A stretch of 64,000 nucleotides of DNA, from positions 51,729-115,728 of the forward strand of contig JAFTNZ010000009.1 in the NCBI GenBank assembly GCA_017451645.1, written 5' to 3'. This document shows positions 1 to 64,000 of the stretch, piece after piece; position 1 is the stretch's first letter, and each line of letters starts with the position of its first letter. Source of the DNA: Bacteroidaceae bacterium. GTDB lineage: Bacteria; Bacteroidota; Bacteroidia; Bacteroidales; Bacteroidaceae. The notes under the pieces were generated by a model. The model searched no databases. It had not been told where the DNA came from and was given only the letters and a program-made list of their open reading frames with translations. A program made the translations under genes and the position numbers.

Positions 1-2311
1 GGGTGAAGGTCTCATCGGTACAGATGGCAAAATCAACCCCAATGCCACATTGGGCTACAGCGATGGCACTCACTATTACACTCCCGATGATTGGGAAGAC
101 GAGACCATCGAGAGCCAGATGCGTCAGGAGTACAACCTGAGCATCACTGGTGGAAACAACAAGTTGAACTATTACCTTTCTGCCGGTTATCTGGAAGATG
201 GCGGTATCATCGAAGGTTCAGGTTTCAACCGTTTCACTACCCGTTTGAATGCCGACTATCAGGCCAAGAAGTGGCTGAAGGTGGGTGCCAACATGAGCTA
301 CACCAATTCTGAGAGCTTCTACCCCGGCGAGCAGACAGCAACCAACTCATCAGGTAACGCCTTCAACTTGGGTAACACCCTGGCTCCTATCTACCCGATG
401 TACGTGCGCGACGCTGCCGGCAACATCATGTACGATGAACACTTCGGCAACCCCCTCTACGACTACGGTGACGGACAGAGCACGCCCTACACACGTAACT
501 ACATGAACATGTCGAACCCCAAGGGTGACCTCACCTACGACAGCCGCGAGTACCTGATGGACATCTTTAACGGCAAGTGGTTTGCCGAAATCACTCCCAT
601 TGAGGGATTGAAGCTGACCGCCTCTTGGGGTCTGCACATGGACTACACCCGTCTCCACAACTACGAGAACAGATACTACGGACAGTCGGCCAGCTCCGGT
701 GGTTCTACCACACAGGACAACACCCGCGACTATGCCTTCAACCAGCAGTACCTGATTTCTTACATCAAGAGCTTCGGCAAGCACAACATCGACCTCTTGG
801 CCGGTTACGAATCTTATGAGCTGAACAGCGAAAACAGCTACGCATACGGCGAGGCACTCTACAAGGACAACGACTTCACTGTCAACAACACCATCAACAT
901 GAAGACCAGTGGAGGTAGCGTCGATGAGTATGCCACTCGTGGTTTCCTCGGACGCGTGAACTACAATTGGGACGAGAAATACTTCGGTAGCTTCTCATAC
1001 CGTCGCGATGCCTCTTCAGTGTTCCATCCCGACAACCGTTGGGGTAACTTCTTCTCAGCATCTGCTGCGTGGATGATTTCGAAGGAGAAGTTCATGGAAG
1101 ACGTCACTTGGGTGAACATGTTGAAGCTGAAGGCTTCGTTCGGTGAGCAGGGTAACGACTACCTGACCTACGGAAGCGGTTCGGGTCGGCTCTACGGATA
1201 CCGCAACTACGTCGTTTATCAGGACCAGTACCAGATGACCGGTGCCGATGGTGTATTCTCCGACGGAACATTGGTTTACAAAGGTAACCCCGACCTGACT
1301 TGGGAGAAGAGCAATGCCTACAACATCGGTGTGGATTTCGACCTCTTCAACCACAAGTTGAGCGGTACCATCGAATACTATGGCCGCAAGACCAGCGACA
1401 TGCTCTACTACAAGCCCGTGGCCGCTTCCAACGGTTACAGCCAGATTCCGATGAACATCGGTTCGATGACCAACTCGGGTATCGAGGTGGAACTGAACTA
1501 CCAGATTATGAACCGCAAGAACTTCAAGTGGGACGTATTCTTCAATGCCACCACCGTGAAGAACGAAATCAACGAGTTGCACCCCGACCTGAACGGTGAG
1601 TGGATCAGCGGTAGCCGCATCTACAAGGAAGGCGAATCCATGTACAACTTCTACCTCGTGAAGTATGCTGGTGTGGATGTAGCCACCGGTAAGGGTCTCT
1701 ACTGGGCCAACGACATCAAGTACGACGAGAATACCGGTGAAGAGATCAGCCGCACTCCTTACCTGACCGACAGCTGGAACGATGCTTACTCTACAGCCCG
1801 TGAAGCTACCGGCGACATCCTGCCCGATGTCTATGGAGGATTCGGCACCAACATCGAGTATCGCGGTTTCGACCTTTCTATCTCATTGGCTTACCAGCTG
1901 GGCGGTAAGATTATCGACAGCGGTTACCAGAGTCTGATGCATGCCGGTACAAGCAGTTCTGCCGGAACCAACTGGCACAAGGACATCCTGAAGGCTTGGA
2001 CTCCGGAGAACCCCTACACCGATGTGCCTGCCCTCAACTCAATGGACACTTATGCCAACCAGACGTCAGACCGTTGGTTGGTATCTTCAGACTACTTGTC
2101 AATCAACAACATCACTTTGGGCTACACCCTGCCGAAGAAGCTCACCCGCAAGCTGCAGATTGAGTCGTTGCGCATCTATGGTGCTGCCGACAATCTGGCA
2201 CTCTTCTCAGCCCGTCAGGGTCTCGACCCACGCCAAAGCTATCTGGATGCCACCAATGCCACCTACGGTGCCCTGCGCACCATCTCAGGCGGTGTAAAAC
2301 TGACATTCTAA
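1..2311 (+). CDS. susC: SusC/RagA-family TonB-dependent outer-membrane transporter, 3' part
   Basis: This is the C-terminal part of a SusC-type TonB-dependent beta-barrel that imports glycan oligosaccharides together with a SusD lipoprotein. The gene enters from the left edge with its reading frame starting at base 2; signal peptide, carboxypeptidase-like domain and plug lie outside the window. The visible roughly 769 residues are rich in alternating aromatic strands, contain barrel segments such as RVNYNWDEKYFGSFSYRRDAS, and close with the family-typical tail YGALRTISGGVKLTF, ending in Phe as barrel proteins do. SusD follows after 30 bases. Family assignment is certain; the substrate is inferred only from the pectinase gene nearby. 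Confidence 0.94.
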   Translation, partial: GEGLIGTDGKINPNATLGYSDGTHYYTPDDWEDETIESQMRQEYNLSITGGNNKLNYYLSAGYLEDGGIIEGSGFNRFTTRLNADYQAKKWLKVGANMSYTNSESFYPGEQTATNSSGNAFNLGNTLAPIYPMYVRDAAGNIMYDEHFGNPLYDYGDGQSTPYTRNYMNMSNPKGDLTYDSREYLMDIFNGKWFAEITPIEGLKLTASWGLHMDYTRLHNYENRYYGQSASSGGSTTQDNTRDYAFNQQYLISYIKSFGKHNIDLLAGYESYELNSENSYAYGEALYKDNDFTVNNTINMKTSGGSVDEYATRGFLGRVNYNWDEKYFGSFSYRRDASSVFHPDNRWGNFFSASAAWMISKEKFMEDVTWVNMLKLKASFGEQGNDYLTYGSGSGRLYGYRNYVVYQDQYQMTGADGVFSDGTLVYKGNPDLTWEKSNAYNIGVDFDLFNHKLSGTIEYYGRKTSDMLYYKPVAASNGYSQIPMNIGSMTNSGIEVELNYQIMNRKNFKWDVFFNATTVKNEINELHPDLNGEWISGSRIYKEGESMYNFYLVKYAGVDVATGKGLYWANDIKYDENTGEEISRTPYLTDSWNDAYSTAREATGDILPDVYGGFGTNIEYRGFDLSISLAYQLGGKIIDSGYQSLMHAGTSSSAGTNWHKDILKAWTPENPYTDVPALNSMDTYANQTSDRWLVSSDYLSINNITLGYTLPKKLTRKLQIESLRIYGAADNLALFSARQGLDPRQSYLDATNATYGALRTISGGVKLTF

Positions 2312-2341
2312 CCAATGTTTAACTCAAAACGAAGAACAACA

Positions 2342-3931
2342 ATGAAAAATATAAAGAATATTCTACTCGTTCCAGCCTTGGGCGGACTCGCCCTCGCCAG
2401 CTGCAACGATCTGGATACAGAGATTTTGGGCGACACCATCACCACCGACCAGAAAGAGGAGGTGATAGCAAGCAACCCTGCGATGATTGAGGCCAGCGTG
2501 ACGGCCATTACTTCGCTCTTCAGCGTATTCAACCAGCTGGGAGGCGAAACCCACGACGACTACGGCTATCCCTCAGTGATGCTGCAGATGGAGACCCGCG
2601 GTCAGGACGTAGTGAGCGACAACATCGGTTACAACTGGTACGGCTACACCCTGCAGCTCGATGACCACGACTACTCATGGCGCTTCACCCGCCTGTTCTG
2701 GAACAACATGTATGCCCGCACGTATGCCTGCAACGAGGTGTTGAGCGTGATTGACCCCGCTACGGAAGACGACGAACTGAAGTTCTATCTGGCACAGGCT
2801 TACGCTGTGCGTGCCTTCAACTACTTCAATCTGGCACAGATGTACCAGCACACCTACACCGCTGCAAAGGATTCGCTCTGTGTACCCCTGATTCTCGACA
2901 CCAATGCAGCCGATGCAGCCTCCAATGGCTGTCCGCGTGCCACTGTAGAGGAGACTTATACCCAGATTATGAGCGACCTCAACAATGCCGTCACACTGCT
3001 CGAAAGCTCTTCGAAGCAGCGTGCTGACAAACGCTATGTCAATGCTGCCGTAGCTTACGGTCTGCGTGCCCGTGTCAACCTGGTGATGAACAATTGGGCA
3101 GCAGCTGCCGAGGATGCCGAAAAGGCCATCAGCCTGAGCGGAGCCACCCCCTACAGCATCGCAGAAGTGTCTGTACCCACCTTCACCAGCATGACCGAGC
3201 CTTCTTGGATGTGGGGTATCAAAATTGCTGAGACGGATGATGTCGTAGAGACTTGGATCATCAACTGGCCGTCACACATGGGTTCGCTGAACTACGGTTA
3301 TGCCAGCGTGGGTGCATGGCGTCGCGTCAACAAGGCACTCTACAAGAGCATCCCTGCCACCGATGTGCGCAAGGGCTGGTTCCTCAACGAGGAGTGCACT
3401 TCAGCCAACCTCAACGACGATCAGAAGGCTTACGTCGAAGATTATGCCATGCCTCCCTACACACACGTGAAGTTCGCTCCCTACAAGAACGAGTTGGGTA
3501 CATCTACCAATGCCTGCGACATTCCTTTGATGCGTGTGGAGGAGATGTACCTCATCGTGGCCGAGGCCAAGGGTATGCAGAATCCGGGCGAAGGTGCCAA
3601 AGCACTGCAGGATTTCGTCAAGGCTTACCGCGACCCGTCATACACCTGCAATGCCTCATCGGCCACAGCCGTACAGAATGCAGTGTGGATGCAGCGCCGC
3701 ATCGAGTTGTGGGGTGAGGGTCACTCCTACTTCGACCTGATGCGTCTGCAGAAACCCATCGACCGTCGTGGCGGTGGCTATGCTGCCGATCTGGTTTACA
3801 ACGTTCCTGCCGGAGACCCCGTGCGTATCTTCATGATTCCGCAGAACGAAATCCAGAACAACCCGCAGATTGGCGAAAATCAGAACAACCCGAATGCCGG
3901 CATGCCGACTCCTGTACCTGATGTAGAATAA
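2342..3931 (+). CDS. susD: SusD/RagB-family nutrient-binding outer-membrane lipoprotein
   Basis: This is a surface lipoprotein that forms the lid of the SusC transporter and binds glycan chains. The ATG at 2342 is preferred because it gives a signal peptide with lipobox LALASC and acylated Cys21; an upstream in-frame ATG at 2315 would only add nine residues before it. The 529-residue length is normal. The N-terminal half has the helical TPR-like pattern (AQAYAVRAFNYFNLAQMYQ near residue 150), and the C-terminus has the SusD signature RIFMIPQNEIQNNPQIGEN, near residues 497-515. It is co-transcribed with susC and the lipoprotein at 3964. Confidence 0.96.
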   Translation: MKNIKNILLVPALGGLALASCNDLDTEILGDTITTDQKEEVIASNPAMIEASVTAITSLFSVFNQLGGETHDDYGYPSVMLQMETRGQDVVSDNIGYNWYGYTLQLDDHDYSWRFTRLFWNNMYARTYACNEVLSVIDPATEDDELKFYLAQAYAVRAFNYFNLAQMYQHTYTAAKDSLCVPLILDTNAADAASNGCPRATVEETYTQIMSDLNNAVTLLESSSKQRADKRYVNAAVAYGLRARVNLVMNNWAAAAEDAEKAISLSGATPYSIAEVSVPTFTSMTEPSWMWGIKIAETDDVVETWIINWPSHMGSLNYGYASVGAWRRVNKALYKSIPATDVRKGWFLNEECTSANLNDDQKAYVEDYAMPPYTHVKFAPYKNELGTSTNACDIPLMRVEEMYLIVAEAKGMQNPGEGAKALQDFVKAYRDPSYTCNASSATAVQNAVWMQRRIELWGEGHSYFDLMRLQKPIDRRGGGYAADLVYNVPAGDPVRIFMIPQNEIQNNPQIGENQNNPNAGMPTPVPDVE

Positions 3932-3963
3932 AGTATAATCCACACATTTAAAGAAACAACATT

Positions 3964-4824
3964 ATGAAACTGTATAAATCATTCCTGTTTTCAGCCTTGG
4001 CAGCCACCGCTGCCCTGGCTACCTCATGTAGCGACGAGGGAGAATGGGCAGCCTATCCGCAGGACACTACAGCCTATTCGTTCGCTCAGGCCACCAACAA
4101 TTACAACTTGGTTCCGACCGACGAAATCCCCGACTCGATAGAAGTGAGGGTGCGCCGCAACAACACCGAAGGCGAAGTGACCCTTCCCCTCATCGTGGAG
4201 TATAGCGGCAGTGTGCTCAAGGCCGACACACTCGTTACATTTGCCGACGGCAACAACGAAGCCACCTGCTTCATCCACTTCCTCAGCGAGCCCGTCATCG
4301 GACAGACAGAAACGATGACCATCGCTTTCGACACCCTGACAGAAGTCAGCCTCACAGGCAGTGGCACAATGGCGGTCAGCTTCCTGCTCGACTATACTTG
4401 GCTGCCTGCCGGTTCATGTAACTTTATCTCCGATTGGGAGGGCACCGAAGGTACCGTGCAAATCCAGCGGGCCAACGAGTATGAGGGCAACCTCTACCGC
4501 CTCGTCAGCCCCTACAATGTGTTGGCTCCCGACTATTGCCCCAATCCGGGCTACCACCTGCAGTTCTATCTCGATGAGAACTATGAACCGTTGGGTATGC
4601 CCCGCTTCCAGAACATCGGTGAGGCAGCAAGTGCCGGTGGATACTGGACACTCTATTATAGCGCCTCAGCAGAGTACTGTTCATTCACCCGTGAAGGAAC
4701 TCTATTCACCATCAATGGTGCATGGGCTACTGGTGATGCCAACATGGGTTATTCACTTGCGTACTATGCTACTGAAATGTTCGATTGGAACGACGGTTAT
4801 CCCGGAACTGTAGCAGCAGAATAA
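3964..4824 (+). CDS. Predicted surface glycan-binding lipoprotein of the Sus operon
   Basis: This 286-residue lipoprotein has signal peptide MKLYKSFLFSALAATAALA and lipobox LATSC (Cys22). The SDEGEW stretch after the cysteine is acidic, as in surface-exposed Bacteroidales lipoproteins. The rest is beta-rich: residues 45-140 (RRNNTEGEVTLPLIVEY... and SFLLDYTW) resemble Ig/Calx-beta-like repeats, followed by a Tyr/Trp-rich domain. It lies in the place usually held by SusE/SusF-like binding proteins, 32 bases after susD, and is the last gene before a terminator. I do not recognise a specific named family, so binding of the transported glycan is inferred from context. Confidence 0.83.
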   Translation: MKLYKSFLFSALAATAALATSCSDEGEWAAYPQDTTAYSFAQATNNYNLVPTDEIPDSIEVRVRRNNTEGEVTLPLIVEYSGSVLKADTLVTFADGNNEATCFIHFLSEPVIGQTETMTIAFDTLTEVSLTGSGTMAVSFLLDYTWLPAGSCNFISDWEGTEGTVQIQRANEYEGNLYRLVSPYNVLAPDYCPNPGYHLQFYLDENYEPLGMPRFQNIGEAASAGGYWTLYYSASAEYCSFTREGTLFTINGAWATGDANMGYSLAYYATEMFDWNDGYPGTVAAE

Positions 4825-4870
4825 AGCATTTCATCGTCAATTGTCCATTCAATTGACACATTCAACCCGT

Positions 4871-4908
4871 GGAGCTGTGCCGAAGTGATTCGGTACAGCT
4901 CCTTTGCT
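4871..4908 (+). terminator. Intrinsic terminator of the susCD operon
   Basis: A 14-bp stem (GGAGCTGTGCCGAA paired with TTCGGTACAGCTCC, one G-U pair) with a 4-base loop is followed by a T-rich run. It lies 46 bases after the lipoprotein stop. A separate perfect 8-bp inverted repeat, GTCAATTG / CAATTGAC, sits just before it at 4836-4857. Confidence 0.75.
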
Positions 4909-5039
4909 TTATGACATTTTTCAGACTCCATCCAGAGGAATTTGTAATTCGAATTTATTGCTGTCCGGTAAAAGAAGCAAAACTCAGGGTAATAGTCAAA
5001 AAACACCCACCGATGTACCTGATTCCCAAAATTTCTCCG

Positions 5040-5048
5040 TACATTTGC
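5040..5048 (+). promoter_or_regulatory. Putative -7 promoter element of the PL1 lyase gene
   Basis: TACATTTGC matches the Bacteroidota -7 consensus TAnnTTTG. No clear TTTG was found 19-21 bases upstream. Predicted transcription would start about 30 bases before the ATG at 5085, after the terminator of the sus genes, so the lyase may be transcribed on its own. Confidence 0.5.
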
Positions 5049-5084
5049 ACCCGACATATTGACAAGACTGAATCCACGAAGATT

Positions 5085-7304
5085 ATGACAAACAAAAGAT
5101 TATCCCTGCTGACGGCACTCTGCCTGTTGCTGACAGCCCCCCTGTATGCACTCACCATCAACGAAACAGGCGGATGGTTCGAGTCCGGCTACGTCACCTG
5201 GACTCCTGTGGAGGGAGCCTCCTCCTATCAGGTCTATTGCGCTCCCGAAGGGGGCAGCTACACACTGCTTGATGCACCGTTGGTGCGCAACTACGGCACC
5301 TACGGACGGGCCGATGCCGTGGGACTGACAGCGGACGAATACCGCTTCAAGGTGGTGGCCGTGGATGCTGACGGACAGCCCATCGAGGGAGAAACGGCTG
5401 AGACGGCCCCCTTCACCGTCCGCGCACACGACCGCGCAGGATTTGCCCACCTTAACCATCAGGGGGTGGGAGCCTACAACGACGACGGCTCGCTGAAGAG
5501 CGGCGCCAAGGTGCTCTACATCACCGCTGCCACGGCCAAGACCGTGACCTGCGACATCGCCACCAAGAGCAACGGCACCAAGCAGACCTTCACCGGCTTG
5601 CAGGCCATCATCGATGCCAAGCAGAAGGGCTACGACCTGACGCCGCTGGCCATCCGCCTCATCGGCACCATCGAAGCGACAGACATGGACAAGTTCTCCA
5701 GCAGTGCCGAAGGACTGCAAATCAAGGGAAAGAATGCCGCCGCCGAAATGAACATCACTCTGGAAGGCATCGGCAACGATGCCACCATCCGGGGATTCGG
5801 CATCCTGATGCGAAACTGCAAAAGCGTGGAACTGCGCAACTTTGCCATCATGCTCTGCATGGACGACTGCGTATCCATCGACTCCGACAACAGCAACTGC
5901 TGGGTGCATAACATCGATTTCTTTTACGGACAGACAGGAGGCGACAGCGACCAGGCCAAGGGCGACGGCTCGCTCGACTGCAAGGGCGACTCGAAGTACA
6001 TGACTTTCTCCTACAACCACTTCTGGGACTGCGGCAAAATGGCACTCTGCGGTATGACCAGCGAAAGCGGCGAGAACTTCATCTCGTACCACCACAACTG
6101 GTTCGATCACAGCGACTCGCGCCACCCCCGCGTGCGCACCATGACGGTGCACGTCTATAACAACTACTTCGACGGTGTATCGAAATACGGTGTAGGAGCC
6201 ACCTCAGGCAGCAACGTCTTCGTGGAAAGCAACTACTTCCGCAACACCAACAAGCCCATGCTCATCTCGCTGCAAGGCTCCGACCTCGGCAGCGATGGCA
6301 AAGGCACCTTCTCCGGCGAAGACGGTGGCATGATAAAGGCTTTCGGCAACGTCTATGCCGAGCAGTCGGCCAACTTCAGACTGGTGACCCACAAACAGAG
6401 TGCCACGGCCTTCGACTGCTACGAGGCCGACTCGCGCGACGAACAAGTGCCGGCCACCTACAAGACCCTCGTGGGAGGCACCACCTACAACAATTTCGAC
6501 ACCGACCCCACCAAAATGTATGCCTACACCGCCGACCCGGCCACAGACATCCCCACTATCGTATGCGGACAATACGGTGCCGGACGTATGCAGCAGGGCG
6601 ACTTCCAATGGACTTTCGACAACAGCGTGGATGACACCGATTACGAGGTGAACACTGCCCTCAAGGCTGCCATCACGGCCTATGCCCCCACCCTCGTGGG
6701 ACTTTTCGACGGCTCCACCTCCGGAGGAGAAGATGACAATGATGACACAGGCAATGACAATACCGGAGGTGACAACACCGGTGGAGACACCGGCAGCGAC
6801 GACGAACCCCCCACCCTGCCCGCTGACGGCGACTATGCCTGCCACTTCACCGGCAAGAAGCCTTCGAACAGTTTCTACACCATCACCGGCAACTACAGCA
6901 ACAGCAAGGGACAGGCCACTGTGGGAGGCACCACCTACACCGACTGCCTGAAGATTGAGAGCAAAACCTCCATCACCTTCACCATTGCCCAGCCAATGAC
7001 ACTCACCCTCGTCTTTGCCGAAGGCACCGTGCCCGACATCAAGATAGACGGCGAGAAGCTGACCGCCACCGGAAGCAACATCATCACCTGCCCGCTGGAA
7101 GCCGGCACGCACGAAATCACCAAGGCCAGCACCTTTAACCTCTTCTACATCAACCTCACTCCGGTAGCCGATGCCATCAGCCGGCCCACCCTGTCGGCCC
7201 CCATTGCCGATGCCCCCATCTACGACCTCACCGGCCGCAGGCTCAACAGTGTTCCCCAAAAGGGCATCTACCTCCAAGGAGGGAAGAAACGGGTGGTAAA
7301 GTAG
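5085..7304 (+). CDS. Secreted multidomain pectate lyase, PL1 family
   Basis: It cleaves polygalacturonate by beta-elimination at the cell surface or outside the cell. The ATG at 5085 gives a classical signal peptide (MTNKRLSLLTALCLLLTAPLYA); longer in-frame extensions overlap the promoter and lack a signal peptide. Residues 25-115 form an Ig/FN3-like module, and about 115-510 the right-handed beta-helix. The PL1 signature YHHNWFDHSDSRHPRVR, with the catalytic-site Arg, is near residues 335-351. A Gly/Asp/Thr-rich linker (about 547-575) leads to a small beta domain with a Cys pair. The end, IYDLTGRRL...GIYL, resembles Bacteroidota C-terminal sorting tails. The 739-residue length reflects these extra domains. 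Confidence 0.93.
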   Translation: MTNKRLSLLTALCLLLTAPLYALTINETGGWFESGYVTWTPVEGASSYQVYCAPEGGSYTLLDAPLVRNYGTYGRADAVGLTADEYRFKVVAVDADGQPIEGETAETAPFTVRAHDRAGFAHLNHQGVGAYNDDGSLKSGAKVLYITAATAKTVTCDIATKSNGTKQTFTGLQAIIDAKQKGYDLTPLAIRLIGTIEATDMDKFSSSAEGLQIKGKNAAAEMNITLEGIGNDATIRGFGILMRNCKSVELRNFAIMLCMDDCVSIDSDNSNCWVHNIDFFYGQTGGDSDQAKGDGSLDCKGDSKYMTFSYNHFWDCGKMALCGMTSESGENFISYHHNWFDHSDSRHPRVRTMTVHVYNNYFDGVSKYGVGATSGSNVFVESNYFRNTNKPMLISLQGSDLGSDGKGTFSGEDGGMIKAFGNVYAEQSANFRLVTHKQSATAFDCYEADSRDEQVPATYKTLVGGTTYNNFDTDPTKMYAYTADPATDIPTIVCGQYGAGRMQQGDFQWTFDNSVDDTDYEVNTALKAAITAYAPTLVGLFDGSTSGGEDDNDDTGNDNTGGDNTGGDTGSDDEPPTLPADGDYACHFTGKKPSNSFYTITGNYSNSKGQATVGGTTYTDCLKIESKTSITFTIAQPMTLTLVFAEGTVPDIKIDGEKLTATGSNIITCPLEAGTHEITKASTFNLFYINLTPVADAISRPTLSAPIADAPIYDLTGRRLNSVPQKGIYLQGGKKRVVK

Positions 7305-7344
7305 GAGCACAAAGCCGGAGGGATTACCCATATAGGAACAACAC

Positions 7345-7386
7345 AAAAAGCCAATCGCAGAAATCAAGAAGTGCGATTGGCTTTTT
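7345..7386 (+). terminator. Intrinsic terminator after the PL1 lyase
   Basis: AAAAAGCCAATCGCA and TGCGATTGGCTTTTT form a perfect 15-bp inverted repeat with a 12-base loop. The T-run lies in the 3' arm. It separates the lyase from the efflux operon. Confidence 0.82.
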
Positions 7387-7450
7387 GTATAATAGAGTAA
7401 CGTTTCTATTCAAACTGCAATCAAATTCCATAGAATTGCCTATCAATTCT

Positions 7451-7534
7451 TTATCCCAAGCCTTGGGATAAGTAAATCAAGGCTTGGTTCAATTATCCCA
7501 AAGCTTGGGATAAGTAAACCAAAGCTTGGGATAA
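7451..7534. repeat. Four tandem 21-bp palindromic units, candidate enhancer (UAS) for the NtrC-type regulator
   Basis: The 84 bases divide exactly into four 21-mers: 7451-7471, 7472-7492, 7493-7513 and 7514-7534. Unit 1 is a perfect palindrome, TTATCCCAAG-C-CTTGGGATAA. Unit 3 differs by one base, and units 2 and 4 share the CAAGGCTTGG / CCAAAGCTTGG core but begin GTAAA. A 21-bp period keeps all cores on one face of the helix. The array lies about 195-280 bases before the predicted start of the sigma-54 promoter at 7701, a usual distance for enhancer-binding activators. Binding by the regulator at 14317 is inferred, not shown. Confidence 0.82.
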
Positions 7535-7700
7535 GTTATCTTTCGGCACTTTTAGTTGTTTTGAAGGCCATTCGTTATGAATCTTGTGGCTGTTCCCATT
7601 TTCTTCGATGTCCGCCTGTGCCTACCGAGAGTGGACAGAGTGTCCGTTTTCGGACAGTGGGTGTTTTCGGGTTTCCGCTATAAATCAACCACTTGCATGT

Positions 7701-7717
7701 TTGGCACAGGATTTGCA
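7701..7717 (+). promoter_or_regulatory. Sigma-54 (RpoN) -24/-12 promoter of the efflux operon
   Basis: TTGGCACAGGATTTGCA matches the RpoN consensus YTGGCACrNNNNTTGCW. The invariant GG (7703-7704) and GC (7715-7716) are separated by exactly ten bases. Predicted transcription would start near 7728, about 28 bases before the adaptor ATG. The operon encodes an activator with a GSFTGA loop, the part that contacts sigma-54, and there are tandem palindromes upstream. No competing TAnnTTTG element is evident here. Confidence 0.8.
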
Positions 7718-7755
7718 CTTTATTATGGCGGAAACGAAAAAAACAAAAAACGAAT

Positions 7756-9009
7756 ATGGACAGAGAAATACCCAAAGAAGAGAGAAGAAAGCGCCTGCGC
7801 CGCCAAGTGCTTGTAGGCACAGGCATCGTGGCCGTGGGCTTTGCTGCCATAATGGGGCTGACCCGTTGGGCACAAAGTGGTGTGCAGCTGGCCGACCTGA
7901 AGACGAGCACCGTGGAGCGCGGAGCCATCGAAGTGAGTGTGGCAGCCGTGGGACGCGTAGTGCCTGCCGCCGAGGAGCTGATGACCTCGCCCATCACATC
8001 GCGCATTGTGGAGGTCTATTGCAAAGAGGGCGACAGCGTGGCGGCCGGCACCCCCATCCTGCGACTCGACCTGCAGAGCACCGAGACCAGCTACCGCAAA
8101 CTGTTGGACGAGGAGCAGATGAAACACTACCAGCTGGAGCAGCTGCGGCTGAACAACCTGACGCGGCTGAGCGACCTGCAGATGAACATCCGTGTGAGCG
8201 AAATGAAACTGAACCGCCTGGAAGTGGAGCTGCGCAACGAGCGCTACCTCGACAGCCTTGGTTCGGGCACCACCGACAAGGTGCGTCAGGCCGAACTGGC
8301 CTACAACACAGGCTGCCTGGAGCTGGAGCAACTGCGCCAGCAGTACACCAACGAGCAACAAGTGCGCGAGGCCGACCTGAAGGTGAAGGAATTGGAACTG
8401 GAAATCTTCCGGAAAAACCTGGCCGAGACACGCCGCACACTGGAGGACGCACAGATACGCGCACCACGGGCGGGCATCCTCACCTATATAAATAGCCAGA
8501 TAGGCACACAGGTGTCTCAGGGCAGTCAGGTAGCCACGCTCTCCGACCTCTCGAACTTCAAACTGGAAGTAGAGATGGCCGATGCCTACGCTGACCGTGT
8601 GCGGGTGGGAGTCAAAGCCGTCATCCGCATCGGCACGGACGAACTGGAGGGACGGGTGACGAGCATCACGCCCCTGTCGAAGGATGGCATCATCAGTTTT
8701 GTGGTGCATCCGCTCGACCCACGCCACCGCCGCCTGCGCTCGGGACTGAATGCCGACGTGCATGTGGTGGGCAGCGTGAAGGACAATGCCCTGCGCATTG
8801 CCAACGGCTCGTACTACCTCGGCAGCGGACAGACGCAGCTCTTCGTCCTCTCGCCCGACGGACAGACGCTCAACCGCCGCACCGTCCGACTGGGCGAAAG
8901 CAGCTACCGGTATGTGGAGGTCGTCGAAGGGCTTAACCCCGGCGAACAGGTCGTCATCAGCGACATGGCACGCTGGAAGGAGTATGAGAAACTGAAAGTG
9001 GAAAGGTAA
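7756..9009 (+). CDS. Periplasmic adaptor (HlyD/MacA-type membrane fusion protein) of an ABC efflux system
   Basis: This adaptor links an inner-membrane ABC transporter to an outer-membrane TolC channel. From the ATG at 7756 the protein is 417 residues. A basic N-terminus and one membrane anchor (about residues 16-36, VLVGTGIVAVGFAAIMGL) are followed by a split biotinyl-lipoyl domain (VYCKEGDSVAAGTPILRLD and RAPRAGILTYINSQIGTQV), a long alpha-hairpin between them (about 95-230, many Leu/Glu/Arg heptads), then beta-barrel and membrane-proximal domains. An upstream extension to 7693 would overlap the sigma-54 promoter, so it is rejected. It is the first gene of the operon; the substrate is unknown. 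Confidence 0.92.
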   Translation: MDREIPKEERRKRLRRQVLVGTGIVAVGFAAIMGLTRWAQSGVQLADLKTSTVERGAIEVSVAAVGRVVPAAEELMTSPITSRIVEVYCKEGDSVAAGTPILRLDLQSTETSYRKLLDEEQMKHYQLEQLRLNNLTRLSDLQMNIRVSEMKLNRLEVELRNERYLDSLGSGTTDKVRQAELAYNTGCLELEQLRQQYTNEQQVREADLKVKELELEIFRKNLAETRRTLEDAQIRAPRAGILTYINSQIGTQVSQGSQVATLSDLSNFKLEVEMADAYADRVRVGVKAVIRIGTDELEGRVTSITPLSKDGIISFVVHPLDPRHRRLRSGLNADVHVVGSVKDNALRIANGSYYLGSGQTQLFVLSPDGQTLNRRTVRLGESSYRYVEVVEGLNPGEQVVISDMARWKEYEKLKVER

Positions 9010-9025
9010 TAACGGCCCCCCTGAA

Positions 9026-9135
9026 GACCCTCCCTAACCCTCCCTGTGAGGGAGGGGATTAAATAGAAAACACTATAAATAAACAACGGATTCTATCTGA
9101 GTTCCCTCCCTCACAGGGAGGGTTAGGGTGGGTCC
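9026..9135. repeat. GC-rich inverted-repeat element, copy A1
   Basis: Two arms of about 31 bases (9026-9056 and 9105-9135) are inverted copies with one mismatch. They flank about 48 bases of AT-rich sequence. Each arm also has its own hairpin, CCCTCCC-TGTGA-GGGAGGG. It fills the adaptor/permease junction. Copy A2 at 11796-11918 shares both arms and the interior (AAATAAACAA, then CGGA.TCTATCTGAGTTCC). Confidence 0.88.
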
Positions 9136-9151
9136 GATAAATAATACTTTT

Positions 9152-10450
9152 ATGTTCAAAATCTATCTGAGACAAGCATGGAACTTGGTGAAGCAGAACA
9201 AGCTCTTCACCTCCATCTACGTGATTGGCACAGGACTGGCCATCGCGCTGACGATGATACTCTTCATCGTCCACTACATCAAATTTGCACCCATCTATCC
9301 CGAGGAGAACCGGGGGAGGACGCTGGTGATAAAAGCTATGGAAGCAAACACCGAAGAGGGAAGGAACAGCCAAGGATGTTGCTCGCCTTATCTCTCAAAA
9401 GTATTGGAGGGATTACCTCATCTGGAGGCCATCGCCGTGGCAGACCACCAATGGATGCTCTCCCCCTCGGAGGTAAGCAACCCTGGTGAAATAAACGGTC
9501 TGAAGACCATCGTGCGACACGTCAACGACGGCTTCTGGCAGGTGTTCACCTTCCGCTTCCTGGCGGGTAAACCTTTCACCAAGGCTGACATGGATGCCAA
9601 GCAACAGGTAGCTGTGGTGCAGGAGGAGGTAGCCCTGCAACTCTTCGGCACCACGGAAGCCGTGGGCAAACGTCTGATCTGCGGTGATAAGGAGTTCAGG
9701 GTGGTAGGTGTGGTGGAAAACAGTTCGGTGGCCGCACCTGACTCTTATGCCGGTGTATGGATTCCTGCCACACTGAGCCTGCAATACGAAGACGAAATGG
9801 CGAACAGGGAGCACTTCATCGGCCTCTTTACCATCAACCTGCTCTCTACCTCGCGTGCCGACAATGACTTGCTGAAGGAAGAGGTGCGAGAGGCCATTCG
9901 CCAGTATGACGCTGACAACACCCAATGGAAACACAACCCATGGGGACAGCCCGTGGAGCACTGGGTAAGCCTTTATCAGAGCCAAACGGAATTGAACATC
10001 AAAGAGGTGGTACTCGACCTGCTCTACCTGCTGTTGGCCATGCTCTTCATCCCGGCACTGAACCTGAGCGGTATGATCTCCTCGCGTATGGACCACCGCT
10101 TGGTGGAGATAGGCGTGCGCAAGGCATACGGTGCCTCCAACGCTTCCATCCTCCGGCAAGTGCTGAGCGAAAACTTGGTCCTCACCGTGGCAGGCGGACT
10201 GGTGGGCCTGCTCCTCGCCTACCTGATTATTCTCACATGCAGCCACTGGATTCTCGGTCTGTTCGACAACCTCGGCCTCTATGCCTTTGCAGAAAGCAGC
10301 CCGCGCATCACCGCCGACATGTTGCTCAATCCATGGGTATTCGGCTCTGCCTTCGGAGCCTGCCTGTTGCTGAACTTCATCTCGGCCTTCATCCCCACCG
10401 TGTGGGCGCTCCGGCATTCAATCATAGAATCATTACATAGCAAATTATGA
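9152..10450 (+). CDS. ABC transporter permease, MacB/FtsX family (first of two)
   Basis: This is an inner-membrane permease subunit of 432 residues. One N-terminal membrane helix (about residues 20-42, FTSIYVIGTGLAIALTMILFIVHYI) is followed by a large periplasmic MacB-like domain (about 45-285) and three C-terminal helices of the FtsX domain, with the family motif EIGVRKAYGASNASILRQVL near residue 330. The ATG at 9152 is chosen because an earlier GTG at 9128 lies inside repeat A1. Permease 2 starts 21 bases after its stop, and the two probably form a heterodimer energised by the ATPase at 11938. Confidence 0.92.
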   Translation: MFKIYLRQAWNLVKQNKLFTSIYVIGTGLAIALTMILFIVHYIKFAPIYPEENRGRTLVIKAMEANTEEGRNSQGCCSPYLSKVLEGLPHLEAIAVADHQWMLSPSEVSNPGEINGLKTIVRHVNDGFWQVFTFRFLAGKPFTKADMDAKQQVAVVQEEVALQLFGTTEAVGKRLICGDKEFRVVGVVENSSVAAPDSYAGVWIPATLSLQYEDEMANREHFIGLFTINLLSTSRADNDLLKEEVREAIRQYDADNTQWKHNPWGQPVEHWVSLYQSQTELNIKEVVLDLLYLLLAMLFIPALNLSGMISSRMDHRLVEIGVRKAYGASNASILRQVLSENLVLTVAGGLVGLLLAYLIILTCSHWILGLFDNLGLYAFAESSPRITADMLLNPWVFGSAFGACLLLNFISAFIPTVWALRHSIIESLHSKL

Positions 10451-10471
10451 AACAATAAAAACATTCCCAAT

Positions 10472-11773
10472 ATGATAAAAATGATTTTCAAACAACTGTG
10501 GAACCAGCGGCGACAAAACGGCTGGATTCTGCTGGAACTGACCGTCATCACCTTCTTCATCTTCACCACTTCGGTGGAGGTAGTAAGGGGGTTGGCCGAT
10601 TACGCCCTGCCCAACGGATATGAGAAAGAGGGAGCCTATTGTCTGCAACTGAAAGAGGACAAGGCATACAGTTTCAAATACGATGTGAAGGAAGACAAAG
10701 CGAAAGACTCAATCTTCCACGCCAACTTCAACCAACTGCTGCTGGCCATCAAAGGATGCCCTGAGGTGGAGGCCGTGGCTGTAACCAACCAACACTCTTT
10801 CCCCGGTTCGGGCTCACAGACGGCGTTAGCTATGTATCCGGAAGACAGTACGTTCACTCCTTTAAATACAGTGCGATACCGCACCTACCTTGCTGATGGC
10901 ACGGACTTCATCAAGGCATACGGCCTGACCGACGCCCACACCGGCGAACTGATGCAACTACCCGAACGCATCCACGAAGGCAGGAAGGTGATTGTCTCCG
11001 CCTCATTTGCCAGATATATGTTCGGCACTATCGATGTGGTGGGAAAGGGTATCGGAAAAGTCCATAATCCAAGTGGAAAAGACCTGCAGGAGATTGTGGG
11101 TGTCTATCAAGACTTCAAGCGTACCGACTTTCAGGTTGGCTACCCTTCAATACTCACCATCAACACAAAAATGAAAGGACAAAACCCGTTTGACCACTTC
11201 ATCATCTACCGCCTGAAGGAAGGAGTGGATGGCAATGCCTTCGAAAAGAAGGTAATGAACGAGATTGCTCCCCGCTTTGCCAACACCCCCACGGTGATTC
11301 AAGGCATCGAGAGCTTCGAAGAAAGCCTCAACTGGTATAACGACATCATCGGTGTCTATAACCACTTGCGCTACACCGCCGTGATGCTCTTCTTCGTGCT
11401 GCTCTGTGTCTTCCTCGGCATGACGGGAACGTTCTGGGTGCGCTGTCGGGCACGCCGTCAGGATATTGGGCTGATGCGCAGCATCGGAGCCTCGCAGGCC
11501 ACCATCACCCGCCAGTTTATGACGGAGGCGTGGATGCTGGTCACCATCGGCTTTCTCATTGCCCAACCGCTCATCATCCACTATATCCACGGACTGAAGT
11601 GGAACGTCATCGACCTCACCGCCCACTATTGGCAGGACAGCAAAACGTGGCTCACCCTCGCCACCGATGCACTCATCTACATCCTGATGATGCTGATTGC
11701 CCTGCTCGGCACGTGGTTTCCCGTGAAACAGGCATCCAAAGACTTGCCGGCGGAGGCGCTGAGGGATGAGTAA
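10472..11773 (+). CDS. ABC transporter permease, MacB/FtsX family (second of two)
   Basis: It has the same architecture as its upstream neighbour: a helix near residues 20-40, a periplasmic domain up to about 290, then three helices (AVMLFFVLLCVFLGMTGTF begins the first). The FtsX motif RRQDIGLMRSIGASQATITR lies between the first two. At 433 residues it is full length. An alternative ATG lies three codons inside, at 10481. Sequence similarity to permease 1 is low by eye, so this is an old duplication or a heterodimeric pair and not a recent copy. Repeat A2 follows the stop. Confidence 0.91.
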   Translation: MIKMIFKQLWNQRRQNGWILLELTVITFFIFTTSVEVVRGLADYALPNGYEKEGAYCLQLKEDKAYSFKYDVKEDKAKDSIFHANFNQLLLAIKGCPEVEAVAVTNQHSFPGSGSQTALAMYPEDSTFTPLNTVRYRTYLADGTDFIKAYGLTDAHTGELMQLPERIHEGRKVIVSASFARYMFGTIDVVGKGIGKVHNPSGKDLQEIVGVYQDFKRTDFQVGYPSILTINTKMKGQNPFDHFIIYRLKEGVDGNAFEKKVMNEIAPRFANTPTVIQGIESFEESLNWYNDIIGVYNHLRYTAVMLFFVLLCVFLGMTGTFWVRCRARRQDIGLMRSIGASQATITRQFMTEAWMLVTIGFLIAQPLIIHYIHGLKWNVIDLTAHYWQDSKTWLTLATDALIYILMMLIALLGTWFPVKQASKDLPAEALRDE

Positions 11774-11795
11774 AGGAAGACCCTCCAAAACGGGA

Positions 11796-11918
11796 GACCC
11801 TCCCTAACCCTCCCTGTGAGGGAGGGGATCGGATAGTGAAATACTCATAAATAAACAATAAACAAACAACGGACTCTATCTGAGTTCCCTCCCTCACAGG
11901 GAGGGTCAGGGAGGGTCC
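11796..11918. repeat. GC-rich inverted-repeat element, copy A2
   Basis: Arms 11796-11826 and 11888-11918 are inverted copies with one mismatch and the same CCCTCCC-TGTGA-GGGAGGG core as copy A1. The interior also matches A1 apart from a short insertion. A partial extra fragment, GACCCTCC, precedes it at 11779-11786. It lies between permease 2 and the ATPase and contains no gene. Confidence 0.88.
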
Positions 11919-11937
11919 AATAAAAACCTAAAATAAT

Positions 11938-12609
11938 ATGTCAATCATCAAACTTACCGGTATCAACAAGATATACCGCACCAACGAGATAGAAACCCAG
12001 GCACTGGAAAACGTGAATCTGGAAGTAGAGAAAGGCGAATTCCTCAGCATCATGGGGCCTTCGGGATGTGGCAAATCCACGCTACTCAACATCATCGGCC
12101 TGCTGGACAAAGCTACAAGCGGCACCATCGAACTGTGTGGCACCGAGGCCATGACACTGAAGGACAAGGAGCTGGCCGAGTTCCGCAACCATCGGTTGGG
12201 ATTCATCTTCCAATCGTTCCACCTGGTAAACTCGCTGAATGTCATCGACAATGTGGAACTGCCCTTGCTCTACCGCAACGTGTCGGCGGGCGAACGCACA
12301 CGGCTGGCCAAGGAGGTGCTTGAGCGTGTGGGGCTGAGCCACCGCATGCGCCACATGCCCATGCAACTGTCCGGTGGACAGTGCCAGCGCGTGGCCATCG
12401 CCCGTGCCCTCATCGGTAATCCGGACATCATTCTGGCCGACGAGCCGACGGGTAACCTCGATTCAAAGATGGGTGCCGAAGTGATGGACCTGCTACGCCA
12501 ACTGAACCGCGAAGACGACCGCACCATCGTGATGGTGACCCACAACGAGGAGCAGGCACGCACCACCTCGCGCACCATCCGCTTCTTCGACGGAAGACAG
12601 GTGGAGTGA
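11938..12609 (+). CDS. ABC transporter ATP-binding protein, MacB/LolD family
   Basis: This cytoplasmic ATPase powers the two FtsX-type permeases. All nucleotide-binding motifs are visible in its 223 residues: Walker A GPSGCGKST near residue 40, Q-loop FIFQSF, signature LSGGQ near residue 143 followed by CQRVAIARAL, Walker B IILADEPTGNLDS, and H-loop MVTHN. LSGGQCQR has Cys where most relatives have Gln or Lys, a conservative position. The length equals that of stand-alone LolD/MacB ATPase domains. It is flanked by repeat A2 upstream and repeat B1 downstream. Confidence 0.95.
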   Translation: MSIIKLTGINKIYRTNEIETQALENVNLEVEKGEFLSIMGPSGCGKSTLLNIIGLLDKATSGTIELCGTEAMTLKDKELAEFRNHRLGFIFQSFHLVNSLNVIDNVELPLLYRNVSAGERTRLAKEVLERVGLSHRMRHMPMQLSGGQCQRVAIARALIGNPDIILADEPTGNLDSKMGAEVMDLLRQLNREDDRTIVMVTHNEEQARTTSRTIRFFDGRQVE

Positions 12610-12640
12610 AGAACAACAGACCCTCAGCGGCCCCTGTGGA

Positions 12641-12797
12641 CCCAACGGACCCTCCCCCTGCCCCTCCCAAGGGAGGGGAGTGAAATGTTGGGACAACAAT
12701 TCAATTAAAAAAATGAACTTATTATATTATGAACAGGATATATTATCATAGTCGAAACATTCTACTCCCCTCCCTTGGGAGGGGCAGGGGGAGGGTC
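12641..12797. repeat. GC-rich inverted-repeat element, copy B1, running into the TolC gene
   Basis: Arm 1 (12647-12681) and arm 2 (12764-12797) are inverted copies around CCCCTCCC-AA-GGGAGGGG. The interior is AT-rich and ends in AACATTCT, complementary to the AATGTT after arm 1. Bases 12641-12680 are identical over 40 positions to 49011-49050 inside dnaG. Arm 2 lies within the first codons of the TolC-like gene. Confidence 0.88.
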
Positions 12798-14255
12798 TTC
12801 TTCCTCTGCTGTCTGCTCGTCTGCTCGGCATTGTCGTCCCAACCGCGCCCCATCACTCTTGAAGAGGCCATCCTGACGGCACGCACACAGAGCGTGGATG
12901 CGGCCGTGGCACTAAATGAACTGAAGACGGCCTACTGGGAATACCGCACCCACCGCGCTGACCTGTTGCCGGAGATGAGCCTGTCGGCTTCGCTGCCAAA
13001 TTACAACAAGCGCTACAACTCGTATCAGCAGGAGGACGGTTCCTACACCTTCGTGCGCAACAACTACTTGGGCATGAACGGCGCACTGGCCATCAACCAG
13101 AAGATTTGGCCTACGGGCGGAACGCTCTCCCTGCAAACGTCGCTCGACTACATGAAACAGCTGACGGGCGACCGCACGGAGCGCTACATGTCGGTGCCCG
13201 TGGCACTGCAACTGAGCCAACCCATCTTCGGCGTGAACAGCGTGAAGTGGGACCGCCGCATCGAACCTGTGCGCTATGCTGAGGCCAAGGCTGCCTTCCT
13301 CAGCGCCACCGAGGAGGTGACGATGAGCACCATCAACTACTTCTTCAACCTCCTCCTTGCACGCGAGAATGTGAGCATCGCCCGCCAAAACCTCGACAAT
13401 GCCCGCAAGCTGCACGAGGTGGCCAAGGCCAAACGCCGCATGGGGCAAATAAGCGAGAACGACCTGCTGCAGCTGGAGCTGAATGTGCTGAACGCCCAAT
13501 CGGCCCTCACCGAGAACGAGAGCAGCATGAAGAGCCACATGTTCAAACTCCGCTCCTTCCTCGGATGGAACGAGCAGGAGGAGCTGGAGCCGGTGCTGCC
13601 CGACACCATTCCCGGCACATTGCTGGAGTATAGCCAGGTGTTGCAGAAGGCATTGGAGAACAACTCCTTCGTCCACAACATACGCCGCCGACAGCTTGAG
13701 GCCGACTATCAGGTGGCCAAGGCACGGGGCAACCGCCGGCAGATAACCCTCTTTGCACAGGTGGGCTACACGGGCACCGACCGCACGATGAATGGAGCTT
13801 ACGACCACTTGCTGGACAACCAAGTGGTGGAGGTGGGCTTCAGCATCCCGCTCGTCGATTGGGGCAAGCGCCGCGGACAGGTGAAGGTGGCCGAAAGCAA
13901 CCGCGAAGTGACAGCCAGCCGCCTCCGGCAGGAGAGCATGAACTTCAACCAGAACCTCTTCATCCTCGTGGAGCAGTACAACAACCAGCGGGCCCAACTC
14001 GACATTGCCCGCGAGGCCGACCGCATCGCCCAACGCCGCTACCACACCAACGTGGAGACTTTCCTCATCGGCCGCATCAGCACCCTCGACCTCAACGACG
14101 CGCAAATGAGCAAGGACGAGGCACGACAGAAGCACATCACCGAACTGTTCTACTACTGGTACTACTACTACCAGCTCCGTAGCCTCACCCTTTGGGACTT
14201 CGACAAGCAGACGGGCATCGACGCCGATTTTGAAGCGATAGTGAAGGGGAGGTGA
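12729..14255 (+). CDS. TolC-family outer-membrane efflux protein
   Basis: This is the outer-membrane channel of the efflux system, 508 residues. Two TolC repeats of long alpha-hairpins are visible (about residues 55-265 and 290-490), with coiled-coil stretches such as LLARENVSIARQNLDNARKL and strands between them. Its N-terminus is odd: codons 12 to 23 (LLPSLGRGRGRV) are encoded by arm 2 of repeat B1, followed by the hydrophobic signal core FFLCCLLVCSALSS. The only ATG giving this signal peptide, at 12729, lies in the interior of the repeat. Translation may therefore depend on the inserted element. Confidence 0.9.
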   Translation: MNRIYYHSRNILLPSLGRGRGRVFFLCCLLVCSALSSQPRPITLEEAILTARTQSVDAAVALNELKTAYWEYRTHRADLLPEMSLSASLPNYNKRYNSYQQEDGSYTFVRNNYLGMNGALAINQKIWPTGGTLSLQTSLDYMKQLTGDRTERYMSVPVALQLSQPIFGVNSVKWDRRIEPVRYAEAKAAFLSATEEVTMSTINYFFNLLLARENVSIARQNLDNARKLHEVAKAKRRMGQISENDLLQLELNVLNAQSALTENESSMKSHMFKLRSFLGWNEQEELEPVLPDTIPGTLLEYSQVLQKALENNSFVHNIRRRQLEADYQVAKARGNRRQITLFAQVGYTGTDRTMNGAYDHLLDNQVVEVGFSIPLVDWGKRRGQVKVAESNREVTASRLRQESMNFNQNLFILVEQYNNQRAQLDIAREADRIAQRRYHTNVETFLIGRISTLDLNDAQMSKDEARQKHITELFYYWYYYYQLRSLTLWDFDKQTGIDADFEAIVKGR

Positions 14256-14277
14256 AAGCATCTTTTCCTGCCATTTG

Positions 14278-14310
14278 TTTGGAAATATGAAAAAGATAAG
14301 ATACTTTTGC
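14278..14310 (+). promoter_or_regulatory. Internal TTTG/TAnnTTTG promoter for the regulator and kinase genes
   Basis: TTTG at 14278-14281 and TACTTTTGC at 14302-14310 are 20 bases apart, which matches the Bacteroidota -33/-7 consensus exactly. Transcription would start around 14313-14316, zero to four bases before the regulator ATG. The two regulatory genes could thus be expressed at a basal level by the housekeeping sigma factor. Confidence 0.68.
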
Positions 14311-14316
14311 ACCATT

Positions 14317-15681
14317 ATGATACTGATAATAGACGATGATCAGAGCATACGCTCGTCGCTGGGCTTCATGCTGAAGCGGGCGGGGCACGAGGTGACGGCC
14401 GTGGGCACTCCCAAGGAAGCACTGGAGGTGGTAAGGGAAACTGCGCCCCGACTGATGCTGATGGACATGAACTTCTCGCTCGCTACCGACGGGGAGGAGG
14501 GATTGACACTGCTCCGTCAGGTGAAACTCTTCTGCCCGCAAGTGCCAGTCATCCTGATGACGGCGTGGGGAAGCATCCAACTGGCCGTGAAGGGGATGCA
14601 GGCGGGCGCATTCGACTTCGTCACCAAACCATGGAACAATGTGGCACTGATGCAGCGCATCGAAACGGCACTCGAACTGACCGCCGGAAAGACGGATGAC
14701 AATACAACGAATGCGGATGACGGAGAGTTTGACCGTAGCCACATCATCGGCCGCAGCGAGGGACTGCTGAGAGTGCTGGAGGTGGCAAAGCGCATTGCCC
14801 ACACCACCGCTTCGGTGCTCATCACGGGCGAGAGCGGAACAGGCAAGGAACTGATAGCAGAGGCAATACACCGTAACAGTCCGCGACGGGGGAAACCTTT
14901 CGTAAAAGTGAACTTGGGCGGTATCTCGCAATCGCTGTTCGAGAGTGAAATGTTCGGACACAAAAAAGGCTCCTTCACCGGTGCAGTGAACGACCGGGCG
15001 GGACGCTTCGAAATGGCGGACAAGGGCACCATCTTTCTGGACGAAATAGGCGAACTGGACCTTAGCTGCCAAGTGAAGATGCTGCGCGTGCTACAGGAAC
15101 AGACCTTCGAACGGTTAGGCGAGAGCACACCACGCAAGACGGACATCCGCGTGGTGAGCGCCACCAATGCCGACCTGCCACAGATGGTGCGCGAGGGAAC
15201 TTTCCGCGAAGACCTCTTCTACCGCATCAACCTCATCACGGTACACCTGCCAGCCTTGCGCGAACGACGTGATGACATTCCCCTGTTGGTGCGCCACTTC
15301 ATCGACCAACAATGCCGGCAGAACGGACTGCCACCGGTAAGTGTTACCCCCGAAGCAATGCAGTACCTGCGTACACTGCCCTACCCCGGAAACATACGCG
15401 AACTGAAGAATTTGGTGGAGCGCACCCTGTTGGTGAGTGGAAACGAGGAACTGACGGCTGATGACTTCAAGGCCATGCATTCTCTCGCAGGCCAATCGGA
15501 AGCAGTCCAGACAACCACTCCGCCAGCCACCGAAGGGCTGACACTGGACGAAATAGAGAAACAGGCCATCCAGCAAGCTATCAGCCGCTACAGGGGCAAC
15601 CTTTCGCTCGTAGCCGTGGAACTGGGCATCAGCCGCGGAGCACTCTATCGGAGATTAGAGAAATATGGAATTGAGTTTTAG
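14317..15681 (+). CDS. NtrC-family sigma-54-dependent response regulator
   Basis: This transcriptional activator has 454 residues. Receiver domain residues 1-120 carry the acidic pocket D6-D8, phospho-acceptor Asp50 (LMLMDMNF) and Lys104 (VTKPW). The AAA+ domain has Walker A GESGTGKE, the sigma-54-contact loop GSFTGA (usual form GAFTGA), Walker B GTIFLDEIGEL, and a sensor region with RINLITVHLPALRERRDDI. A Fis-type helix-turn-helix closes the protein (NLSLVAVELGISRGALYRRL). The ATG at 14317 begins exactly at the receiver fold; the ATG at 14275 would place the promoter inside the gene. The histidine kinase follows 14 bases later. The probable target is the operon's own promoter at 7701. Confidence 0.95.
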   Translation: MILIIDDDQSIRSSLGFMLKRAGHEVTAVGTPKEALEVVRETAPRLMLMDMNFSLATDGEEGLTLLRQVKLFCPQVPVILMTAWGSIQLAVKGMQAGAFDFVTKPWNNVALMQRIETALELTAGKTDDNTTNADDGEFDRSHIIGRSEGLLRVLEVAKRIAHTTASVLITGESGTGKELIAEAIHRNSPRRGKPFVKVNLGGISQSLFESEMFGHKKGSFTGAVNDRAGRFEMADKGTIFLDEIGELDLSCQVKMLRVLQEQTFERLGESTPRKTDIRVVSATNADLPQMVREGTFREDLFYRINLITVHLPALRERRDDIPLLVRHFIDQQCRQNGLPPVSVTPEAMQYLRTLPYPGNIRELKNLVERTLLVSGNEELTADDFKAMHSLAGQSEAVQTTTPPATEGLTLDEIEKQAIQQAISRYRGNLSLVAVELGISRGALYRRLEKYGIEF

Positions 15682-15695
15682 GAGAAAATAAAAAT

Positions 15696-17003
15696 ATGTT
15701 TTCCTTCAAACGAATGTTCATCCTGTTGGCAACGCTGCTGGTTGTCATTGCCCTCCTGCTGGGTCTGCTGTCAGTAGATGAGCGGGGGATACTGTTCTAT
15801 GTGGCCGAAGCTATGGTGGCCGTCACCTTGGTGGGCCTGTACTACTTCTACCAAAAGGTGGTGAAACCCATCTATATACTGACAGGCGGATTGGACTTGC
15901 TGCGCGAACAGGATTTCAGCAGCCGGCTGAAACCCGTGGGACAACGGGAAACGGACCAAATAATCGACACCTTTAACCGCATGTTGGAACAACTGAAGAA
16001 CGAACGGTTGCGCGTGAGGGAGCAGAACCATTTTCTGGACTTGCTCATCAGCGTGTCGCCCATGGGAGTGGTGTTGCAGGACTTCGACAGTCACATCACC
16101 GACATGAACCCGGCCGCCCTGCGCTTCATGGGGCTGACATCGGTAGAGGAAATAAAGGGAAAACAATTCAAGGAAATAGAGACACCGCTGTCAGCCGAGA
16201 TTGCAGCTATCCCACGGGGCGAGACACGCACGGTACGGCTGAGCGATTCGATGGTCTATCGCCTGTCGCACCTGTCGTTCGTCGATCGGGGATTCCCCCA
16301 TCCGTTCATCCTGATTGAGAGTCTGACCGATGAAGTGATGAAGGCCGAGAAGAAAGCCTACGAGAAAGTCATCCGCATGATAGCCCACGAAGTGAACAAC
16401 AGCGTGGCCGGCATCACTTCCACCCTCGACTCCGTAAGTCAGGCTTTGGCCGAAATGGATGACACGGCAGAACTGTGCGAAGTGATGGCCGTCTGTGTAG
16501 AGCGCTGTTACAGCATGAGCAACTTCATCACCCGCTTTGCCGACGTAGTGAAGATTCCCGAGCCACAACTGCAGGAGGTTGATTTGAACACATTGGTACA
16601 GAACAATCTTTGCATCTTGGAGGGACTTTGCCTGCCACAGGGCATCCGACTCAGGCTGCAGCTCTGTCCTGACCCGTTGCCGGTGAAGATTGACACACCG
16701 CTCTTTGCACAAGTGCTGCAGAACATCATAAAGAATGCGGTAGAAAGTATCGGGCACAATGAAGGAGAAATCATCCTCACCACCGCGTCGTCGCCCTGCA
16801 CCGCCATTGAGATAGCCGATAACGGACGGGGCATCAGCCGAGAAACAGAGCAGAAACTCTTCACACCCTTCTTCTCCACCAAGCCCGACGGGCAGGGCAT
16901 CGGCCTCATCTTCACCCGTGAGGTGTTGCTGAAACACGGTTGCACCTTCTCCCTCCGCACTTGGTCCGACGGCCTGACCCGCTTCCGCATTGAGTGGAAA
17001 TAA
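15696..17003 (+). CDS. Sensor histidine kinase, partner of the NtrC-type regulator
   Basis: This inner-membrane kinase has 435 residues. Two closely spaced membrane helices (about 8-27 and 33-52) leave almost no periplasmic domain, so the signal is probably sensed in the membrane or cytoplasm. A HAMP-like segment (about 53-105) and a PAS domain (about 110-200) precede the phospho-acceptor His231 in MIAHEVNNSVAGI. The ATPase domain has NIIKNAVESI (N box), IADNGRGIS (G1) and GQGIGLIFTREVL (G2). The NtrB/AtoS-like H-box with Asn after Glu is usual for partners of NtrC-type regulators. It is the last gene of the operon. Confidence 0.94.
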   Translation: MFSFKRMFILLATLLVVIALLLGLLSVDERGILFYVAEAMVAVTLVGLYYFYQKVVKPIYILTGGLDLLREQDFSSRLKPVGQRETDQIIDTFNRMLEQLKNERLRVREQNHFLDLLISVSPMGVVLQDFDSHITDMNPAALRFMGLTSVEEIKGKQFKEIETPLSAEIAAIPRGETRTVRLSDSMVYRLSHLSFVDRGFPHPFILIESLTDEVMKAEKKAYEKVIRMIAHEVNNSVAGITSTLDSVSQALAEMDDTAELCEVMAVCVERCYSMSNFITRFADVVKIPEPQLQEVDLNTLVQNNLCILEGLCLPQGIRLRLQLCPDPLPVKIDTPLFAQVLQNIIKNAVESIGHNEGEIILTTASSPCTAIEIADNGRGISRETEQKLFTPFFSTKPDGQGIGLIFTREVLLKHGCTFSLRTWSDGLTRFRIEWK

Positions 17004-17061
17004 GTGAAGAAAGAATGGTACATTATTCAAACCGCTTTCTTTTCACGAAAGCCCCCCAAAA

Positions 17062-17112
17062 AACAAAAACGTCCGGAACCGCCTATTGTGCATGGTTCCG
17101 GACGTTTTTGTT
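17062..17112. terminator. Bidirectional terminator between the kinase gene and the second PL1 gene
   Basis: AACAAAAACGTCCGGAACC and GGTTCCGGACGTTTTTGTT are perfectly complementary over 19 bp, with a 13-base loop and T-runs on both strands. It serves two convergent genes. Confidence 0.88.
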
Positions 17113-17125
17113 CCATAAGGAGGTA

Positions 17126-19063
17126 TCAGCGGACTGTTATCAAGATGCCGTCGGTGCGGCAACTTTCGCCCCCTTCGGGAAGCAGTTCGAGGCGGAGCTG
17201 GTCGCCAGTGTCCAGGTCGAAGGTACCCAACAGATGATTCACTAAGGCATCGGTATTCGCGTCGGCGGTGAGGGTGCTCTGCAATACATTATTTATATAG
17301 AGGCGGTAGCGACCCTTTCCGTCGCTCTCGTCGAACATACGCAGGGAGATGTCGGCCTTCACACGACCACCGCGCCACTCGGCAGACAGGGTTCCCACAC
17401 CGGCTTCGCCACACACGACCTTGCCGCCCGAAGCCTTGAACCAGGCACCATCCTGCACCTCGACGAACGAACGCAAACCATGTGTCCACGCCTCCGCCTC
17501 ATTCATCCCCTCGCAAGCCTCGGCTATCGGAGCCGAGAAGGTCCATTGCGGCACGTCCCTCGCGGCCTTTCTTTTCTTCACAGGAGCGACCGACCATGTA
17601 TAGCTCCGTCCGTAGGGCAATGCTTCGGGTTGCCACGTGATGGTATGGGCATCCACTTCGGCCGTGCGCACCACTCTACCCTTCTCGTCGGCCAACGTCA
17701 GGCGGTATCCCTCGGCACCAAAGGCGGGACTCCACCGGAGCACCAAAGGCTGCGTGGCCTCCACACCTTGTGCCACATGCAAGGAAGCTTCATCCTCACC
17801 ATCGGTGGGGAAAGGCTTGGAAGCGACTGCCGAAGCGGTGGTGAATTGCCACACGGCACCCGTCAGCAAGGTGTCGGCCAAACGGGTATCCACGCGCCAA
17901 TAGTAACGGGTGGCGGCTTTCAAGCGCTTGATGGTTATCTGATTGTCGTCCACACGCCCTACCCTATCGCCCGGCCGGATGGTGGGCGAGGTGGAGAGAT
18001 AAACCTGATACTCCACCGCATCGGGGGCTTTGCTCCAACGCAACGTGCCGCCGGCGGGGGCATAATCCGTGCGTCCATGGTTGGGCAGGGGAATGAGGTC
18101 GTACTCCAACCCTGCTACAGGACCGGCCGAAGCTGCGACCCGTGCCTGCACGTCAGCCGCACTGTCCAACGTCATGGTATAGTCGTAGAGGCTTCCGGCA
18201 TCGAACACCTCGCCCGTCCCCTGGGTGTTGCCCGAACATTCGAGGAAAAGGTTGTCCACCGATGAAGCGTGGGCATAGAAAGGCGAGGCAGGGTCGGCAC
18301 TGTACATCTGTTTCAACGGGGTCTTGCACCGGTGGAAGCTGTTACCCTCCACCACCACACGGGCACCGCAGAAGTAACCTACACAGTAGGACTTCACCTC
18401 TTCGTAATAGTTGTTCCACACATGGCCACGTCCGTAGCCGATGCGGGGATTGCGCTGGGTGGTACGGAGGAAGGCATTGTGATGGTACGACACGTTCGCG
18501 CGCCCCACGTCCTCGGCGTGTTGGGTGCCCGAGTTGCACACCGACACCTTGTTGTGGTCGAGAAAACGGTTCCACGAGGCGGTCAGCAGGTCGGAACCTA
18601 TGGTAAAGTCGAGCAATCCGTCATCGGAACGTCCCAAGTCGCAATGGTCCACCCACACGTGGTGCGATGAGCGGAAGGCAATGGCATCCTGATGGGCATT
18701 GCGGATGGTGAACCCACGGATAACCACGTTGCTCACCCCATCGGCACGGAAACCGATACCATCGAGCACAGCACGGCCACCCAATCCGATAATCGTCTTG
18801 TCCGATGCCACGTCAATATCGCGTTCATCGGTGGTCTTTATCGTGCCTTCAAACAGAATGGTGTAAGGTTCCTCTGCCGCACAATAGCGACGCAGGCCTG
18901 CCTCATCGGTCACCCGCACCACCTCGCCCAATCCGCCTCCAATGGTTCCTTCCAGTCCGTATCCGGGCATAGCGGCAAAGCCCACAAGGCCATGCTCCAC
19001 CCGTTGTGCCTGCACAAGCAAGGTCCAACCAAACAAAAACAATATAGATAAGATGCCTTTCAT
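17126..19063 (-). CDS. Secreted PL1-family pectate lyase with C-terminal Ig/FN3-like domains
   Basis: This extracellular pectin-degrading lyase has 645 residues. The start at 19063 is chosen because it begins a signal peptide, MKGILSILFLFGWTLLVQAQ; the start seven codons earlier would bury it. The beta-helix domain (about 22-320) has the PL1 motifs VWVDHCDL, YHHNAFLRTTQRNPRI and GHVWNNYYEEV, with the catalytic-site Arg in NPRI. Two FN3-like modules follow (about 335-425 and 440-510), then a beta-rich end resembling a carbohydrate-binding fold. The GH43 gene ends 36 bases upstream, so the two share a transcript. It differs from the lyase at 5085 in domain order and sequence, so it is not a duplicate. 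Confidence 0.92.
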   Translation of the reverse strand: MKGILSILFLFGWTLLVQAQRVEHGLVGFAAMPGYGLEGTIGGGLGEVVRVTDEAGLRRYCAAEEPYTILFEGTIKTTDERDIDVASDKTIIGLGGRAVLDGIGFRADGVSNVVIRGFTIRNAHQDAIAFRSSHHVWVDHCDLGRSDDGLLDFTIGSDLLTASWNRFLDHNKVSVCNSGTQHAEDVGRANVSYHHNAFLRTTQRNPRIGYGRGHVWNNYYEEVKSYCVGYFCGARVVVEGNSFHRCKTPLKQMYSADPASPFYAHASSVDNLFLECSGNTQGTGEVFDAGSLYDYTMTLDSAADVQARVAASAGPVAGLEYDLIPLPNHGRTDYAPAGGTLRWSKAPDAVEYQVYLSTSPTIRPGDRVGRVDDNQITIKRLKAATRYYWRVDTRLADTLLTGAVWQFTTASAVASKPFPTDGEDEASLHVAQGVEATQPLVLRWSPAFGAEGYRLTLADEKGRVVRTAEVDAHTITWQPEALPYGRSYTWSVAPVKKRKAARDVPQWTFSAPIAEACEGMNEAEAWTHGLRSFVEVQDGAWFKASGGKVVCGEAGVGTLSAEWRGGRVKADISLRMFDESDGKGRYRLYINNVLQSTLTADANTDALVNHLLGTFDLDTGDQLRLELLPEGGESCRTDGILITVR

Positions 19064-19099
19064 GTTATCTCCAAAAGGATGCAAGTCCGGAGATTTATT

Positions 19100-21106
19100 T
19101 TATTCCCCTAACTTTACGCCACGATGGGTGGGTTTGACGGGGCGGATGGTGCCATCTTCGTTGAAGTACATGCGGTCGATGCAGACTTCGCGATGCACAC
19201 CGGGGCCTTTGTCGCGGGCAATATAGTCCTTGTTGATACGGTGATAGACGATGTACCACTCGTCGGTATCAGGAATCTGGAGCACGCTGTTGTGGGCGGG
19301 ACCATAGATTTCGCGCTTGCCGTCCTGGATGAGGATGACAGGCTTCTCTGCCACCTGGATGGGGCCGAGGGGCGAAGTGGAGGTTCCGTAGGCCACATGG
19401 TAGTTGGGCGAACCGGTATCATCTACTGACCAGAGGAAGTAGTAAAGGCCATTGCGATAGAAGACATAGGGTGCCTCGCGGTAGGCATAGTCGCGCAAAG
19501 AGCCTCCTCGAGGAGTCATCACAGTGATGGAGGTGGTATCGATGGAGGTCATGTCGGCATTGAGCTTGGCTCCGGCCATGTATCCGTTGCCCCAATAGAA
19601 ATAGCTCTGTCCGCTGACAGGGTCGGTGAATACATCACCATCGATCTGCTGTCCACGACCGACGGGTGACTTGGTGATGATGGGATGGCCAAGGTCGGTG
19701 AAGGGACCTGTGGGATGGTCGGCTACGGCCACACCAATCTGCTTGCCACCGGTGCCCTCAGTCCAGTTGCCGCTGAAATAGAAGAAATACTTGTACTTGC
19801 CATCAATCATCTTCTCCTCGATACAGGGTGCCCAGGCATTGCCATCGGCCCAACGTACCTGGTCGGTCTTAAGGTCGAGAATGGTGCCTTCGTCCTTCCA
19901 GTTGGTGAGGTCGTCTGAAGAATATACATTGAACTTGTGTCCGCCCCATCCGGGAGTGCCGTCGGTGGTGGGATAGATGTAGTACTTACCCGTCTGCTTG
20001 GAGTAGAGTACTTCGGGGTCGGCACGGAAACCTTGGATGACAGGATTGCGGGCCTCGGTATTAGGCCACTGACGGCGCAGGCGGTCGGCCTCCTCGCGGG
20101 TAATGGTCATCGTGGTACCATGACGGGGAGTGAAGACACCGCGTGTCTTGGTCTGGGCAATCTTCTCGAAGTTATGCAGGTCCTTGCTCTTGCAGAACTC
20201 ATAATAGCCGGAGCCGTAGCAGTCGTACATCAGTATCCACTCGTCGGAACCGATGAGTTTGAAGACACCAGAGCCTTCTACTGCAACATTGGTCTGCTGG
20301 AGGTATTTGCGTTCGGGGGTCCACTTGCCACGCAACTTCTTGGCTGTGGCCTGTTGGATGCCGTTGCCCTCGCCCTCGGTCTTGAAGAACATGTGGTAGA
20401 GTCCGTCGGCTTCGTTGAAGACGATGTCGGCATCGATGGTGTTGGCTCCATGGTCGTAGAGTACCTTCGGCTCGGAGAGTTCGGTAAAGTCCTCGTTGGC
20501 ATAGGAATAGTAGATGACGTAGTGTGTCTTGGTGTCATCTTTGGTGGTCTTGCTCTCGCGGGCAGCCTTCTGTGTCTCGCCATTCCATCCGATAGAGTAA
20601 TAGACCATATATTTCTTGGCCTTGGCATCGTAGATGGTCTGGGGTGCCCACACCTGTGTGAGTGCCTCGCGGTCGAAGAGATGGGGCCATGTGTCGGGGA
20701 AATCGATGGCTGAATGAGTCCAATGGATAAGGTCGGTACTCTTCATCAGCACGAGTCCGTCGTTGCTGCTCCAACCGTCCCAGCTGCGCATGTCGGTAAC
20801 CACCATGTAGAAGGTCTTGCCATCATGGCCACGGAGGATATGGGGGTCGCGCACGCACTTCTTGCGGGCAAGAGAGTCTGAAGAGATGATGGGTTCGCCA
20901 TCGTTGAGAAGGGTGTAGTTGTAACCATCCTCGCTAAGGGCGAAACAAATCTGCTCTTCCTCGGGTGCATTACCGGTGAAATAGGCAAAGAGGTAGCAAT
21001 CCATCTTCTGCTGAGGGGTCTCCTTCGGTGCCTTGGCTACGGCAGAAGGGGCGGCACAAAGGGCGGCCAACGCGATAAGGGCGCTCTTGAATGTCTGTCT
21101 GATCAT
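19100..21106 (-). CDS. Secreted tandem-domain glycoside hydrolase family 43 enzyme
   Basis: A signal peptide (ends APSAVAKA) is followed by two five-bladed-propeller regions, about residues 35-340 and 350-668. Each shows the GH43 blade pattern: KKCVRDPHILRGHDGKTFYM, QVWAPQTIYD and ANTIDADIVF in the first, and FRADPEVLYSKQTGKYYIYP, NAWAPCIEEK and QIDGDVFTDP in the second. Asp in RDPHI / RADPEV is the likely general base and Asp in IDADIVF / IDGDVF the pKa modulator. A likely Glu acid, KREIYGPAHNSVL, is clear in the second domain; the first has VAVEGSGVFKL. GH43 enzymes remove arabinose or xylose from side chains. It is the first gene of a two-gene operon with the PL1 lyase. Confidence 0.9.
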   Translation of the reverse strand: MIRQTFKSALIALAALCAAPSAVAKAPKETPQQKMDCYLFAYFTGNAPEEEQICFALSEDGYNYTLLNDGEPIISSDSLARKKCVRDPHILRGHDGKTFYMVVTDMRSWDGWSSNDGLVLMKSTDLIHWTHSAIDFPDTWPHLFDREALTQVWAPQTIYDAKAKKYMVYYSIGWNGETQKAARESKTTKDDTKTHYVIYYSYANEDFTELSEPKVLYDHGANTIDADIVFNEADGLYHMFFKTEGEGNGIQQATAKKLRGKWTPERKYLQQTNVAVEGSGVFKLIGSDEWILMYDCYGSGYYEFCKSKDLHNFEKIAQTKTRGVFTPRHGTTMTITREEADRLRRQWPNTEARNPVIQGFRADPEVLYSKQTGKYYIYPTTDGTPGWGGHKFNVYSSDDLTNWKDEGTILDLKTDQVRWADGNAWAPCIEEKMIDGKYKYFFYFSGNWTEGTGGKQIGVAVADHPTGPFTDLGHPIITKSPVGRGQQIDGDVFTDPVSGQSYFYWGNGYMAGAKLNADMTSIDTTSITVMTPRGGSLRDYAYREAPYVFYRNGLYYFLWSVDDTGSPNYHVAYGTSTSPLGPIQVAEKPVILIQDGKREIYGPAHNSVLQIPDTDEWYIVYHRINKDYIARDKGPGVHREVCIDRMYFNEDGTIRPVKPTHRGVKLGE

Positions 21107-21147
21107 AAAATGTGTGTATTAATTAGGTTAATCTTTTTAATTTGGGG

Positions 21148-21186
21148 CGAAGGTACGTAAAATATTTGGTTTTTACGTATCTTTGC
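21148..21186. promoter_or_regulatory. Divergent promoter region of GH43 and metY with a 9-bp inverted repeat
   Basis: On the + strand TATCTTTGC (21178-21186) matches TAnnTTTG, giving a metY start near 21189. On the - strand TACCTTCG (21148-21155) matches with one mismatch for the GH43 gene. Between and across them lies a perfect inverted repeat TACGTAAAA-N8-TTTTACGTA (21154-21179), which could be an operator acting on both genes. Confidence 0.6.
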
Positions 21187-21225
21187 AAAAGAATTAAGAA
21201 CAATCAATCAAACAAACAACTGAAA

Positions 21226-22503
21226 ATGGGAAACAGACAAAAGACAGAGACCCTGTGTGTACAGGGCGGATGGCAGCCGAAGAAGGGCGAACCCAGAGTG
21301 CTGCCCATCTATCAGAGCACAACCTTCAAATATGACACGAGCGAACAGATGGCCCGCCTCTTCGACTTGGAAGACAGCGGATACTTCTACACCCGACTGC
21401 AAAATCCGACAAACGATGCTGTGGCAGCCAAGATTGCTGCGCTCGAGGGGGGCGTGGGGGCCATGCTGACCTCCAGCGGACAGGCTGCCAACTTCTATGC
21501 CATCTTCAACATCTGTCAGGCAGGCGACCACTTTGTGTGCGCATCGGCCATCTATGGCGGCACATTCAACCTTTTCGGTGTGACAATGAAGAAACTGGGC
21601 ATCGATGTTACCTTCGTGGACGCCGATGCCAGCGAAGAAGAGATAAGCAAGGCATTCCGACCGAACACCAAGGCGCTGTTCGGAGAGACCATCTCCAACC
21701 CCAGCTGCGCCGTGCTCGACATCGAGAAGTTTGCCCGCATAGCACACAGCCACGGTGTGCCCCTCATTGTTGACAATACCTTCGCCACCCCCATCAACTG
21801 CCGACCCTTTGAATGGGGAGCAGACATTGTGACACACTCGACCACCAAGTACATGGACGGACACGCTACGGCCGTGGGAGGTGTCATCGTGGATAGCGGC
21901 AACTTCGACTGGGAGGCTCATGCCGACAAGTTCCCCGGACTGACCACCCCCGACGAATCGTATCACGGACTGACCTACACGAAGGCTTTCGGCAAGATGG
22001 CCTACATGACCAAAGCCACTGCACAACTGATGCGCGACCTCGGCTCCATCCAATCGCCACAGAACGCCTTCTTACTCAACCTCGGACTGGAGACGCTGCA
22101 CCTGCGTATGCCGCAGCACTGCAAGAATGCACAGGCCGTGGCCGAATACCTTGAAGCTGACGAACGCGTGGCATGGGTGAACTACTGCGGACTGAAGAGC
22201 AGCAAATACTATGAACTGGCACAGAAATATATGCCGAACGGGTCGTGTGGAGTAATCGCCTTCGGTCTGAAGGGGACACGCGAAGATGCCATCAAGTTTA
22301 TGGACAACCTGAAGATGATTTGTATCGTTACCCACGTGGCCGATGCGCGCACCTGTGTGCTCCACCCTGCCAGCCACACACACCGGCAACTGACGGAAGA
22401 ACAACTCATCGAAGCCGGTGTGGCTCCCGACCTCATCCGCCTCTCAGTGGGCATCGAACATGCCGACGACATCATTGCCGATATCGAACAGGCATTGGGA
22501 TAA
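21226..22503 (+). CDS. metY: O-acetylhomoserine sulfhydrylase (O-acetylhomoserine aminocarboxypropyltransferase)
   Basis: This PLP enzyme makes homocysteine from O-acetylhomoserine and sulfide in methionine synthesis. The 425-residue length fits MetY and is longer than cystathionine gamma-synthase. The N-terminal motif TETLCVQGGW, substrate loop YTRLQNPTNDA, and the PLP-lysine motif HSTTKYMDGH (Lys near residue 208) are clear, as is DNTFATP before it. The ATG at 21226 is preferred: the longer frame back to 21142 runs through the promoter TATCTTTGC. It is followed by a long stem-loop and is probably monocistronic. Confidence 0.94.
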   Translation: MGNRQKTETLCVQGGWQPKKGEPRVLPIYQSTTFKYDTSEQMARLFDLEDSGYFYTRLQNPTNDAVAAKIAALEGGVGAMLTSSGQAANFYAIFNICQAGDHFVCASAIYGGTFNLFGVTMKKLGIDVTFVDADASEEEISKAFRPNTKALFGETISNPSCAVLDIEKFARIAHSHGVPLIVDNTFATPINCRPFEWGADIVTHSTTKYMDGHATAVGGVIVDSGNFDWEAHADKFPGLTTPDESYHGLTYTKAFGKMAYMTKATAQLMRDLGSIQSPQNAFLLNLGLETLHLRMPQHCKNAQAVAEYLEADERVAWVNYCGLKSSKYYELAQKYMPNGSCGVIAFGLKGTREDAIKFMDNLKMICIVTHVADARTCVLHPASHTHRQLTEEQLIEAGVAPDLIRLSVGIEHADDIIADIEQALG

Positions 22504-22525
22504 TATATATCACACATAAACACAG

Positions 22526-22575
22526 GCGCGGATAACGCTCAGATTCTCTTTACGAATCTTTTGCGTTATCCGTGC
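22526..22575 (+). terminator. Long stem-loop after metY, possible terminator
   Basis: GCGCGGATAACGC pairs with GCGTTATCCGTGC (one G-U pair). Inside is a second stem, AGATTC / GAATCT. Only ATTTATT follows, so the T-run is weak, and the loop could equally be the leader of the gene at 22602. Confidence 0.55.
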
Positions 22576-22601
22576 ATTTATTAACTATATCAAATCGAAC
22601 G

Positions 22602-24335
22602 ATGAAAAGAAGCAAGTCTTTATCCGGACGGATTGCCGCCATGCTGATGTTTCTCCCTTTGACGCTCTCTGCCCAGACCAACGACACAGACTCTCTGCTG
22701 CTGACTGTTAAAGCCCCCTCGATAGCAGAAATCAACCAAAAAGTGCATATCATATTCGTACACAAAAAAGAGCACAATCTTTCACAACCGTATTGGAATC
22801 TTGATGGTCTGAAAGATGTAGAAATACTATTTGGCCCCAGCCAATCCACCCGAAGTACGACATCCATTGTCAATGGAGAATTGAAGCCGACAACTACTGA
22901 AATAAGCCACAGCTATATAATCCAATTCGATAGTGTAGGGACATTCACTCTGCCCCCTTTTTCGATGCGAAAAGCTGACAAGACGCTGATTACTACCGAC
23001 TCAATACGCATTGAAGTGTACAATGAATCCCCAGATACTTCTATCACAAATCTCCCACCATTCAACCCTGAAGACAGCATACTCTTCGCCGACGTAACTT
23101 TGGACAAGCAACAAGTAAAATTGGGAGATACGGTGGTGTGCGAAGTCAGACTCTACTACAACAAGAACCTTCGTGAAGCCGAATTTCCCGTATTGGATAT
23201 TGATAATGCCTACTGGACAGAGGATTCACTGTTGAAAAGAGAAACAGAGGCTAATACATACAATGGGAGGATATACAATTCGATGCCATGGAGTAGGTTT
23301 TTCATCTATCCCATGCAGACAGGCCGACTGGTGATACCATCCATGGAAATGGAAGTAATGTATGTAGAACGGCCCAAATTTACAGACATAAACGACCTGT
23401 TTTTCGGAGGAATCGACTACGACTACCAAAGAATGAAAGCAACGCTTCGCACCAAGGAACTGGAAATAGAGGTAATATCCGATGAGAAGGAGGAAGAACC
23501 ATGGGCCGAATATGCTTTTGAGGCATTGTCGGAAGAAAAGACACTGGCCATTGTGACAGACCGCTCGTCGAGCCTGCAAGCAACAGAAGACACCATCGGG
23601 ACGAACTATATGCAGATGGAACGGATGTTTGTAGAGAAACTGCTGAGCAAAAAGATAGACAGAAAGATAGAACAGACAGCCTTTGCCCAAAAAGCATATC
23701 ATCAGGCAAGCGTAGGAGACACAAGTTTCTACCAAGACGACGGCTCGGCCATATACAACGCACTGCTTTCTGCCATACTCCGCAATGAAAAGGCGGCAAC
23801 ACGACAAAAACCAACCAACAAGGCGCTGAACACACTGCGACAGTTAGGACATCATGTAACCGAAAGAAAAAGCTATTTTTCCATCCTGCTGCTCACCGAT
23901 GGGAGCGACAATGGAAGCTACCTGTCGGAAGGTACCATCACCAACTTGTTACTGAAATACGGAATTAGAGTGGACGTGGTAGCATTTGCCAGCAAACGCG
24001 ACTCAGTTTTCTACTCCAACGGCTCCACATGGATTCGTTCAGCCAACAAACGACGAAACATGGAAAATCTCCAACGGATAGCAAAGGCCACCAACGGAGA
24101 ATTCATCCAAGTGGAACACACCGGACAGATACCCGATGCCGTAAAAAGAATAAAAAATGCCATCGAAGCGGACAGACGACCGACACGAGGAGCTGACAAG
24201 GGATTCAAACCGAACCCCGACATCTTGAACAGACTGCTCGACAAACTGTGGAGGGAATATAGACAATCACTACCAATTGAGGAAAGAGAACTGCTCAACG
24301 CATCCGACGACGGGTGGGCAAGGCAAATTCCTTGA
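22602..24335 (+). CDS. BatD-like protein fused to a von Willebrand factor A domain
   Basis: A signal peptide (ends LPLTLSAQ) leads into a BatD-like periplasmic region (about residues 25-280) with several Ig-like repeats, including the BatD-type stretch ISHSYIIQFDSVGTFTLPPF and YNGRIYNSMPWSRFFIYPMQTGRLVIP. From about residue 310 a vWA domain follows: MIDAS motif DRSSS (DxSxS), then LLLTDGSDN supplying the later metal ligand. BatD and vWA proteins are normally separate members of the bat operon; here they are on one 577-residue chain with no MoxR gene nearby. Its last 41 bases overlap the convergent lipoprotein gene. The function is probably envelope-related but not established. Confidence 0.8.
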   Translation: MKRSKSLSGRIAAMLMFLPLTLSAQTNDTDSLLLTVKAPSIAEINQKVHIIFVHKKEHNLSQPYWNLDGLKDVEILFGPSQSTRSTTSIVNGELKPTTTEISHSYIIQFDSVGTFTLPPFSMRKADKTLITTDSIRIEVYNESPDTSITNLPPFNPEDSILFADVTLDKQQVKLGDTVVCEVRLYYNKNLREAEFPVLDIDNAYWTEDSLLKRETEANTYNGRIYNSMPWSRFFIYPMQTGRLVIPSMEMEVMYVERPKFTDINDLFFGGIDYDYQRMKATLRTKELEIEVISDEKEEEPWAEYAFEALSEEKTLAIVTDRSSSLQATEDTIGTNYMQMERMFVEKLLSKKIDRKIEQTAFAQKAYHQASVGDTSFYQDDGSAIYNALLSAILRNEKAATRQKPTNKALNTLRQLGHHVTERKSYFSILLLTDGSDNGSYLSEGTITNLLLKYGIRVDVVAFASKRDSVFYSNGSTWIRSANKRRNMENLQRIAKATNGEFIQVEHTGQIPDAVKRIKNAIEADRRPTRGADKGFKPNPDILNRLLDKLWREYRQSLPIEERELLNASDDGWARQIP

Positions 24336-24963
24336 CCGATGTAGAAGAGCCATCGCCTTCCAAAGCATAGACACGGAAAATAGCTTCGCCACTCTTCAAG
24401 CGCTTACCGCCACGGATGGTGGCCGTGTACTTGATACCCTCACCGGGCAAAATACGCTCTACCGACACAGTGGGAGAAACGTGCAAATGCTTCATCCCGC
24501 TGACCTCTTCCACTATGGGAGTGACCCCACGAACCGGACGGTCGCCACGATTCATCACCAAAAAGACAATCCGGCAATCTTCACCGGCATCAATTGTATG
24601 GTCGCGCCCCTGATCAATGAAACGAATCTGACGGATGGACAAACGAGAAGACTTCCGACGGACCATCTCTACCTCCGAACGAGGAGTACCGGCAAAGTCA
24701 TCATCATACCCATCGTCACCACCGGCCTCGTCTGGTGTCGCCGTAAGGATAGAACCAATGGCTGCCCCGGTCACCGTACCAATAATGGAACCAAGCATAT
24801 GCCCCGTATAGTTACGCCCGTCAGGATCGCCTAACAAACCTCCCAACATACCACCAACTTGGGCACCCAACATCATACCGGCATCACTTCCACGCATTCC
24901 CTGTGATGTGCATCCCGAAAAAAGTAAAAGAGCCGCAAAGGCCCACACTGCAATGTGTCTCAT
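24295..24963 (-). CDS. Glycine-zipper lipoprotein of unknown function
   Basis: This 222-residue protein has signal peptide MRHIAVWAFAALLLFSGC with a lipobox LLFSGC (Cys18). Residues 28-75 are a glycine-zipper (GMMLGAQVGGMLGGLLGD, then HMLGSIIGTVTGAAIGSIL), as in outer-membrane lipoproteins of the SlyB/YMGG type. The C-terminal half is a beta-rich domain (about 110-215) that reads like an Ig/CARDB-type fold: DAGEDCRIVFLVMNRGDRPV. The 3' end overlaps the vWA gene by 41 bases in convergent orientation. Membrane association is well supported; its role is not known. Confidence 0.82.
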   Translation of the reverse strand: MRHIAVWAFAALLLFSGCTSQGMRGSDAGMMLGAQVGGMLGGLLGDPDGRNYTGHMLGSIIGTVTGAAIGSILTATPDEAGGDDGYDDDFAGTPRSEVEMVRRKSSRLSIRQIRFIDQGRDHTIDAGEDCRIVFLVMNRGDRPVRGVTPIVEEVSGMKHLHVSPTVSVERILPGEGIKYTATIRGGKRLKSGEAIFRVYALEGDGSSTSVKEFALPTRRRMR

Positions 24964-24987
24964 ACGCTTTCAGCTTTAGATTCAGCC

Positions 24988-25017
24988 GCAAATATACAGC
25001 TTTTTGGAGAAAAACAA
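24988..25017 (-). promoter_or_regulatory. Promoter of the glycine-zipper lipoprotein gene
   Basis: On the - strand TATATTTGC (24988-24996) is a full TAnnTTTG match. TTG at 25015-25017 lies 18 bases upstream, one short of the usual spacing. Confidence 0.6.
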
Positions 25018-25029
25018 TCCTGAAAGCAC

Positions 25030-25062
25030 AAAAAAAGAGGCCATCCAATCAGACGGCCTCTC
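25030..25062 (-). terminator. Intrinsic terminator of the ribosomal supercluster
   Basis: Read on the - strand, AGAGGCC and GGCCTCT form a 7-bp GC-rich stem with a 12-base loop followed by a run of seven T. It lies just after the rplQ stop. Confidence 0.85.
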
Positions 25063-25085
25063 ACTTTTATATAGAATAAACAGAA

Positions 25086-25571
25086 TTATTCAGCTTTAGT
25101 CTCTTCTGCGGGTGCTTCTACAGCGGGAGCAGCAGCTTCTGCTACAGCAGCACTCTTCTTTGAACGGCGAGTACGAGTAGCCTTCTTGGCTGTCTTCTCC
25201 TTAGCCATGTTCTCATCGTAGTCAACAAGCTCGATGAAGCACATTTCAGCAGCATCATCCTTGCGGTGACCAGTCTTGATGATACGAGTGTAACCACCCG
25301 GACGGTCAGCAATCTTCACTGAAATTTCCTTGAACAGTTCAGTGATAACATACTTGTCCTGCAAATAGCTGAATACAACACGACGTGAGTTGGTTGTATC
25401 GTTCTTTGCCTTTGTCAACAACGGCTCTACATACTTCTTCAGAGCCTTAGCTTTCGCTACGGTCGTAGTGATTCTTTTGTGCTTGATCAAAGAACATGCC
25501 ATGTTGGCTAACATCGCATTTCTGTGAGAGGCAGTACGACCCAAATGATTGAATTTCTTATTATGTCTCAT
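25086..25571 (-). CDS. rplQ: 50S ribosomal protein L17
   Basis: This is a large-subunit protein near the peptide exit. The conserved start [20 protein letters not shown] is followed by the L17 core to about residue 115. The 161-residue length exceeds the about 120 of E. coli because of a Lys/Ala/Glu-rich tail ([20 protein letters not shown]) usual in Bacteroidales. It is the last gene of the supercluster, two bases after rpoA, with a terminator downstream. Confidence 0.97.
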
Positions 25572-25573
25572 TT

Positions 25574-26569
25574 TTATTCTTTGTCTAATTTATATTTAGA
25601 AATATCAGTTCCAAACGACAGATTCAGACTCTCGAGCAAATCATCAAGCTCCGTGAGCGATTTCTTACCAAAGTTTCTGAACTTCAAGAGGTCAGTCTTG
25701 TTAAACTGTACCAAGTCTCCCAATGTCTCTACATCTGCAGCCTTCAAACAATTGAGAGCGCGTACAGAGAGATTCATATCAACCAACTTGGTCTTCAGGA
25801 GTTGACGCATGTGCAACACTTCCTCATCAAATTCTTCATTGCCATCAAGTTCGGCATTCTCTAACGTAATCTTCTCGTCAGAGAACAACATAAAGTGATA
25901 GATGAGAATCTTTGCAGCCTCTTTCAGTGCATCCTTCGGGTGAATGGAACCATCCGTAGTAATCTCCAGCACCAATTTCTCGTAGTCGGTCTTCTGCTCG
26001 ACACGATAGTTGTCTATCTGGTACTTTACATTACGAATCGGTGTATAGATTGAATCGATTGGAATAACATTAACATCGGTGCAAAATTCGCGATTTTCCT
26101 CAGAAGTCACATATCCGCGTCCTCTGTTAATGTTCAGGTCAAGTTGCATTTTGGCCTTCGGATCCAAATGGCAAATAACCAATTCAGGATTTAACACTTC
26201 AAATCCAGTCAAATACTTAGCTATATCGCCGGCTTTGAACTCACTGGTATTTTCCACTACAACCGTAATGTTCTCGTGCATGAGATGATCATCAACGGCA
26301 GGCTTGAACCGTACCTGTTTCAGGTTCAAAATAATGTTGGTCACATCTTCCTTCACACCAGGAACAGCAGAGAACTCATGCTCCACACCATCAATACGCA
26401 CAGTGTTGATGGCATAACCTTCCAGTGAAGAAAGCAGGATACGGCGCAAAGCATTACCCACGGTAATACCAAACCCTGGCTCCAACGGACGAAATTCGAA
26501 CTTTCCATAAGTGGAATCCGCCTCCAACATTACTACTTTATCGGGTTTTTGAAATGCTAATATCGCCAT
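25574..26569 (-). CDS. rpoA: DNA-directed RNA polymerase subunit alpha
   Basis: This subunit assembles RNA polymerase through its N-terminal domain (about residues 1-230, with [17 protein letters not shown] near residue 36) and contacts regulators and UP elements through its C-terminal domain (about 255-320, [39 protein letters not shown]). The 331-residue length is standard. It lies between rpsD and rplQ, as in most bacteria. Confidence 0.98.
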
Positions 26570-26580
26570 GAAATCAATTA

Positions 26581-27186
26581 TTATTTAGAATACAACTCAA
26601 CGATCAAATGCTCTTTAATGTTCTCAGGGATGTCCGCCCTTTCAGGAAGATGCAACAGCTTTCCGGCTTTGCTGCTCTCATCCCACTCCAACCAAGGATA
26701 CTTGCTATGGTTGAATCCGGCCAAAGCATCAGCAATCACTTCCAGTGACTTAGACTTCTCACGAACACCGATAATCTGACCAGGCTTTACAGAATAAGAG
26801 GGAATATTCACCACCTTACCGTCAACAACAATGTGCTTGTGACCTACCAACTGGCGAGCAGCAGCACGCGTTGGAGCAATACCCAAACGGAAAACAACAT
26901 TATCCAAACGAGCTTCAAGTTTCTGCAACAGAATCTCACCGGTAATACCATTGGCACTTGCAGCCTTCTCAAACATGTTACGGAACTGTTTTTCCAATAC
27001 ACCGTATGTGTACTTAGCTTTCTGCTTCTCAGCCAACATGATACCGTACTCAGAAGTTTTCTTTCTTCTTGAGTTACCGTGCTGACCGGGAGGGAAATTT
27101 CTTTTTGCCAATACTTTGTCAGGTCCGAAAATTGCCTCACCGAATTTACGGGCAATTCTTGATTTAGGTCCAGTATATCTTGCCAT
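26581..27186 (-). CDS. rpsD: 30S ribosomal protein S4
   Basis: This is a primary 16S rRNA-binding protein that nucleates 30S assembly. Its 201 residues start [20 protein letters not shown]. The S4 RNA-binding domain is visible near residues 91-155 ([38 protein letters not shown]). No N-terminal zinc-binding cysteines are present, so this is the zinc-free form. It lies between rpsK and rpoA. Confidence 0.98.
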
Positions 27187-27263
27187 TTTATTCTAATTAG
27201 TTTTAATATTTTGGAGGAAGCATTCATACCCTCCTCCGCTGTTCATAAATCTGGTTATCTCTA

Positions 27264-27653
27264 TTATACTCTTCTTCTCTTGGGAGGACGACAACCATTG
27301 TGGGGAAGCGGTGTCACATCAATGATCTCAACGACCTCAATTCCTGCTCCATGAATCGTTCTGATAGCAGACTCACGTCCGTTACCGGGCCCCTTGACAT
27401 AAGCCTTCACCTTTCTAAGGCCAAGGTCATACGCAATCTTTGCACAATCCTGAGCGGCCATCTGAGCGGCATAAGGAGTGTTTTTCTTTGAGCCTCTGAA
27501 TCCCATCTTTCCTGCTGAAGACCATGAAATCACCTGACCTTCACTATTTGCCAGAGAGACAATGATGTTGTTGAATGAAGAATGAACATGCAACTGTCCA
27601 TTAGCATCAACTTTCACATTTCTTTTCTTAGCTGCGACTGTTTTCTTTGCCAT
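27264..27653 (-). CDS. rpsK: 30S ribosomal protein S11
   Basis: This platform protein of the small subunit lies near the mRNA exit. Its 129 residues contain the typical [15 protein letters not shown] and the C-terminal [20 protein letters not shown]. It is separated from rpsM by 11 bases and from rpsD by 77. Confidence 0.98.
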
Positions 27654-27664
27654 ATCAACAATTA

Positions 27665-28045
27665 TTATTTAGTAGCTTTTTTCTTATTTGCAACAGTTTT
27701 CTTTCTACCCTTTCTTGTACGGGCATTGTTCTTCGTGCTTTGTCCACGAACGGGCAAACCAATACGATGACGTACACCACGATAGCAACCGATGTCCATC
27801 AGGCGCTTGATGTTTAACTGTACTTCGGAGCGAAGATCTCCCTCCACTTTGTACTCAGCACCGATGATCTCACGAATCTTGGCTGCCTGATCGTCTGTCC
27901 AATCCTTTACTTTGATATCTCTGTCGATACCAGCCTTATCCAAGATTTTAGCTGAGCTACTGCGACCTATTCCATAAATGTAGGTCAACGCAATTTCACC
28001 TCTCTTATTCTGAGGCAAATCTACACCAACAATTCTTATAGCCAT
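27665..28045 (-). CDS. rpsM: 30S ribosomal protein S13
   Basis: This head protein of the small subunit touches the P-site tRNA and the B1 intersubunit bridges. The start [20 protein letters not shown], helix-hairpin-helix [20 protein letters not shown] and tail [20 protein letters not shown] are all standard over 126 residues. It follows rpmJ after 34 bases. Confidence 0.98.
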
Positions 28046-28079
28046 ATACTAAAGTTATTTTATTGCAAAATTACTAAAA

Positions 28080-28196
28080 TTATCCCTGACGTAACTTATA
28101 CTTAGGATTTTTTTTGTTAATCACATACAAACGGCCATTACGTCTAACGATTTTGCAATCCGGCGTACGTTTCTTTAATGATGCTCTTACTTTCAT
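28080..28196 (-). CDS. rpmJ: 50S ribosomal protein L36, zinc-free form
   Basis: This 38-codon gene reads [20 protein letters not shown] on the - strand and ends YKLRQG. The zinc-binding form of L36 has a Cys3-His set (usually CRNCK, then a further Cys and His). Here only one Cys (residue 14) remains and the other positions are Thr and Asn/Lys, so it should not bind zinc. It lies between infA and rpsM, the normal place. Confidence 0.94.
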
Positions 28197-28207
28197 ATCT
28201 TATCTTA

Positions 28208-28426
28208 TTATTTATATCTGAATACTATTCTACCTTTTGACAAATCATAAGGAGACATCTCAACCCTAACCTTGTCGCCAGGCAATATTTTAATGTAATG
28301 CATTCTCATCTTGCCTGAGATATGCCCTGTAATCTCATGTCCGTTTTCTAACTCAACACGAAACATCGCATTAGACAATGCTTCGACAATTACTCCGTCT
28401 TGTTCTATTGCAGACTGTTTTGCCAT
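28208..28426 (-). CDS. infA: Translation initiation factor IF-1
   Basis: This S1/OB-fold factor occupies the 30S A site during initiation. From ATG 28426 it is 72 residues ([20 protein letters not shown] and the conserved [20 protein letters not shown]). A start three codons earlier is possible but not conserved. The gene begins six bases after the map stop. Confidence 0.97.
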
Positions 28427-28431
28427 ACTTA

Positions 28432-29229
28432 TCAAATTGCTTTATCACCTAATATTTCTTCTATAAACTGGAAAGAAGAGAGAATTTCTGCTTTACCGGC
28501 CGCCACTGCTACAGTATGCTCATAATGAGCAGCCCACTTACCGTCGCGAGTCCTGACAGTCCATCCATCATTCTCCAGATATATCTGTCGGTTACCCATG
28601 GTTATCATTGGCTCAATAGCTATACACATACCTCGCTTCAACAATGACCCCGTACCACGGCGACCATAATTAGGAACCTGAGGTTCCTCATGCATTTCTC
28701 GTCCGATGCCATGCCCGACAAACTCACGCACTACACCATAACCCGCAGGTTCGGTACACTGCTGAACTGCATAGCCAATATCACCCACCCGTTTTCCATG
28801 AACAGCCTGACGGATACCCTCGTAAAGAGAATCTTTTGTCACAGTCAACAACTTACGAACTTCAGGAGAAACTTCACCCACACAGAACGTGTAAGCCGAA
28901 TCACCGCAGAAACCGTTCAATAGAACTCCACAATCAATCGAAACAATGTCACCCTCCTCCAAGGGAGTCTCGTTGGGGATACCGTGAACCACCTGATCAT
29001 TAACAGAAGTGCAAAGACTACTAGGAAAAGGTGCTCCATTCGGATTAGGAAAGCCTTTGAAAGTGGGAACAGCACCATTATCGCGTATAAACTCTTCAGC
29101 AACCCGATCCAACTGGGCTGTTGTCACTCCCGGCTTTATTATCTTGGCTACTTCTGCCAAAGTCCTCCCCACAAGGAGATTACTTTGGCGAAGTAACTCA
29201 ATCTCATCTTCAGTCTTAAGAAATATCAT
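28432..29229 (-). CDS. map: Type I methionine aminopeptidase
   Basis: This enzyme removes the initiator methionine from nascent proteins. Its 265 residues contain the pita-bread metal ligands: Asp in DIVSIDCG, Asp in CGDSAYTF, His in [12 protein letters not shown], Glu in CIAIEPM and Glu in [10 protein letters not shown]. There is no N-terminal zinc-finger extension, so it is a type Ia enzyme. Its place between secY and infA follows the usual spc-to-alpha transition; it couples protein maturation to ribosome production. Confidence 0.97.
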
Positions 29230-29248
29230 CCCTTGATATACTTCTCAA

Positions 29249-30592
29249 TTAATAAGCTGCCACACCAGAGCGTCCCTTAATTCTTCCAGAACTTAGCAAT
29301 CCATCATAATGACGCATCACCAAGTGACTCTCAACCTGCTGCAATGTATCCAACACTACACCAACAAGAATCAACAAGGAAGTTCCTCCAAAGAACTGAG
29401 CGAACTCAGGCTGTACACCGAACACACCGGCAAACGCAGGCAAAACGGCAATAACACCAAGGAAAATCGAACCAGGAAGAGTAATGCGCGACATGATGAC
29501 ATCGATATACTCTGCCGTGCTCTTACCAGGCTTGATTCCCGGAATGAAGCCATTGTTACGCTTCATATCCTCTGCCATTTGAGTAGGATTAATCGTGATG
29601 GCTGTATAGAGATAAGTGAACAACAAAATCAGCATGAAGAAAATAAAGTTGTACAAAAAGCTCGTATGATCAACCAAGGCACGCATAAATCCGTTTGCCT
29701 CATCTACCTTCGAGAAACCGATGATGGTGATAGGGATGAACATGATTGCCTGTGCAAAAATGATAGGCATCACATTGGCAGCATTCACCTTCAAGGGAAT
29801 ATACTGTCTAGCACCGCCGTACTGCTTACCTCCTACAGTCTGTTTGGCATACTGTACAGGCACCTTACGCACACCACGAACCAACAAAATAGCAGCAGCC
29901 GTAACACCCAAAAGCACCACAATCTCAAACAAGAACATCATCAATCCACCCGCACCTGGAGAAGCCAAACGAGTGGTCAGTTCCTGAATGAAAGATTGGG
30001 GCAGACGGGCAATGATACCAATCATGATAATCAACGACACACCGTTACCAATACCCTTATCAGTGATACGCTCACCAAGCCACAGTACAAACATACTACC
30101 TGCAGCCAGAATGATTGTAGAAGTAATCATGAACAATGTCCAATCTACTGAAGCATTCAATGCAGCTCCGGCCGTCAGTTTCAGATTTATCAGATAAGAA
30201 GGCCCCTGAACCAAAAGAATGAATATGGTCAGATAGCGTGTGTACTGATTAATTTTTCTTCTACCACTTTCACCTTCACGCTGCAACTTTTGAAAATAAG
30301 GCACAGCGATAGCCAAAAGCTGAATCACAATCGAAGCGGAAATATAAGGCATAATTCCCAATGCAAAGATTGATGCATTAGAAAATGCACCACCAGAGAA
30401 CATATTCAACAAGGCCATGAGACCTTCCCCCGTCTGTTCGTGCAACCGTGTCAACATATTAGCATCTATACCAGGAAGAACCACGTATGAGCCAAAACGG
30501 TAAATTGCTACAAACAATACGGTTATGAGGATCCGATTTCTCAGTTCCTCAATATTCCATATATTCTTTAATGTTTCAATAGATTTCTTCAT
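29249..30592 (-). CDS. secY: Preprotein translocase subunit SecY
   Basis: This is the central channel of the Sec translocon in the inner membrane, 447 residues with about ten membrane helices. Conserved motifs include RILITVLFVAIYRFGSYVVL (helix 1), LGIMPYISASIVIQLL, and QREGESGRRKINQYTRYLT in the first large cytosolic loop. The C-terminal loop GFIPGIKPGKSTAEYIDVIM carries the ribosome and SecA contact region. It starts four bases after the rplO stop, as the last spc-type gene before map. Confidence 0.98.
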   Translation of the reverse strand: MKKSIETLKNIWNIEELRNRILITVLFVAIYRFGSYVVLPGIDANMLTRLHEQTGEGLMALLNMFSGGAFSNASIFALGIMPYISASIVIQLLAIAVPYFQKLQREGESGRRKINQYTRYLTIFILLVQGPSYLINLKLTAGAALNASVDWTLFMITSTIILAAGSMFVLWLGERITDKGIGNGVSLIIMIGIIARLPQSFIQELTTRLASPGAGGLMMFLFEIVVLLGVTAAAILLVRGVRKVPVQYAKQTVGGKQYGGARQYIPLKVNAANVMPIIFAQAIMFIPITIIGFSKVDEANGFMRALVDHTSFLYNFIFFMLILLFTYLYTAITINPTQMAEDMKRNNGFIPGIKPGKSTAEYIDVIMSRITLPGSIFLGVIAVLPAFAGVFGVQPEFAQFFGGTSLLILVGVVLDTLQQVESHLVMRHYDGLLSSGRIKGRSGVAAY

Positions 30593-30596
30593 TGAT

Positions 30597-31043
30597 TCAG
30601 AGTTTTACAGCATTACCACCAACAGCCTCGATAGCAGCAACTGCACTCTTTGAGAAAGCATGAGCTTCCACCTCAAGCTTAGTTGTCAAGTTACCGTTGC
30701 CAAGTATCTTCACCAACTGTTTAGAAGAAATAAAGCCTGCAGCCACCAAATCCTCAACAGAAACCTTCGTCAGATTCTTTGCATCTGCCAAAGTCTGAAT
30801 TGTAGCCAAATTGATAGCCTTATACTCGACTCTATTTATATTCTTGAAGCCAAACTTAGGCACACGACGCTGAAGGGGCATCTGACCACCTTCAAATCCG
30901 ATCTTTGTCTTATAACCAGATCTTGATTTTGCACCCTTATGACCTCTCGTAGAAGTTCCACCCAAGCCAGAACCAGGACCACGTCCAATTCTCTTTCTTG
31001 TCTTTGTAGAACCTGCAGCAGGTTGTAAATTATTTAATTCCAT
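30597..31043 (-). CDS. rplO: 50S ribosomal protein L15
   Basis: This protein organises 23S domain II and joins late in 50S assembly. Its 148 residues include the Gly/Arg-rich N-terminal extension KRIGRGPGSGLGGTSTRGHK and the conserved FEGGQMPLQRRVPKFGFKN. It precedes secY. Confidence 0.98.
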   Translation of the reverse strand: MELNNLQPAAGSTKTRKRIGRGPGSGLGGTSTRGHKGAKSRSGYKTKIGFEGGQMPLQRRVPKFGFKNINRVEYKAINLATIQTLADAKNLTKVSVEDLVAAGFISSKQLVKILGNGNLTTKLEVEAHAFSKSAVAAIEAVGGNAVKL

Positions 31044-31073
31044 CTTGTTACTTTTTTTATAACCAACAATACC

Positions 31074-31253
31074 TTACTCTTCAACAATGGCTACCAAGTG
31101 CTTTACCTTTGCCACCATTCCAAGAATTGAAGGAGTAGCTTCGTGTTCAACCACACGGTTCAACTTCTTAAGACCCAGTGCATCCAAAGTACGCTTCTGA
31201 TCAGCAGGAGCACCAATTCTACTCTTAACCTGTTTAATCTTTATAGTTGACAT
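31074..31253 (-). CDS. rpmD: 50S ribosomal protein L30
   Basis: This 59-residue gene lies between rpsE and rplO. The product begins MSTIKIKQVKSRIGAPADQK and ends MVAKVKHLVAIVEE, with the L30 core motif TLDALGLKKLNRVVEHE in the middle. The fold binds 23S rRNA near 5S rRNA. The stop TAA is at 31074-31076. Confidence 0.95.
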   Translation of the reverse strand: MSTIKIKQVKSRIGAPADQKRTLDALGLKKLNRVVEHEATPSILGMVAKVKHLVAIVEE

Positions 31254-31265
31254 AAATAGACCTCC

Positions 31266-31778
31266 TTATCCTCTAAATACTTTTTCCAAACTTACACCTC
31301 TGTTCTGAGCCACAGTACGTGCATCACGCATCTCACTCAAAGCAAGAATCGTAGCCTTCACCAAGTTATGAGGATTAGAAGATCCCTTAGACTTGGCCAA
31401 AACGTCAGTAATACCAACACTATCAAGTACGGCACGCATAGCACCACCAGCAACAACTCCTGTTCCATGTGAAGCAGGCTTGATGAACACTTCTGCGCCA
31501 CCGAATTTTGCAGTCTGTTCGTGAGGAACTGTACCTTTCAGAACAGGAACCCTTACCAGATTCTTCTTGGCAGCCTCTACACCCTTAGCAATAGCGGCTG
31601 TTACTTCTCCGGCTTTACCCAGACCCCATCCAATGATACCATCCTCGTTACCAACTACAACAATAGCAGAAAAAGTGAAAGTACGACCACCCTTTGTCAC
31701 TTTCGTAACACGATTGATGGCCACCAATCTGTCTTTCAACTCTACATCGCTAGATATTTTAACTCTATTAACTGCCAT
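31266..31778 (-). CDS. rpsE: 30S ribosomal protein S5
   Basis: This protein lies at the mRNA entry tunnel and affects decoding accuracy. The double-stranded RNA-binding motif (about residues 15-80, [35 protein letters not shown]) and the C-terminal domain ([32 protein letters not shown]) are intact. I start at the ATG giving [11 protein letters not shown]; an ATG two codons earlier, at 31784, overlaps the rplR stop as TAATG and may also be used. Confidence 0.97.
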
Positions 31779-31783
31779 ATCCA

Positions 31784-32125
31784 TTAAAATTTAAGTCCAC
31801 CGTTACGAGCAGCATCAGCCACCTCTTTTACTCTCCCATGATACAAGTAACCATTACGGTCGAAAACGACAGTCGTAATACCAGCTTCCTGTGCTTTCTT
31901 TGCAATCAACTCGCCAACCTTAGCAGCCTGTTCTTTCTTAGGCATTGCCTCCATCCCCAATGAAGATGCTGCGGCCAGTGTCTTTCCAGACAAGTCATCG
32001 ATAACTTGCACATAAATCTGCTTGTTACTTCTAAAAACGCTCATACGCGGACGTTCAGCTGTTCCAGAAACCTTATTCCGAACTCTATACTTGATCTTTA
32101 TACGTCTTTCTATTTTTGTTGTCAT
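31784..32125 (-). CDS. rplR: 50S ribosomal protein L18
   Basis: This protein binds 5S rRNA and attaches it to the 50S subunit together with L5. Its 113 residues include [38 protein letters not shown] and the C-terminal [20 protein letters not shown]. The stop overlaps a possible rpsE start. Confidence 0.98.
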
Positions 32126-32146
32126 GATAATACTCTTTTATGTAAA

Positions 32147-32713
32147 TTACTTAGCACCAGCTGACTTACCAGACTTTCTGCGAATCTCTTCACCGACAAA
32201 CTTAATACCTTTACCCTTATAAGGTTCCGGCTTACGGAAAGAACGGATTTTTGAACAAACCTGACCAAGCAACTGCTTGTCACAAGACTCCAGAATAACG
32301 AGCGGATTCTTATTTCTTTCAGACTTTGTCTCTACCTTGATTTCGGCAGGCAACTGAATAAAAATACTATGAGAATATCCCAAAGAGAATTCAATCAGAT
32401 TACCTTGGTTAGAAACACGATAACCGACTCCAACCAACTCGAGTTCTTTCTTATATCCTTGAGACACGCCCACAACCATATTGTTTACCAAAGAGCGATA
32501 AAGGCCATGGAACGCATGCTGCTGCTTCTGTTCAACAGTCGTATTTTCATTCAAACCGAAAGTGACATTACCATCCTCAACCGTAACTACAATTGAAGGG
32601 TCAACGAACTGACTCAACTCACCTTTAGGTCCTTTTACTGTCACTACATTATTCTCCTGTGTCACTGTAACACCGGCAGGAATACTAATGGGCAATTTTC
32701 CTATTCTTGACAT
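32147..32713 (-). CDS. rplF: 50S ribosomal protein L6
   Basis: This protein sits near the factor-binding region beside the sarcin-ricin loop. Two similar RNA-binding folds are visible in its 188 residues (MSRIGKLPISIPAGVTVTQE and GVGYRVSNQGNLIEFSLGYS), and the conserved C-terminal EPYKGKGIKFVGEEIRRKSG closes the protein. It lies between rpsH and rplR. Confidence 0.98.
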   Translation of the reverse strand: MSRIGKLPISIPAGVTVTQENNVVTVKGPKGELSQFVDPSIVVTVEDGNVTFGLNENTTVEQKQQHAFHGLYRSLVNNMVVGVSQGYKKELELVGVGYRVSNQGNLIEFSLGYSHSIFIQLPAEIKVETKSERNKNPLVILESCDKQLLGQVCSKIRSFRKPEPYKGKGIKFVGEEIRRKSGKSAGAK

Positions 32714-32728
32714 AATTGAATCCTCCTA

Positions 32729-33124
32729 TTAATATACGTAGCAAAGAACCTCACCACCAATCTTCAGTTCGGCAGCTTCCTTATTAGTCATCACACCCTT
32801 GGAAGTGGATATAATAGCAATACCCAATCCATTAATCACTCTCGGCATATCCTTATATCCGGTGTACTTACGCATACCCGGTGTGGATACTCTCTGCAAC
32901 TTCTTGATTGCATTCACTTTGTTTACGGCATCGTACTTCAAAGCAACTTTGATAGTACCTTGGGGACCATCCTCAACAAACTTATAGTTCAAGATGTAAC
33001 CCTTCTCAAAAAGAATCTTAGTGATTTCCTTCTTGAGATTAGAGGCTGGAACCTCAACAACTCTGTGCTTGGCACTGATTGCATTTCTCAACCTCGTCAA
33101 ATAATCTGCTATTGGATCTGTCAT
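32729..33124 (-). CDS. rpsH: 30S ribosomal protein S8
   Basis: This primary 16S-binding protein organises the central domain; in E. coli it also represses spc mRNA. The ATG at 33124 gives MTDPIADYLTRLRNAISAKH, the family start; the longer frame adds 16 hydrophobic residues absent from the family. The end ISTSKGVMTNKEAAELKIGG is typical. Total 131 residues. Confidence 0.98.
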   Translation of the reverse strand: MTDPIADYLTRLRNAISAKHRVVEVPASNLKKEITKILFEKGYILNYKFVEDGPQGTIKVALKYDAVNKVNAIKKLQRVSTPGMRKYTGYKDMPRVINGLGIAIISTSKGVMTNKEAAELKIGGEVLCYVY

Positions 33125-33176
33125 ATAAATAATAATTAAATTAATCAGGACTATCCTGACAATATTTAACAATAAA

Positions 33177-33476
33177 TTACCAGCTGGCTTTCTTTACACC
33201 GGGAATCAAACCATTTGATGCCATCTCACGGAACTGGATACGCGAAAGACCGAACTGACGGATGTATCCTTTGGGACGACCAGTGATTTTGCAACGATTA
33301 TGCAAACGGATAGGATTTGCGTTCTTGGGAAGAGCTTGCAGCTTCTGGGCAGCCTCATATGCTTCAACAGGATCTCCAGTGTTTACAATCTTCTTCAACG
33401 CAGCACGCTTCTCTGCATATTTGGCGACAAGTTTAGCTCTTTTCACTTCACGAGCCTTCATTGATTCTTTTGCCAT
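33177..33476 (-). CDS. rpsN: 30S ribosomal protein S14, long zinc-free form
   Basis: The 99-residue protein begins [20 protein letters not shown] and ends [19 protein letters not shown], as in S14 of the long type. The four zinc-binding cysteines of the short form are missing; only one Cys (in [18 protein letters not shown]) remains. It sits between rplE and rpsH. Confidence 0.97.
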
Positions 33477-33481
33477 ATCTC

Positions 33482-34036
33482 TTATTTTTTAGCATTTTTA
33501 AAGGGCAAGCCGAACTCTTTCAACAGAGCGTAGCCTTCCTCGTCAGTTTTAGCAGTAGTAACAAATGTAATGTTCATACCCAAGATTCGTGTGATACTAT
33601 CAATGTTTATTTCAGGGAAAATAATCTGTTCCTGAATACCCAAAGAATAGTTTCCACGACCGTCGAACTTACTCTCAATACCCTTGAAGTCACGGATACG
33701 AGGAAGCGCAATACGCACCAATTTCTCCAAGAACTCGTACATTCTCTCACGACGCAAAGTCACCATCACACCGATAGGCATCTTCTTACGCAATTTGAAG
33801 TTTGCAACATCCTTACGAGAAATAGTAGCTACGGCTTTCTGACCAGTGATGGTTGTCAGCTCATTGATAGCCACATCAATAATTTTCTTATCAGCAACAG
33901 CCATACCCAAACCCTGATTGATTACTATTTTCTTGAGAACAGGCACCTGCATGCTTGAACTATACTGGAACTTTTCCTTCAATGCAGGAGCGATGCGCTC
34001 TGCATATTCTTTCTTAAGACTTGCAGTATTACTCAT
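33482..34036 (-). CDS. rplE: 50S ribosomal protein L5
   Basis: This protein carries 5S rRNA in the central protuberance and contacts the P-site tRNA. Its 184 residues contain [40 protein letters not shown] and [20 protein letters not shown]. Its start codon overlaps the rplX stop as TAATG, which points to coupled translation. Confidence 0.98.
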
Positions 34037-34356
34037 TACTTAATCTCCTCTCCTGATTTTTTTGAATAACGAACTAAAGTTCCTTCAGAACTCATTTTTC
34101 GACCCACACGTGTCGGTTTCCCTGTCTTAGGATCAACAACATTCAGGTTAGAGATGTGTACAGGAGCCTCCTGCTTTACGATTCCACCCTGAGGGTTCTT
34201 TGCACTCGGTTTGGTATGCTTCGAAACCATGTTGACACCTTCAACGATGGCACGATTCTCCTTAACGAGAACTTTTAACACGGTACCAGTTTTACCTTTG
34301 TCTTCACCAGAATTCACGTAAACTGTATCGCCTTTTTTAATATGTAACTTACTCAT
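34036..34356 (-). CDS. rplX: 50S ribosomal protein L24
   Basis: This assembly-initiating 23S-binding protein has 106 residues. The KOW motif [20 protein letters not shown] is at the N-terminus, and [20 protein letters not shown] and PTRVGRK are typical. It starts 20 bases after rplN and overlaps rplE by one base. Confidence 0.98.
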
Positions 34357-34376
34357 TACTTGATTCTTTTACGAAA

Positions 34377-34742
34377 TTAAAGTACTTCGGGAGCCAATGA
34401 AACGACTTTCATATTGACAGCACGAAGCTCTCTTGCAACCGGACCAAAGATACGGCTTCCGCGGATTTCGCCAGCGTTATTCAAAAGCACGCAAGCATTA
34501 TCATCAAAGCGGATATAAGAACCATCAGCACGACGGATTTCTTTTTTGGTACGTACAATCAAAGCCTTTGACACTGCCCCCTTTTTAATATCACTTGAAG
34601 GGATTACACTCTTCACTGCAACCACAATAACATCGCCAACAGAAGCATAACGTCTGCGTGTTCCGCCCAAAACTCGGATGCACAGCGCCTCTTTTGCGCC
34701 ACTGTTATCACATACTGTAAGTCTGGATTCTGCTTGTATCAT
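34377..34742 (-). CDS. rplN: 50S ribosomal protein L14
   Basis: This protein forms intersubunit bridges and binds RsfS-type silencing factors in other bacteria. The start [20 protein letters not shown] and the end [18 protein letters not shown] are nearly invariant. Length 121. The gene begins three bases after the rpsQ stop. Confidence 0.98.
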
Positions 34743-34745
34743 AAA

Positions 34746-35003
34746 TTACTTAGCTCTTTCGATTATTTCTACTAATCTCCATCTCTTTGTTTTGCTCAGA
34801 GGACGAGTCTCCATAATACGTACAGTATCTCCGGGATTGCATTCCTGCTTTTCATCATGAGCGTGGTATTTCTTCGTCTTGCTGACGAACTTACCGTAAA
34901 TAGGGTGTTTTTCTTTGAACTTGGCAGCAACAGTGATGGTCTTTTCCATCTTGTTGCTAATGACAACACCCATTCTCTCTTTTCTTAAATTTCTAGCTTC
35001 CAT
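34746..35003 (-). CDS. rpsQ: 30S ribosomal protein S17
   Basis: This OB-fold protein binds the 5' domain of 16S rRNA. From ATG 35003 it is 85 residues: [20 protein letters not shown], then [20 protein letters not shown] and [20 protein letters not shown]. An ATG three codons earlier is less conserved. Confidence 0.97.
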
Positions 35004-35014
35004 CAAGACCATCT

Positions 35015-35209
35015 TTATTTGTTAAGTTCTCTCTGACGCAATTCAGTTTTCATTCTCGCAATCGTTCTGCGCAAATTCTTAATCTGTGCAGGATTTTCCA
35101 ACGGAGATACTGCGTGATTCAAAACCATCTGATTATAATTGGCCACTTCTGTGTCAATTCTCTCAGCCAACTCACTCGTTGGTATTTCTCTAATTTCTGC
35201 AATTTTCAT
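35015..35209 (-). CDS. rpmC: 50S ribosomal protein L29
   Basis: This two-helix protein lies at the exit tunnel rim next to L23, where trigger factor and SRP dock. It has 64 residues, [20 protein letters not shown] and [20 protein letters not shown]. It begins two bases after the rplP stop. Confidence 0.97.
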
Positions 35210-35211
35210 AA

Positions 35212-35646
35212 TTATGCGTTTTGATTTTGAATGTCGTAATCACGTCTAACAATAAACTTGGTAGTTACAGGCAACTTCTGAGCAGCCAAGCGCAAAGCCT
35301 CCTTTGCTACTTCGTAAGGAACACCTTCTACCTCAAATATGATTCTACCAGGAGTAATGGGGAACACGAATCCTTCCGGACTACCTTTACCCTTACCCAT
35401 ACGCACATCAGCAGGCTTCTTTGTAATCGGTTTGTCGGGGAAAATACGAATCCAAATCTGACCCTCACGTTGCATATATCTCGTCACAGCAATACGGGCT
35501 GCCTCAATCTGACGTCCTGTAATCCATTTGGTCTGCAAAGACTTTATGCCGAAAGATCCGAAAGCCAGCTGATTGCCTCTTTGGGCATTTCCCTTGCTAG
35601 AGCCTTTTTGCGGTCTTCTATATTTAACTCTTTTAGGTTGTAACAT
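35212..35646 (-). CDS. rplP: 50S ribosomal protein L16
   Basis: This protein lies close to the peptidyl-transferase centre and the A-site tRNA. The start [20 protein letters not shown] and the motifs [20 protein letters not shown] and [20 protein letters not shown] are standard. Length 144. Confidence 0.98.
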
Positions 35647-35669
35647 AATTCTTCTTAACTTTCAAATAG

Positions 35670-36395
35670 TTAGCGATTGTTTTTCTTTCTCTTGAAGTTC
35701 TTACCGCCATTGCCGCCATTACCACGAGCGTTGTCTTTGGCTTGTGCAAAGTTCGGAGCCAAATCTTTCTTTCCAAACACCTCACCACGGCAAATCCAAA
35801 CCTTGATGCCCAACAGGCCGACCTTAGTCAGAGCCTCCGCATGGCAATAGTCGATGTCTGCTCTGAATGTATGCAATGGAGTGCGACCTTCCTTATACAT
35901 TTCCGAGCGTGCCATTTCAGCACCGTTCAGACGACCAGAAATCTGTATCTTGATACCTTCTGCTCCCATACGCATCGTATTGGCGATAGCCATTTTGATG
36001 GCGCGACGATATGCAATCTTACCTTCTACCTGGCGAGCGATATTGTTGGCAACGATTACAGCATCAAGTTCAGGACGCTTAACTTCAAAGATATTGATTT
36101 GAATGTCCTTATCAGTGATCTTCTTCAATTCCTCTTTCAATTTGTCAACTTCCTGACCACCTTTGCCAATGATAATACCCGGACGAGCAGTACATACTGT
36201 AATTGTCACGAGTTTCAACGTACGTTCGATAACAATTCTCGAAACGCTAGCCTTAGCCAAACGCGCATTCAAGTACTTTCGGATTTTGCTGTCTTCCAAG
36301 AGAGCATCTCCAAAATCTTTACCACCGTACCAGTTAGAATCCCATCCTCTGACGATACCCAGACGGTTACTTATCGGATTAACTTTTTGTCCCAT
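35670..36395 (-). CDS. rpsC: 30S ribosomal protein S3
   Basis: This protein forms the mRNA entry with S4 and S5 and has helicase-related Arg/Lys residues. The KH type II domain is visible ([20 protein letters not shown]) and the C-terminal domain carries [16 protein letters not shown]-like and [20 protein letters not shown]. The 241-residue form ends in a Gly/Asn/Lys-rich tail, [20 protein letters not shown], a Bacteroidales extension. Confidence 0.98.
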
Positions 36396-36406
36396 TACTA
36401 CTACTC

Positions 36407-36817
36407 TTAATTTTGATTATCATTAGTATTCTTAGAACCAACGAACAAAGTCACATGATTTGAGCGTTTGCGAATTCTATAACCTCTTCCTTGAGGTGCA
36501 GGCCTCATTCTCTTGAGAGTAGCACCACAATCAACAAAAACCTTTGTCACATAGAGTTCGCCGCTTTCAGCCTTACGTTCATTCTTCTGTTCCCAGTTAG
36601 CAATAGCTGAGCGCAACAGCTTTTCTACTCTTGCAGAAGCCTCCTTCGTAGAGAACTTCAATACACCCAGCGCTCTATTTACCTCCATGCCGCGAATCAT
36701 ATCAACCACTAGACGCATCTTTCGCGGAGAAGTCGGGACATTGCGCAATTTTGCGAAATACACAGTCTTCAATGCCTCTTTCCGGGCATTAGCTGCGATA
36801 GCTTTTCTTTTTCCCAT
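36407..36817 (-). CDS. rplV: 50S ribosomal protein L22
   Basis: This protein has a long beta-hairpin that lines the exit tunnel and where macrolide-resistance changes occur in other bacteria. [20 protein letters not shown] and the hairpin-tip region [20 protein letters not shown] are clear. Length 136, with a Bacteroidales N-terminal extension. Confidence 0.98.
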
Positions 36818-36849
36818 ATATTATTACTTTTTTATTCTATGCAACCTGC

Positions 36850-37119
36850 TTATTTTTTCTTGTTACCGGCATGTCCACGGAATGTACGTGTGGGAGCAAA
36901 CTCACCCAACTTGTGACCTACCATGTTTTCTGTAACATAAACAGGAATAAATTTATTTCCGTTATGAACTGCAATTGTATGTCCCACGAAATCCGGAGAG
37001 ATCATTGAAGCTCTGGCCCAAGTCTTGACAACAGTCTTCTTACCGCTTTCATTCATAGCAAGCACTTTGTTCTCAAGCTTTACATTAATGTACGGACCTT
37101 TTTTTAAAGAACGACTCAT
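36850..37119 (-). CDS. rpsS: 30S ribosomal protein S19
   Basis: This head protein contacts the A-site tRNA and forms bridges with the central protuberance. Its 89 residues: [40 protein letters not shown] and [20 protein letters not shown]. It lies between rplB and rplV. Confidence 0.98.
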
Positions 37120-37140
37120 AATTTACTCAATTAACCGTTA

Positions 37141-37965
37141 TTACTTATTACATCTCTCGATAATATACTTGTTAGACTGCTTCTTAGGACGTCTTGTCTT
37201 CAAGCCCTTAGCATACAAGCCCTTGCGTGAACGTGGATGACCTCCTGACTGACGGCCTTCACCACCACCCATCGGGTGATCTACAGGGTTCATAACGACA
37301 CCACGGTTATGCGGACGACGGCCCAACCAACGTGAACGTCCAGCTTTACCGGAACTTTCCAAAGCATGGTCAGAGTTACCTACACTACCGATGGTAGCTT
37401 TACATGTACTAAGAATCTGTCTTACTTCACCTGAAGGCAACTTGATTACACAATATGAACCTTCACGAGAAGTCAACTGAGCAAAATTTCCAGCCGATCT
37501 TACCAGAGCTGCACCCTGTCCCGGACGGAGTTCGATGTTATGAATCACCGTACCTACGGGGATGTTCTTCAAAGGGAGTGCGTTACCAATCTCAGGCGCT
37601 GCATCCGCTCCAGACATCAAAGTGCTGCCTACTTGCAATCCATTAGGAGCAATAATATATCGTTTTTCTCCATCAGCATAGAACAACAGAGCAATACGAG
37701 CCGAACGGTTCGGATCGTATTCAATTGTCTTTACCACTGCTGGAACACCGTCTTTATTCCTCTTGAAGTCAATCAAACGGAATTTTCTCTTATGGCCGCC
37801 ACCCATGTAGCGCATAGTCATCTTACCTGCATTATTACGGCCACCCGTTGACTTTTTACCGTATACAAGAGACTTTTCTGGTACCGATGCAGTAATCTCT
37901 TCAAAAGTACCAATAATCTTGTGTCTTTGCCCCGGTGTTGTGGGCTTAAATTTACGTACTGCCAT
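37141..37965 (-). CDS. rplB: 50S ribosomal protein L2
   Basis: This protein is required for subunit joining and lies near the peptidyl-transferase centre. Its 274 residues contain the conserved [20 protein letters not shown] and the catalytically important C-terminal [20 protein letters not shown]. The start [17 protein letters not shown] is typical. Confidence 0.98.
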
Positions 37966-37972
37966 CTTTTAT

Positions 37973-38332
37973 TTAAATATTGCTATAGAAATCAATCGTA
38001 TCGCCTTCCTTCACAGTGACGATAGCTTTTTTGTATGCGTTAGTGCGTCCCTTAATCAAGCCCGCCTTAGTATAGCGGCTCTTGTTTTTGCCATCGTAAC
38101 GCATGGTGTTCACATCAATTACTGTAACATTATACAAAGCTTCCACTTCAGCCTTAATCTGAAGTTTGTTGGCCTCAGGGCGCACAATGAACCCATATTT
38201 CGGAGTAGCCACCTTTGTCACCTGTGTTCCTCTGTTCTTACCAGACTTCGGAGTATATGTCCTATCTGCAGAAGTCTCGTCAGTAATTTTGGTCATCTTC
38301 TCTGTAACCAACGGTCTTACAATGTATGCCAT
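37973..38332 (-). CDS. rplW: 50S ribosomal protein L23 with an N-terminal insertion
   Basis: This exit-tunnel protein is the docking site of trigger factor and SRP. The N-terminus MAYIVRPLVTEKMTKITDET and C-terminal half (YGFIVRPEANKLQIKAEVEA, AYKKAIVTVKEGDTIDFYSN) are standard, but the protein has 119 residues, against about 96 in most Bacteroidales. The extra segment, about residues 21-45 (SADRTYTPKSGKNRGTQVTK then VATPK), sits between the first helix and the following strand. It is basic and in frame, so probably an rRNA-contacting loop and not an error. Confidence 0.95.
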   Translation of the reverse strand: MAYIVRPLVTEKMTKITDETSADRTYTPKSGKNRGTQVTKVATPKYGFIVRPEANKLQIKAEVEALYNVTVIDVNTMRYDGKNKSRYTKAGLIKGRTNAYKKAIVTVKEGDTIDFYSNI

Positions 38333-38335
38333 CTT

Positions 38336-38977
38336 TTAAGCCTCCTTCTTTGTAGTTAAAACATTATCAATAACCTTCAACGAACTTTCAGTCACAACAA
38401 GAACGCCAGCGTTCAACACCGAGTAGGTATTCAACGATGCCGCCAATGCAACATTTGCACGTTCGATATTACGAGCTGACAAATATACGTTTTTATTGGC
38501 TTCTGGCAAAACTACAAGCACCTTCTTGTCTGAAACTTTAAGATTTTTAGTCAAATTTACAAAATCTTTAGTTTTAGGGGTCTCAAAAGCGAAGTCTTCC
38601 ACTACAACGATAGCATTCGCCTGAGCCTTGTAAGACAGAGCAGAACGACGTGCCAAAGCCTTTACTTTCTTGTTCAACTTGAAGCCATAGTCACGGGGCT
38701 GGGGACCAAACACGCGTGCACCACCTACCAATACCGGTGAGTTGATGTCACCACGACGTGCACCGCCGCCACCTTTCTGACGACCCAACTTGCGGGTTGA
38801 ACCGCTGATTTCGCTTCTCTCTTTTGACTTGTGAGTACCCTGACGCTGGTTGGCCATAAATTGCTTTACGTCCAAGTAGATAGCGTGATCGTTAGGCTCA
38901 ATGCCGAAGATAGATTCGTTCAACGTAATCTTTCTTCCGGTGTCTTCACCTTTAATATTTAATACGTTAACTTCCAT
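38336..38977 (-). CDS. rplD: 50S ribosomal protein L4
   Basis: This protein has a loop in the exit tunnel near L22; in E. coli it also represses the S10 operon. The loop region [20 protein letters not shown] and the globular [20 protein letters not shown] are clear over 213 residues. Its start overlaps the rplC stop as TAATG. Confidence 0.97.
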
Positions 38978-39594
38978 TATTTCTCAATTATTACGATTGA
39001 ACCTTTGCAACCCGGAACAGAACCCTTAATCATAAGGATGTTGTGCTCGGGAATCACCTTTAATACTTGCAAGTTGTGTGTAGTCACACGGTCACCGCCC
39101 ATTTGGCCACCCATGCGCATACCCTTGAACACCTTAGCGGGGTAAGAACATGCACCGATTGAACCCGGCTTGCGAGCACGGTTGTGCTGTCCGTGAGTAG
39201 TCTGACCTACACCACCAAACCCATGTCTCTTAACTACACCCTGGAAGCCTTTACCCTTAGAGGTACCAATCACGTCAACGAAAGCTGAATCATTGAACAG
39301 CTCTACAGTGAGGGTATCACCCAAGTTTAACTCACCTTCAAAATCCTTGAACTCGGCCAAGTGTCTCTTCGGAGTTACACCAGCTTTCTTGAAGTGTCCC
39401 ATCATAGGCTTGGTTGTATTCTTCTCCTTAGCCTCCTGGAAACCGAGCTGAACAGCTGCATAGCCATCCTTCTCAACACTTTTAATCTGAGTAACTACAC
39501 AAGGACCTACTTCGATAACAGTGCATGGAACATTCTTACCATCGGCACTGAAAACGGATGTCATTCCGATTTTTTTTCCTAATAATCCTGGCAT
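38977..39594 (-). CDS. rplC: 50S ribosomal protein L3
   Basis: This early-assembly protein extends towards the peptidyl-transferase centre. Its 205 residues start [20 protein letters not shown]. The long loop has the Gln-methylation region [20 protein letters not shown] and [20 protein letters not shown]. Confidence 0.98.
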
Positions 39595-39622
39595 TTCAGT
39601 TAATTTTTAAATAATTCAATTC

Positions 39623-39928
39623 TTAAACTTTAATTTCTACTTCTACACCGCTCGGCAACTCCAGCTTCATCAAGGCATCAACAGTCTTGGCGGTTGAGCT
39701 ATAAATGTCAATCAATCTCTTGTAAGAAGAAAGCTCGAACTGCTCGCGAGACTTCTTGTTTACGAAAGTTGAACGGTTTACAGTAAAGATGCGCTTGTGG
39801 GTAGGAAGAGGAATAGGACCGCTTACGATAGCACCCGTAGCCTTCACTGTCTTTACAATCTTCTCAGCAGACTTGTCCACCAAGTTGTGATCGTAGGATT
39901 TCAGTTTAATTCTAATTTTTTGACTCAT
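39623..39928 (-). CDS. rpsJ: 30S ribosomal protein S10
   Basis: This head protein is shared with NusB in transcription antitermination. Its 101 residues include [20 protein letters not shown] and the loop [20 protein letters not shown], whose His-Lys tip is where tetracycline-resistance changes occur in other species. It opens the S10-type section 92 bases after fusA. Confidence 0.98.
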
Positions 39929-40020
39929 TACTTTTATTTATTTATGATGAATGAAAAAGAGGAAGAGGGAACAGGTTAAGAGTCATTCGCTAACCTGTCC
40001 CGTCTTCCGGTTTCTGTTTT

Positions 40021-42141
40021 TTACTTAATCAAGTCCACACGACCCTTGCACTCTTCGAGCACTGCCTTGGCGATTGAGTTAGACACCTGAGCGTGGTGAT
40101 CGTAAGTCATTGAAGAGGTCGCACGACCAGAAGTGATAGTACGCAATGCTGTTACGTAACCGAACATCTCTGCCAGAGGCACAGTAGCCTTCACGATGCG
40201 GGCACCTGAACGACTTGACTCCATACCTTCTACCTGACCACGACGCTTGTTCAAGTCACCGATCACGTCACCCATGTTCTCCTCGGGAGTAACAACTTCC
40301 AGCTTCATCATAGGCTCGCACAATGCGGGACCTGCCTGAGCACAAGCATTCTTGTAAGCCTGGATAGCGCAGATTTCAAATGACAGCTGGTCAGAGTCAA
40401 CAGGGTGGAACGAACCATCCAACAGAGTAACCTTCAATGAATCCAAGGGGAAGCCAGCGAGGATACCATTCTTCATGGCTGACTGGAAGCCCTTCTGTAC
40501 AGCGGGGATAAATTCCTTAGGAATGTTACCACCAGTCACCTCGTTAACAAACTGCAGACCACCTTCCTTGAAGTCCTCATCAACGGGACCTACGTTTACG
40601 ATGATATCAGCGAACTTACCGCGACCACCCGACTGCTTCTTGTAAACCTCGCGGAGGTTGACAGTCTTAGTGATAGTCTCCTTGTAGTTAACCTGAGGCT
40701 TACCTTGGTTACACTCAACCTTGAACTCGCGTTTCAGACGGTCGATGATGATATCCAAGTGAAGCTCACCCATACCCGATATAACGGTCTGACCGCTCTG
40801 CTCGTCAGTCTTCACTGTAAATGTGGGGTCTTCCTCGGCCAACTTAGCCAAACCGTTGGCAAGTTTCTCCATATCCTTCTGAGTCTTGGGCTCAACAGCG
40901 ATACCGATAACGGGATCGGGGAAGTCCATAGATTCGAGAACGATGGGAGCGGTTTCGTCGCAAAGGGTATCACCGGTACGGATATCCTTGAAACCTACAC
41001 CAGCACCGATATCACCAGCAGCAATCACTTCTACAGGATTCTGGTGGTTAGAGTGCATCTGGAACAGACGAGACACACGCTCCTTTTTACCTGAACGGGT
41101 GTTGTAGATATAAGAACCGGCCTCAACCTTACCTGAGTACACACGGAAGAAAGTCAGACGACCTACATAGGGGTCAGTAGCAATCTTGAACGCCAATGCA
41201 GAAGTCTTCTCTTCTTCGCTGGGTTTACGGCTGTCAGCCTCACCTGTTTCGGGGTTAATACCCTCGATAGCGGGAGTATCCAACGGAGAGGGCAAGAAAG
41301 CACATACATAGTCGAGCAATGTCTGCACACCCTTGTTCTTGAATGAAGAACCACACAACATGGGAACGATATCCATCTTCAAGGTAGCTGCACGGAGGGC
41401 ACGCATAACCTCTTCGTTAGTGATGGTTGAAGGATCATCAAAGAACTTCTCCATCAACTCGTCATCGTACTCAGCCACCTTCTCGAGCATCTTCTCTCTC
41501 CACTCGTTGGCCTCGTCAACCAAGTTAGCGGGGATTTCCTCCTCGTCATAGTCAGCACCCATAGTCTCATCGTGCCACAGGATAGCCTTCATCTTGATCA
41601 GGTCAACAAGACCCTTGAAGTTCTCCTCTGCACCGATAGGAATACAGACAGGGCAAGGATTAGCACCGAGAACCTCCTTCATCTGACGAACTACTTCGTA
41701 GAAGTCAGCACCAGAGCGGTCCATCTTGTTCACATAACCGATACGGGGTACATTGTACTTGTCAGCCTGACGCCATACAGTCTCCGACTGGGGCTCAACA
41801 CCACCTACAGCACAGTAGGTAGCCACAGCACCATCCAACACACGGAGTGAACGCTCTACCTCAGCAGTAAAGTCAACGTGTCCCGGAGTGTCAATCAAGT
41901 TGATCTTGTATGTCTTGTTGCCATAGTTCCAACGAGTGGTAGTAGCAGCAGAGGTAATAGTAATACCACGCTCCTGCTCCTGAGCCATCCAGTCCATAGT
42001 GGCTGTACCATCGTGAGTTTCACCAATCTTGTGAGTCAAACCTGTATAGAACAAGATACGCTCAGAAGTAGTTGTCTTACCGGCATCGATGTGAGCCATG
42101 ATACCGATGTTACGAGTCAAAAGTAAGTCTTGCTTTGCCAT
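40021..42141 (-). CDS. fusA: Translation elongation factor G
   Basis: This GTPase drives ribosomal translocation. Its 706 residues show all five domains: GTP-binding motifs [39 protein letters not shown] and [10 protein letters not shown], domain II ([20 protein letters not shown]), domain III ([19 protein letters not shown]), and domains IV/V ([20 protein letters not shown]). The str-type order rpsL-rpsG-fusA leads directly into rpsJ without a tuf gene. Confidence 0.98.
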
Positions 42142-42166
42142 TTTCTAATTCCGTATTATTTGATGA

Positions 42167-42643
42167 TTAGAATCTGAAGTGAGCAAATGCACGGTTAGCC
42201 TCAGCCATACGGTGCATATCTTCCTTACGCTTGAAAGCACCACCCTGCTCGTTGAAAGCATCGATAATCTCAGCGGCCAACTTGTCAGCCATTGACTTAC
42301 CACCACGCTTGCGGGCGAAGAGAATCATATTCTTCATTGAGATAGACTCCTTGCGGTCGGGACGGATTTCAGTGGGCACCTGAAATGTAGCACCACCGAT
42401 ACGACGAGACTTCACCTCCACTTGGGGAGTGATATTGTCAAGAGCCTTCTTCCAGATTTCCAAAGAAGTCTTTTCCTCATTGGGGAGCTTGTTTTTTACT
42501 GTTTCAAGAGCGGCGTAGAAAATCTCATAAGAAGTGTTTTTCTTACCGTCATACATCAGGTGGTTCACAAACTTAGAAACTTTCTGATCGCCAAATACGG
42601 GATCTGGAAGAACCACACGCTTTTTTGGTTTTGCTTTTCTCAT
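42167..42643 (-). CDS. rpsG: 30S ribosomal protein S7
   Basis: This protein nucleates assembly of the 30S head and lines the E site. Its 158 residues include [40 protein letters not shown] and the C-terminal [21 protein letters not shown] 146-base gap with no recognisable gene separates it from rpsL. Confidence 0.98.
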
Positions 42644-42789
42644 TAGTTAAAAAATAGTGTTTTGTTTGGGCTGCATTTTTCGTTTTCTTCAACGCTTCCT
42701 CCGAAGCATTTACTCAACCTTATAGCTAATTCCAACAAACCAAAACGATAATTAATACTTTGTTTTCTTTTTAATCAAGAAGGAATCAA

Positions 42790-43200
42790 TTATTTCTTCT
42801 TACCTTTTGCCGGAGCTGCTGCCTGGCCCGGTTTGGGACGCTTAGCACCATACTTGGAACGACGCTGTGTACGACCTGCAACACCAGCAGTATCCAATGT
42901 ACCGCGAACAATGTGATAGCGCACACCCGGAAGGTCTTTCACACGACCACCGCGAACCAGCACAATTGAGTGCTCCTGCAAGTTGTGGCCTTCACCCGGA
43001 ATGTAAGAGTTCACTTCCTTCTGATTTGTCAAGCGCACACGCGCCACTTTACGCATTGCGGAATTCGGTTTTTTCGGTGTAGTAGTGTAAACTCTCACGC
43101 ACACACCACGACGCTGAGGACATGAGTCCAATGCGGGAGACTTACTCTTCTCAACCAATACCTCTCTTCCTTTTCTTACTAACTGTTGAATAGTAGGCAT
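42790..43200 (-). CDS. rpsL: 30S ribosomal protein S12
   Basis: This decoding-centre protein is the target of streptomycin-resistance changes. Its 136 residues have the conserved [20 protein letters not shown] and [20 protein letters not shown]. Lys in TPKKPNS is retained, the sensitive form. A Lys/Ala-rich tail, [16 protein letters not shown], extends the end. It is the first gene of the supercluster. Confidence 0.98.
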
Positions 43201-43276
43201 TTTGTTTTGTTTTTAATTATTATATATTTGTTTACTAATTATCGATTCAACGGTGCATACCTGCACTTTTCGGGCT

Positions 43277-43308
43277 GCAAAGTTACAAATAAGTTTCCAA
43301 ACGACAAT
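43277..43308 (-). promoter_or_regulatory. Main promoter of the ribosomal supercluster
   Basis: On the - strand TAACTTTGC (43277-43285) is a perfect -7 element, and ATTG (43305-43308) lies 19 bases upstream as a near-consensus -33 box. Transcription would start near 43274, leaving an untranslated leader of about 74 bases before rpsL. Confidence 0.72.
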
Positions 43309-43741
43309 ATTTTACTCTTCTTTTAGTACTACATTTTAAAACTAAATACTCGATTTTAATATTTTTTAATCTGTATTAACAAGAAAATATCGTATTCCTC
43401 TCACAATTAAGACAAAAAAGGCCACTTCAGCAGAAGAAACATAAGTCATCTTCCGACTTCTCAGAACAGACCTAATCGCCCGACACACCGTCCGTACACC
43501 TCATATAAATAATGTAAAATAGATAAAATAGATAAATTGTATTATAAATAGAGCCAGCAATACTTTTATACTTTGAGTTTCCCGATTCATACCCTCTACA
43601 GCAACTTTAAAGGCGACTTGTTCGGAATCGGAAGTGACCCATATCAGATATTATTCCGAAACCGTCAGGACAAAAGGAACAAAAGCAGGATAGCGAATAC
43701 AATTTTCTCAAATTACCACACCATCATTTGCAGATATTTTG
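43309..43741. other. AT-rich intergenic region without a recognised gene
   Basis: This region separates the divergent rpsL and TolC-like genes. Short open frames here, including 43573-43761 (+), show no recognisable protein. A short tandem motif, TAGATAAAA, occurs twice at 43520-43537. I see no RNA gene or mobile element. Confidence 0.6.
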
Positions 43742-43750
43742 TACCTTTGC
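43742..43750 (+). promoter_or_regulatory. Putative -7 promoter element of the MFS efflux operon
   Basis: TACCTTTGC is a full match to TAnnTTTG. The -33 box is not clear. The predicted leader to ATG 43928 is about 175 bases and contains a hairpin (43803-43828, TCTCCCAAA / TTTGGGGAGA with one bulged base), which could act in regulation. Confidence 0.55.
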
Positions 43751-43927
43751 ACCAAATTTAGGAATGATGTCTGACTTGAATTTCACTTATACACTCTGCA
43801 GTTCTCCCAAAGCGACCATTTGGGGAGACAGACATCCTTTCGCCCAAATCATTTAGCGCATATTCCACGAATCCAGCGGATTACAGGTATCGTATCTTTT
43901 AATTCACAATCACATATTCAATCACCA

Positions 43928-45244
43928 ATGAGGAAACATTATTTTCTCATAGTGCCGCTATTGTGGGCACTATGTACCAATGATGTATGTGCCCAGTCTG
44001 TAGAGAGGCAAAGTCTCACGCTTGAACAGATGTTTGAGTTGGCCGAGCAGAACAACAACCGTATAAAGGCGCATACAACAGCTGTGAGACAGGCCGTAGA
44101 GGAGGTCAAAGTGGCAAAGAATGCCTATCTGCCATCCATAGAGACATCGCTTTCGGTCTCATACAACAGCGATGGGACTATTCTTGACCGGGACTTCGGG
44201 AATGCATTCACTGCTGAAATCCCAGATTTTGGCAACAACTTCATCGTAGAGGTTTCGCAGGTAATCTATGCCGGAGGAGCCATCAGAAGCGGCATTGAAT
44301 TGTCGGGACTGAAAGCTCAGATAACATCGCTCCATGCAGACCGCAACCGTCAGGAGGTGCGCTTCTTGATTGTCGGGAATTATCTGGAGATAAGCAAGCT
44401 GAGCAACCAAGTAGAGGTATTGGACAGCCACATCTCACAGACAGAAAAGGTTCTGGAAGAGATGCGCATCCGCCACGAGCAGGGCACCGCCCTACACAAT
44501 GACATCACACGCTACGAGTTGCAACTGCAAAACCTCAGATACACCAAGACCACACTGCTCAATGCCAAACAGCTATTGAACAACCAACTGACGATGGCAC
44601 TGGGACTGCCCGAGTCTGTCGAGATTCAGACCGACTCCATAGACATCGCAAACCTAAATGAAAAGAATGCCACGCAATGGCAAGACATCGCTGCACAAAC
44701 TGCCATTCCCCTGCAGATGGCAGAAAAGGCCATACAAATCAACAAGCAGCAAAAGAGGCTGACCCATGCCGAGCGACTACCCAAGGTGGCACTGTTCGCC
44801 ATGAATAATCTGACAGGGCCTGTCACCATTGAGATACCTGCCCTGAACAAGAATTTCAACTATTGGGCCGTGGGTGTCGGCATTACTTACCAGTTTGATA
44901 ATCTGTACAAGACAAACAAAAAGATTAAGGCCAACAAACTGAGCATTCAGCGAGCACAAGAGGAAATGCTGGTGGCTCAGGAAGAGGTCAGATTGGGCAT
45001 GCAGGCGGCTTACTCCAACTACAGGGATGCTTATACTCTGCTCGAGACCAAAGAAAAGAGTGTGGAATTGGCACGGCAGAACTATGATGTGGTAAACTAC
45101 CGCTATGCCAATGACTTGGCCCTAATCACCGACCTACTCGATGCCTCGTCACAAAAGTTGGATGCCGAGCTACAAGCTGTCAATGCCCGCATCAACATCC
45201 TCTTCAACTACTATAAACTACATTACATTTCAGGAACTTTATAA
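43928..45244 (+). CDS. TolC-family outer-membrane efflux protein
   Basis: This 438-residue outer-membrane channel belongs to a tripartite pump. The ATG at 43928 gives a signal peptide (MRKHYFLIVPLLWALCTNDV, cut after CAQ); the longer frame to 43820 starts at a TTG inside the leader hairpin. Coiled-coil hairpins are seen near residues 25-75 (SLTLEQMFELAEQNNNRIKA), 125-215 and 330-425 (EMLVAQEEVRLGMQAAYSNY). It is the first gene of an operon with an HlyD-type adaptor (12 bases downstream) and an MFS pump. Confidence 0.92.
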   Translation: MRKHYFLIVPLLWALCTNDVCAQSVERQSLTLEQMFELAEQNNNRIKAHTTAVRQAVEEVKVAKNAYLPSIETSLSVSYNSDGTILDRDFGNAFTAEIPDFGNNFIVEVSQVIYAGGAIRSGIELSGLKAQITSLHADRNRQEVRFLIVGNYLEISKLSNQVEVLDSHISQTEKVLEEMRIRHEQGTALHNDITRYELQLQNLRYTKTTLLNAKQLLNNQLTMALGLPESVEIQTDSIDIANLNEKNATQWQDIAAQTAIPLQMAEKAIQINKQQKRLTHAERLPKVALFAMNNLTGPVTIEIPALNKNFNYWAVGVGITYQFDNLYKTNKKIKANKLSIQRAQEEMLVAQEEVRLGMQAAYSNYRDAYTLLETKEKSVELARQNYDVVNYRYANDLALITDLLDASSQKLDAELQAVNARINILFNYYKLHYISGTL

Positions 45245-45256
45245 TTATCATGAACT

Positions 45257-46288
45257 ATGGACAAGAAGACTAAAAAAATCATAGCCAATATCATCATCAT
45301 AACTTTCATACTCGGTGGAATATGCTGGATATGCTCACTATTTATCCACATAGGCTGCGAACACACCAACAATGCACAGATACGCCAGGACATTGTGCCT
45401 GTATCGGCTCGGGTGCAAGGCTTCATCAAAGAAATCCGCTTCGAGGAATTCCAAGAGGTCAACAAGGGAGATACCCTGGTCATTATTGAAGACTGCGAAT
45501 ACCGCCTCCGTCTGGCACAGGCAAAGGCAGACTATCAGAATGCGCTAGTCGGAAAAACGGTGATGAAAACAGGAATATCCACCACCGAAAACAATTTGGA
45601 AGTTACCGATGCCAGTATGCAAGAAGTAGAAATCCTGATGAAGAATGCCGAAGCCGACTATAACCGCTTCAAAGTCTTATTCGAGAACAAAGCCGTAACG
45701 CTTCAGCAATTTGAAGGGGTAAAGACCAAATATGAGGCGCTGAAAGCCAAGCTGGAAACCATGAAGCGCCAAAAGCAGAGCACCCGCCTTATCAAGACCG
45801 AACAGACCCAACGCCTGGAACAGAATGAACTGCGCATTGAAGTGGCCAAAGCGGCTCTTGACCTGGCTGCACTGAACATGTCATACACCGTTGTACTGTC
45901 CCCCTGCAACGGCACCATGTCGCGCAAGAATATCCAAGTGGGAGAGTTGGTGATGCCAGGAAAGCCGTTGTTCTCGGTGATTGACAACAACAAACGATGG
46001 GTCATAGCCAACTATAGAGAAACCCAAAGAAGCCACATCCATGTGGGCGACAGGGTGGAAATTGAAGTGGATGCCTTCCCTACCACCACGTTTGAAGGCC
46101 GAGTAGAGGCCATCTCCAATGCCACAGGTGCCCAATATGCCATCACATCGCCCGACAACTCTACCGGCAACTTCGTCAAAGTAGAGCAACGGATTCCTGT
46201 AAAGATTTTCTTTACGGAGAACAACGACCCCAATTTGCTCAAGCAACTGGGGTCAGGCATGAATGTAGAATGTAAAGTAATCGAGTGA
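45257..46288 (+). CDS. HlyD/EmrA-family periplasmic adaptor protein
   Basis: This 343-residue adaptor joins the MFS pump to the TolC-like channel. It has an N-terminal membrane anchor (about residues 8-30, IIANIIIITFILGGICWICS), a lipoyl half-motif (PVSARVQGFIKEIRFEEFQE, VNKGDTLVIIED), a coiled-coil hairpin (about 90-200) and the second lipoyl half (VLSPCNGTMSRKNIQVGELV). The beta-barrel (WVIANYRETQRSHIHVGDRV) is EmrA-like. The MFS gene begins one base after the stop, so translation is probably coupled. Confidence 0.93.
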   Translation: MDKKTKKIIANIIIITFILGGICWICSLFIHIGCEHTNNAQIRQDIVPVSARVQGFIKEIRFEEFQEVNKGDTLVIIEDCEYRLRLAQAKADYQNALVGKTVMKTGISTTENNLEVTDASMQEVEILMKNAEADYNRFKVLFENKAVTLQQFEGVKTKYEALKAKLETMKRQKQSTRLIKTEQTQRLEQNELRIEVAKAALDLAALNMSYTVVLSPCNGTMSRKNIQVGELVMPGKPLFSVIDNNKRWVIANYRETQRSHIHVGDRVEIEVDAFPTTTFEGRVEAISNATGAQYAITSPDNSTGNFVKVEQRIPVKIFFTENNDPNLLKQLGSGMNVECKVIE

Positions 46289-46289
46289 T

Positions 46290-47855
46290 ATGGCTTGGCA
46301 ACAAGAACCTTTCAGATTCATGACATTCAAGGAATGGGTGCCTGACAAGTGCCGTTTTTGGGTGTACATCCTTTTTCTCATCGCTTTCCAGTTTTCCAAC
46401 GGCATGTACTTTACAGCGATGAGCCAAATGCAAGGTGAACATTCCCTGACCATGAACGATGTGAAAATGATGAGCCATGCGGTTCTCATAGGTCTTACCC
46501 TCTATTTCCCATTGGCTTTCCGCCTGAAGTTCTGTTTTACGAACAAAACTTCGTTGATTATTGCTGCTGCAGGACTTCTGGCATGCAACCTCGTGATTCC
46601 CCACATCGGACAGCCATTCATGTTAGTCGTATTAGGATTTGTCGCAGGCTTCTTCCGGTTGTATGGCACATTTGAATGCCTCTCCAACATTTTGCCGAAG
46701 ATAACGCCCACCTACAATTATGCCGTATTCCTCTCATTCGTGTTTTTTGTAGTGTTGGGTGTCATTCACCTGTTTGATGCCATCAGCATGCAGCTTATCT
46801 ATTATTACGACTGGCAACATCTGCATGGACTCGCCATAGGACTGTTGCTGACGGTCATCTTGCTGGCCGGAGTGTTGATGCGCCCCTTCCGCCCGGCTCC
46901 CCCAATGCCCTTGTATGGTGTGGACTGGCTCGGCATGCTATTATGGGCCATCTTTATTCTGTCACTGATTTTTGTGGTGCAATATGGCTTCCAGCTGGAG
47001 TGGTTCCATTCGCCCTACATCCGTGTGGCCATGGGGGCCGCATGCATTTCATTGGGATTCAACGTGAGCCGCATGAATTATATCCGCCACCCATTCCTGG
47101 AAGCAACGGCATTCAGGGTCAAAAACCTGGCCAACCTGCTGCTGGCATTCTTGTGTCTGGCCATCCTGCTGGCATCCAAGAATACGCTTCAGAACATCTA
47201 CACGGCTTCAGTGCTGCATTGGGATGCCCTTAATCTGAGCACATTGAAATGGATTGAATTTGCAGGTTCGCTCTCAGGATCCCTATTTTCCTGGTACACT
47301 CTGGTACACCTGAAGTGGTCACACAAACTGATTACCTTCATCGGATTCACAATGATACTGGTGTATGTGGCCTCCATGTACTTCTTGGTTTCACCCCACA
47401 CGAATATGGAGAAACTGTTCATGCCCCTGTTTTGTTGCGGTTTCAGCCACCTGTGCATTTTTATTGCATTGACTGTCTATATTCAGGCAACCGCACCGTT
47501 CAAAAACTACTTCCAGGTGCTCTGCATCTTGGGATTCGTCCGCACAGGAATCGGTTCTCCTATCGGCGATGCCATCTATCAACATGGCATAACGGGATTA
47601 ATGAACAAGCATCTGGCCGGGATAGGAAGCCATGTAAACATCAGTCTGCTGGACTCAATGGAGAGATTGGGACATATAGGAACGGAGGCTATGGTGGCCA
47701 CTCTACGTGAATTGTACGGATATACTTTCATCTTCGGTATAGCCGTGTTGGTCCTATTGGCAGCTTCCCGATTCCAGAAGAATGTAAAGAAACCGATTCC
47801 CAAACTACGATTCCTTTATGCCATGATGGCCAGAAACATGAAGAGTAAAAAATAA
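46290..47855 (+). CDS. Major facilitator superfamily multidrug efflux pump, DHA2/EmrB-like
   Basis: This is an inner-membrane drug-proton antiporter candidate of 521 residues with about fourteen hydrophobic helices, the number typical for the DHA2 group. The family sequence signatures are weak: helix 4-5 reads LGFVAGFFRLYGTFECLSNI in place of the usual Arg-Gly-rich motif. The assignment leans on topology, length and on the EmrA-like and TolC-like genes before it. The Lys/Arg-rich C-terminus (KNVKKPIPKLRFLYAMMARN) is cytosolic. The substrate is unknown. Confidence 0.85.
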   Translation: MAWQQEPFRFMTFKEWVPDKCRFWVYILFLIAFQFSNGMYFTAMSQMQGEHSLTMNDVKMMSHAVLIGLTLYFPLAFRLKFCFTNKTSLIIAAAGLLACNLVIPHIGQPFMLVVLGFVAGFFRLYGTFECLSNILPKITPTYNYAVFLSFVFFVVLGVIHLFDAISMQLIYYYDWQHLHGLAIGLLLTVILLAGVLMRPFRPAPPMPLYGVDWLGMLLWAIFILSLIFVVQYGFQLEWFHSPYIRVAMGAACISLGFNVSRMNYIRHPFLEATAFRVKNLANLLLAFLCLAILLASKNTLQNIYTASVLHWDALNLSTLKWIEFAGSLSGSLFSWYTLVHLKWSHKLITFIGFTMILVYVASMYFLVSPHTNMEKLFMPLFCCGFSHLCIFIALTVYIQATAPFKNYFQVLCILGFVRTGIGSPIGDAIYQHGITGLMNKHLAGIGSHVNISLLDSMERLGHIGTEAMVATLRELYGYTFIFGIAVLVLLAASRFQKNVKKPIPKLRFLYAMMARNMKSKK

Positions 47856-47914
47856 AGAACGAAGAGTGAAGAATCATAATGTACAGACTATTGAATTCTT
47901 CACTCTCCGTTCTT
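47855..47914. terminator. 20-bp inverted repeat between convergent genes, possible bidirectional terminator
   Basis: AAGAACGAAGAGTGAAGAAT (from 47855) is complementary to ATTCTTCACTCTCCGTTCTT (from 47895) with one mismatch and a loop of about 20 bases. T-runs are short. The motif GAAGAGTGAAGA recurs in partial form right after it (47911-47925), so it may be a dispersed repeat used as a terminator. Confidence 0.6.
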
Positions 47915-47930
47915 CACTCTTCACTTCTCA

Positions 47931-48263
47931 TCAAGCTTCGCCCTTGAAGTCAGAAAGGTTAGGCACATAAGTTTTGTTGCCACCCTGCACCTGCTCGGGC
48001 ATACGGATAGGTCCCCAATTGGCCTCGTATTTCTTCACATTGTCCTGCAAAGCAAAAAGGAGACGCTTGGCATGTTCGGGAGTAAGTACGATGCGCGACT
48101 GCACGTTAGCCTTGGGGAGACCGGGCATCACCCGCACAAAGTCGAGAATAAACTCTGAGGTGGAGTGACTGATAATGGCCAAGTTGGCATAGGTGCCCTG
48201 TGCCACCTCTTCCTTCAACTCGATTTGCAATTGTCCGTTCTGATTGGGAGTATTCTTTTCCAT
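47931..48263 (-). CDS. DUF3467 domain-containing protein
   Basis: This 110-residue cytosolic protein belongs to the DUF3467 family. The typical core is visible: GTYANLAIISHSTSEFILDF, then ARIVLTPEHAKRLLFAL-like residues (SRIVLTPEHAKRLLFALQDN) and the end YEANWGPI. No signal peptide or membrane helix is present. Its function in bacteria is unknown. It lies 138 bases after dnaG on the same strand; the gap holds no recognisable gene. Confidence 0.9.
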   Translation of the reverse strand: MEKNTPNQNGQLQIELKEEVAQGTYANLAIISHSTSEFILDFVRVMPGLPKANVQSRIVLTPEHAKRLLFALQDNVKKYEANWGPIRMPEQVQGGNKTYVPNLSDFKGEA

Positions 48264-48400
48264 AATTCTTTTACTTTTTTGTTTTGGTTAATAAATAATG
48301 AACGCGAAGATAACATTTTCTTTCTTTCCAGCCTAATTTGCCGCCCTAAGATTATAGTTTTTTATCATGAAGGTATAAGCAGGAGACATACCAGCCTTTC

Positions 48401-50602
48401 TCACGACAACACCACACGGTCGCCGGCATGCTTGGCAATGGCACGTTGCACTTCAGAGAGGTCTTTGTAGCGCTTCATGATTTCCATATATCGGGCAGCA
48501 TCGGTCATCACTGTGCGATCCTGCAAAGCTGCAAGCACCTGTTTCAGTTCATCTTCCACAATGGCCAACTTGAGGTCGGTAAGCAAGTGGGGCACCAATT
48601 CATGAAGGCGTTCTCCATCGGTCACCACCTTCTGCGAACGGTAGTGATACTTGCTCAATTGGTAGCGGTCGCTACAGAGGTCGGCTGCCAAACGAGCCAT
48701 CTGTGGGTCGGGGTGCGAAAACAAGTATCGCGAAGCCACAAACCCTTCGGTATGTAAATGTTGCACCACCTCGTCCAGCATACGGCGGTGCATGGGATCC
48801 TGCAACTCCAATCCATCCACAGCCAAGTCTGCCATGATGTGCTCCACAACGGTCACTTCCCTGATTTTACGCTCCTCATCTTCTTCGGCATACATCACCC
48901 GTTCGCCATAACGGACCACTTGTTGCATCAACAACACCTCTTTGTCATGGTAGGCCTTCTTCTGTTTGTTTTGCGAAGGGATAAAGAGGCCCTCAACCAA
49001 CGGGCTATTCCCCAACGGACCCTCCCCCTGCCCCTCCCAAGGGAGGGGAGTAGAATGTCCTGCCAAATTATTTACTCCACTTTCCTCTGACGGAAATGGT
49101 ACAGATGGCGGTGGTACAGACACGCCGCCACCTTCCTCCATGGGAGGAGGAATAGGCCCATCCCTCCCCGAAAGGGAGGGATCAAAGTTTGCTGTGCTTG
49201 CTAAAGCCTCCCCTTCTGGGGGAGGTTGGAGGGGGCTGTTTTTAGCCGCTTCACGCTGGCGCTGTTTCTCGGCGGATGCCCGCTTCTCTTCCTTGGTGCG
49301 CATCATCAGTTTGTTCACCTCCTGCACCAGCAGTTTTTCCTCTACCTGAAGCAGCTGGCTGCACTCGCGGATATAGACTGATCGCACGATGTTTTCGGGG
49401 ATGACGGAGATGCTACGCACGATGTCACCAATGAGTCCGGCCCGCTTGATGGGGTCGTTGCCAACCTCTTCAAGGAGCAGATTGGTCTTGAAACGGATGA
49501 AATCGACTTCGTGCGAATTGATATATGCTTTATAATCGGTAGCATTGTGCTTTCGGGCAAAACTGTCGGGGTCTTCTCCATCAGGGAGGAGCACCACCTT
49601 GATGTTCATACCCTCTTCCAACAACATGTCGATGCCTCGGATAGAAGCCTTGATGCCGGCGCCGTCACCATCGTAAAGCACAGTAATATTGTTCGTAAAA
49701 CGGTGTATCAGACGGATTTGCCCGGAGGTGAGTGACGTACCCGACGAAGCCACCACATTTTCGATACCCGCTTGATGCATGGAGATGACGTCGGTGTATC
49801 CCTCCACGAGGAAGCAACGGTCGTCTCTCACAATGGCCTGCTTGGCAAAGTAGATGCCGTAGAGTTCGTTACTCTTGTGATAGATTTCCGATTCAGGGGA
49901 GTTGACATACTTTGCCACCTTACCGTCAGTCTTCAACACACGCCCACCAAAGGCAATCACCTTACCACTAAGCGTATGCACGGGAAACATCACACGTCCC
50001 CAGAAACGGTCGCGCAATTGCCCGTCGTTGTCGCGCCGGTAGCAGAGTCCTGTCTTCTCCAGAAACTCTTCCTTGAAACCCTTGCGCTTGGCCTCCTTGG
50101 CCAAGGCATCGCGTTCATTGAGGCTGTATCCCAACTGAAACTTGCGGATGATGTCGTCGCGGAAACCGCGCTGGCGGAAATAAGCCAAGCCGATGCTCTG
50201 CCCGTCGATATGGTTGTGAAGGAGGTTCTGGAAATAGTTGTTGGCAAAGTCGTTCACCACAAACATACTCTCGCGGTCATTCTGAGCCTGCTTCTCCTCG
50301 TCGCTCAGTTCACGTTCCTTCACCTCGATGTGATACTTGTTGGCCAGCCACTTCAGCGCCTCGTAGTAGTTGAGTTGTTCGTGCTCCATGATGAAGTGCA
50401 CCACGTTTCCTCCCTTTCCGCAAGAGAAACATTTGCACAACCCCTTGGAAGGCGACACCACAAACGACGGTGTCTTCTCGTTATGGAAAGGACACAATCC
50501 CTTGTAGTTCACCCCCGCCCTCTTCAGCGTGACGAACTCCGACACCACGTCCACAATCTGTGCCGCGTCCAATATCCGGTCTATGGTAGCTTGGTCAATC
50601 AT
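48401..50602 (-). CDS. dnaG: DNA primase with a repeat-derived insert in the interdomain linker
   Basis: It makes RNA primers at the replication fork. The CHC2 zinc finger is complete (CPFHNEKTPSFVV, then CKCFSCGKGG, near residues 37-64). The TOPRIM core has VEGYTDVISMHQAG near residue 267 and VLYDGDGAG; the C-terminal DnaB-interacting domain spans about 540-733. Residues about 455-540 are unlike primase: Pro/Gly/Ser-rich text such as NSPLQPPPEGEALAS, PPPMEEGGG and STPLPWEGQGEGPLGN. They are encoded by GC-rich palindromic repeats, one of which is identical over 40 bases to an intergenic element at 12641. The frame stays open, so the enzyme is probably functional with a longer linker. Confidence 0.94.
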   Translation of the reverse strand: MIDQATIDRILDAAQIVDVVSEFVTLKRAGVNYKGLCPFHNEKTPSFVVSPSKGLCKCFSCGKGGNVVHFIMEHEQLNYYEALKWLANKYHIEVKERELSDEEKQAQNDRESMFVVNDFANNYFQNLLHNHIDGQSIGLAYFRQRGFRDDIIRKFQLGYSLNERDALAKEAKRKGFKEEFLEKTGLCYRRDNDGQLRDRFWGRVMFPVHTLSGKVIAFGGRVLKTDGKVAKYVNSPESEIYHKSNELYGIYFAKQAIVRDDRCFLVEGYTDVISMHQAGIENVVASSGTSLTSGQIRLIHRFTNNITVLYDGDGAGIKASIRGIDMLLEEGMNIKVVLLPDGEDPDSFARKHNATDYKAYINSHEVDFIRFKTNLLLEEVGNDPIKRAGLIGDIVRSISVIPENIVRSVYIRECSQLLQVEEKLLVQEVNKLMMRTKEEKRASAEKQRQREAAKNSPLQPPPEGEALASTANFDPSLSGRDGPIPPPMEEGGGVSVPPPSVPFPSEESGVNNLAGHSTPLPWEGQGEGPLGNSPLVEGLFIPSQNKQKKAYHDKEVLLMQQVVRYGERVMYAEEDEERKIREVTVVEHIMADLAVDGLELQDPMHRRMLDEVVQHLHTEGFVASRYLFSHPDPQMARLAADLCSDRYQLSKYHYRSQKVVTDGERLHELVPHLLTDLKLAIVEDELKQVLAALQDRTVMTDAARYMEIMKRYKDLSEVQRAIAKHAGDRVVLS
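49011..49058. repeat. GC-rich repeat copy B2 inside dnaG
   Basis: The first 40 bases are identical to 12641-12680, including the core CCCCTCCC-AA-GGGAGGGG. The next bases, TAGAATGT, match the inner end of arm 2 of copy B1 (AACATTCTA read in reverse). It is a single arm without the inverted partner. Confidence 0.93.
49133..49237. repeat. Three further GC-rich hairpin repeats inside dnaG
   Basis: Cores are TTCCTCC-aTG-GGAGGA (about 49133-49150), ATCCCTCCC-CGAAA-GGGAGGGAT (49160-49182, perfect 9-bp stem) and CCTCCCC / GGGGAGG (49207-49225), the last followed by TTGGAGGGGGC. Together with copy B2 they make up most of the insert coding for residues about 455-540. Confidence 0.8.
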
Positions 50603-50626
50603 CTATCATATAAAGAATTATTCAAT

Positions 50627-50659
50627 ACATCATTGGTGACATCATTGGTGACATCATTA
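50627..50659. repeat. 12-bp tandem repeat in the dnaG leader
   Basis: ACATCATTGGTG is present twice in full and once as nine bases (ACATCATTA). It lies in the predicted 5' untranslated region of dnaG, 25 bases before its start codon. Confidence 0.9.
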
Positions 50660-50759
50660 TCAGCTCGCCAAATAACAACTCTATTCTGCAAATTCACTCT
50701 GTACGATGAATATTTTTATACGTTTCATCGCTTGAGTAAACACTCCTTCTTTTTCTGCC

Positions 50760-50792
50760 ACAAAAATACACCTTTTCTCCCGAAGTAACAAA
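50760..50792 (-). promoter_or_regulatory. Promoter of dnaG
   Basis: On the - strand TTTG (50789-50792) and TATTTTTG (50761-50768) are 20 bases apart, a full match to the Bacteroidota consensus. The leader to the dnaG ATG at 50602 is about 150 bases and includes the 12-bp tandem repeat. Confidence 0.75.
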
Positions 50793-50922
50793 AGATGGAG
50801 TGGTTTTATTAATTACGACTTAATTCCGTTTGCAAAAAATCGAATGCACACCTTCACGTAGGGTGTCCAATTTAATGTACTTTGTTTTATGATTTTCGTG
50901 GCAAGAGTATCTACAACTCCTT

Positions 50923-51072
50923 CTCTGTTTATAGAGGAGGGGGGACCGCCGCCCGAATAAGAAAGGCGTGCGGTGGAGGAGTTCCGTTGGATTATTCACT
51001 CTTCTTCCAACTCCCTCACCACTCGCCCACAGGTTATTTGGGGCGGTGGTCCCCTCCCTCTATGAACAGAGG
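50923..51072. repeat. 150-bp imperfect palindromic element
   Basis: The left arm (50923-50984) and right arm (51010-51072) are inverted copies with several mismatches and small gaps. Shared blocks are CTCTGTT.ATAGAGG, a G-rich run, ACC.CCGCCC, AATAA, and a GGCG...GGTG.AGG block ending in GAGTT. The central spacer is about 25 bases. It contains no convincing gene. It resembles a non-autonomous repeat element or a very long hairpin; no flanking target duplication was evident. Confidence 0.78.
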
Positions 51073-51427
51073 GAGAGTGCTATCATGCATTCGTTCATAT
51101 ATTGGATTTCAGTCATAAGCACTACAAAGAATCATGCTATAGCCCCTCCATGGCGACGACAATATGCTGCCATATCACTTACCATCATAAATATTTCAGA
51201 TATTCCGCCTCGTTTCTTGTTAGTTCATCTCCCATACCGATGCATCATTAAGAAATTCGGTGTAAAGGTAACAAAAAATGTATTTGAAGTATCTGTTATT
51301 CGTTTTTTATGCTTACCGACAATCTGCAAGCGAAATGATAGGACTTACAGATTGCTGGTGCTTGAATTCTCATTCTTTTTTTCTTCACTTTTAACGCATA
51401 AAGGTGCAGAAATTCATTTATTTCCTC
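51073..51427. other. Intergenic region without a recognised gene
   Basis: AT-rich sequence between the palindromic element and the RNA promoter. The open frame 50968-51444 (+) crosses the repeat and has no protein-like composition. Nothing else was recognised. Confidence 0.55.
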
Positions 51428-51436
51428 TATATTTGC
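51428..51436 (+). promoter_or_regulatory. Putative -7 promoter element upstream of the structured RNA
   Basis: TATATTTGC matches TAnnTTTG fully; no clear -33 box was found. Transcription would start around 51440-51443, just before the first helix of the RNA candidate. Confidence 0.5.
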
Positions 51437-51442
51437 ACCGAT

Positions 51443-51710
51443 AATCGAGTTTTAACATCAAAAACAACATACATTGCCTATGAAGCATAGCGTATAGTTG
51501 ATACGCACATTTTAAAACATATTGGAAAAGCGTTTTAGCTTTATTCTGTCTACCTAAAAGTTTGGCGACTAAAAGAACCGACAAGAGTAATAGCGAAGAT
51601 GCTCGTGCCTATGGCGCGGGCTTTTGGTTATTCTGTCGGTTAGGTTACGCCAAACACCTTAGGTAGAGAATAGACTAAAAAGTCTCGCGCTTTTTTTGTG
51701 CGTATTTCTC
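51443..51710 (+). ncRNA. Candidate structured non-coding RNA or long leader with at least seven nested helices
   Basis: Complementary segments nest in order: ATACGCAC 51501-51508 with GTGCGTAT 51698-51705; AAAAGCG 51526-51532 with CGCTTTT 51688-51694; ATTCT..CTACCTAA 51543-51557 with TTAGGTAGAGAAT 51659-51671; GTTTGGCG 51560-51567 with CGCCAAAC 51648-51655; AACCGACA 51576-51583 with TGTCGGTT 51634-51641; GAGTAAT 51585-51591 with GTTATTC 51627-51633; GCTCGTGCC 51601-51609 with GGCGCGGGC 51613-51621. Small hairpins occur at 51490-51506 and 51673-51684. The fold is a long rod with internal loops. I do not recognise a known family. It could be a separate RNA, a 6S-like RNA, or the leader of the gene at 51781. 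Strand and ends are inferred. Confidence 0.6.
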
Positions 51711-51780
51711 CTAAGACAAAAGAGACAACGGAGTAACTGAAAAGCCATGAAGTGAGTAGGAGTTTTTATAGAATATACAA

Positions 51781-52470
51781 ATGAAGAAGATATTATTTTT
51801 ATTGGCGTTCTTGTGTTCTGTCAGCATGTTTGCACAGGATGTAATTGTGAAGAAAGACGGTTCTACAATCGTTTGTCGTGTTATAGAATTTACGGAATCA
51901 GAAATCATCTATAAGAAATGGTCTGATTTAAAAGGGGCTAACTACGTAATGGACAAATCTCTTGCTTCTGCCATCAATTATGAAAATGGAAAGAAAGTGA
52001 ATATTTCAGAGATGAGCAATCTTTATATGCCACAAAACCAAAACACTGGAGAGCAACAGTTTAATGACAAAACATTGTTAGCGTTAGATCTTGCTTCGCA
52101 AAAGAAATACAGTGTGTCCTCAATAAAAAAACTTAGAACTGGGGGATGGATTGGGGTTGGATGTATTGGAATCGGAACATTCTTTATAAATCTATGTGCA
52201 AATGCGGATACGTCAGAATCTCAGGTGCTTTATGGAGCAATTGGAGGAGGATTACTCCTTGGAGGAATCGCTACTTCTACATATTGCTTCACGGCTGCCC
52301 ATAAACGGCAAAAAATAGCGGAATCGCTTCAGCAAAGCAGTTTATTATTCCAAAGAGACTTTAAATTTGAAGACGATTCTTCGCTATCAACAAGCGTAAT
52401 TATGATAAATGATCGTCTGGCAGGAGATAAAACACTTGGTGTTGGCTTAAGTTATAATTTTAATTTATAG
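51781..52470 (+). CDS. Exported protein of unknown function
   Basis: This 229-residue protein has signal peptide MKKILFLLAFLCSVSMFAQ. Residues 20-70 (DVIVKKDGSTIVCRVIEFTE, SEIIYKKWSDLKGANYVMDK) match a small beta domain common in exported Bacteroidota proteins, where a lysine-aspartate-glycine turn precedes a strand-rich unit. One or two hydrophobic segments follow (about 125-170, GVGCIGIGTFFINL and GAIGGGLLLGGIATSTYC), so it is probably membrane-associated. The gene is AT-richer than its surroundings. It directly follows the structured RNA, and a lipoprotein gene follows five bases after its stop. No function can be given. Confidence 0.8.
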   Translation: MKKILFLLAFLCSVSMFAQDVIVKKDGSTIVCRVIEFTESEIIYKKWSDLKGANYVMDKSLASAINYENGKKVNISEMSNLYMPQNQNTGEQQFNDKTLLALDLASQKKYSVSSIKKLRTGGWIGVGCIGIGTFFINLCANADTSESQVLYGAIGGGLLLGGIATSTYCFTAAHKRQKIAESLQQSSLLFQRDFKFEDDSSLSTSVIMINDRLAGDKTLGVGLSYNFNL

Positions 52471-52475
52471 ATAAA

Positions 52476-52853
52476 ATGAAAAGGTTTTTATTTTTGATGA
52501 GTTTTACGATTGCAATAGTATTATCTTTCATTTCATGTAGAGTAATCGCTGGTGCCGGTGGTACTGACACTGGAGTCAGTGTATCTACTTCTGGGCGAAG
52601 CACAAATGAATATGACTTGATACCTGTTGGAGACAGAATCACATACACCATTGACATCTCGACACCCGAAGGAGCGCAAAAGTTAGCGAACATTTCTCTT
52701 GAAGACGCCAAACACTTAGCCGAAATTGAAGCTACGCGTAAGTATAATTGTGACCGACTGATAGACCCACGATTTGACTATCTGAAGAAAGGTAAGCGCA
52801 TATTGCGTATTACGGTAGATGGTCGTCCTGGGAATTACAAAACGGTAAAATAA
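52476..52853 (+). CDS. Small lipoprotein of unknown function
   Basis: This 125-residue protein has signal sequence MKRFLFLMSFTIAIVLSF and a likely lipobox LSFISC (Cys21). The mature part, RVIAGAGGTDTGVSVSTSGR, then SLEDAKHLAEIEATRKYNCD and KGKRILRITVDGRPGNYKTV, has a short helix-strand pattern with no recognised motif. Base composition matches the gene before it and differs from the flanking housekeeping genes. Both genes share a terminator at 52882 and are probably one accessory unit. Confidence 0.78.
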   Translation: MKRFLFLMSFTIAIVLSFISCRVIAGAGGTDTGVSVSTSGRSTNEYDLIPVGDRITYTIDISTPEGAQKLANISLEDAKHLAEIEATRKYNCDRLIDPRFDYLKKGKRILRITVDGRPGNYKTVK

Positions 52854-52881
52854 AGGATGATGTCCCTGATTGTTTTATAGC

Positions 52882-52926
52882 AACAAAGCCAACTTACTCA
52901 ACTGTAGGTTGGCTTTGTTTTTTCTT
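52882..52926 (+). terminator. Intrinsic terminator of the two unknown genes
   Basis: ACAAAGCCAAC and GTTGGCTTTGT form a perfect 11-bp stem with a 14-base loop followed by a run of T. Confidence 0.85.
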
Positions 52927-53024
52927 CCTCTCCACGCTTCTTCAGTTATCCATCTGTCAGAGAACCGAAGAAAAAGTGAAGACTAACAACTAAAAAGGCG
53001 AAAAGGAATAGGAACCGTGTGAAA

Positions 53025-53093
53025 GTGTAGTGCGGCATTGAACTATGGTGTAATGCGGCACTACGGTATAGTGTAGTGCCGCACTACACTATA
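53025..53093. repeat. Three tandem 23-bp repeats with a 27-bp palindrome
   Basis: Units 53025-53047, 53048-53070 and 53071-53093 share GTGTA.TGC.GCA.T. The last unit with four preceding bases forms a perfect palindrome, TATAGTGTAGTGC-C-GCACTACACTATA (53067-53093). The array lies about 180-250 bases before the ribokinase start. It may be an operator array or origin-like iterons. No gene is present in the flanking 52927-53024 and 53094-53273. Confidence 0.82.
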
Positions 53094-53279
53094 TATCTTA
53101 AGTTAAAAGGAGATGGAGGAACAGGCAAACGTCAACAGAAGAACAGGAGGAGTCGGACAGACGGAGTGGGAAAGGTGAATAGGGAAAGAATACCTGAACA
53201 TTTCCCCCACCCCTTTGTTACGTAGGGTGGCAGCGTATCCTGCCTCAAGATGTATAACCTTATTAATATAACGATGCGT

Positions 53280-54212
53280 ATGAATAAAAAAATAGTAGTC
53301 ATAGGAAGTTGCAACACCGATATGGTGGTCAACATGGAGCGTCTGCCCTTGCCGGGTGAGACGCTCATCGGAGGAAAATTCTTCATGAATCCCGGTGGAA
53401 AGGGAGCTAATCAGGCCGTGGCGGCCGCCCGACTGGGTGGAAACGTCACCTTTGTGGCCAAGGTGGGAAACGACACCTTCGGCCAACGGGCCATCGAGCA
53501 GTATCAGGCCGAGGGGATAGAGACGCGCTACGTGATGGTGGATGGTGAGAATCCATCGGGCGTGGCCCTTATCATGGTGGATGCGCAGGGCGAGAACAGC
53601 ATTGCCGTAGCCTCGGGAGCCAATGCCCAACTGCTTCCGCCCGATATCGACCGTGCGGCAGAGGCCATAAGCAAAGCGGGTATCCTGCTGATGCAACTGG
53701 AGACTCCGATGCGCACGGTTGACTATGCCGCCCGCATAGCTAAGGAGAAGGGCGCGAAGGTCATCCTCAACCCGGCACCGGCACACACCTTGCCCGACTC
53801 GCTCTTGCGCAACCTCTACATGCTGATTGCCAACGAGACGGAAGCGGAGTTCATCTCGGGCACACAGATTACGGACATGGACAGTGTGGCCCGTGCGGCG
53901 GACATCATCAGCCATAAGGGGGTGGAGCATGTGGTCATCACCCTCGGAGCGAAGGGGGCCTTTGTCAAAGAGAAGGGAAGTTATCACCAGATACCCGGCC
54001 ACAAGGTGAAGGCGGTGGATGCCACGGCAGCGGGCGACACCTTCTGCGGTGCTCTTTGTGTGGCCCTCTCTGAAGAAAGAAACATCACCGAAGCCGTGGA
54101 GTTTGCCAACCGGTGTGCCGCCATCACCGTGACACGCATGGGGGCGCAGTCGTCAGTGCCGCATAGAAGGGAAGTGGACAGCCCATCACCTGAAAGGTGT
54201 GCCAATACTTGA
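53280..54212 (+). CDS. rbsK: Ribokinase (PfkB family)
   Basis: It phosphorylates ribose with ATP to ribose 5-phosphate. Its 310 residues have the two PfkB signatures: GGKFFMNPGGKGANQAVAAA near residue 31 and the C-terminal VDATAAGDTFCGALCVAL near residue 244, containing the catalytic Asp. The fold-typical ILNPAPAHTLPDSLL and IANETEAEF are present. I start at MNKKIVVIGS; an ATG two codons earlier (53274) is possible. Repeat copy C1 and a GRP-family transporter gene follow. The C-terminal 20 residues are not conserved. Confidence 0.92.
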   Translation: MNKKIVVIGSCNTDMVVNMERLPLPGETLIGGKFFMNPGGKGANQAVAAARLGGNVTFVAKVGNDTFGQRAIEQYQAEGIETRYVMVDGENPSGVALIMVDAQGENSIAVASGANAQLLPPDIDRAAEAISKAGILLMQLETPMRTVDYAARIAKEKGAKVILNPAPAHTLPDSLLRNLYMLIANETEAEFISGTQITDMDSVARAADIISHKGVEHVVITLGAKGAFVKEKGSYHQIPGHKVKAVDATAAGDTFCGALCVALSEERNITEAVEFANRCAAITVTRMGAQSSVPHRREVDSPSPERCANT

Positions 54213-54222
54213 TTTTCGGTTT

Positions 54223-54312
54223 AGAACACAGAGACACGGAGACACGGAGTTTTTCTCATTAAATGTCAAAAAGCTTATAAAAGGGCTCTGTGTCTCCGTG
54301 TCTCTGTGTTCT
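54223..54312. repeat. Inverted-repeat element C1
   Basis: The arm AGAACACAGAGACACGGAG (extending to 54249) and its complement at 54286-54312 match over 27 bases with one mismatch. The interior has TTTTTCTCAT. A second copy in the opposite orientation lies at 57149-57238. It may end the rbsK message by forming a stem-loop. Confidence 0.88.
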
Positions 54313-54373
54313 CATAAAAATAAAGAATTGATGAACAGTTATTACTCAACTATTAATTTTTAATTCTAAAGAT

Positions 54374-55381
54374 ATGTTTATCGTTAACAACTACCTGTTG
54401 GCTGTCGTCCTCTGTTTTGTGACGATGCTCTGCTGGGGTTCGTGGGCCAACACACAGAAGCTGGCCGGGAAGACCTGGCGTTATGAACTTTTCTACTGGG
54501 ATTATGTCATCGGAATCCTGTTGTTCTCCATCGTATTGGGCCTTACGCTCGGAAGTACGGGCGAGATGGGACGCGGATTCATCACCGACCTCGGACAGAT
54601 AACCCCGGAAAATTACGTGAGTGCCCTCATCGGTGGTGCCATCTTCAACCTGGCAAACATCCTGCTCTCTGCCTCCATCTCCATGGCCGGCATGACGGTG
54701 GCCTTTCCCTTGGGTGTGGGCATTGCACTGGTGCTGGGTGTCATTGTCAACTACATCGGTGCGCCTAAGGGCGACCCGTTTACCCTGTTCCTCGGAGTAG
54801 CTTTGGTGATGGTGGCCATCATCGTCAATGCCATAGCTTCGGGAAAGATGCATCGTGGGAGCAGTGGTGGCACCAGCAAGAAGGGGGCCTTCATTGCCAT
54901 CATTGCCGGTGTGCTGATGGCCTTCTTCTACCGTTTTGTAGCAGCGGCCATGGACCTCGACAATTTCGAGCAGCCCACTCCGGGCATGGCTACCCCCTAT
55001 TCGGCCTTCTTCATCTTCTCGGTGGGTATTTTCCTGAGCAACATCCTGTTCAACACCGTGGTAATGCGCCGTCCGTTCGTGGGCAAGCCTGTGAGCTATA
55101 GCGACTACTTCAGCGGACGCATGAGCACCCACATGGTGGGTGTGCTCGGTGGCATCATCTGGGGACTCGGTACAGCTTTCAGCTACATTGCCGCAGGCAA
55201 GGCCGGAGCCGCCATATCCTATGCCCTCGGACAAGGGGCTCCCATGGTGGCAGCCCTGTGGGGCATCTTCGTATGGAAGGAGTTCAAAGGAGCTCCCCGC
55301 ACGGTAAACACCTTGCTCACCCTGATGTTCCTCTTCTTCATCTCAGGTCTCGGGGCGATTATCGTATCGGGAGCTAATTGA
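54374..55381 (+). CDS. GRP-family sugar uptake permease (RbsU/GlcU-like)
   Basis: This inner-membrane sugar transporter has 335 residues with ten predicted helices in two halves, as in the DMT/GRP group. The N-terminal LLAVVLCFVTMLCWGSWANT with the conserved Trp-Gly-Ser-Trp, SMAGMTVAFPLGVGIALVLG, and the C-terminal GLGTAFSYIAAGKAGAAISY, ALGQGAPMVAALWGIFVWKE, are family-typical. Next to a ribokinase it is probably a ribose or related pentose transporter. That specificity is inferred from position only. Repeat C1 and about 60 bases of AT-rich sequence separate the two genes. Confidence 0.88.
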   Translation: MFIVNNYLLAVVLCFVTMLCWGSWANTQKLAGKTWRYELFYWDYVIGILLFSIVLGLTLGSTGEMGRGFITDLGQITPENYVSALIGGAIFNLANILLSASISMAGMTVAFPLGVGIALVLGVIVNYIGAPKGDPFTLFLGVALVMVAIIVNAIASGKMHRGSSGGTSKKGAFIAIIAGVLMAFFYRFVAAAMDLDNFEQPTPGMATPYSAFFIFSVGIFLSNILFNTVVMRRPFVGKPVSYSDYFSGRMSTHMVGVLGGIIWGLGTAFSYIAAGKAGAAISYALGQGAPMVAALWGIFVWKEFKGAPRTVNTLLTLMFLFFISGLGAIIVSGAN

Positions 55382-55430
55382 CAAGTAATACAAAAAAGTG
55401 TGAAAGAGGAGAAAACTTCTCGCCGTTTTC

Positions 55431-55463
55431 TTTGGAAAAACAAAGAACACTCACTATTTTTGC
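55431..55463 (+). promoter_or_regulatory. Ferritin promoter
   Basis: TTTG (55431-55434) and TATTTTTGC (55455-55463) are 20 bases apart, which is full consensus. The predicted start is near 55466, giving a leader of about 50 bases before ATG 55518. Confidence 0.75.
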
Positions 55464-55517
55464 CCACAAGATGGAATGAGCCATCAACCCAATTAAATTT
55501 AAAGAAAGGAAACGATT

Positions 55518-56042
55518 ATGCTTAGCAAGAACTTACATGATGCAATCAATGCACAAATCAATGCCGAGTTGTGGTCGGCATACCTCTATCTGGCCATGTC
55601 GCTGGATGCTGAGAACAAAGGATACAAGGGAGTAGCCAACTGGTTCTACGTACAATTCCAAGAAGAGCAGGACCATGCCCGCATCTTCATGAACTACCTG
55701 AACAGCCGCGATGCCAAAGTCACCCTGTTGCCCATCGAAGAGGTGCCCGCACAGTGGGACAACGTGCTCGATATGTTCAAGCAGACACTGGAGCACGAGA
55801 AGAAGGTGACTGCCCTTATCAACAACCTGGCTGCCATTGCCAATGAAGACCGCGACTTTGCCTCTATCAACCGCCTCGTATGGTTTATCGATGAGCAGGT
55901 AGAAGAAGAGGAATCAGCCCGCGACATGATTGCTGCCGTAGAAGCCGTAGAGGGAAACAAATACGGCATGTATATGCTCGACAAGGAGTTGGCCACACGC
56001 ACCTATACACAGGCCTCACCGTTGGCTACTTCGGCTGAATAA
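55518..56042 (+). CDS. ftnA: Non-haem bacterial ferritin
   Basis: This iron-storage protein forms 24-subunit cages and oxidises Fe(II). Its 174 residues form the four-helix bundle. The ferroxidase ligands are present: Glu17 (NAELWSAYLYL), Glu50 and His53 (FQEEQDHARIF), Glu94 (LEHEKKVT), and Gln127 with Glu130 (DEQVEEEESA). It also protects anaerobes from oxidative stress. It is monocistronic between its own promoter and a terminator. Confidence 0.97.
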   Translation: MLSKNLHDAINAQINAELWSAYLYLAMSLDAENKGYKGVANWFYVQFQEEQDHARIFMNYLNSRDAKVTLLPIEEVPAQWDNVLDMFKQTLEHEKKVTALINNLAAIANEDRDFASINRLVWFIDEQVEEEESARDMIAAVEAVEGNKYGMYMLDKELATRTYTQASPLATSAE

Positions 56043-56074
56043 TACCCCTCAAAAAAGAGTTTGGGATAAGCTAA

Positions 56075-56113
56075 AAAGTGCCCCTAACAGATTCATTCTG
56101 ATAGGGGCACTTT
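56075..56113. terminator. Bidirectional terminator between ftnA and korB
   Basis: AAAGTGCCCCTA and TAGGGGCACTTT form a perfect 12-bp stem with a 15-base loop, with T-rich flanks on both strands. The two genes converge here. Confidence 0.86.
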
Positions 56114-56131
56114 CAGTTTCATATAGCGAAA

Positions 56132-57130
56132 TCATTTCACTTCCCAGATGTCGTTGGTCATGAGGAGTTCCTGGAAGTTGTGGTACTTCTTCATGCCGGA
56201 CACCTCGTCGAGCTGTTGGTGAACAGCTTCGTTGTAGGTGGGGGCCTCCACGTCGCGGATGACACCGAGGGCAATGGGGAAGTCGGGACCTTCCATCAGG
56301 GCAAGTTTCATCTGCAGGGTGTTGTCCTGACAGTGGGCATCGTGAACGAGGATGTCCTTCTCGGTGATACCGTTTTCACCCAATTTCACAACCTTCAGGC
56401 CAAAGCCTTCCTGCACGAGGCCGAATTCTTTGTTTTCTCCGAAAATCATGGGCTTGCCATGCTCCAGATAGATGGCGTTTTTGGCGCGACCGGCTGAAGT
56501 ATAGACTGACTCGTGAGTACCATCATTGAAGATGACGCAGTTCTGCAGAATCTCACATACTGAAGCCCCCTTGTGGTTAGCAGCAGCCTTCAGCACTTCT
56601 ACTGTACCGGCAGCATCAGTAGCCACGGCACGGGCAAAGAAGCGTCCACGGGCGCCGAAGCAGAGTTCTGCAGGGCGGAAGGGATCTTCCACCGTGCCAT
56701 AGGGAGACGATTTGCTGACAAAACCACGCGGAGAGGTGGGAGAATATTGTCCCTTGGTGAGTCCATAGATGCGATTGTTGAGCAGGATCATGTTGATGTC
56801 GATGTTACGGCGCACAGCATGGATGAAGTGATTACCACCGATAGCCAATCCGTCACCATCACCGGAAATCTGCCACACGCTCATGTTGGGGTTGGCCACC
56901 TTGAAGCCTGTAGAGATGGCAGCAGCACGACCGTGGATGGTCTGCATGGCATAGGTATTCATATAGTAAGGCAAACGGCTGGAACAACCGATACCTGAAA
57001 TAACTGCTGTTTCGTGGGGAGCAATGCCCAATTCGGCCATTGCCTTGTGCAGCGATGCCAAGAAGAAGTGGTCGCCACAACCCGGACACCAACGAGGTTG
57101 TCCTTTTTTGAAATCTTTTGCACTATACAT
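56132..57130 (-). CDS. korB: 2-oxoglutarate (2-oxoacid):ferredoxin oxidoreductase, beta subunit
   Basis: This TPP-binding subunit of 332 residues, with the alpha subunit, converts 2-oxoglutarate and CoA to succinyl-CoA with reduction of ferredoxin. The start KKGQPRWCPGCGDHFFLASL carries the conserved Cys-Pro-x-Cys, ISGIGCSSRLPYYMNTY follows, and the TPP motif is SGDGDGLAIGGNHFIHAVRR with NN (ILLNNRIYGLTKGQYSPTSP). It lies downstream of korA, separated by repeat element C2. No iron-sulfur subunit gene is adjacent. Confidence 0.94.
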   Translation of the reverse strand: MYSAKDFKKGQPRWCPGCGDHFFLASLHKAMAELGIAPHETAVISGIGCSSRLPYYMNTYAMQTIHGRAAAISTGFKVANPNMSVWQISGDGDGLAIGGNHFIHAVRRNIDINMILLNNRIYGLTKGQYSPTSPRGFVSKSSPYGTVEDPFRPAELCFGARGRFFARAVATDAAGTVEVLKAAANHKGASVCEILQNCVIFNDGTHESVYTSAGRAKNAIYLEHGKPMIFGENKEFGLVQEGFGLKVVKLGENGITEKDILVHDAHCQDNTLQMKLALMEGPDFPIALGVIRDVEAPTYNEAVHQQLDEVSGMKKYHNFQELLMTNDIWEVK

Positions 57131-57148
57131 AGTGGATAATATTTATTT

Positions 57149-57238
57149 AGAACACAGAGACACAAAGACACAGAGGTTTCATACTACTTTAATGTTTTGG
57201 AGATGAGAAAAACTCTGTGTCTCCGTGTCTCTGTGTTC
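57149..57238. repeat. Inverted-repeat element C2
   Basis: Arms 57149-57175 and 57213-57238 are inverted copies with two mismatches. The right arm (from CTCTGTGTCTCCGTGTCTCT) is identical to that of copy C1, and the inner GATGAGAAAAACT is the reverse complement of the C1 interior. It occupies most of the korA-korB gap. Confidence 0.88.
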
Positions 57239-57267
57239 CATAAAACAATACGTATTAAATTGAATCC

Positions 57268-59112
57268 TTATTTAATTATTTCCTCAAATGCTTTTACCAG
57301 TTCGCTGACTACGAACGGTTGTCCCTTCACCTCATTGTACTGATACGGTACGAAACCATCGGCTTTCATGCGGAGGTATCCGGCAAACTGTCCGAGGTTT
57401 TGTTCGGCCACGACGACCTTGGGATACTTCTTCAGTACTTCGGCGGTGTTCTTGGGCAGCGGGTTGAGGTGAGTGAAGTGAGCCAATGCCACCTTCTTGC
57501 CACTCTGGTTCATCTCCTGCATGGCCGAATAGAGATGTCCGTACGTTCCACCGAAACCGACAATCAACAGGTCTGCATCGTCGGCACAACCTTCTACCTT
57601 CACATCGGGTACAGGGATACGTTCTACCTTCTCGGCACGGAGACGGCACATGAGGTCGTGGTTGTCGGGAGCCGTAGAGATAGCACCCGTCTTGCTGTCC
57701 TTCTCCAATCCACCGAGGATGTGAGTGTAACCTTCCTGTCCGGGGATGGCCCAATAGCGTACGCTTGTCTCGGGATTGCGCTGATAGGGAGTATAGTTGT
57801 CCTTCATCTCGGGAGTGACGTAAGGAGGATTGATGGCGGGATAGCAGTCCAAGTCGGGCAATTTCCAAGCTCCAGAACCGTTAGCAACGAAAGCATCAGT
57901 AAGCAACACCACGGGAGTCATATGTTCGAGGGCCATCTTACAAGCATCGTAAGCGGCATCGAAGCACTGAGTAGGCGATGCAGCGGCAATCACCGGCATG
58001 GGCGACTCACCATTACGTCCGAAAAGAGCTTGCAACAAGTCGGTCTGCTCGCTCTTGGTGGGGAGTCCGGTAGAAGGACCTCCACGCTGCACATTCACCA
58101 CCACCAAGGGAAGTTCGGTGATAACAGCCAAGTTCATTGCTTCGCTCTTGAGGCAGACACCGGGACCTGATGTAGAAGTCACAGCCAATGCTCCGGCAAA
58201 GGCAGCACCCACAGAGGTGGCACATCCGGCAATCTCATCCTCGCATTGTACGGTGGTCACGCCCAAAGACTTGTGCTTGGCCAGTTCGTGCAAGATGTCC
58301 GTAGCTGGTGTGATGGGGTACGAACCAAGGAAGAGGCGAAGACCTGCTTTCTCGGCAGCGGCAATAAGTCCGTAGGCCGTGGCCTTGTTTCCGCTGATGT
58401 CCATATACTTGCCCGGTACTTTCACGGTAGTCTCTACCTTATAAGTATGATCTACCGAAGCGTGGGTGTTGTGTCCGTAGTCGTAGCCTGCACGGATAAC
58501 CTTGATATTGGCTTCAGCAATAGCGGGCTTTTTGGCAAACTTCTCGCGCAGATAATTCTCTGCTATAGCAAGGTCGCGGTTGAAGAGCCAGCATACCAAA
58601 CCGAGAGCAAACATGTTGCGGCACTTCAGCATGGCCTTGTTGTCCATGCCTGTGTCAGCCAGACAATCTTTCACCATCTGTGTGATGGGGGCGGCAATCA
58701 CATCCTGCTTGATGCCCATTTCGGCAATGGGGTCTTCGGTCTGGAAAGCGGCCTTCTCCAAATCGCTTTTCTTGAAACTGTCCGTATCAATGATGATGCA
58801 GGCCGTGGGCTTTGCAAACTTATATTGAGTCTTCAAAGCGGCAGCATTCATAGCTACCAACACATCGCACTGGTCACCGGGAGTAAACACTTTACTTGCA
58901 CCGATGTGCACCTGAAATCCCGACACACCTGTAAGTGAACCTTGCGGAGCACGGATGTCCGCCGGATAGTCGGGGAACGTACTGATGTCGTTGCCTACCG
59001 TGGCCGACACCGTAGAGAATATGTTTCCGGCCAACTGCATTCCATCGCCGGAATCGCCTGAGAAACGGACTACCACTTGGTCCAGTTCCTTGACTTTCAT
59101 TTCATTTGCCAT
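57268..59112 (-). CDS. korA: 2-oxoglutarate (2-oxoacid):ferredoxin oxidoreductase, fused gamma-alpha subunit
   Basis: This 614-residue protein combines the gamma domain (about 1-190, VVRFSGDSGDGMQLAGNIFS) with the alpha domain (about 220-614, ATAYGLIAAAEKAGLRLFLG, SYPITPATDILHELAKH). The TSTSGPGVCLKSEAMNLAV motif of the pyrimidine/CoA-handling loop and the TKSEQTDLLQALFGRNGESP region are conserved. It is the first gene of the korAB pair, with its own promoter. It provides reduced ferredoxin and a TCA-cycle step in the anaerobic metabolism of the host. Confidence 0.94.
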   Translation of the reverse strand: MANEMKVKELDQVVVRFSGDSGDGMQLAGNIFSTVSATVGNDISTFPDYPADIRAPQGSLTGVSGFQVHIGASKVFTPGDQCDVLVAMNAAALKTQYKFAKPTACIIIDTDSFKKSDLEKAAFQTEDPIAEMGIKQDVIAAPITQMVKDCLADTGMDNKAMLKCRNMFALGLVCWLFNRDLAIAENYLREKFAKKPAIAEANIKVIRAGYDYGHNTHASVDHTYKVETTVKVPGKYMDISGNKATAYGLIAAAEKAGLRLFLGSYPITPATDILHELAKHKSLGVTTVQCEDEIAGCATSVGAAFAGALAVTSTSGPGVCLKSEAMNLAVITELPLVVVNVQRGGPSTGLPTKSEQTDLLQALFGRNGESPMPVIAAASPTQCFDAAYDACKMALEHMTPVVLLTDAFVANGSGAWKLPDLDCYPAINPPYVTPEMKDNYTPYQRNPETSVRYWAIPGQEGYTHILGGLEKDSKTGAISTAPDNHDLMCRLRAEKVERIPVPDVKVEGCADDADLLIVGFGGTYGHLYSAMQEMNQSGKKVALAHFTHLNPLPKNTAEVLKKYPKVVVAEQNLGQFAGYLRMKADGFVPYQYNEVKGQPFVVSELVKAFEEIIK

Positions 59113-59185
59113 ATATCTGAATTTATTAGTTTTTTCGTTTTCTAATTATGAATTCTACTACCCACTCGTAGCTCACTAACGGGCC

Positions 59186-59217
59186 GCAAAGTTCGGAAGA
59201 TTTCGCGATATAGCAAA
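59186..59217 (-). promoter_or_regulatory. Promoter of korAB
   Basis: On the - strand TTTG (59214-59217) is followed after 19 bases by GAACTTTG (59187-59194), one mismatch to TAnnTTTG. The leader before the korA start is about 70 bases. Confidence 0.6.
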
Positions 59218-59348
59218 ACTTTTTCTATAGAATCTTTTGTTTTTAAAGCAAAATGATAGTCTTTTATTAAATTTATCGTTCATTTTGAAAGGAGAATTTA
59301 ATAATTATATTTTAAATCTAATCCATGATAGGAATAATTATAACGTTT

Positions 59349-59381
59349 TTCGATTTTTAAAAGAATTCTTCTTAACTTTGC
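59349..59381 (+). promoter_or_regulatory. Promoter of the GH30 gene
   Basis: TAACTTTGC (59373-59381) is a perfect -7 box, and TTCG (59349-59352) is a one-mismatch -33 box at a spacing of 20. The predicted leader is about 24 bases. Confidence 0.68.
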
Positions 59382-59407
59382 ACAACCATAATATAGGAAT
59401 AATTATC

Positions 59408-60919
59408 ATGAAAAGAATTCTTTCAACAATGTTGATGGCTGTGATGCTGAGTACTGCGAGCACCGGAGCATGGGCACAACGAGTAGTGACATACAGCACC
59501 ACTGAGGGTGCAGAGTGGGAGCAGGGAAAGGCAAGCCTTGCCAATAAACCAGAGGGCGTCACTGTGGTGAGCCTCAACGGCGATGAGGAGGGAGTGGCCT
59601 TCCGCGCTTGGGGAACCACCTTTAACGAGCTGGACTGGGATGCCTTCAATCTGCTGACACGTAATGAACAGGACGAAGTGATGCACAACCTGTTTGCCCC
59701 GACTGGAGATTTGCATTTCACTCATGGCCGCGTATCGATGAATGCCAACGACTATGCCCGCTCGTGGTACAGTTGCGACGATGTGGTAGGTGACCTCGGA
59801 TTGCGCCACTTCAACATAGAACGTGACAAGCGCAATATCATCCCCTTGGCGAGGGCAGCACAGAAATACTGTCCTCAGTTGCAACTCTTCATGAGCCCGT
59901 GGAGCCCACCAACGTGGATGAAGATAAACCAGGACTATCCCGTAGTACCTAACCAGCACAACACGATGGACCCACGACAGGGATACCTGCTGTATATGGA
60001 CGACGGACGTGCGCTGAACCCCGATGAGATGAAACTTCTCGGCGACCGCAACGGAGTGTTCCCCCGTCGCTTGGCTTCGCAGGACTTCTTCATACAAGAC
60101 CCACGTTACCTGCAATGCTATGCCGAGATGTTCTGCCGCTTCATCGACCTTTACGCTGAGCAGGGACTTCCCATTACCAAAGTAATGTATCAGAACGAAG
60201 CTTACTCCTATACTCCCTATCCTGGTTGTGCCTGGACGGCTGAAGGAACCTTGCGTTTTAACAACGAATATTTGGCTCCTACTTTGGCTAAACACCACCC
60301 CGAAGTGGAACTGTGGATAGGGACATTCAACACAAACCGGTTGGATTACGTAGAGAAGATTTTGGATGACCCCACCTTGCAGAAGAACATAAAAGGAGTG
60401 GGTACCCAATGGGAATGCCGCAACAACCTGCCCCAGTTGCGCAAGCGCTACCCCAACCTCCGCTTCATGCAATCGGAAAGTGAGTGCGGCAACGGTTCAA
60501 TGGACTGGGCTGCAGGCGAGCATACCTTCTTCCTGCTTTCGGACAATTTGGGTAATGGATGCGACGAGTACTACAACTGGAACTTCATTCTCACCGACAG
60601 CGGCGAATCACCTTGGGGATGGAAACAGAATGCCTTGATACAGGTAGACAGCAAAACGCGCCAGATGCGCTACACAGCCGAGTACTTTGCCTACAAGCAC
60701 TTCAGCCACTTCATCACCCCGGGCACACAGATGGTAGGCTATGCCGGGCGCGACTACAGCCGCACACCCATCGTTGTCTTCCGTACCACCGAAGGAGGCT
60801 ATATCGTCACTGCCGGCAACTTCACCGACCAACCGCATAAGGCCAACGTAAGAATAGGGAAGAAGTTCCTTAACATTCAGACTGCCCCACACTCCTTCAA
60901 TACATTTGTGATGAAATAA
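59408..60919 (+). CDS. Secreted glycoside hydrolase family 30 enzyme
   Basis: This exported beta-glycosidase has 503 residues. The signal peptide (MKRILSTMLMAVMLSTASTG, cut after AWAQ) fixes the start at 59408; upstream in-frame sequence overlaps the promoter. The (beta/alpha)8 barrel follows with LFMSPWSPPTWMKINQDYPV, acid/base Glu264 in YQNEAYSYTPYPGC, and nucleophile Glu357 or Glu359 in MQSESECGNGSMDW. A C-terminal beta domain (about 430-503, FSHFITPGTQMVGYAGRDYS) completes the GH30 fold. Members cleave glucosylceramide, beta-1,6-glucan, xylan or fucosides; the substrate cannot be told here. Confidence 0.9.
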   Translation: MKRILSTMLMAVMLSTASTGAWAQRVVTYSTTEGAEWEQGKASLANKPEGVTVVSLNGDEEGVAFRAWGTTFNELDWDAFNLLTRNEQDEVMHNLFAPTGDLHFTHGRVSMNANDYARSWYSCDDVVGDLGLRHFNIERDKRNIIPLARAAQKYCPQLQLFMSPWSPPTWMKINQDYPVVPNQHNTMDPRQGYLLYMDDGRALNPDEMKLLGDRNGVFPRRLASQDFFIQDPRYLQCYAEMFCRFIDLYAEQGLPITKVMYQNEAYSYTPYPGCAWTAEGTLRFNNEYLAPTLAKHHPEVELWIGTFNTNRLDYVEKILDDPTLQKNIKGVGTQWECRNNLPQLRKRYPNLRFMQSESECGNGSMDWAAGEHTFFLLSDNLGNGCDEYYNWNFILTDSGESPWGWKQNALIQVDSKTRQMRYTAEYFAYKHFSHFITPGTQMVGYAGRDYSRTPIVVFRTTEGGYIVTAGNFTDQPHKANVRIGKKFLNIQTAPHSFNTFVMK

Positions 60920-60939
60920 AGACCTTTGGATACAAAAAA

Positions 60940-61004
60940 TCAGGCATGAGCTGCGCGATACACGAACTATTCCATCCGTATCAGCGCGCGCAGCCCGCGC
61001 CTGA
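60940..61004. terminator. Stem-loop between convergent GH30 and waaA genes
   Basis: TCAGGC pairs with GCCTGA and, inside, GCTGCGCG pairs with CGCGCAGC. Only weak T-runs flank it, so it may be a transcription barrier or a repeat remnant. Confidence 0.5.
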
Positions 61005-61016
61005 GCTTTATAATAC

Positions 61017-62240
61017 TCATTCTCCAAAGTGAATGGCCTGTATCACTGCATCGGAAGCTCCGGCATTACGGCAGACGTATTCACCAGCTTTACGTCCGGT
61101 CTCTACCAGTCGCCGGTGGTCGGTCAACAAGCCATCGAGCAGTACAGAAAAGTCTGCGTAATCGTGCACTTCGAATCCCCCTCCCTCTGCTATCAGAGCA
61201 CGAGCTTCACGGAAACGTTGGTTATTGGGTCCGAACAACACCGGTATGCCATAGACAGCAGCCTCCAGCACATTGTGTATGCCTACACCAAATCCACCGC
61301 CCACATAAGCCACTTCACCATAGCGGTAGATGGACGAGAGCAGACCGTAGCAGTCGATAATCAGACAATCGACGGCGGACAGGTCAGTGCCATCAGCTTG
61401 CGTATAGCGCACATAAGGGCGATGAAGTTTGCCGATGATTTCCTCGATGTGTGTATCGTTCACAACATGGGGGGCAATAATCAGTTTCATCTCCGGATGA
61501 TTGTTGAAATAGTCGATGAAAAGATCTTCATCCGGTTGCCAGGAACTGCCGGCTACAAGCACAAGCGAATCGCCCTTGAAATGCTCCACCAAAGGCAAAT
61601 GTTTGGCCGCTTGGTTAATCTCCAACACACGATCGAAGCGGGTGTCTCCCACCACGGTAGCATTGGTGATGCCACGCGAAGCCAACAAGCGGATTGACTC
61701 TTCATTCTGTACAAAGAAGTGGGTGATACGGGTAAGCACCTTGTAATACTGTCCGCCATACCAACGGAAAAAGACCTGATTGGGACGGAAGATGGAAGAG
61801 ACGCTATAAGTGGGGATACCCCGGCGTTGGAGTCCCTTCATATAGTTCTGCCAAAACTCGTACTTGATGAAAAAGGCCATGGACGGACGGGCCAAGTCGA
61901 GGAAACGACGCACATTGCGCGGTGTGTCGAAAGGCAGGTAGCAGATGACATCGGCTCCTTCGTAATTCTTGCGCACCTCGTATCCCGATGGGGAGAAGAA
62001 GGTGAGCAGAATCTTGTATTGGGGGTGTGCCTTGCGGATACGCTCCATCAGCGGGCGTCCCTGCTCGAACTCGCCCAACGAGGCGGCATGAAACCACAGG
62101 TACTGGCTATCCTTGTCGATGCCCTGGCGCAAGATGTCGAAAACCTGTTTGTGCCCCTTACGCATCAGCTTGACCTTCTTGCTGAAGAGGCCAACGAACT
62201 TGACGGCCAGCAGGTATAGATAAATGGCTAAGTTGTACAT
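61017..62240 (-). CDS. waaA: 3-deoxy-D-manno-octulosonic acid (Kdo) transferase
   Basis: This inner-membrane enzyme adds Kdo to the lipid A precursor. Its 407 residues have a short N-terminal hydrophobic anchor (MYNLAIYLYLLAVKFVGLFS). The GT-B fold carries the N-terminal motif LWFHAASLGEFEQGRPLMER with the essential Glu, the CMP-Kdo region VGDTRFDRVLEI, and GGGFGVGIHNVLEAAVYGIP at the C-terminus. Length and motifs are standard. It is followed on the same strand (downstream in transcription) by a stem-loop. Confidence 0.96.
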   Translation of the reverse strand: MYNLAIYLYLLAVKFVGLFSKKVKLMRKGHKQVFDILRQGIDKDSQYLWFHAASLGEFEQGRPLMERIRKAHPQYKILLTFFSPSGYEVRKNYEGADVICYLPFDTPRNVRRFLDLARPSMAFFIKYEFWQNYMKGLQRRGIPTYSVSSIFRPNQVFFRWYGGQYYKVLTRITHFFVQNEESIRLLASRGITNATVVGDTRFDRVLEINQAAKHLPLVEHFKGDSLVLVAGSSWQPDEDLFIDYFNNHPEMKLIIAPHVVNDTHIEEIIGKLHRPYVRYTQADGTDLSAVDCLIIDCYGLLSSIYRYGEVAYVGGGFGVGIHNVLEAAVYGIPVLFGPNNQRFREARALIAEGGGFEVHDYADFSVLLDGLLTDHRRLVETGRKAGEYVCRNAGASDAVIQAIHFGE

Positions 62241-62248
62241 AACTTCAA

Positions 62249-62340
62249 TTCTAAATTATGGATTATGAATTATGAGTAAAACCCTGTATTTCCAAGAAGT
62301 CCCACACACAATTCATAATTCAAAATTCATAATTCATAAT
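62249..62340. repeat. AT-rich inverted repeat between waaA and gltX
   Basis: Left segment (62249-62275, AAATTATGGATTATGAATTA) and right segment (62304-62340, built of CATAATTCAT-type repeats) are inverted and imperfect. The right arm ends at the gltX stop. It may form a stem-loop that ends the gltX message. Confidence 0.7.
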
Positions 62341-63902
62341 CAAGCAAGTATTGCTACGGCTTTGCGCATACGGCTGACAGTCTCCTCCTTGCCGAGGAAA
62401 GCAGCCAGTTCATACATATCGGGACCCTGACCGGTGCCTACGAGGCATACGCGCCAAGGATTCCAAGGCTTCTTCTCGCCAGCCTCTGCCCAAGTATCTA
62501 CAGCCTGCTTCAATGACTCCACGGAGAAGTCGGTCAAGCCTTCGAGCAGGTCGGCCAACTCGGTCATTTCGGCGGCCGTTCCCTCTTTCCAATTCTTGCG
62601 GATGAACTTGTCGCCCTCTTTATCATAGGCCTGAGGAGCGAGGAAGAAGAAGTCGCAAAGCGGCCATAGGTCGCTGACGAAGCTGACGTTGCGTTTCTTC
62701 TTGTTGCCTAACTTGTCGGTATATTCCACCACCTTCTGCTTCATCATGGCCACCACCTGTGCCTCGCGCTCGGGAGTGGATTCGATACCGTTGGCACGCA
62801 AAATCTTGTCGAACTCAGGTGTCCAGTCCATATCGGCCTGACGGAGCAGGTACTGATGATTGAACCAGATGCCCTTGACATAGTCGAAACGGGCACCGCT
62901 CTTGGAGCACTTGCTGAGGTCGAAGAGGCTGACCATCTCGTCAAGCGACATGATTTCCTGATCGTTGCCGGGATTCCATCCGAGCAGTGCCAAGAAATTG
63001 ATGACAGCTTCGGGCAGATAACCTGTCTCGCGGTAACCCGAAGAGACTTCACCGGTCTTGGGGTCGTGCCACTCAAGGGGGAAGACAGGGAAACCGAGCT
63101 TGTCACCATCACGCTTGGAGAGTTTGCCGTTACCCTCTGGCTTGAGCAGAAGGGGCAGGTGGGCAAAACGGGGCATGGTGTCCTCCCAACCGAAAGCACG
63201 GTAGAGAAGCACATGCAGAGGAGCCGAAGGAAGCCACTCTTCACCACGGATAACGTGAGAAACCTCCATCAAGTGGTCATCGACAATGTTGGCCAAATGG
63301 TAGGTGGGCAGTTCGTCGGCAGACTTATAAAGCACCTTGTCATCAAGGATGGACGAATTGATGACCACATCGCCACGGATAAGGTCATCCACATGCACCT
63401 CCTCGCCCGGCTGGATAAGGAAGCGCACCACATACTGATGTCCCTCAGCCAAGAGGCGATCAACTTCCTCCTTAGGCAAGGCCAGGGAGTTGCGCATCGA
63501 CATACGGGTAGAAGCGTCGTACTGGAAATTCTGCACCTCGGCACGCTTGGCATCCAACTCCTCAGGAGTATCAAAAGCCATGTATGCCTTGCCTGCATCG
63601 AGAAGCACCTTCACGTACTGCTTATAGATATCGCGTCGTTCGCTCTGACGGTAAGGACCATAGTTGCCACCGAAACTGACACCTTCGTCGAACTTGATGC
63701 CAAGCCATTTGAATGATTCGATAATATATTCCTCGGCACCGGGGACAAAACGGTTGGAGTCGGTATCCTCGATACGGAAAATGAATTCGCCACCATGCTG
63801 ACGGGCGAACAAATAATTATATAACGCTGTGCGTACACCTCCAATATGCAACGCACCGGTAGGGCTCGGGGCAAAGCGCACCCTCACTTTTCTGTCTGTC
63901 AT
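62340..63902 (-). CDS. gltX: Glutamyl-tRNA synthetase
   Basis: This class I aminoacyl-tRNA synthetase of 520 residues charges tRNA-Glu. The ATG at 63902 gives [20 protein letters not shown], the family start with the HIGH-type signature (ALHIGG) at its proper place; the upstream in-frame stretch lies over the promoter. The KMSKS-type loop reads GKLSKRDGD near residue 260. The anticodon-binding region is C-terminal, about 370-520. It probably also supplies Glu-tRNA for tetrapyrrole synthesis where that route exists. Confidence 0.97.
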
Positions 63903-63926
63903 AACAAAGATTCGTATAAAATTTCG

Positions 63927-63935
63927 GCAAAAATA
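63927..63935 (-). promoter_or_regulatory. Putative -7 promoter element of gltX
   Basis: On the - strand TATTTTTGC matches TAnnTTTG. No clear TTTG box is seen 19-21 bases upstream. The predicted leader is about 20 bases. Confidence 0.55.
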
Positions 63936-64000
63936 CAGTTTTTTCCTGAAATAGAGTAAAAAAACAAGCAGAAGTAAGCGTTTATAGTCCAAAAAGAGAA

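Follow-up and report, generated by a model that had tools for sequence, protein, structure and literature searches.

Dispersed arrays of four 21-bp palindromes in Bacteroidales and their putative HU-family partner protein

Introduction

What is a tandem array of four 21-bp palindromes doing in front of an efflux operon? The question is raised by a 64-kb stretch of Bacteroidaceae DNA (the window), which is part of contig C37 in an assembly of 2.5 Mb that is 72.6% complete. The original prediction, made from the sequence alone, placed a sigma-54 promoter before the operon and took the array upstream of it for enhancer sites of the NtrC-type regulator that the operon encodes. We compared the array, the promoter, and their surroundings across related genomes, cultured strains, and mobile records.

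Results and Discussion

The array in the window

The division of the array into four 21-mers was borne out (Table 1). Among sets of four palindromes at equal spacing, positions 7451 to 7534 score highest in the 64 kb, with 26 of 32 pairs, against at most 22 of 32 for eight other spacings tried on the same DNA. In order, the units read TTATCCCAAGCCTTGGGATAA, GTAAATCAAGGCTTGGTTCAA, TTATCCCAAAGCTTGGGATAA, and GTAAACCAAAGCTTGGGATAA, and they pair with themselves at 10, 7, 9, and 6 of 10 positions, so that the alternation of strong and weak units noticed earlier is right for this copy. It does not stand as a rule: 9 of the 12 copies with the window word lack it, and it is seen only in the window, the ortholog L115, and L114. 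No CRISPR-type unique spacers lie between the repeats of the window array, and no GTAG or CGTC tag or complement occurs within it; CGTC is found inside the unit in some other array words.

Table 1. Features of the locus, in window coordinates
Feature	Position	Strand	Remarks
Perfect 17-bp inverted repeat	7343-7388	+	3' side T-rich; resembles a terminator for the upstream pectate lyase gene
Left (A) arm of dispersed element	7389-7450	+	Alignable across all 13 copies compared, with L009 and L010 the most diverged
Array of four 21-bp dyads, word TTATCCCAAGNCTTGGGATAA	7451-7471, 7472-7492, 7493-7513, 7514-7534	.	
Right (B) arm of dispersed element	7535-7596	+	Box decayed in the window copy
Second dyad GGACAGAGTGTCC	7633-7645	+	Overlaps the 7641-7656 dyad
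Dyad TGTCCGTTTTCGGACA	7641-7656	+	Likely activator (UAS) site of the sigma-54 promoter; strict dyad in 15/22 regions
-24/-12 box TTGGCACAGGATTTGCA	7701-7717	+	Near-perfect; GG-N10-GC
HlyD-type adaptor	7756-9009	+	First gene of the operon
Two MacB/FtsX permeases and ABC ATPase	9152-12609	+	
TolC-type outer membrane protein	12729-14255	+	
NtrC-type response regulator	14290-15681	+	Receiver, sigma-54 activator, Fis HTH
Sensor kinase	15696-17003	+	

Dispersed copies and their arms

Elsewhere in the genome, the window word occurs in six full arrays (three on contig C12 and one each on C16, C22, and C4) and as one single unit (C13), all between predicted open reading frames, and a reversed control pattern had no match genome-wide. 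Full copies of the word have four units in 12 of 12 cases; no array stands behind the single 12-mer matches L012, L014, L015, L029, and L038 (loci L116 to L120). A 25-mer of the word plus the joint, with up to 2 mismatches, was found in 2 of 151 family genomes. In the genome_contigs collection, where records near the window may be omitted, the exact word turned up only in two Bacteroidaceae MAGs from the ruminant gut, RGIG1657 and RGIG6315. The window's element had no match in phages, plasmids, or a viral pattern scan. Two different array copies have a gene for an ABC-F-like double ATPase, named by inspection, in their vicinity (L005, 4411 to 6169; L007, 677 to 2783).

On either side of each array lies an arm of about 60 bp. 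In 13 of 13 copies the two arms look more like an inverted repeat than composition-kept shuffles do (p ≤0.024), although their identity is only 38 to 56%. A 7-bp outer stem covaries, with 87% paired and 14 double-change cells versus 6.1 in shuffles; when slid, it is at most 43% paired. Such covariation could arise from template-switch correction of palindromes, without function. The Bacteroidetes promoter consensus has boxes at -33 and -7, and at two HU gene loci (L112 and L137) the B arm holds TATCTTTG, which read by eye is like the -7 box.

Four places are common to G000 and G002, one of which is a single unit in G000 versus four in G002 (orthologous L011 and L114). For three orthologous pairs of dispersed arrays, the arrays stand at 0.89 to 0.93 and the arms at 0.85 to 0.97, with no indels. 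Dispersed arrays diverge about as fast as their arms, which we counted against the HU-protein reading proposed below.

Arrays with other words

A sequence model of the array (R1) had matches in 9 of 15 genus genomes, and most of the weak matches that we opened are arrays with other words. A structured four-unit model (R2), run with strict filters and 33 candidates scored per genome so that its counts are lower bounds, had matches in at least 31 of 121 family genomes and at least 16 of 30 genera. Of the candidates, L192, L199, and L200 proved not to be arrays, and L188 scores no better at 21 bp than at other spacings. Array edges are mostly AAAGT/ACTTT or TTCT/AGAA-like, and a single genome can hold more than one array word, as does G002.

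Across 20 arrays, pairing is explained best by a palindrome of the single unit (82.2% of cells, covariation 0.471). The two rejected alternatives pair less well, though by small margins: a single nested hairpin reaches 80.5% and 0.427, and two paired hairpins reach 78.3% and 0.410. Pairing is kept despite sequence change, with 82% of cells paired and 115 double-change cells versus 41 in shuffles. Four units are present in 22 of 23 arrays of G011, 20 of 20 of G063, and 19 of 19 of G122, sets that were found with four-unit models and are therefore biased towards four. Exceptions have one unit (L011), three (L220, L233, and L235), or five (L185 and L316). A slippage minisatellite with free copy number is disfavored, as four units recur nearly throughout the counted sets.

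Association with HU-HIG genes

Among 190 open reading frames neighboring array copies, the HU-HIG family, reportedly named in a 2017 study, is the one present in most loci (five), followed by an AraC-like group, named by inspection, in four. From HU-HIG matches in seven genomes we opened twenty regions. Arrays precede the genes for proteins of about 210 amino acids whose C-terminal region is conserved, L258 being the exception; seven HU-HIG genes of other types have no upstream array by reading, although one of them, L251, passes the period test described below by one point. The conserved C-terminal region is probably a winged helix, going by the Pfam family description and inspection, and we refer to this subfamily as HU-wHTH. 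The partner protein belongs to PF18291 (3 of 3 over the cut-off), where Pfam covers only to about residue 132, and matches TIGR01201 (HU_rel), which covers to residues 132 to 188, with 2 of 4 proteins over its cut-off and 2 of 4 below; only the subfamily with the conserved C-terminal region showed arrays. HU/IHF chains also match the partner protein by profile.

We scored the association by asking whether a 21-bp step was strictly the best of 17 periods in the 400 bp upstream of each gene. This was true for 20 of 22 HU-wHTH genes versus 1 of 7 other HU-HIG genes, in a split between the two groups that was made with the arrays in view. Further genes passed in 2 of 3 cases in named strains and in 1 of 2 cases added later (G266 passes and G242 fails), giving 23 of 27 HU-wHTH genes in total. 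Genes found without knowing of an array pass in 15 of 19 cases (12/14, 2/3, and 1/2), the other eight of the 27 having been known through their array. The failures are L258, L267 (a tie), L312, and L262. Start positions are off by a few bases in L226, L243, L250, and L252, where no ATG is found, and the best-scoring frame is shifted by one unit in L226, L235, L242, and L247. The cases are not all independent, because L255 and L266 are close paralogs. In the window's own assembly the same HU-wHTH protein is encoded twice, by L264 (G000:C29) and L266 (G000:C30), in opposite orientation and close to opposite contig ends, possibly an assembly duplication.

A profile of 14 HU-wHTH proteins, run at an E value of 1e-35 against 149 genomes, added genes from 4 genomes belonging to other families. 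In G179, the arrays of five genes (L260, L265, L267, L269, and L270) end 61 bp before the start codon and carry differing words; L270 encodes a shorter protein, L267 only ties, and the fragment L271 is left out of the period scores. These five paralogs share similar downstream sequence and form a natural series for word turnover. G197 and G266 pass the period test, with the G266 array (L263) 58 bp before the start, and G242 (L262) fails with no array upstream. The window word itself stands upstream of HU-wHTH genes in two other genomes (G002:C64 and G006:C137); the subfamily profile found no gene with this word in the window's own incomplete assembly. In G063 and G011, no array listed by the R1 and R2 models lies beside an HU-HIG gene of the seven-genome listing.

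Matching and turnover of words

We built word profiles from dispersed arrays, using 20 of G063, 19 of G122, 22 of G011, 2 for the second word of G002, and 10 for the window word, and scored them against 14 gene-adjacent arrays, all of which were left out of the profiles. The words match in 6 of 6 testable gene arrays (G063:C20, G122:C20, G011:C13, G002:C16, G002:C64, and G006:C137), all of which have their top score with the expected profile, each matched word being the dispersed word of the gene's own genome or, for one gene, of close relatives. G011:C13 scores weakly (3.2) because the scored frame is shifted. The other eight gene arrays fit no profile well, the highest being G179:C53 with 8.3 for the window word.

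Word similarity rises with protein identity, from 0.33 at 20 to 40% through 0.36 at 40 to 55% and 0.42 at 55 to 75% to 0.58 at 75 to 95%, as expected for codivergence; the rank correlation is 0.30 over 190 nonindependent pairs. Near-identical proteins can have different words, so that the protein may not fix the word alone and a second determinant is possible. For example, the proteins of L257 (G002:C44) and L259 (G000:C17) are 96% identical with a word similarity of 0.68, the central bases differing, and G179 paralogs at 86% identity have word similarities down to 0.35.

Cultured strains and mobile records

The same pairing of gene and array is present in Bacteroides finegoldii and Parabacteroides distasonis, whose HU-wHTH proteins are WP_022275387.1 and WP_005856492.1, respectively. 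The array of the B. finegoldii gene recurs at 27 places, itself included, in 14 records (11 Bacteroides and three Staphylococcus), and that of the P. distasonis gene at 19 places in 9 records, all Parabacteroides, with one of the places under a hypothetical protein. We opened eight copies and found each of them in the space between annotated genes, ahead of groES and recR for instance, in a PLSDB gene table that is incomplete. By reading, seven of the eight have four units and one has five; the degenerate L321 scores no higher at 21 bp than at other periods, and L316 only ties. L316 (B. finegoldii NZ_OY725899.1) is the five-unit array, about 450 bp upstream of groES. The P. massiliensis gene L312 fails the period test, with a 21-bp-spaced half-site visible by eye.

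The HU protein had no match in phages, and none of 15 pattern stretches in viral contigs was confirmed. In PLSDB it had three matches, one on a record with recA and clpB. Three records labelled as plasmids of TSDC17.2 strains (OY725982.1, NZ_OY725779.1, and NZ_OY725932.1, the last with recA and clpB) may be chromosome fragments.

A proposed reading of the array

The spacing, the palindromy, the association with the gene, and the match of words are direct observations. Going beyond them, we consider it likely that an HU-HIG protein with the conserved C-terminal region has an operator-like array, of which the window array is one dispersed copy. A step of 21 bp is two turns of the helix, and protein dimers would sit next to one another on the dyads. 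Autoregulation would be the task of the array upstream of the HU-wHTH gene, the dispersed arrays would offer the protein additional sites from which neighboring DNA is shaped or regulated, and words and proteins would diverge together. With less assurance, we lean towards a broader proposal, an undescribed Bacteroidales-wide system of diversifying HU-winged-helix proteins with private palindromic words, in which four helically phased dyads stand upstream of the protein's own gene. For some of these proteins the dyads would be repeated at tens of intergenic places as chromosome-organizing or regulatory nucleoprotein stations, the words turning over between species.

The strongest competitor holds that the element is a MITE-like, nonautonomous mobile repeat spread by a transposase, the HU gene being only one of the places copied or hit. 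The two arms that resemble inverted repeats, the covarying outer stem, and the presence of more than one word in some genomes, such as G002, fit this. Against it, many HU-wHTH genes in several families are preceded by arrays, whose words differ, and the four places common to G000 and G002 give no sign of recent movement. We regard mobility as the sole explanation as unlikely, and the two readings are mutually compatible.

We give little credence to the array acting as RNA, through tandem hairpins or as a terminator or attenuator. The array does fold better than shuffles (z = -4.0), and the outer stem covaries; however, G-T mispairs have no strand bias over A-C mispairs (73:64 and 31:46), and there is no clear excess of compensated changes within units of G011, which together argue for DNA half-sites rather than RNA. 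A promoter-like box, read by eye, also lies between the array and the gene in two HU loci, and each of ten Rfam matches in positions 7200 to 7800 is below the gathering score of its family.

Comparison to known systems

Under the HU-protein reading, the organization resembles that of RAYT/REPIN systems, in which, as described in excerpts of PMC3116915 and PMC3733652, a gene is tied to a word, the palindromes are dispersed and intergenic, the words are lineage specific, and the word stands beside the gene. In those excerpts, the partner is a tyrosine transposase, whereas we found an HU-family DNA-binding protein, and REPINs are REP doublets, whereas the arrays here have four dyads on a 21-bp step and the window array has no GTAG or CGTC tag. 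The BrickBuilt MITE of Porphyromonas gingivalis is also an intergenic element of Bacteroidales with a tandem-repeat core between a leader and a tail, and in the excerpted text it is reported for P. gingivalis and Porphyromonas gulae, with 23-bp repeats in variable number (1 to 22.8) and IS5-like ends (PMC4596501). The arrays here are 21-bp palindromes, mostly four, in several families and with a partner gene, and identity with BrickBuilt was rejected on repeat length and on the four units of the 12 full word copies.

Among the matches listed for open-license PMC papers, we found no DNA target of HU-HIG families and no 21-bp array or protein-array pairing of this kind. Cautiously, the system may be filed as an autoregulated DNA-binding protein with a dispersed regulon; what distinguishes it is the constant layout of four units and the word turnover. 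If the proposal is true, it provides DNA targets for an HU-like family and explains dispersed repeats in common gut bacteria, including B. finegoldii and P. distasonis. The matched pairs of gene and word make both sequence-specific targeting by HU-family proteins and the way this code changes directly testable.

The efflux operon and its promoter

The promoter half of the original prediction held up and is ordinary. The -24/-12 element has the predicted GG-N10-GC spacing and agrees with the sigma-54 motif TGGCAC-N5-TTGC. Within the window, TGGCACNNNNNTTGC has a single exact match (7702 to 7716) and, with one mismatch allowed, 7 matches versus 5.2 expected; TTGGCACNNNNNTTGCW has three matches in the 2.5-Mb genome versus one for the reversed-pattern control. 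The other exact matches of TTGGCACNNNNNTTGCW are only L042 (G000:C8:9393) and L043 (G000:C9:19205). We compared 22 upstream regions of adaptor orthologs (its own, nine of the genus, and twelve of the family or order), and in 16 a box agrees at 10 or more of 12 positions, which places it as conserved in genus and order before orthologous efflux operons and supports the claim of a sigma-54 promoter fronting an operon with an NtrC-type regulator and kinase. Regions without such a box are those of G186, G294, G277, G248, G349, and G190; in G167, the box precedes a start upstream of the match. A search for rpoN found none in the window's own, 72.6% complete assembly, and found it in 12 of 15 genus genomes and 6 of 6 high-quality genus genomes. 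The promoter is of an already known type, since sigma-54 control of FtsX-like ABC permeases in Bacteroidia was already predicted in the excerpted part of PMC12316311.

A strict dyad, TGT(T/C)C-N-GGACA, is shared by 15 of the 22 regions and in 13 of these starts 59 to 60 bp before the best box; the exceptions are G248, with a spacing of 70, and G190, without a clear box. The G002 dyad departs from the motif by one change. The only match within the window is centered near -79 of the start, which is expected near 7728. We consider this dyad the likelier activator site when set against the array. The efflux operon would be read from the sigma-54 promoter, which the operon's own NtrC-type regulator would activate, most likely through the 7641 to 7656 dyad. 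The search for the operon's activator site thereby moves to a conserved, easily mutated dyad.

The original prediction had named absence of the array and of the -24/-12 box from close relatives as evidence against itself, and had called for a search upstream of orthologous operons. Among five genomes with adaptors 98 to 100% identical, the array precedes the gene in G000, G002, and G008, where it is weak (19 versus 18 for other periods). G007 and G003 lack it but retain the -24/-12 box, so that the first of the two named absences was observed. Before five more distant orthologs of the genus, which also keep the promoter, no array was found over 500 bp. This patchy presence in close relatives disfavors a necessary role for the array at the pump operon, where it is probably incidental or at most modulatory. 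That its dyads are NtrC-type enhancer sites for the operon's own regulator is the least credible reading and was rejected on comparative and dispersal evidence: distance to the box, dyad symmetry, and the regulator encoded in the operon fit, but the array is not conserved with the promoter as the 7641 to 7656 dyad is, and its word is dispersed at other genomic places and stands upstream of HU genes.

Upstream of the operon, positions 1 to 7304 of the window hold SusC/SusD-like genes, named by inspection, and a pectate lyase with CBM77 (PF00544 and PF18283) lies directly upstream. A pectin utilization locus appears to end where the array begins.
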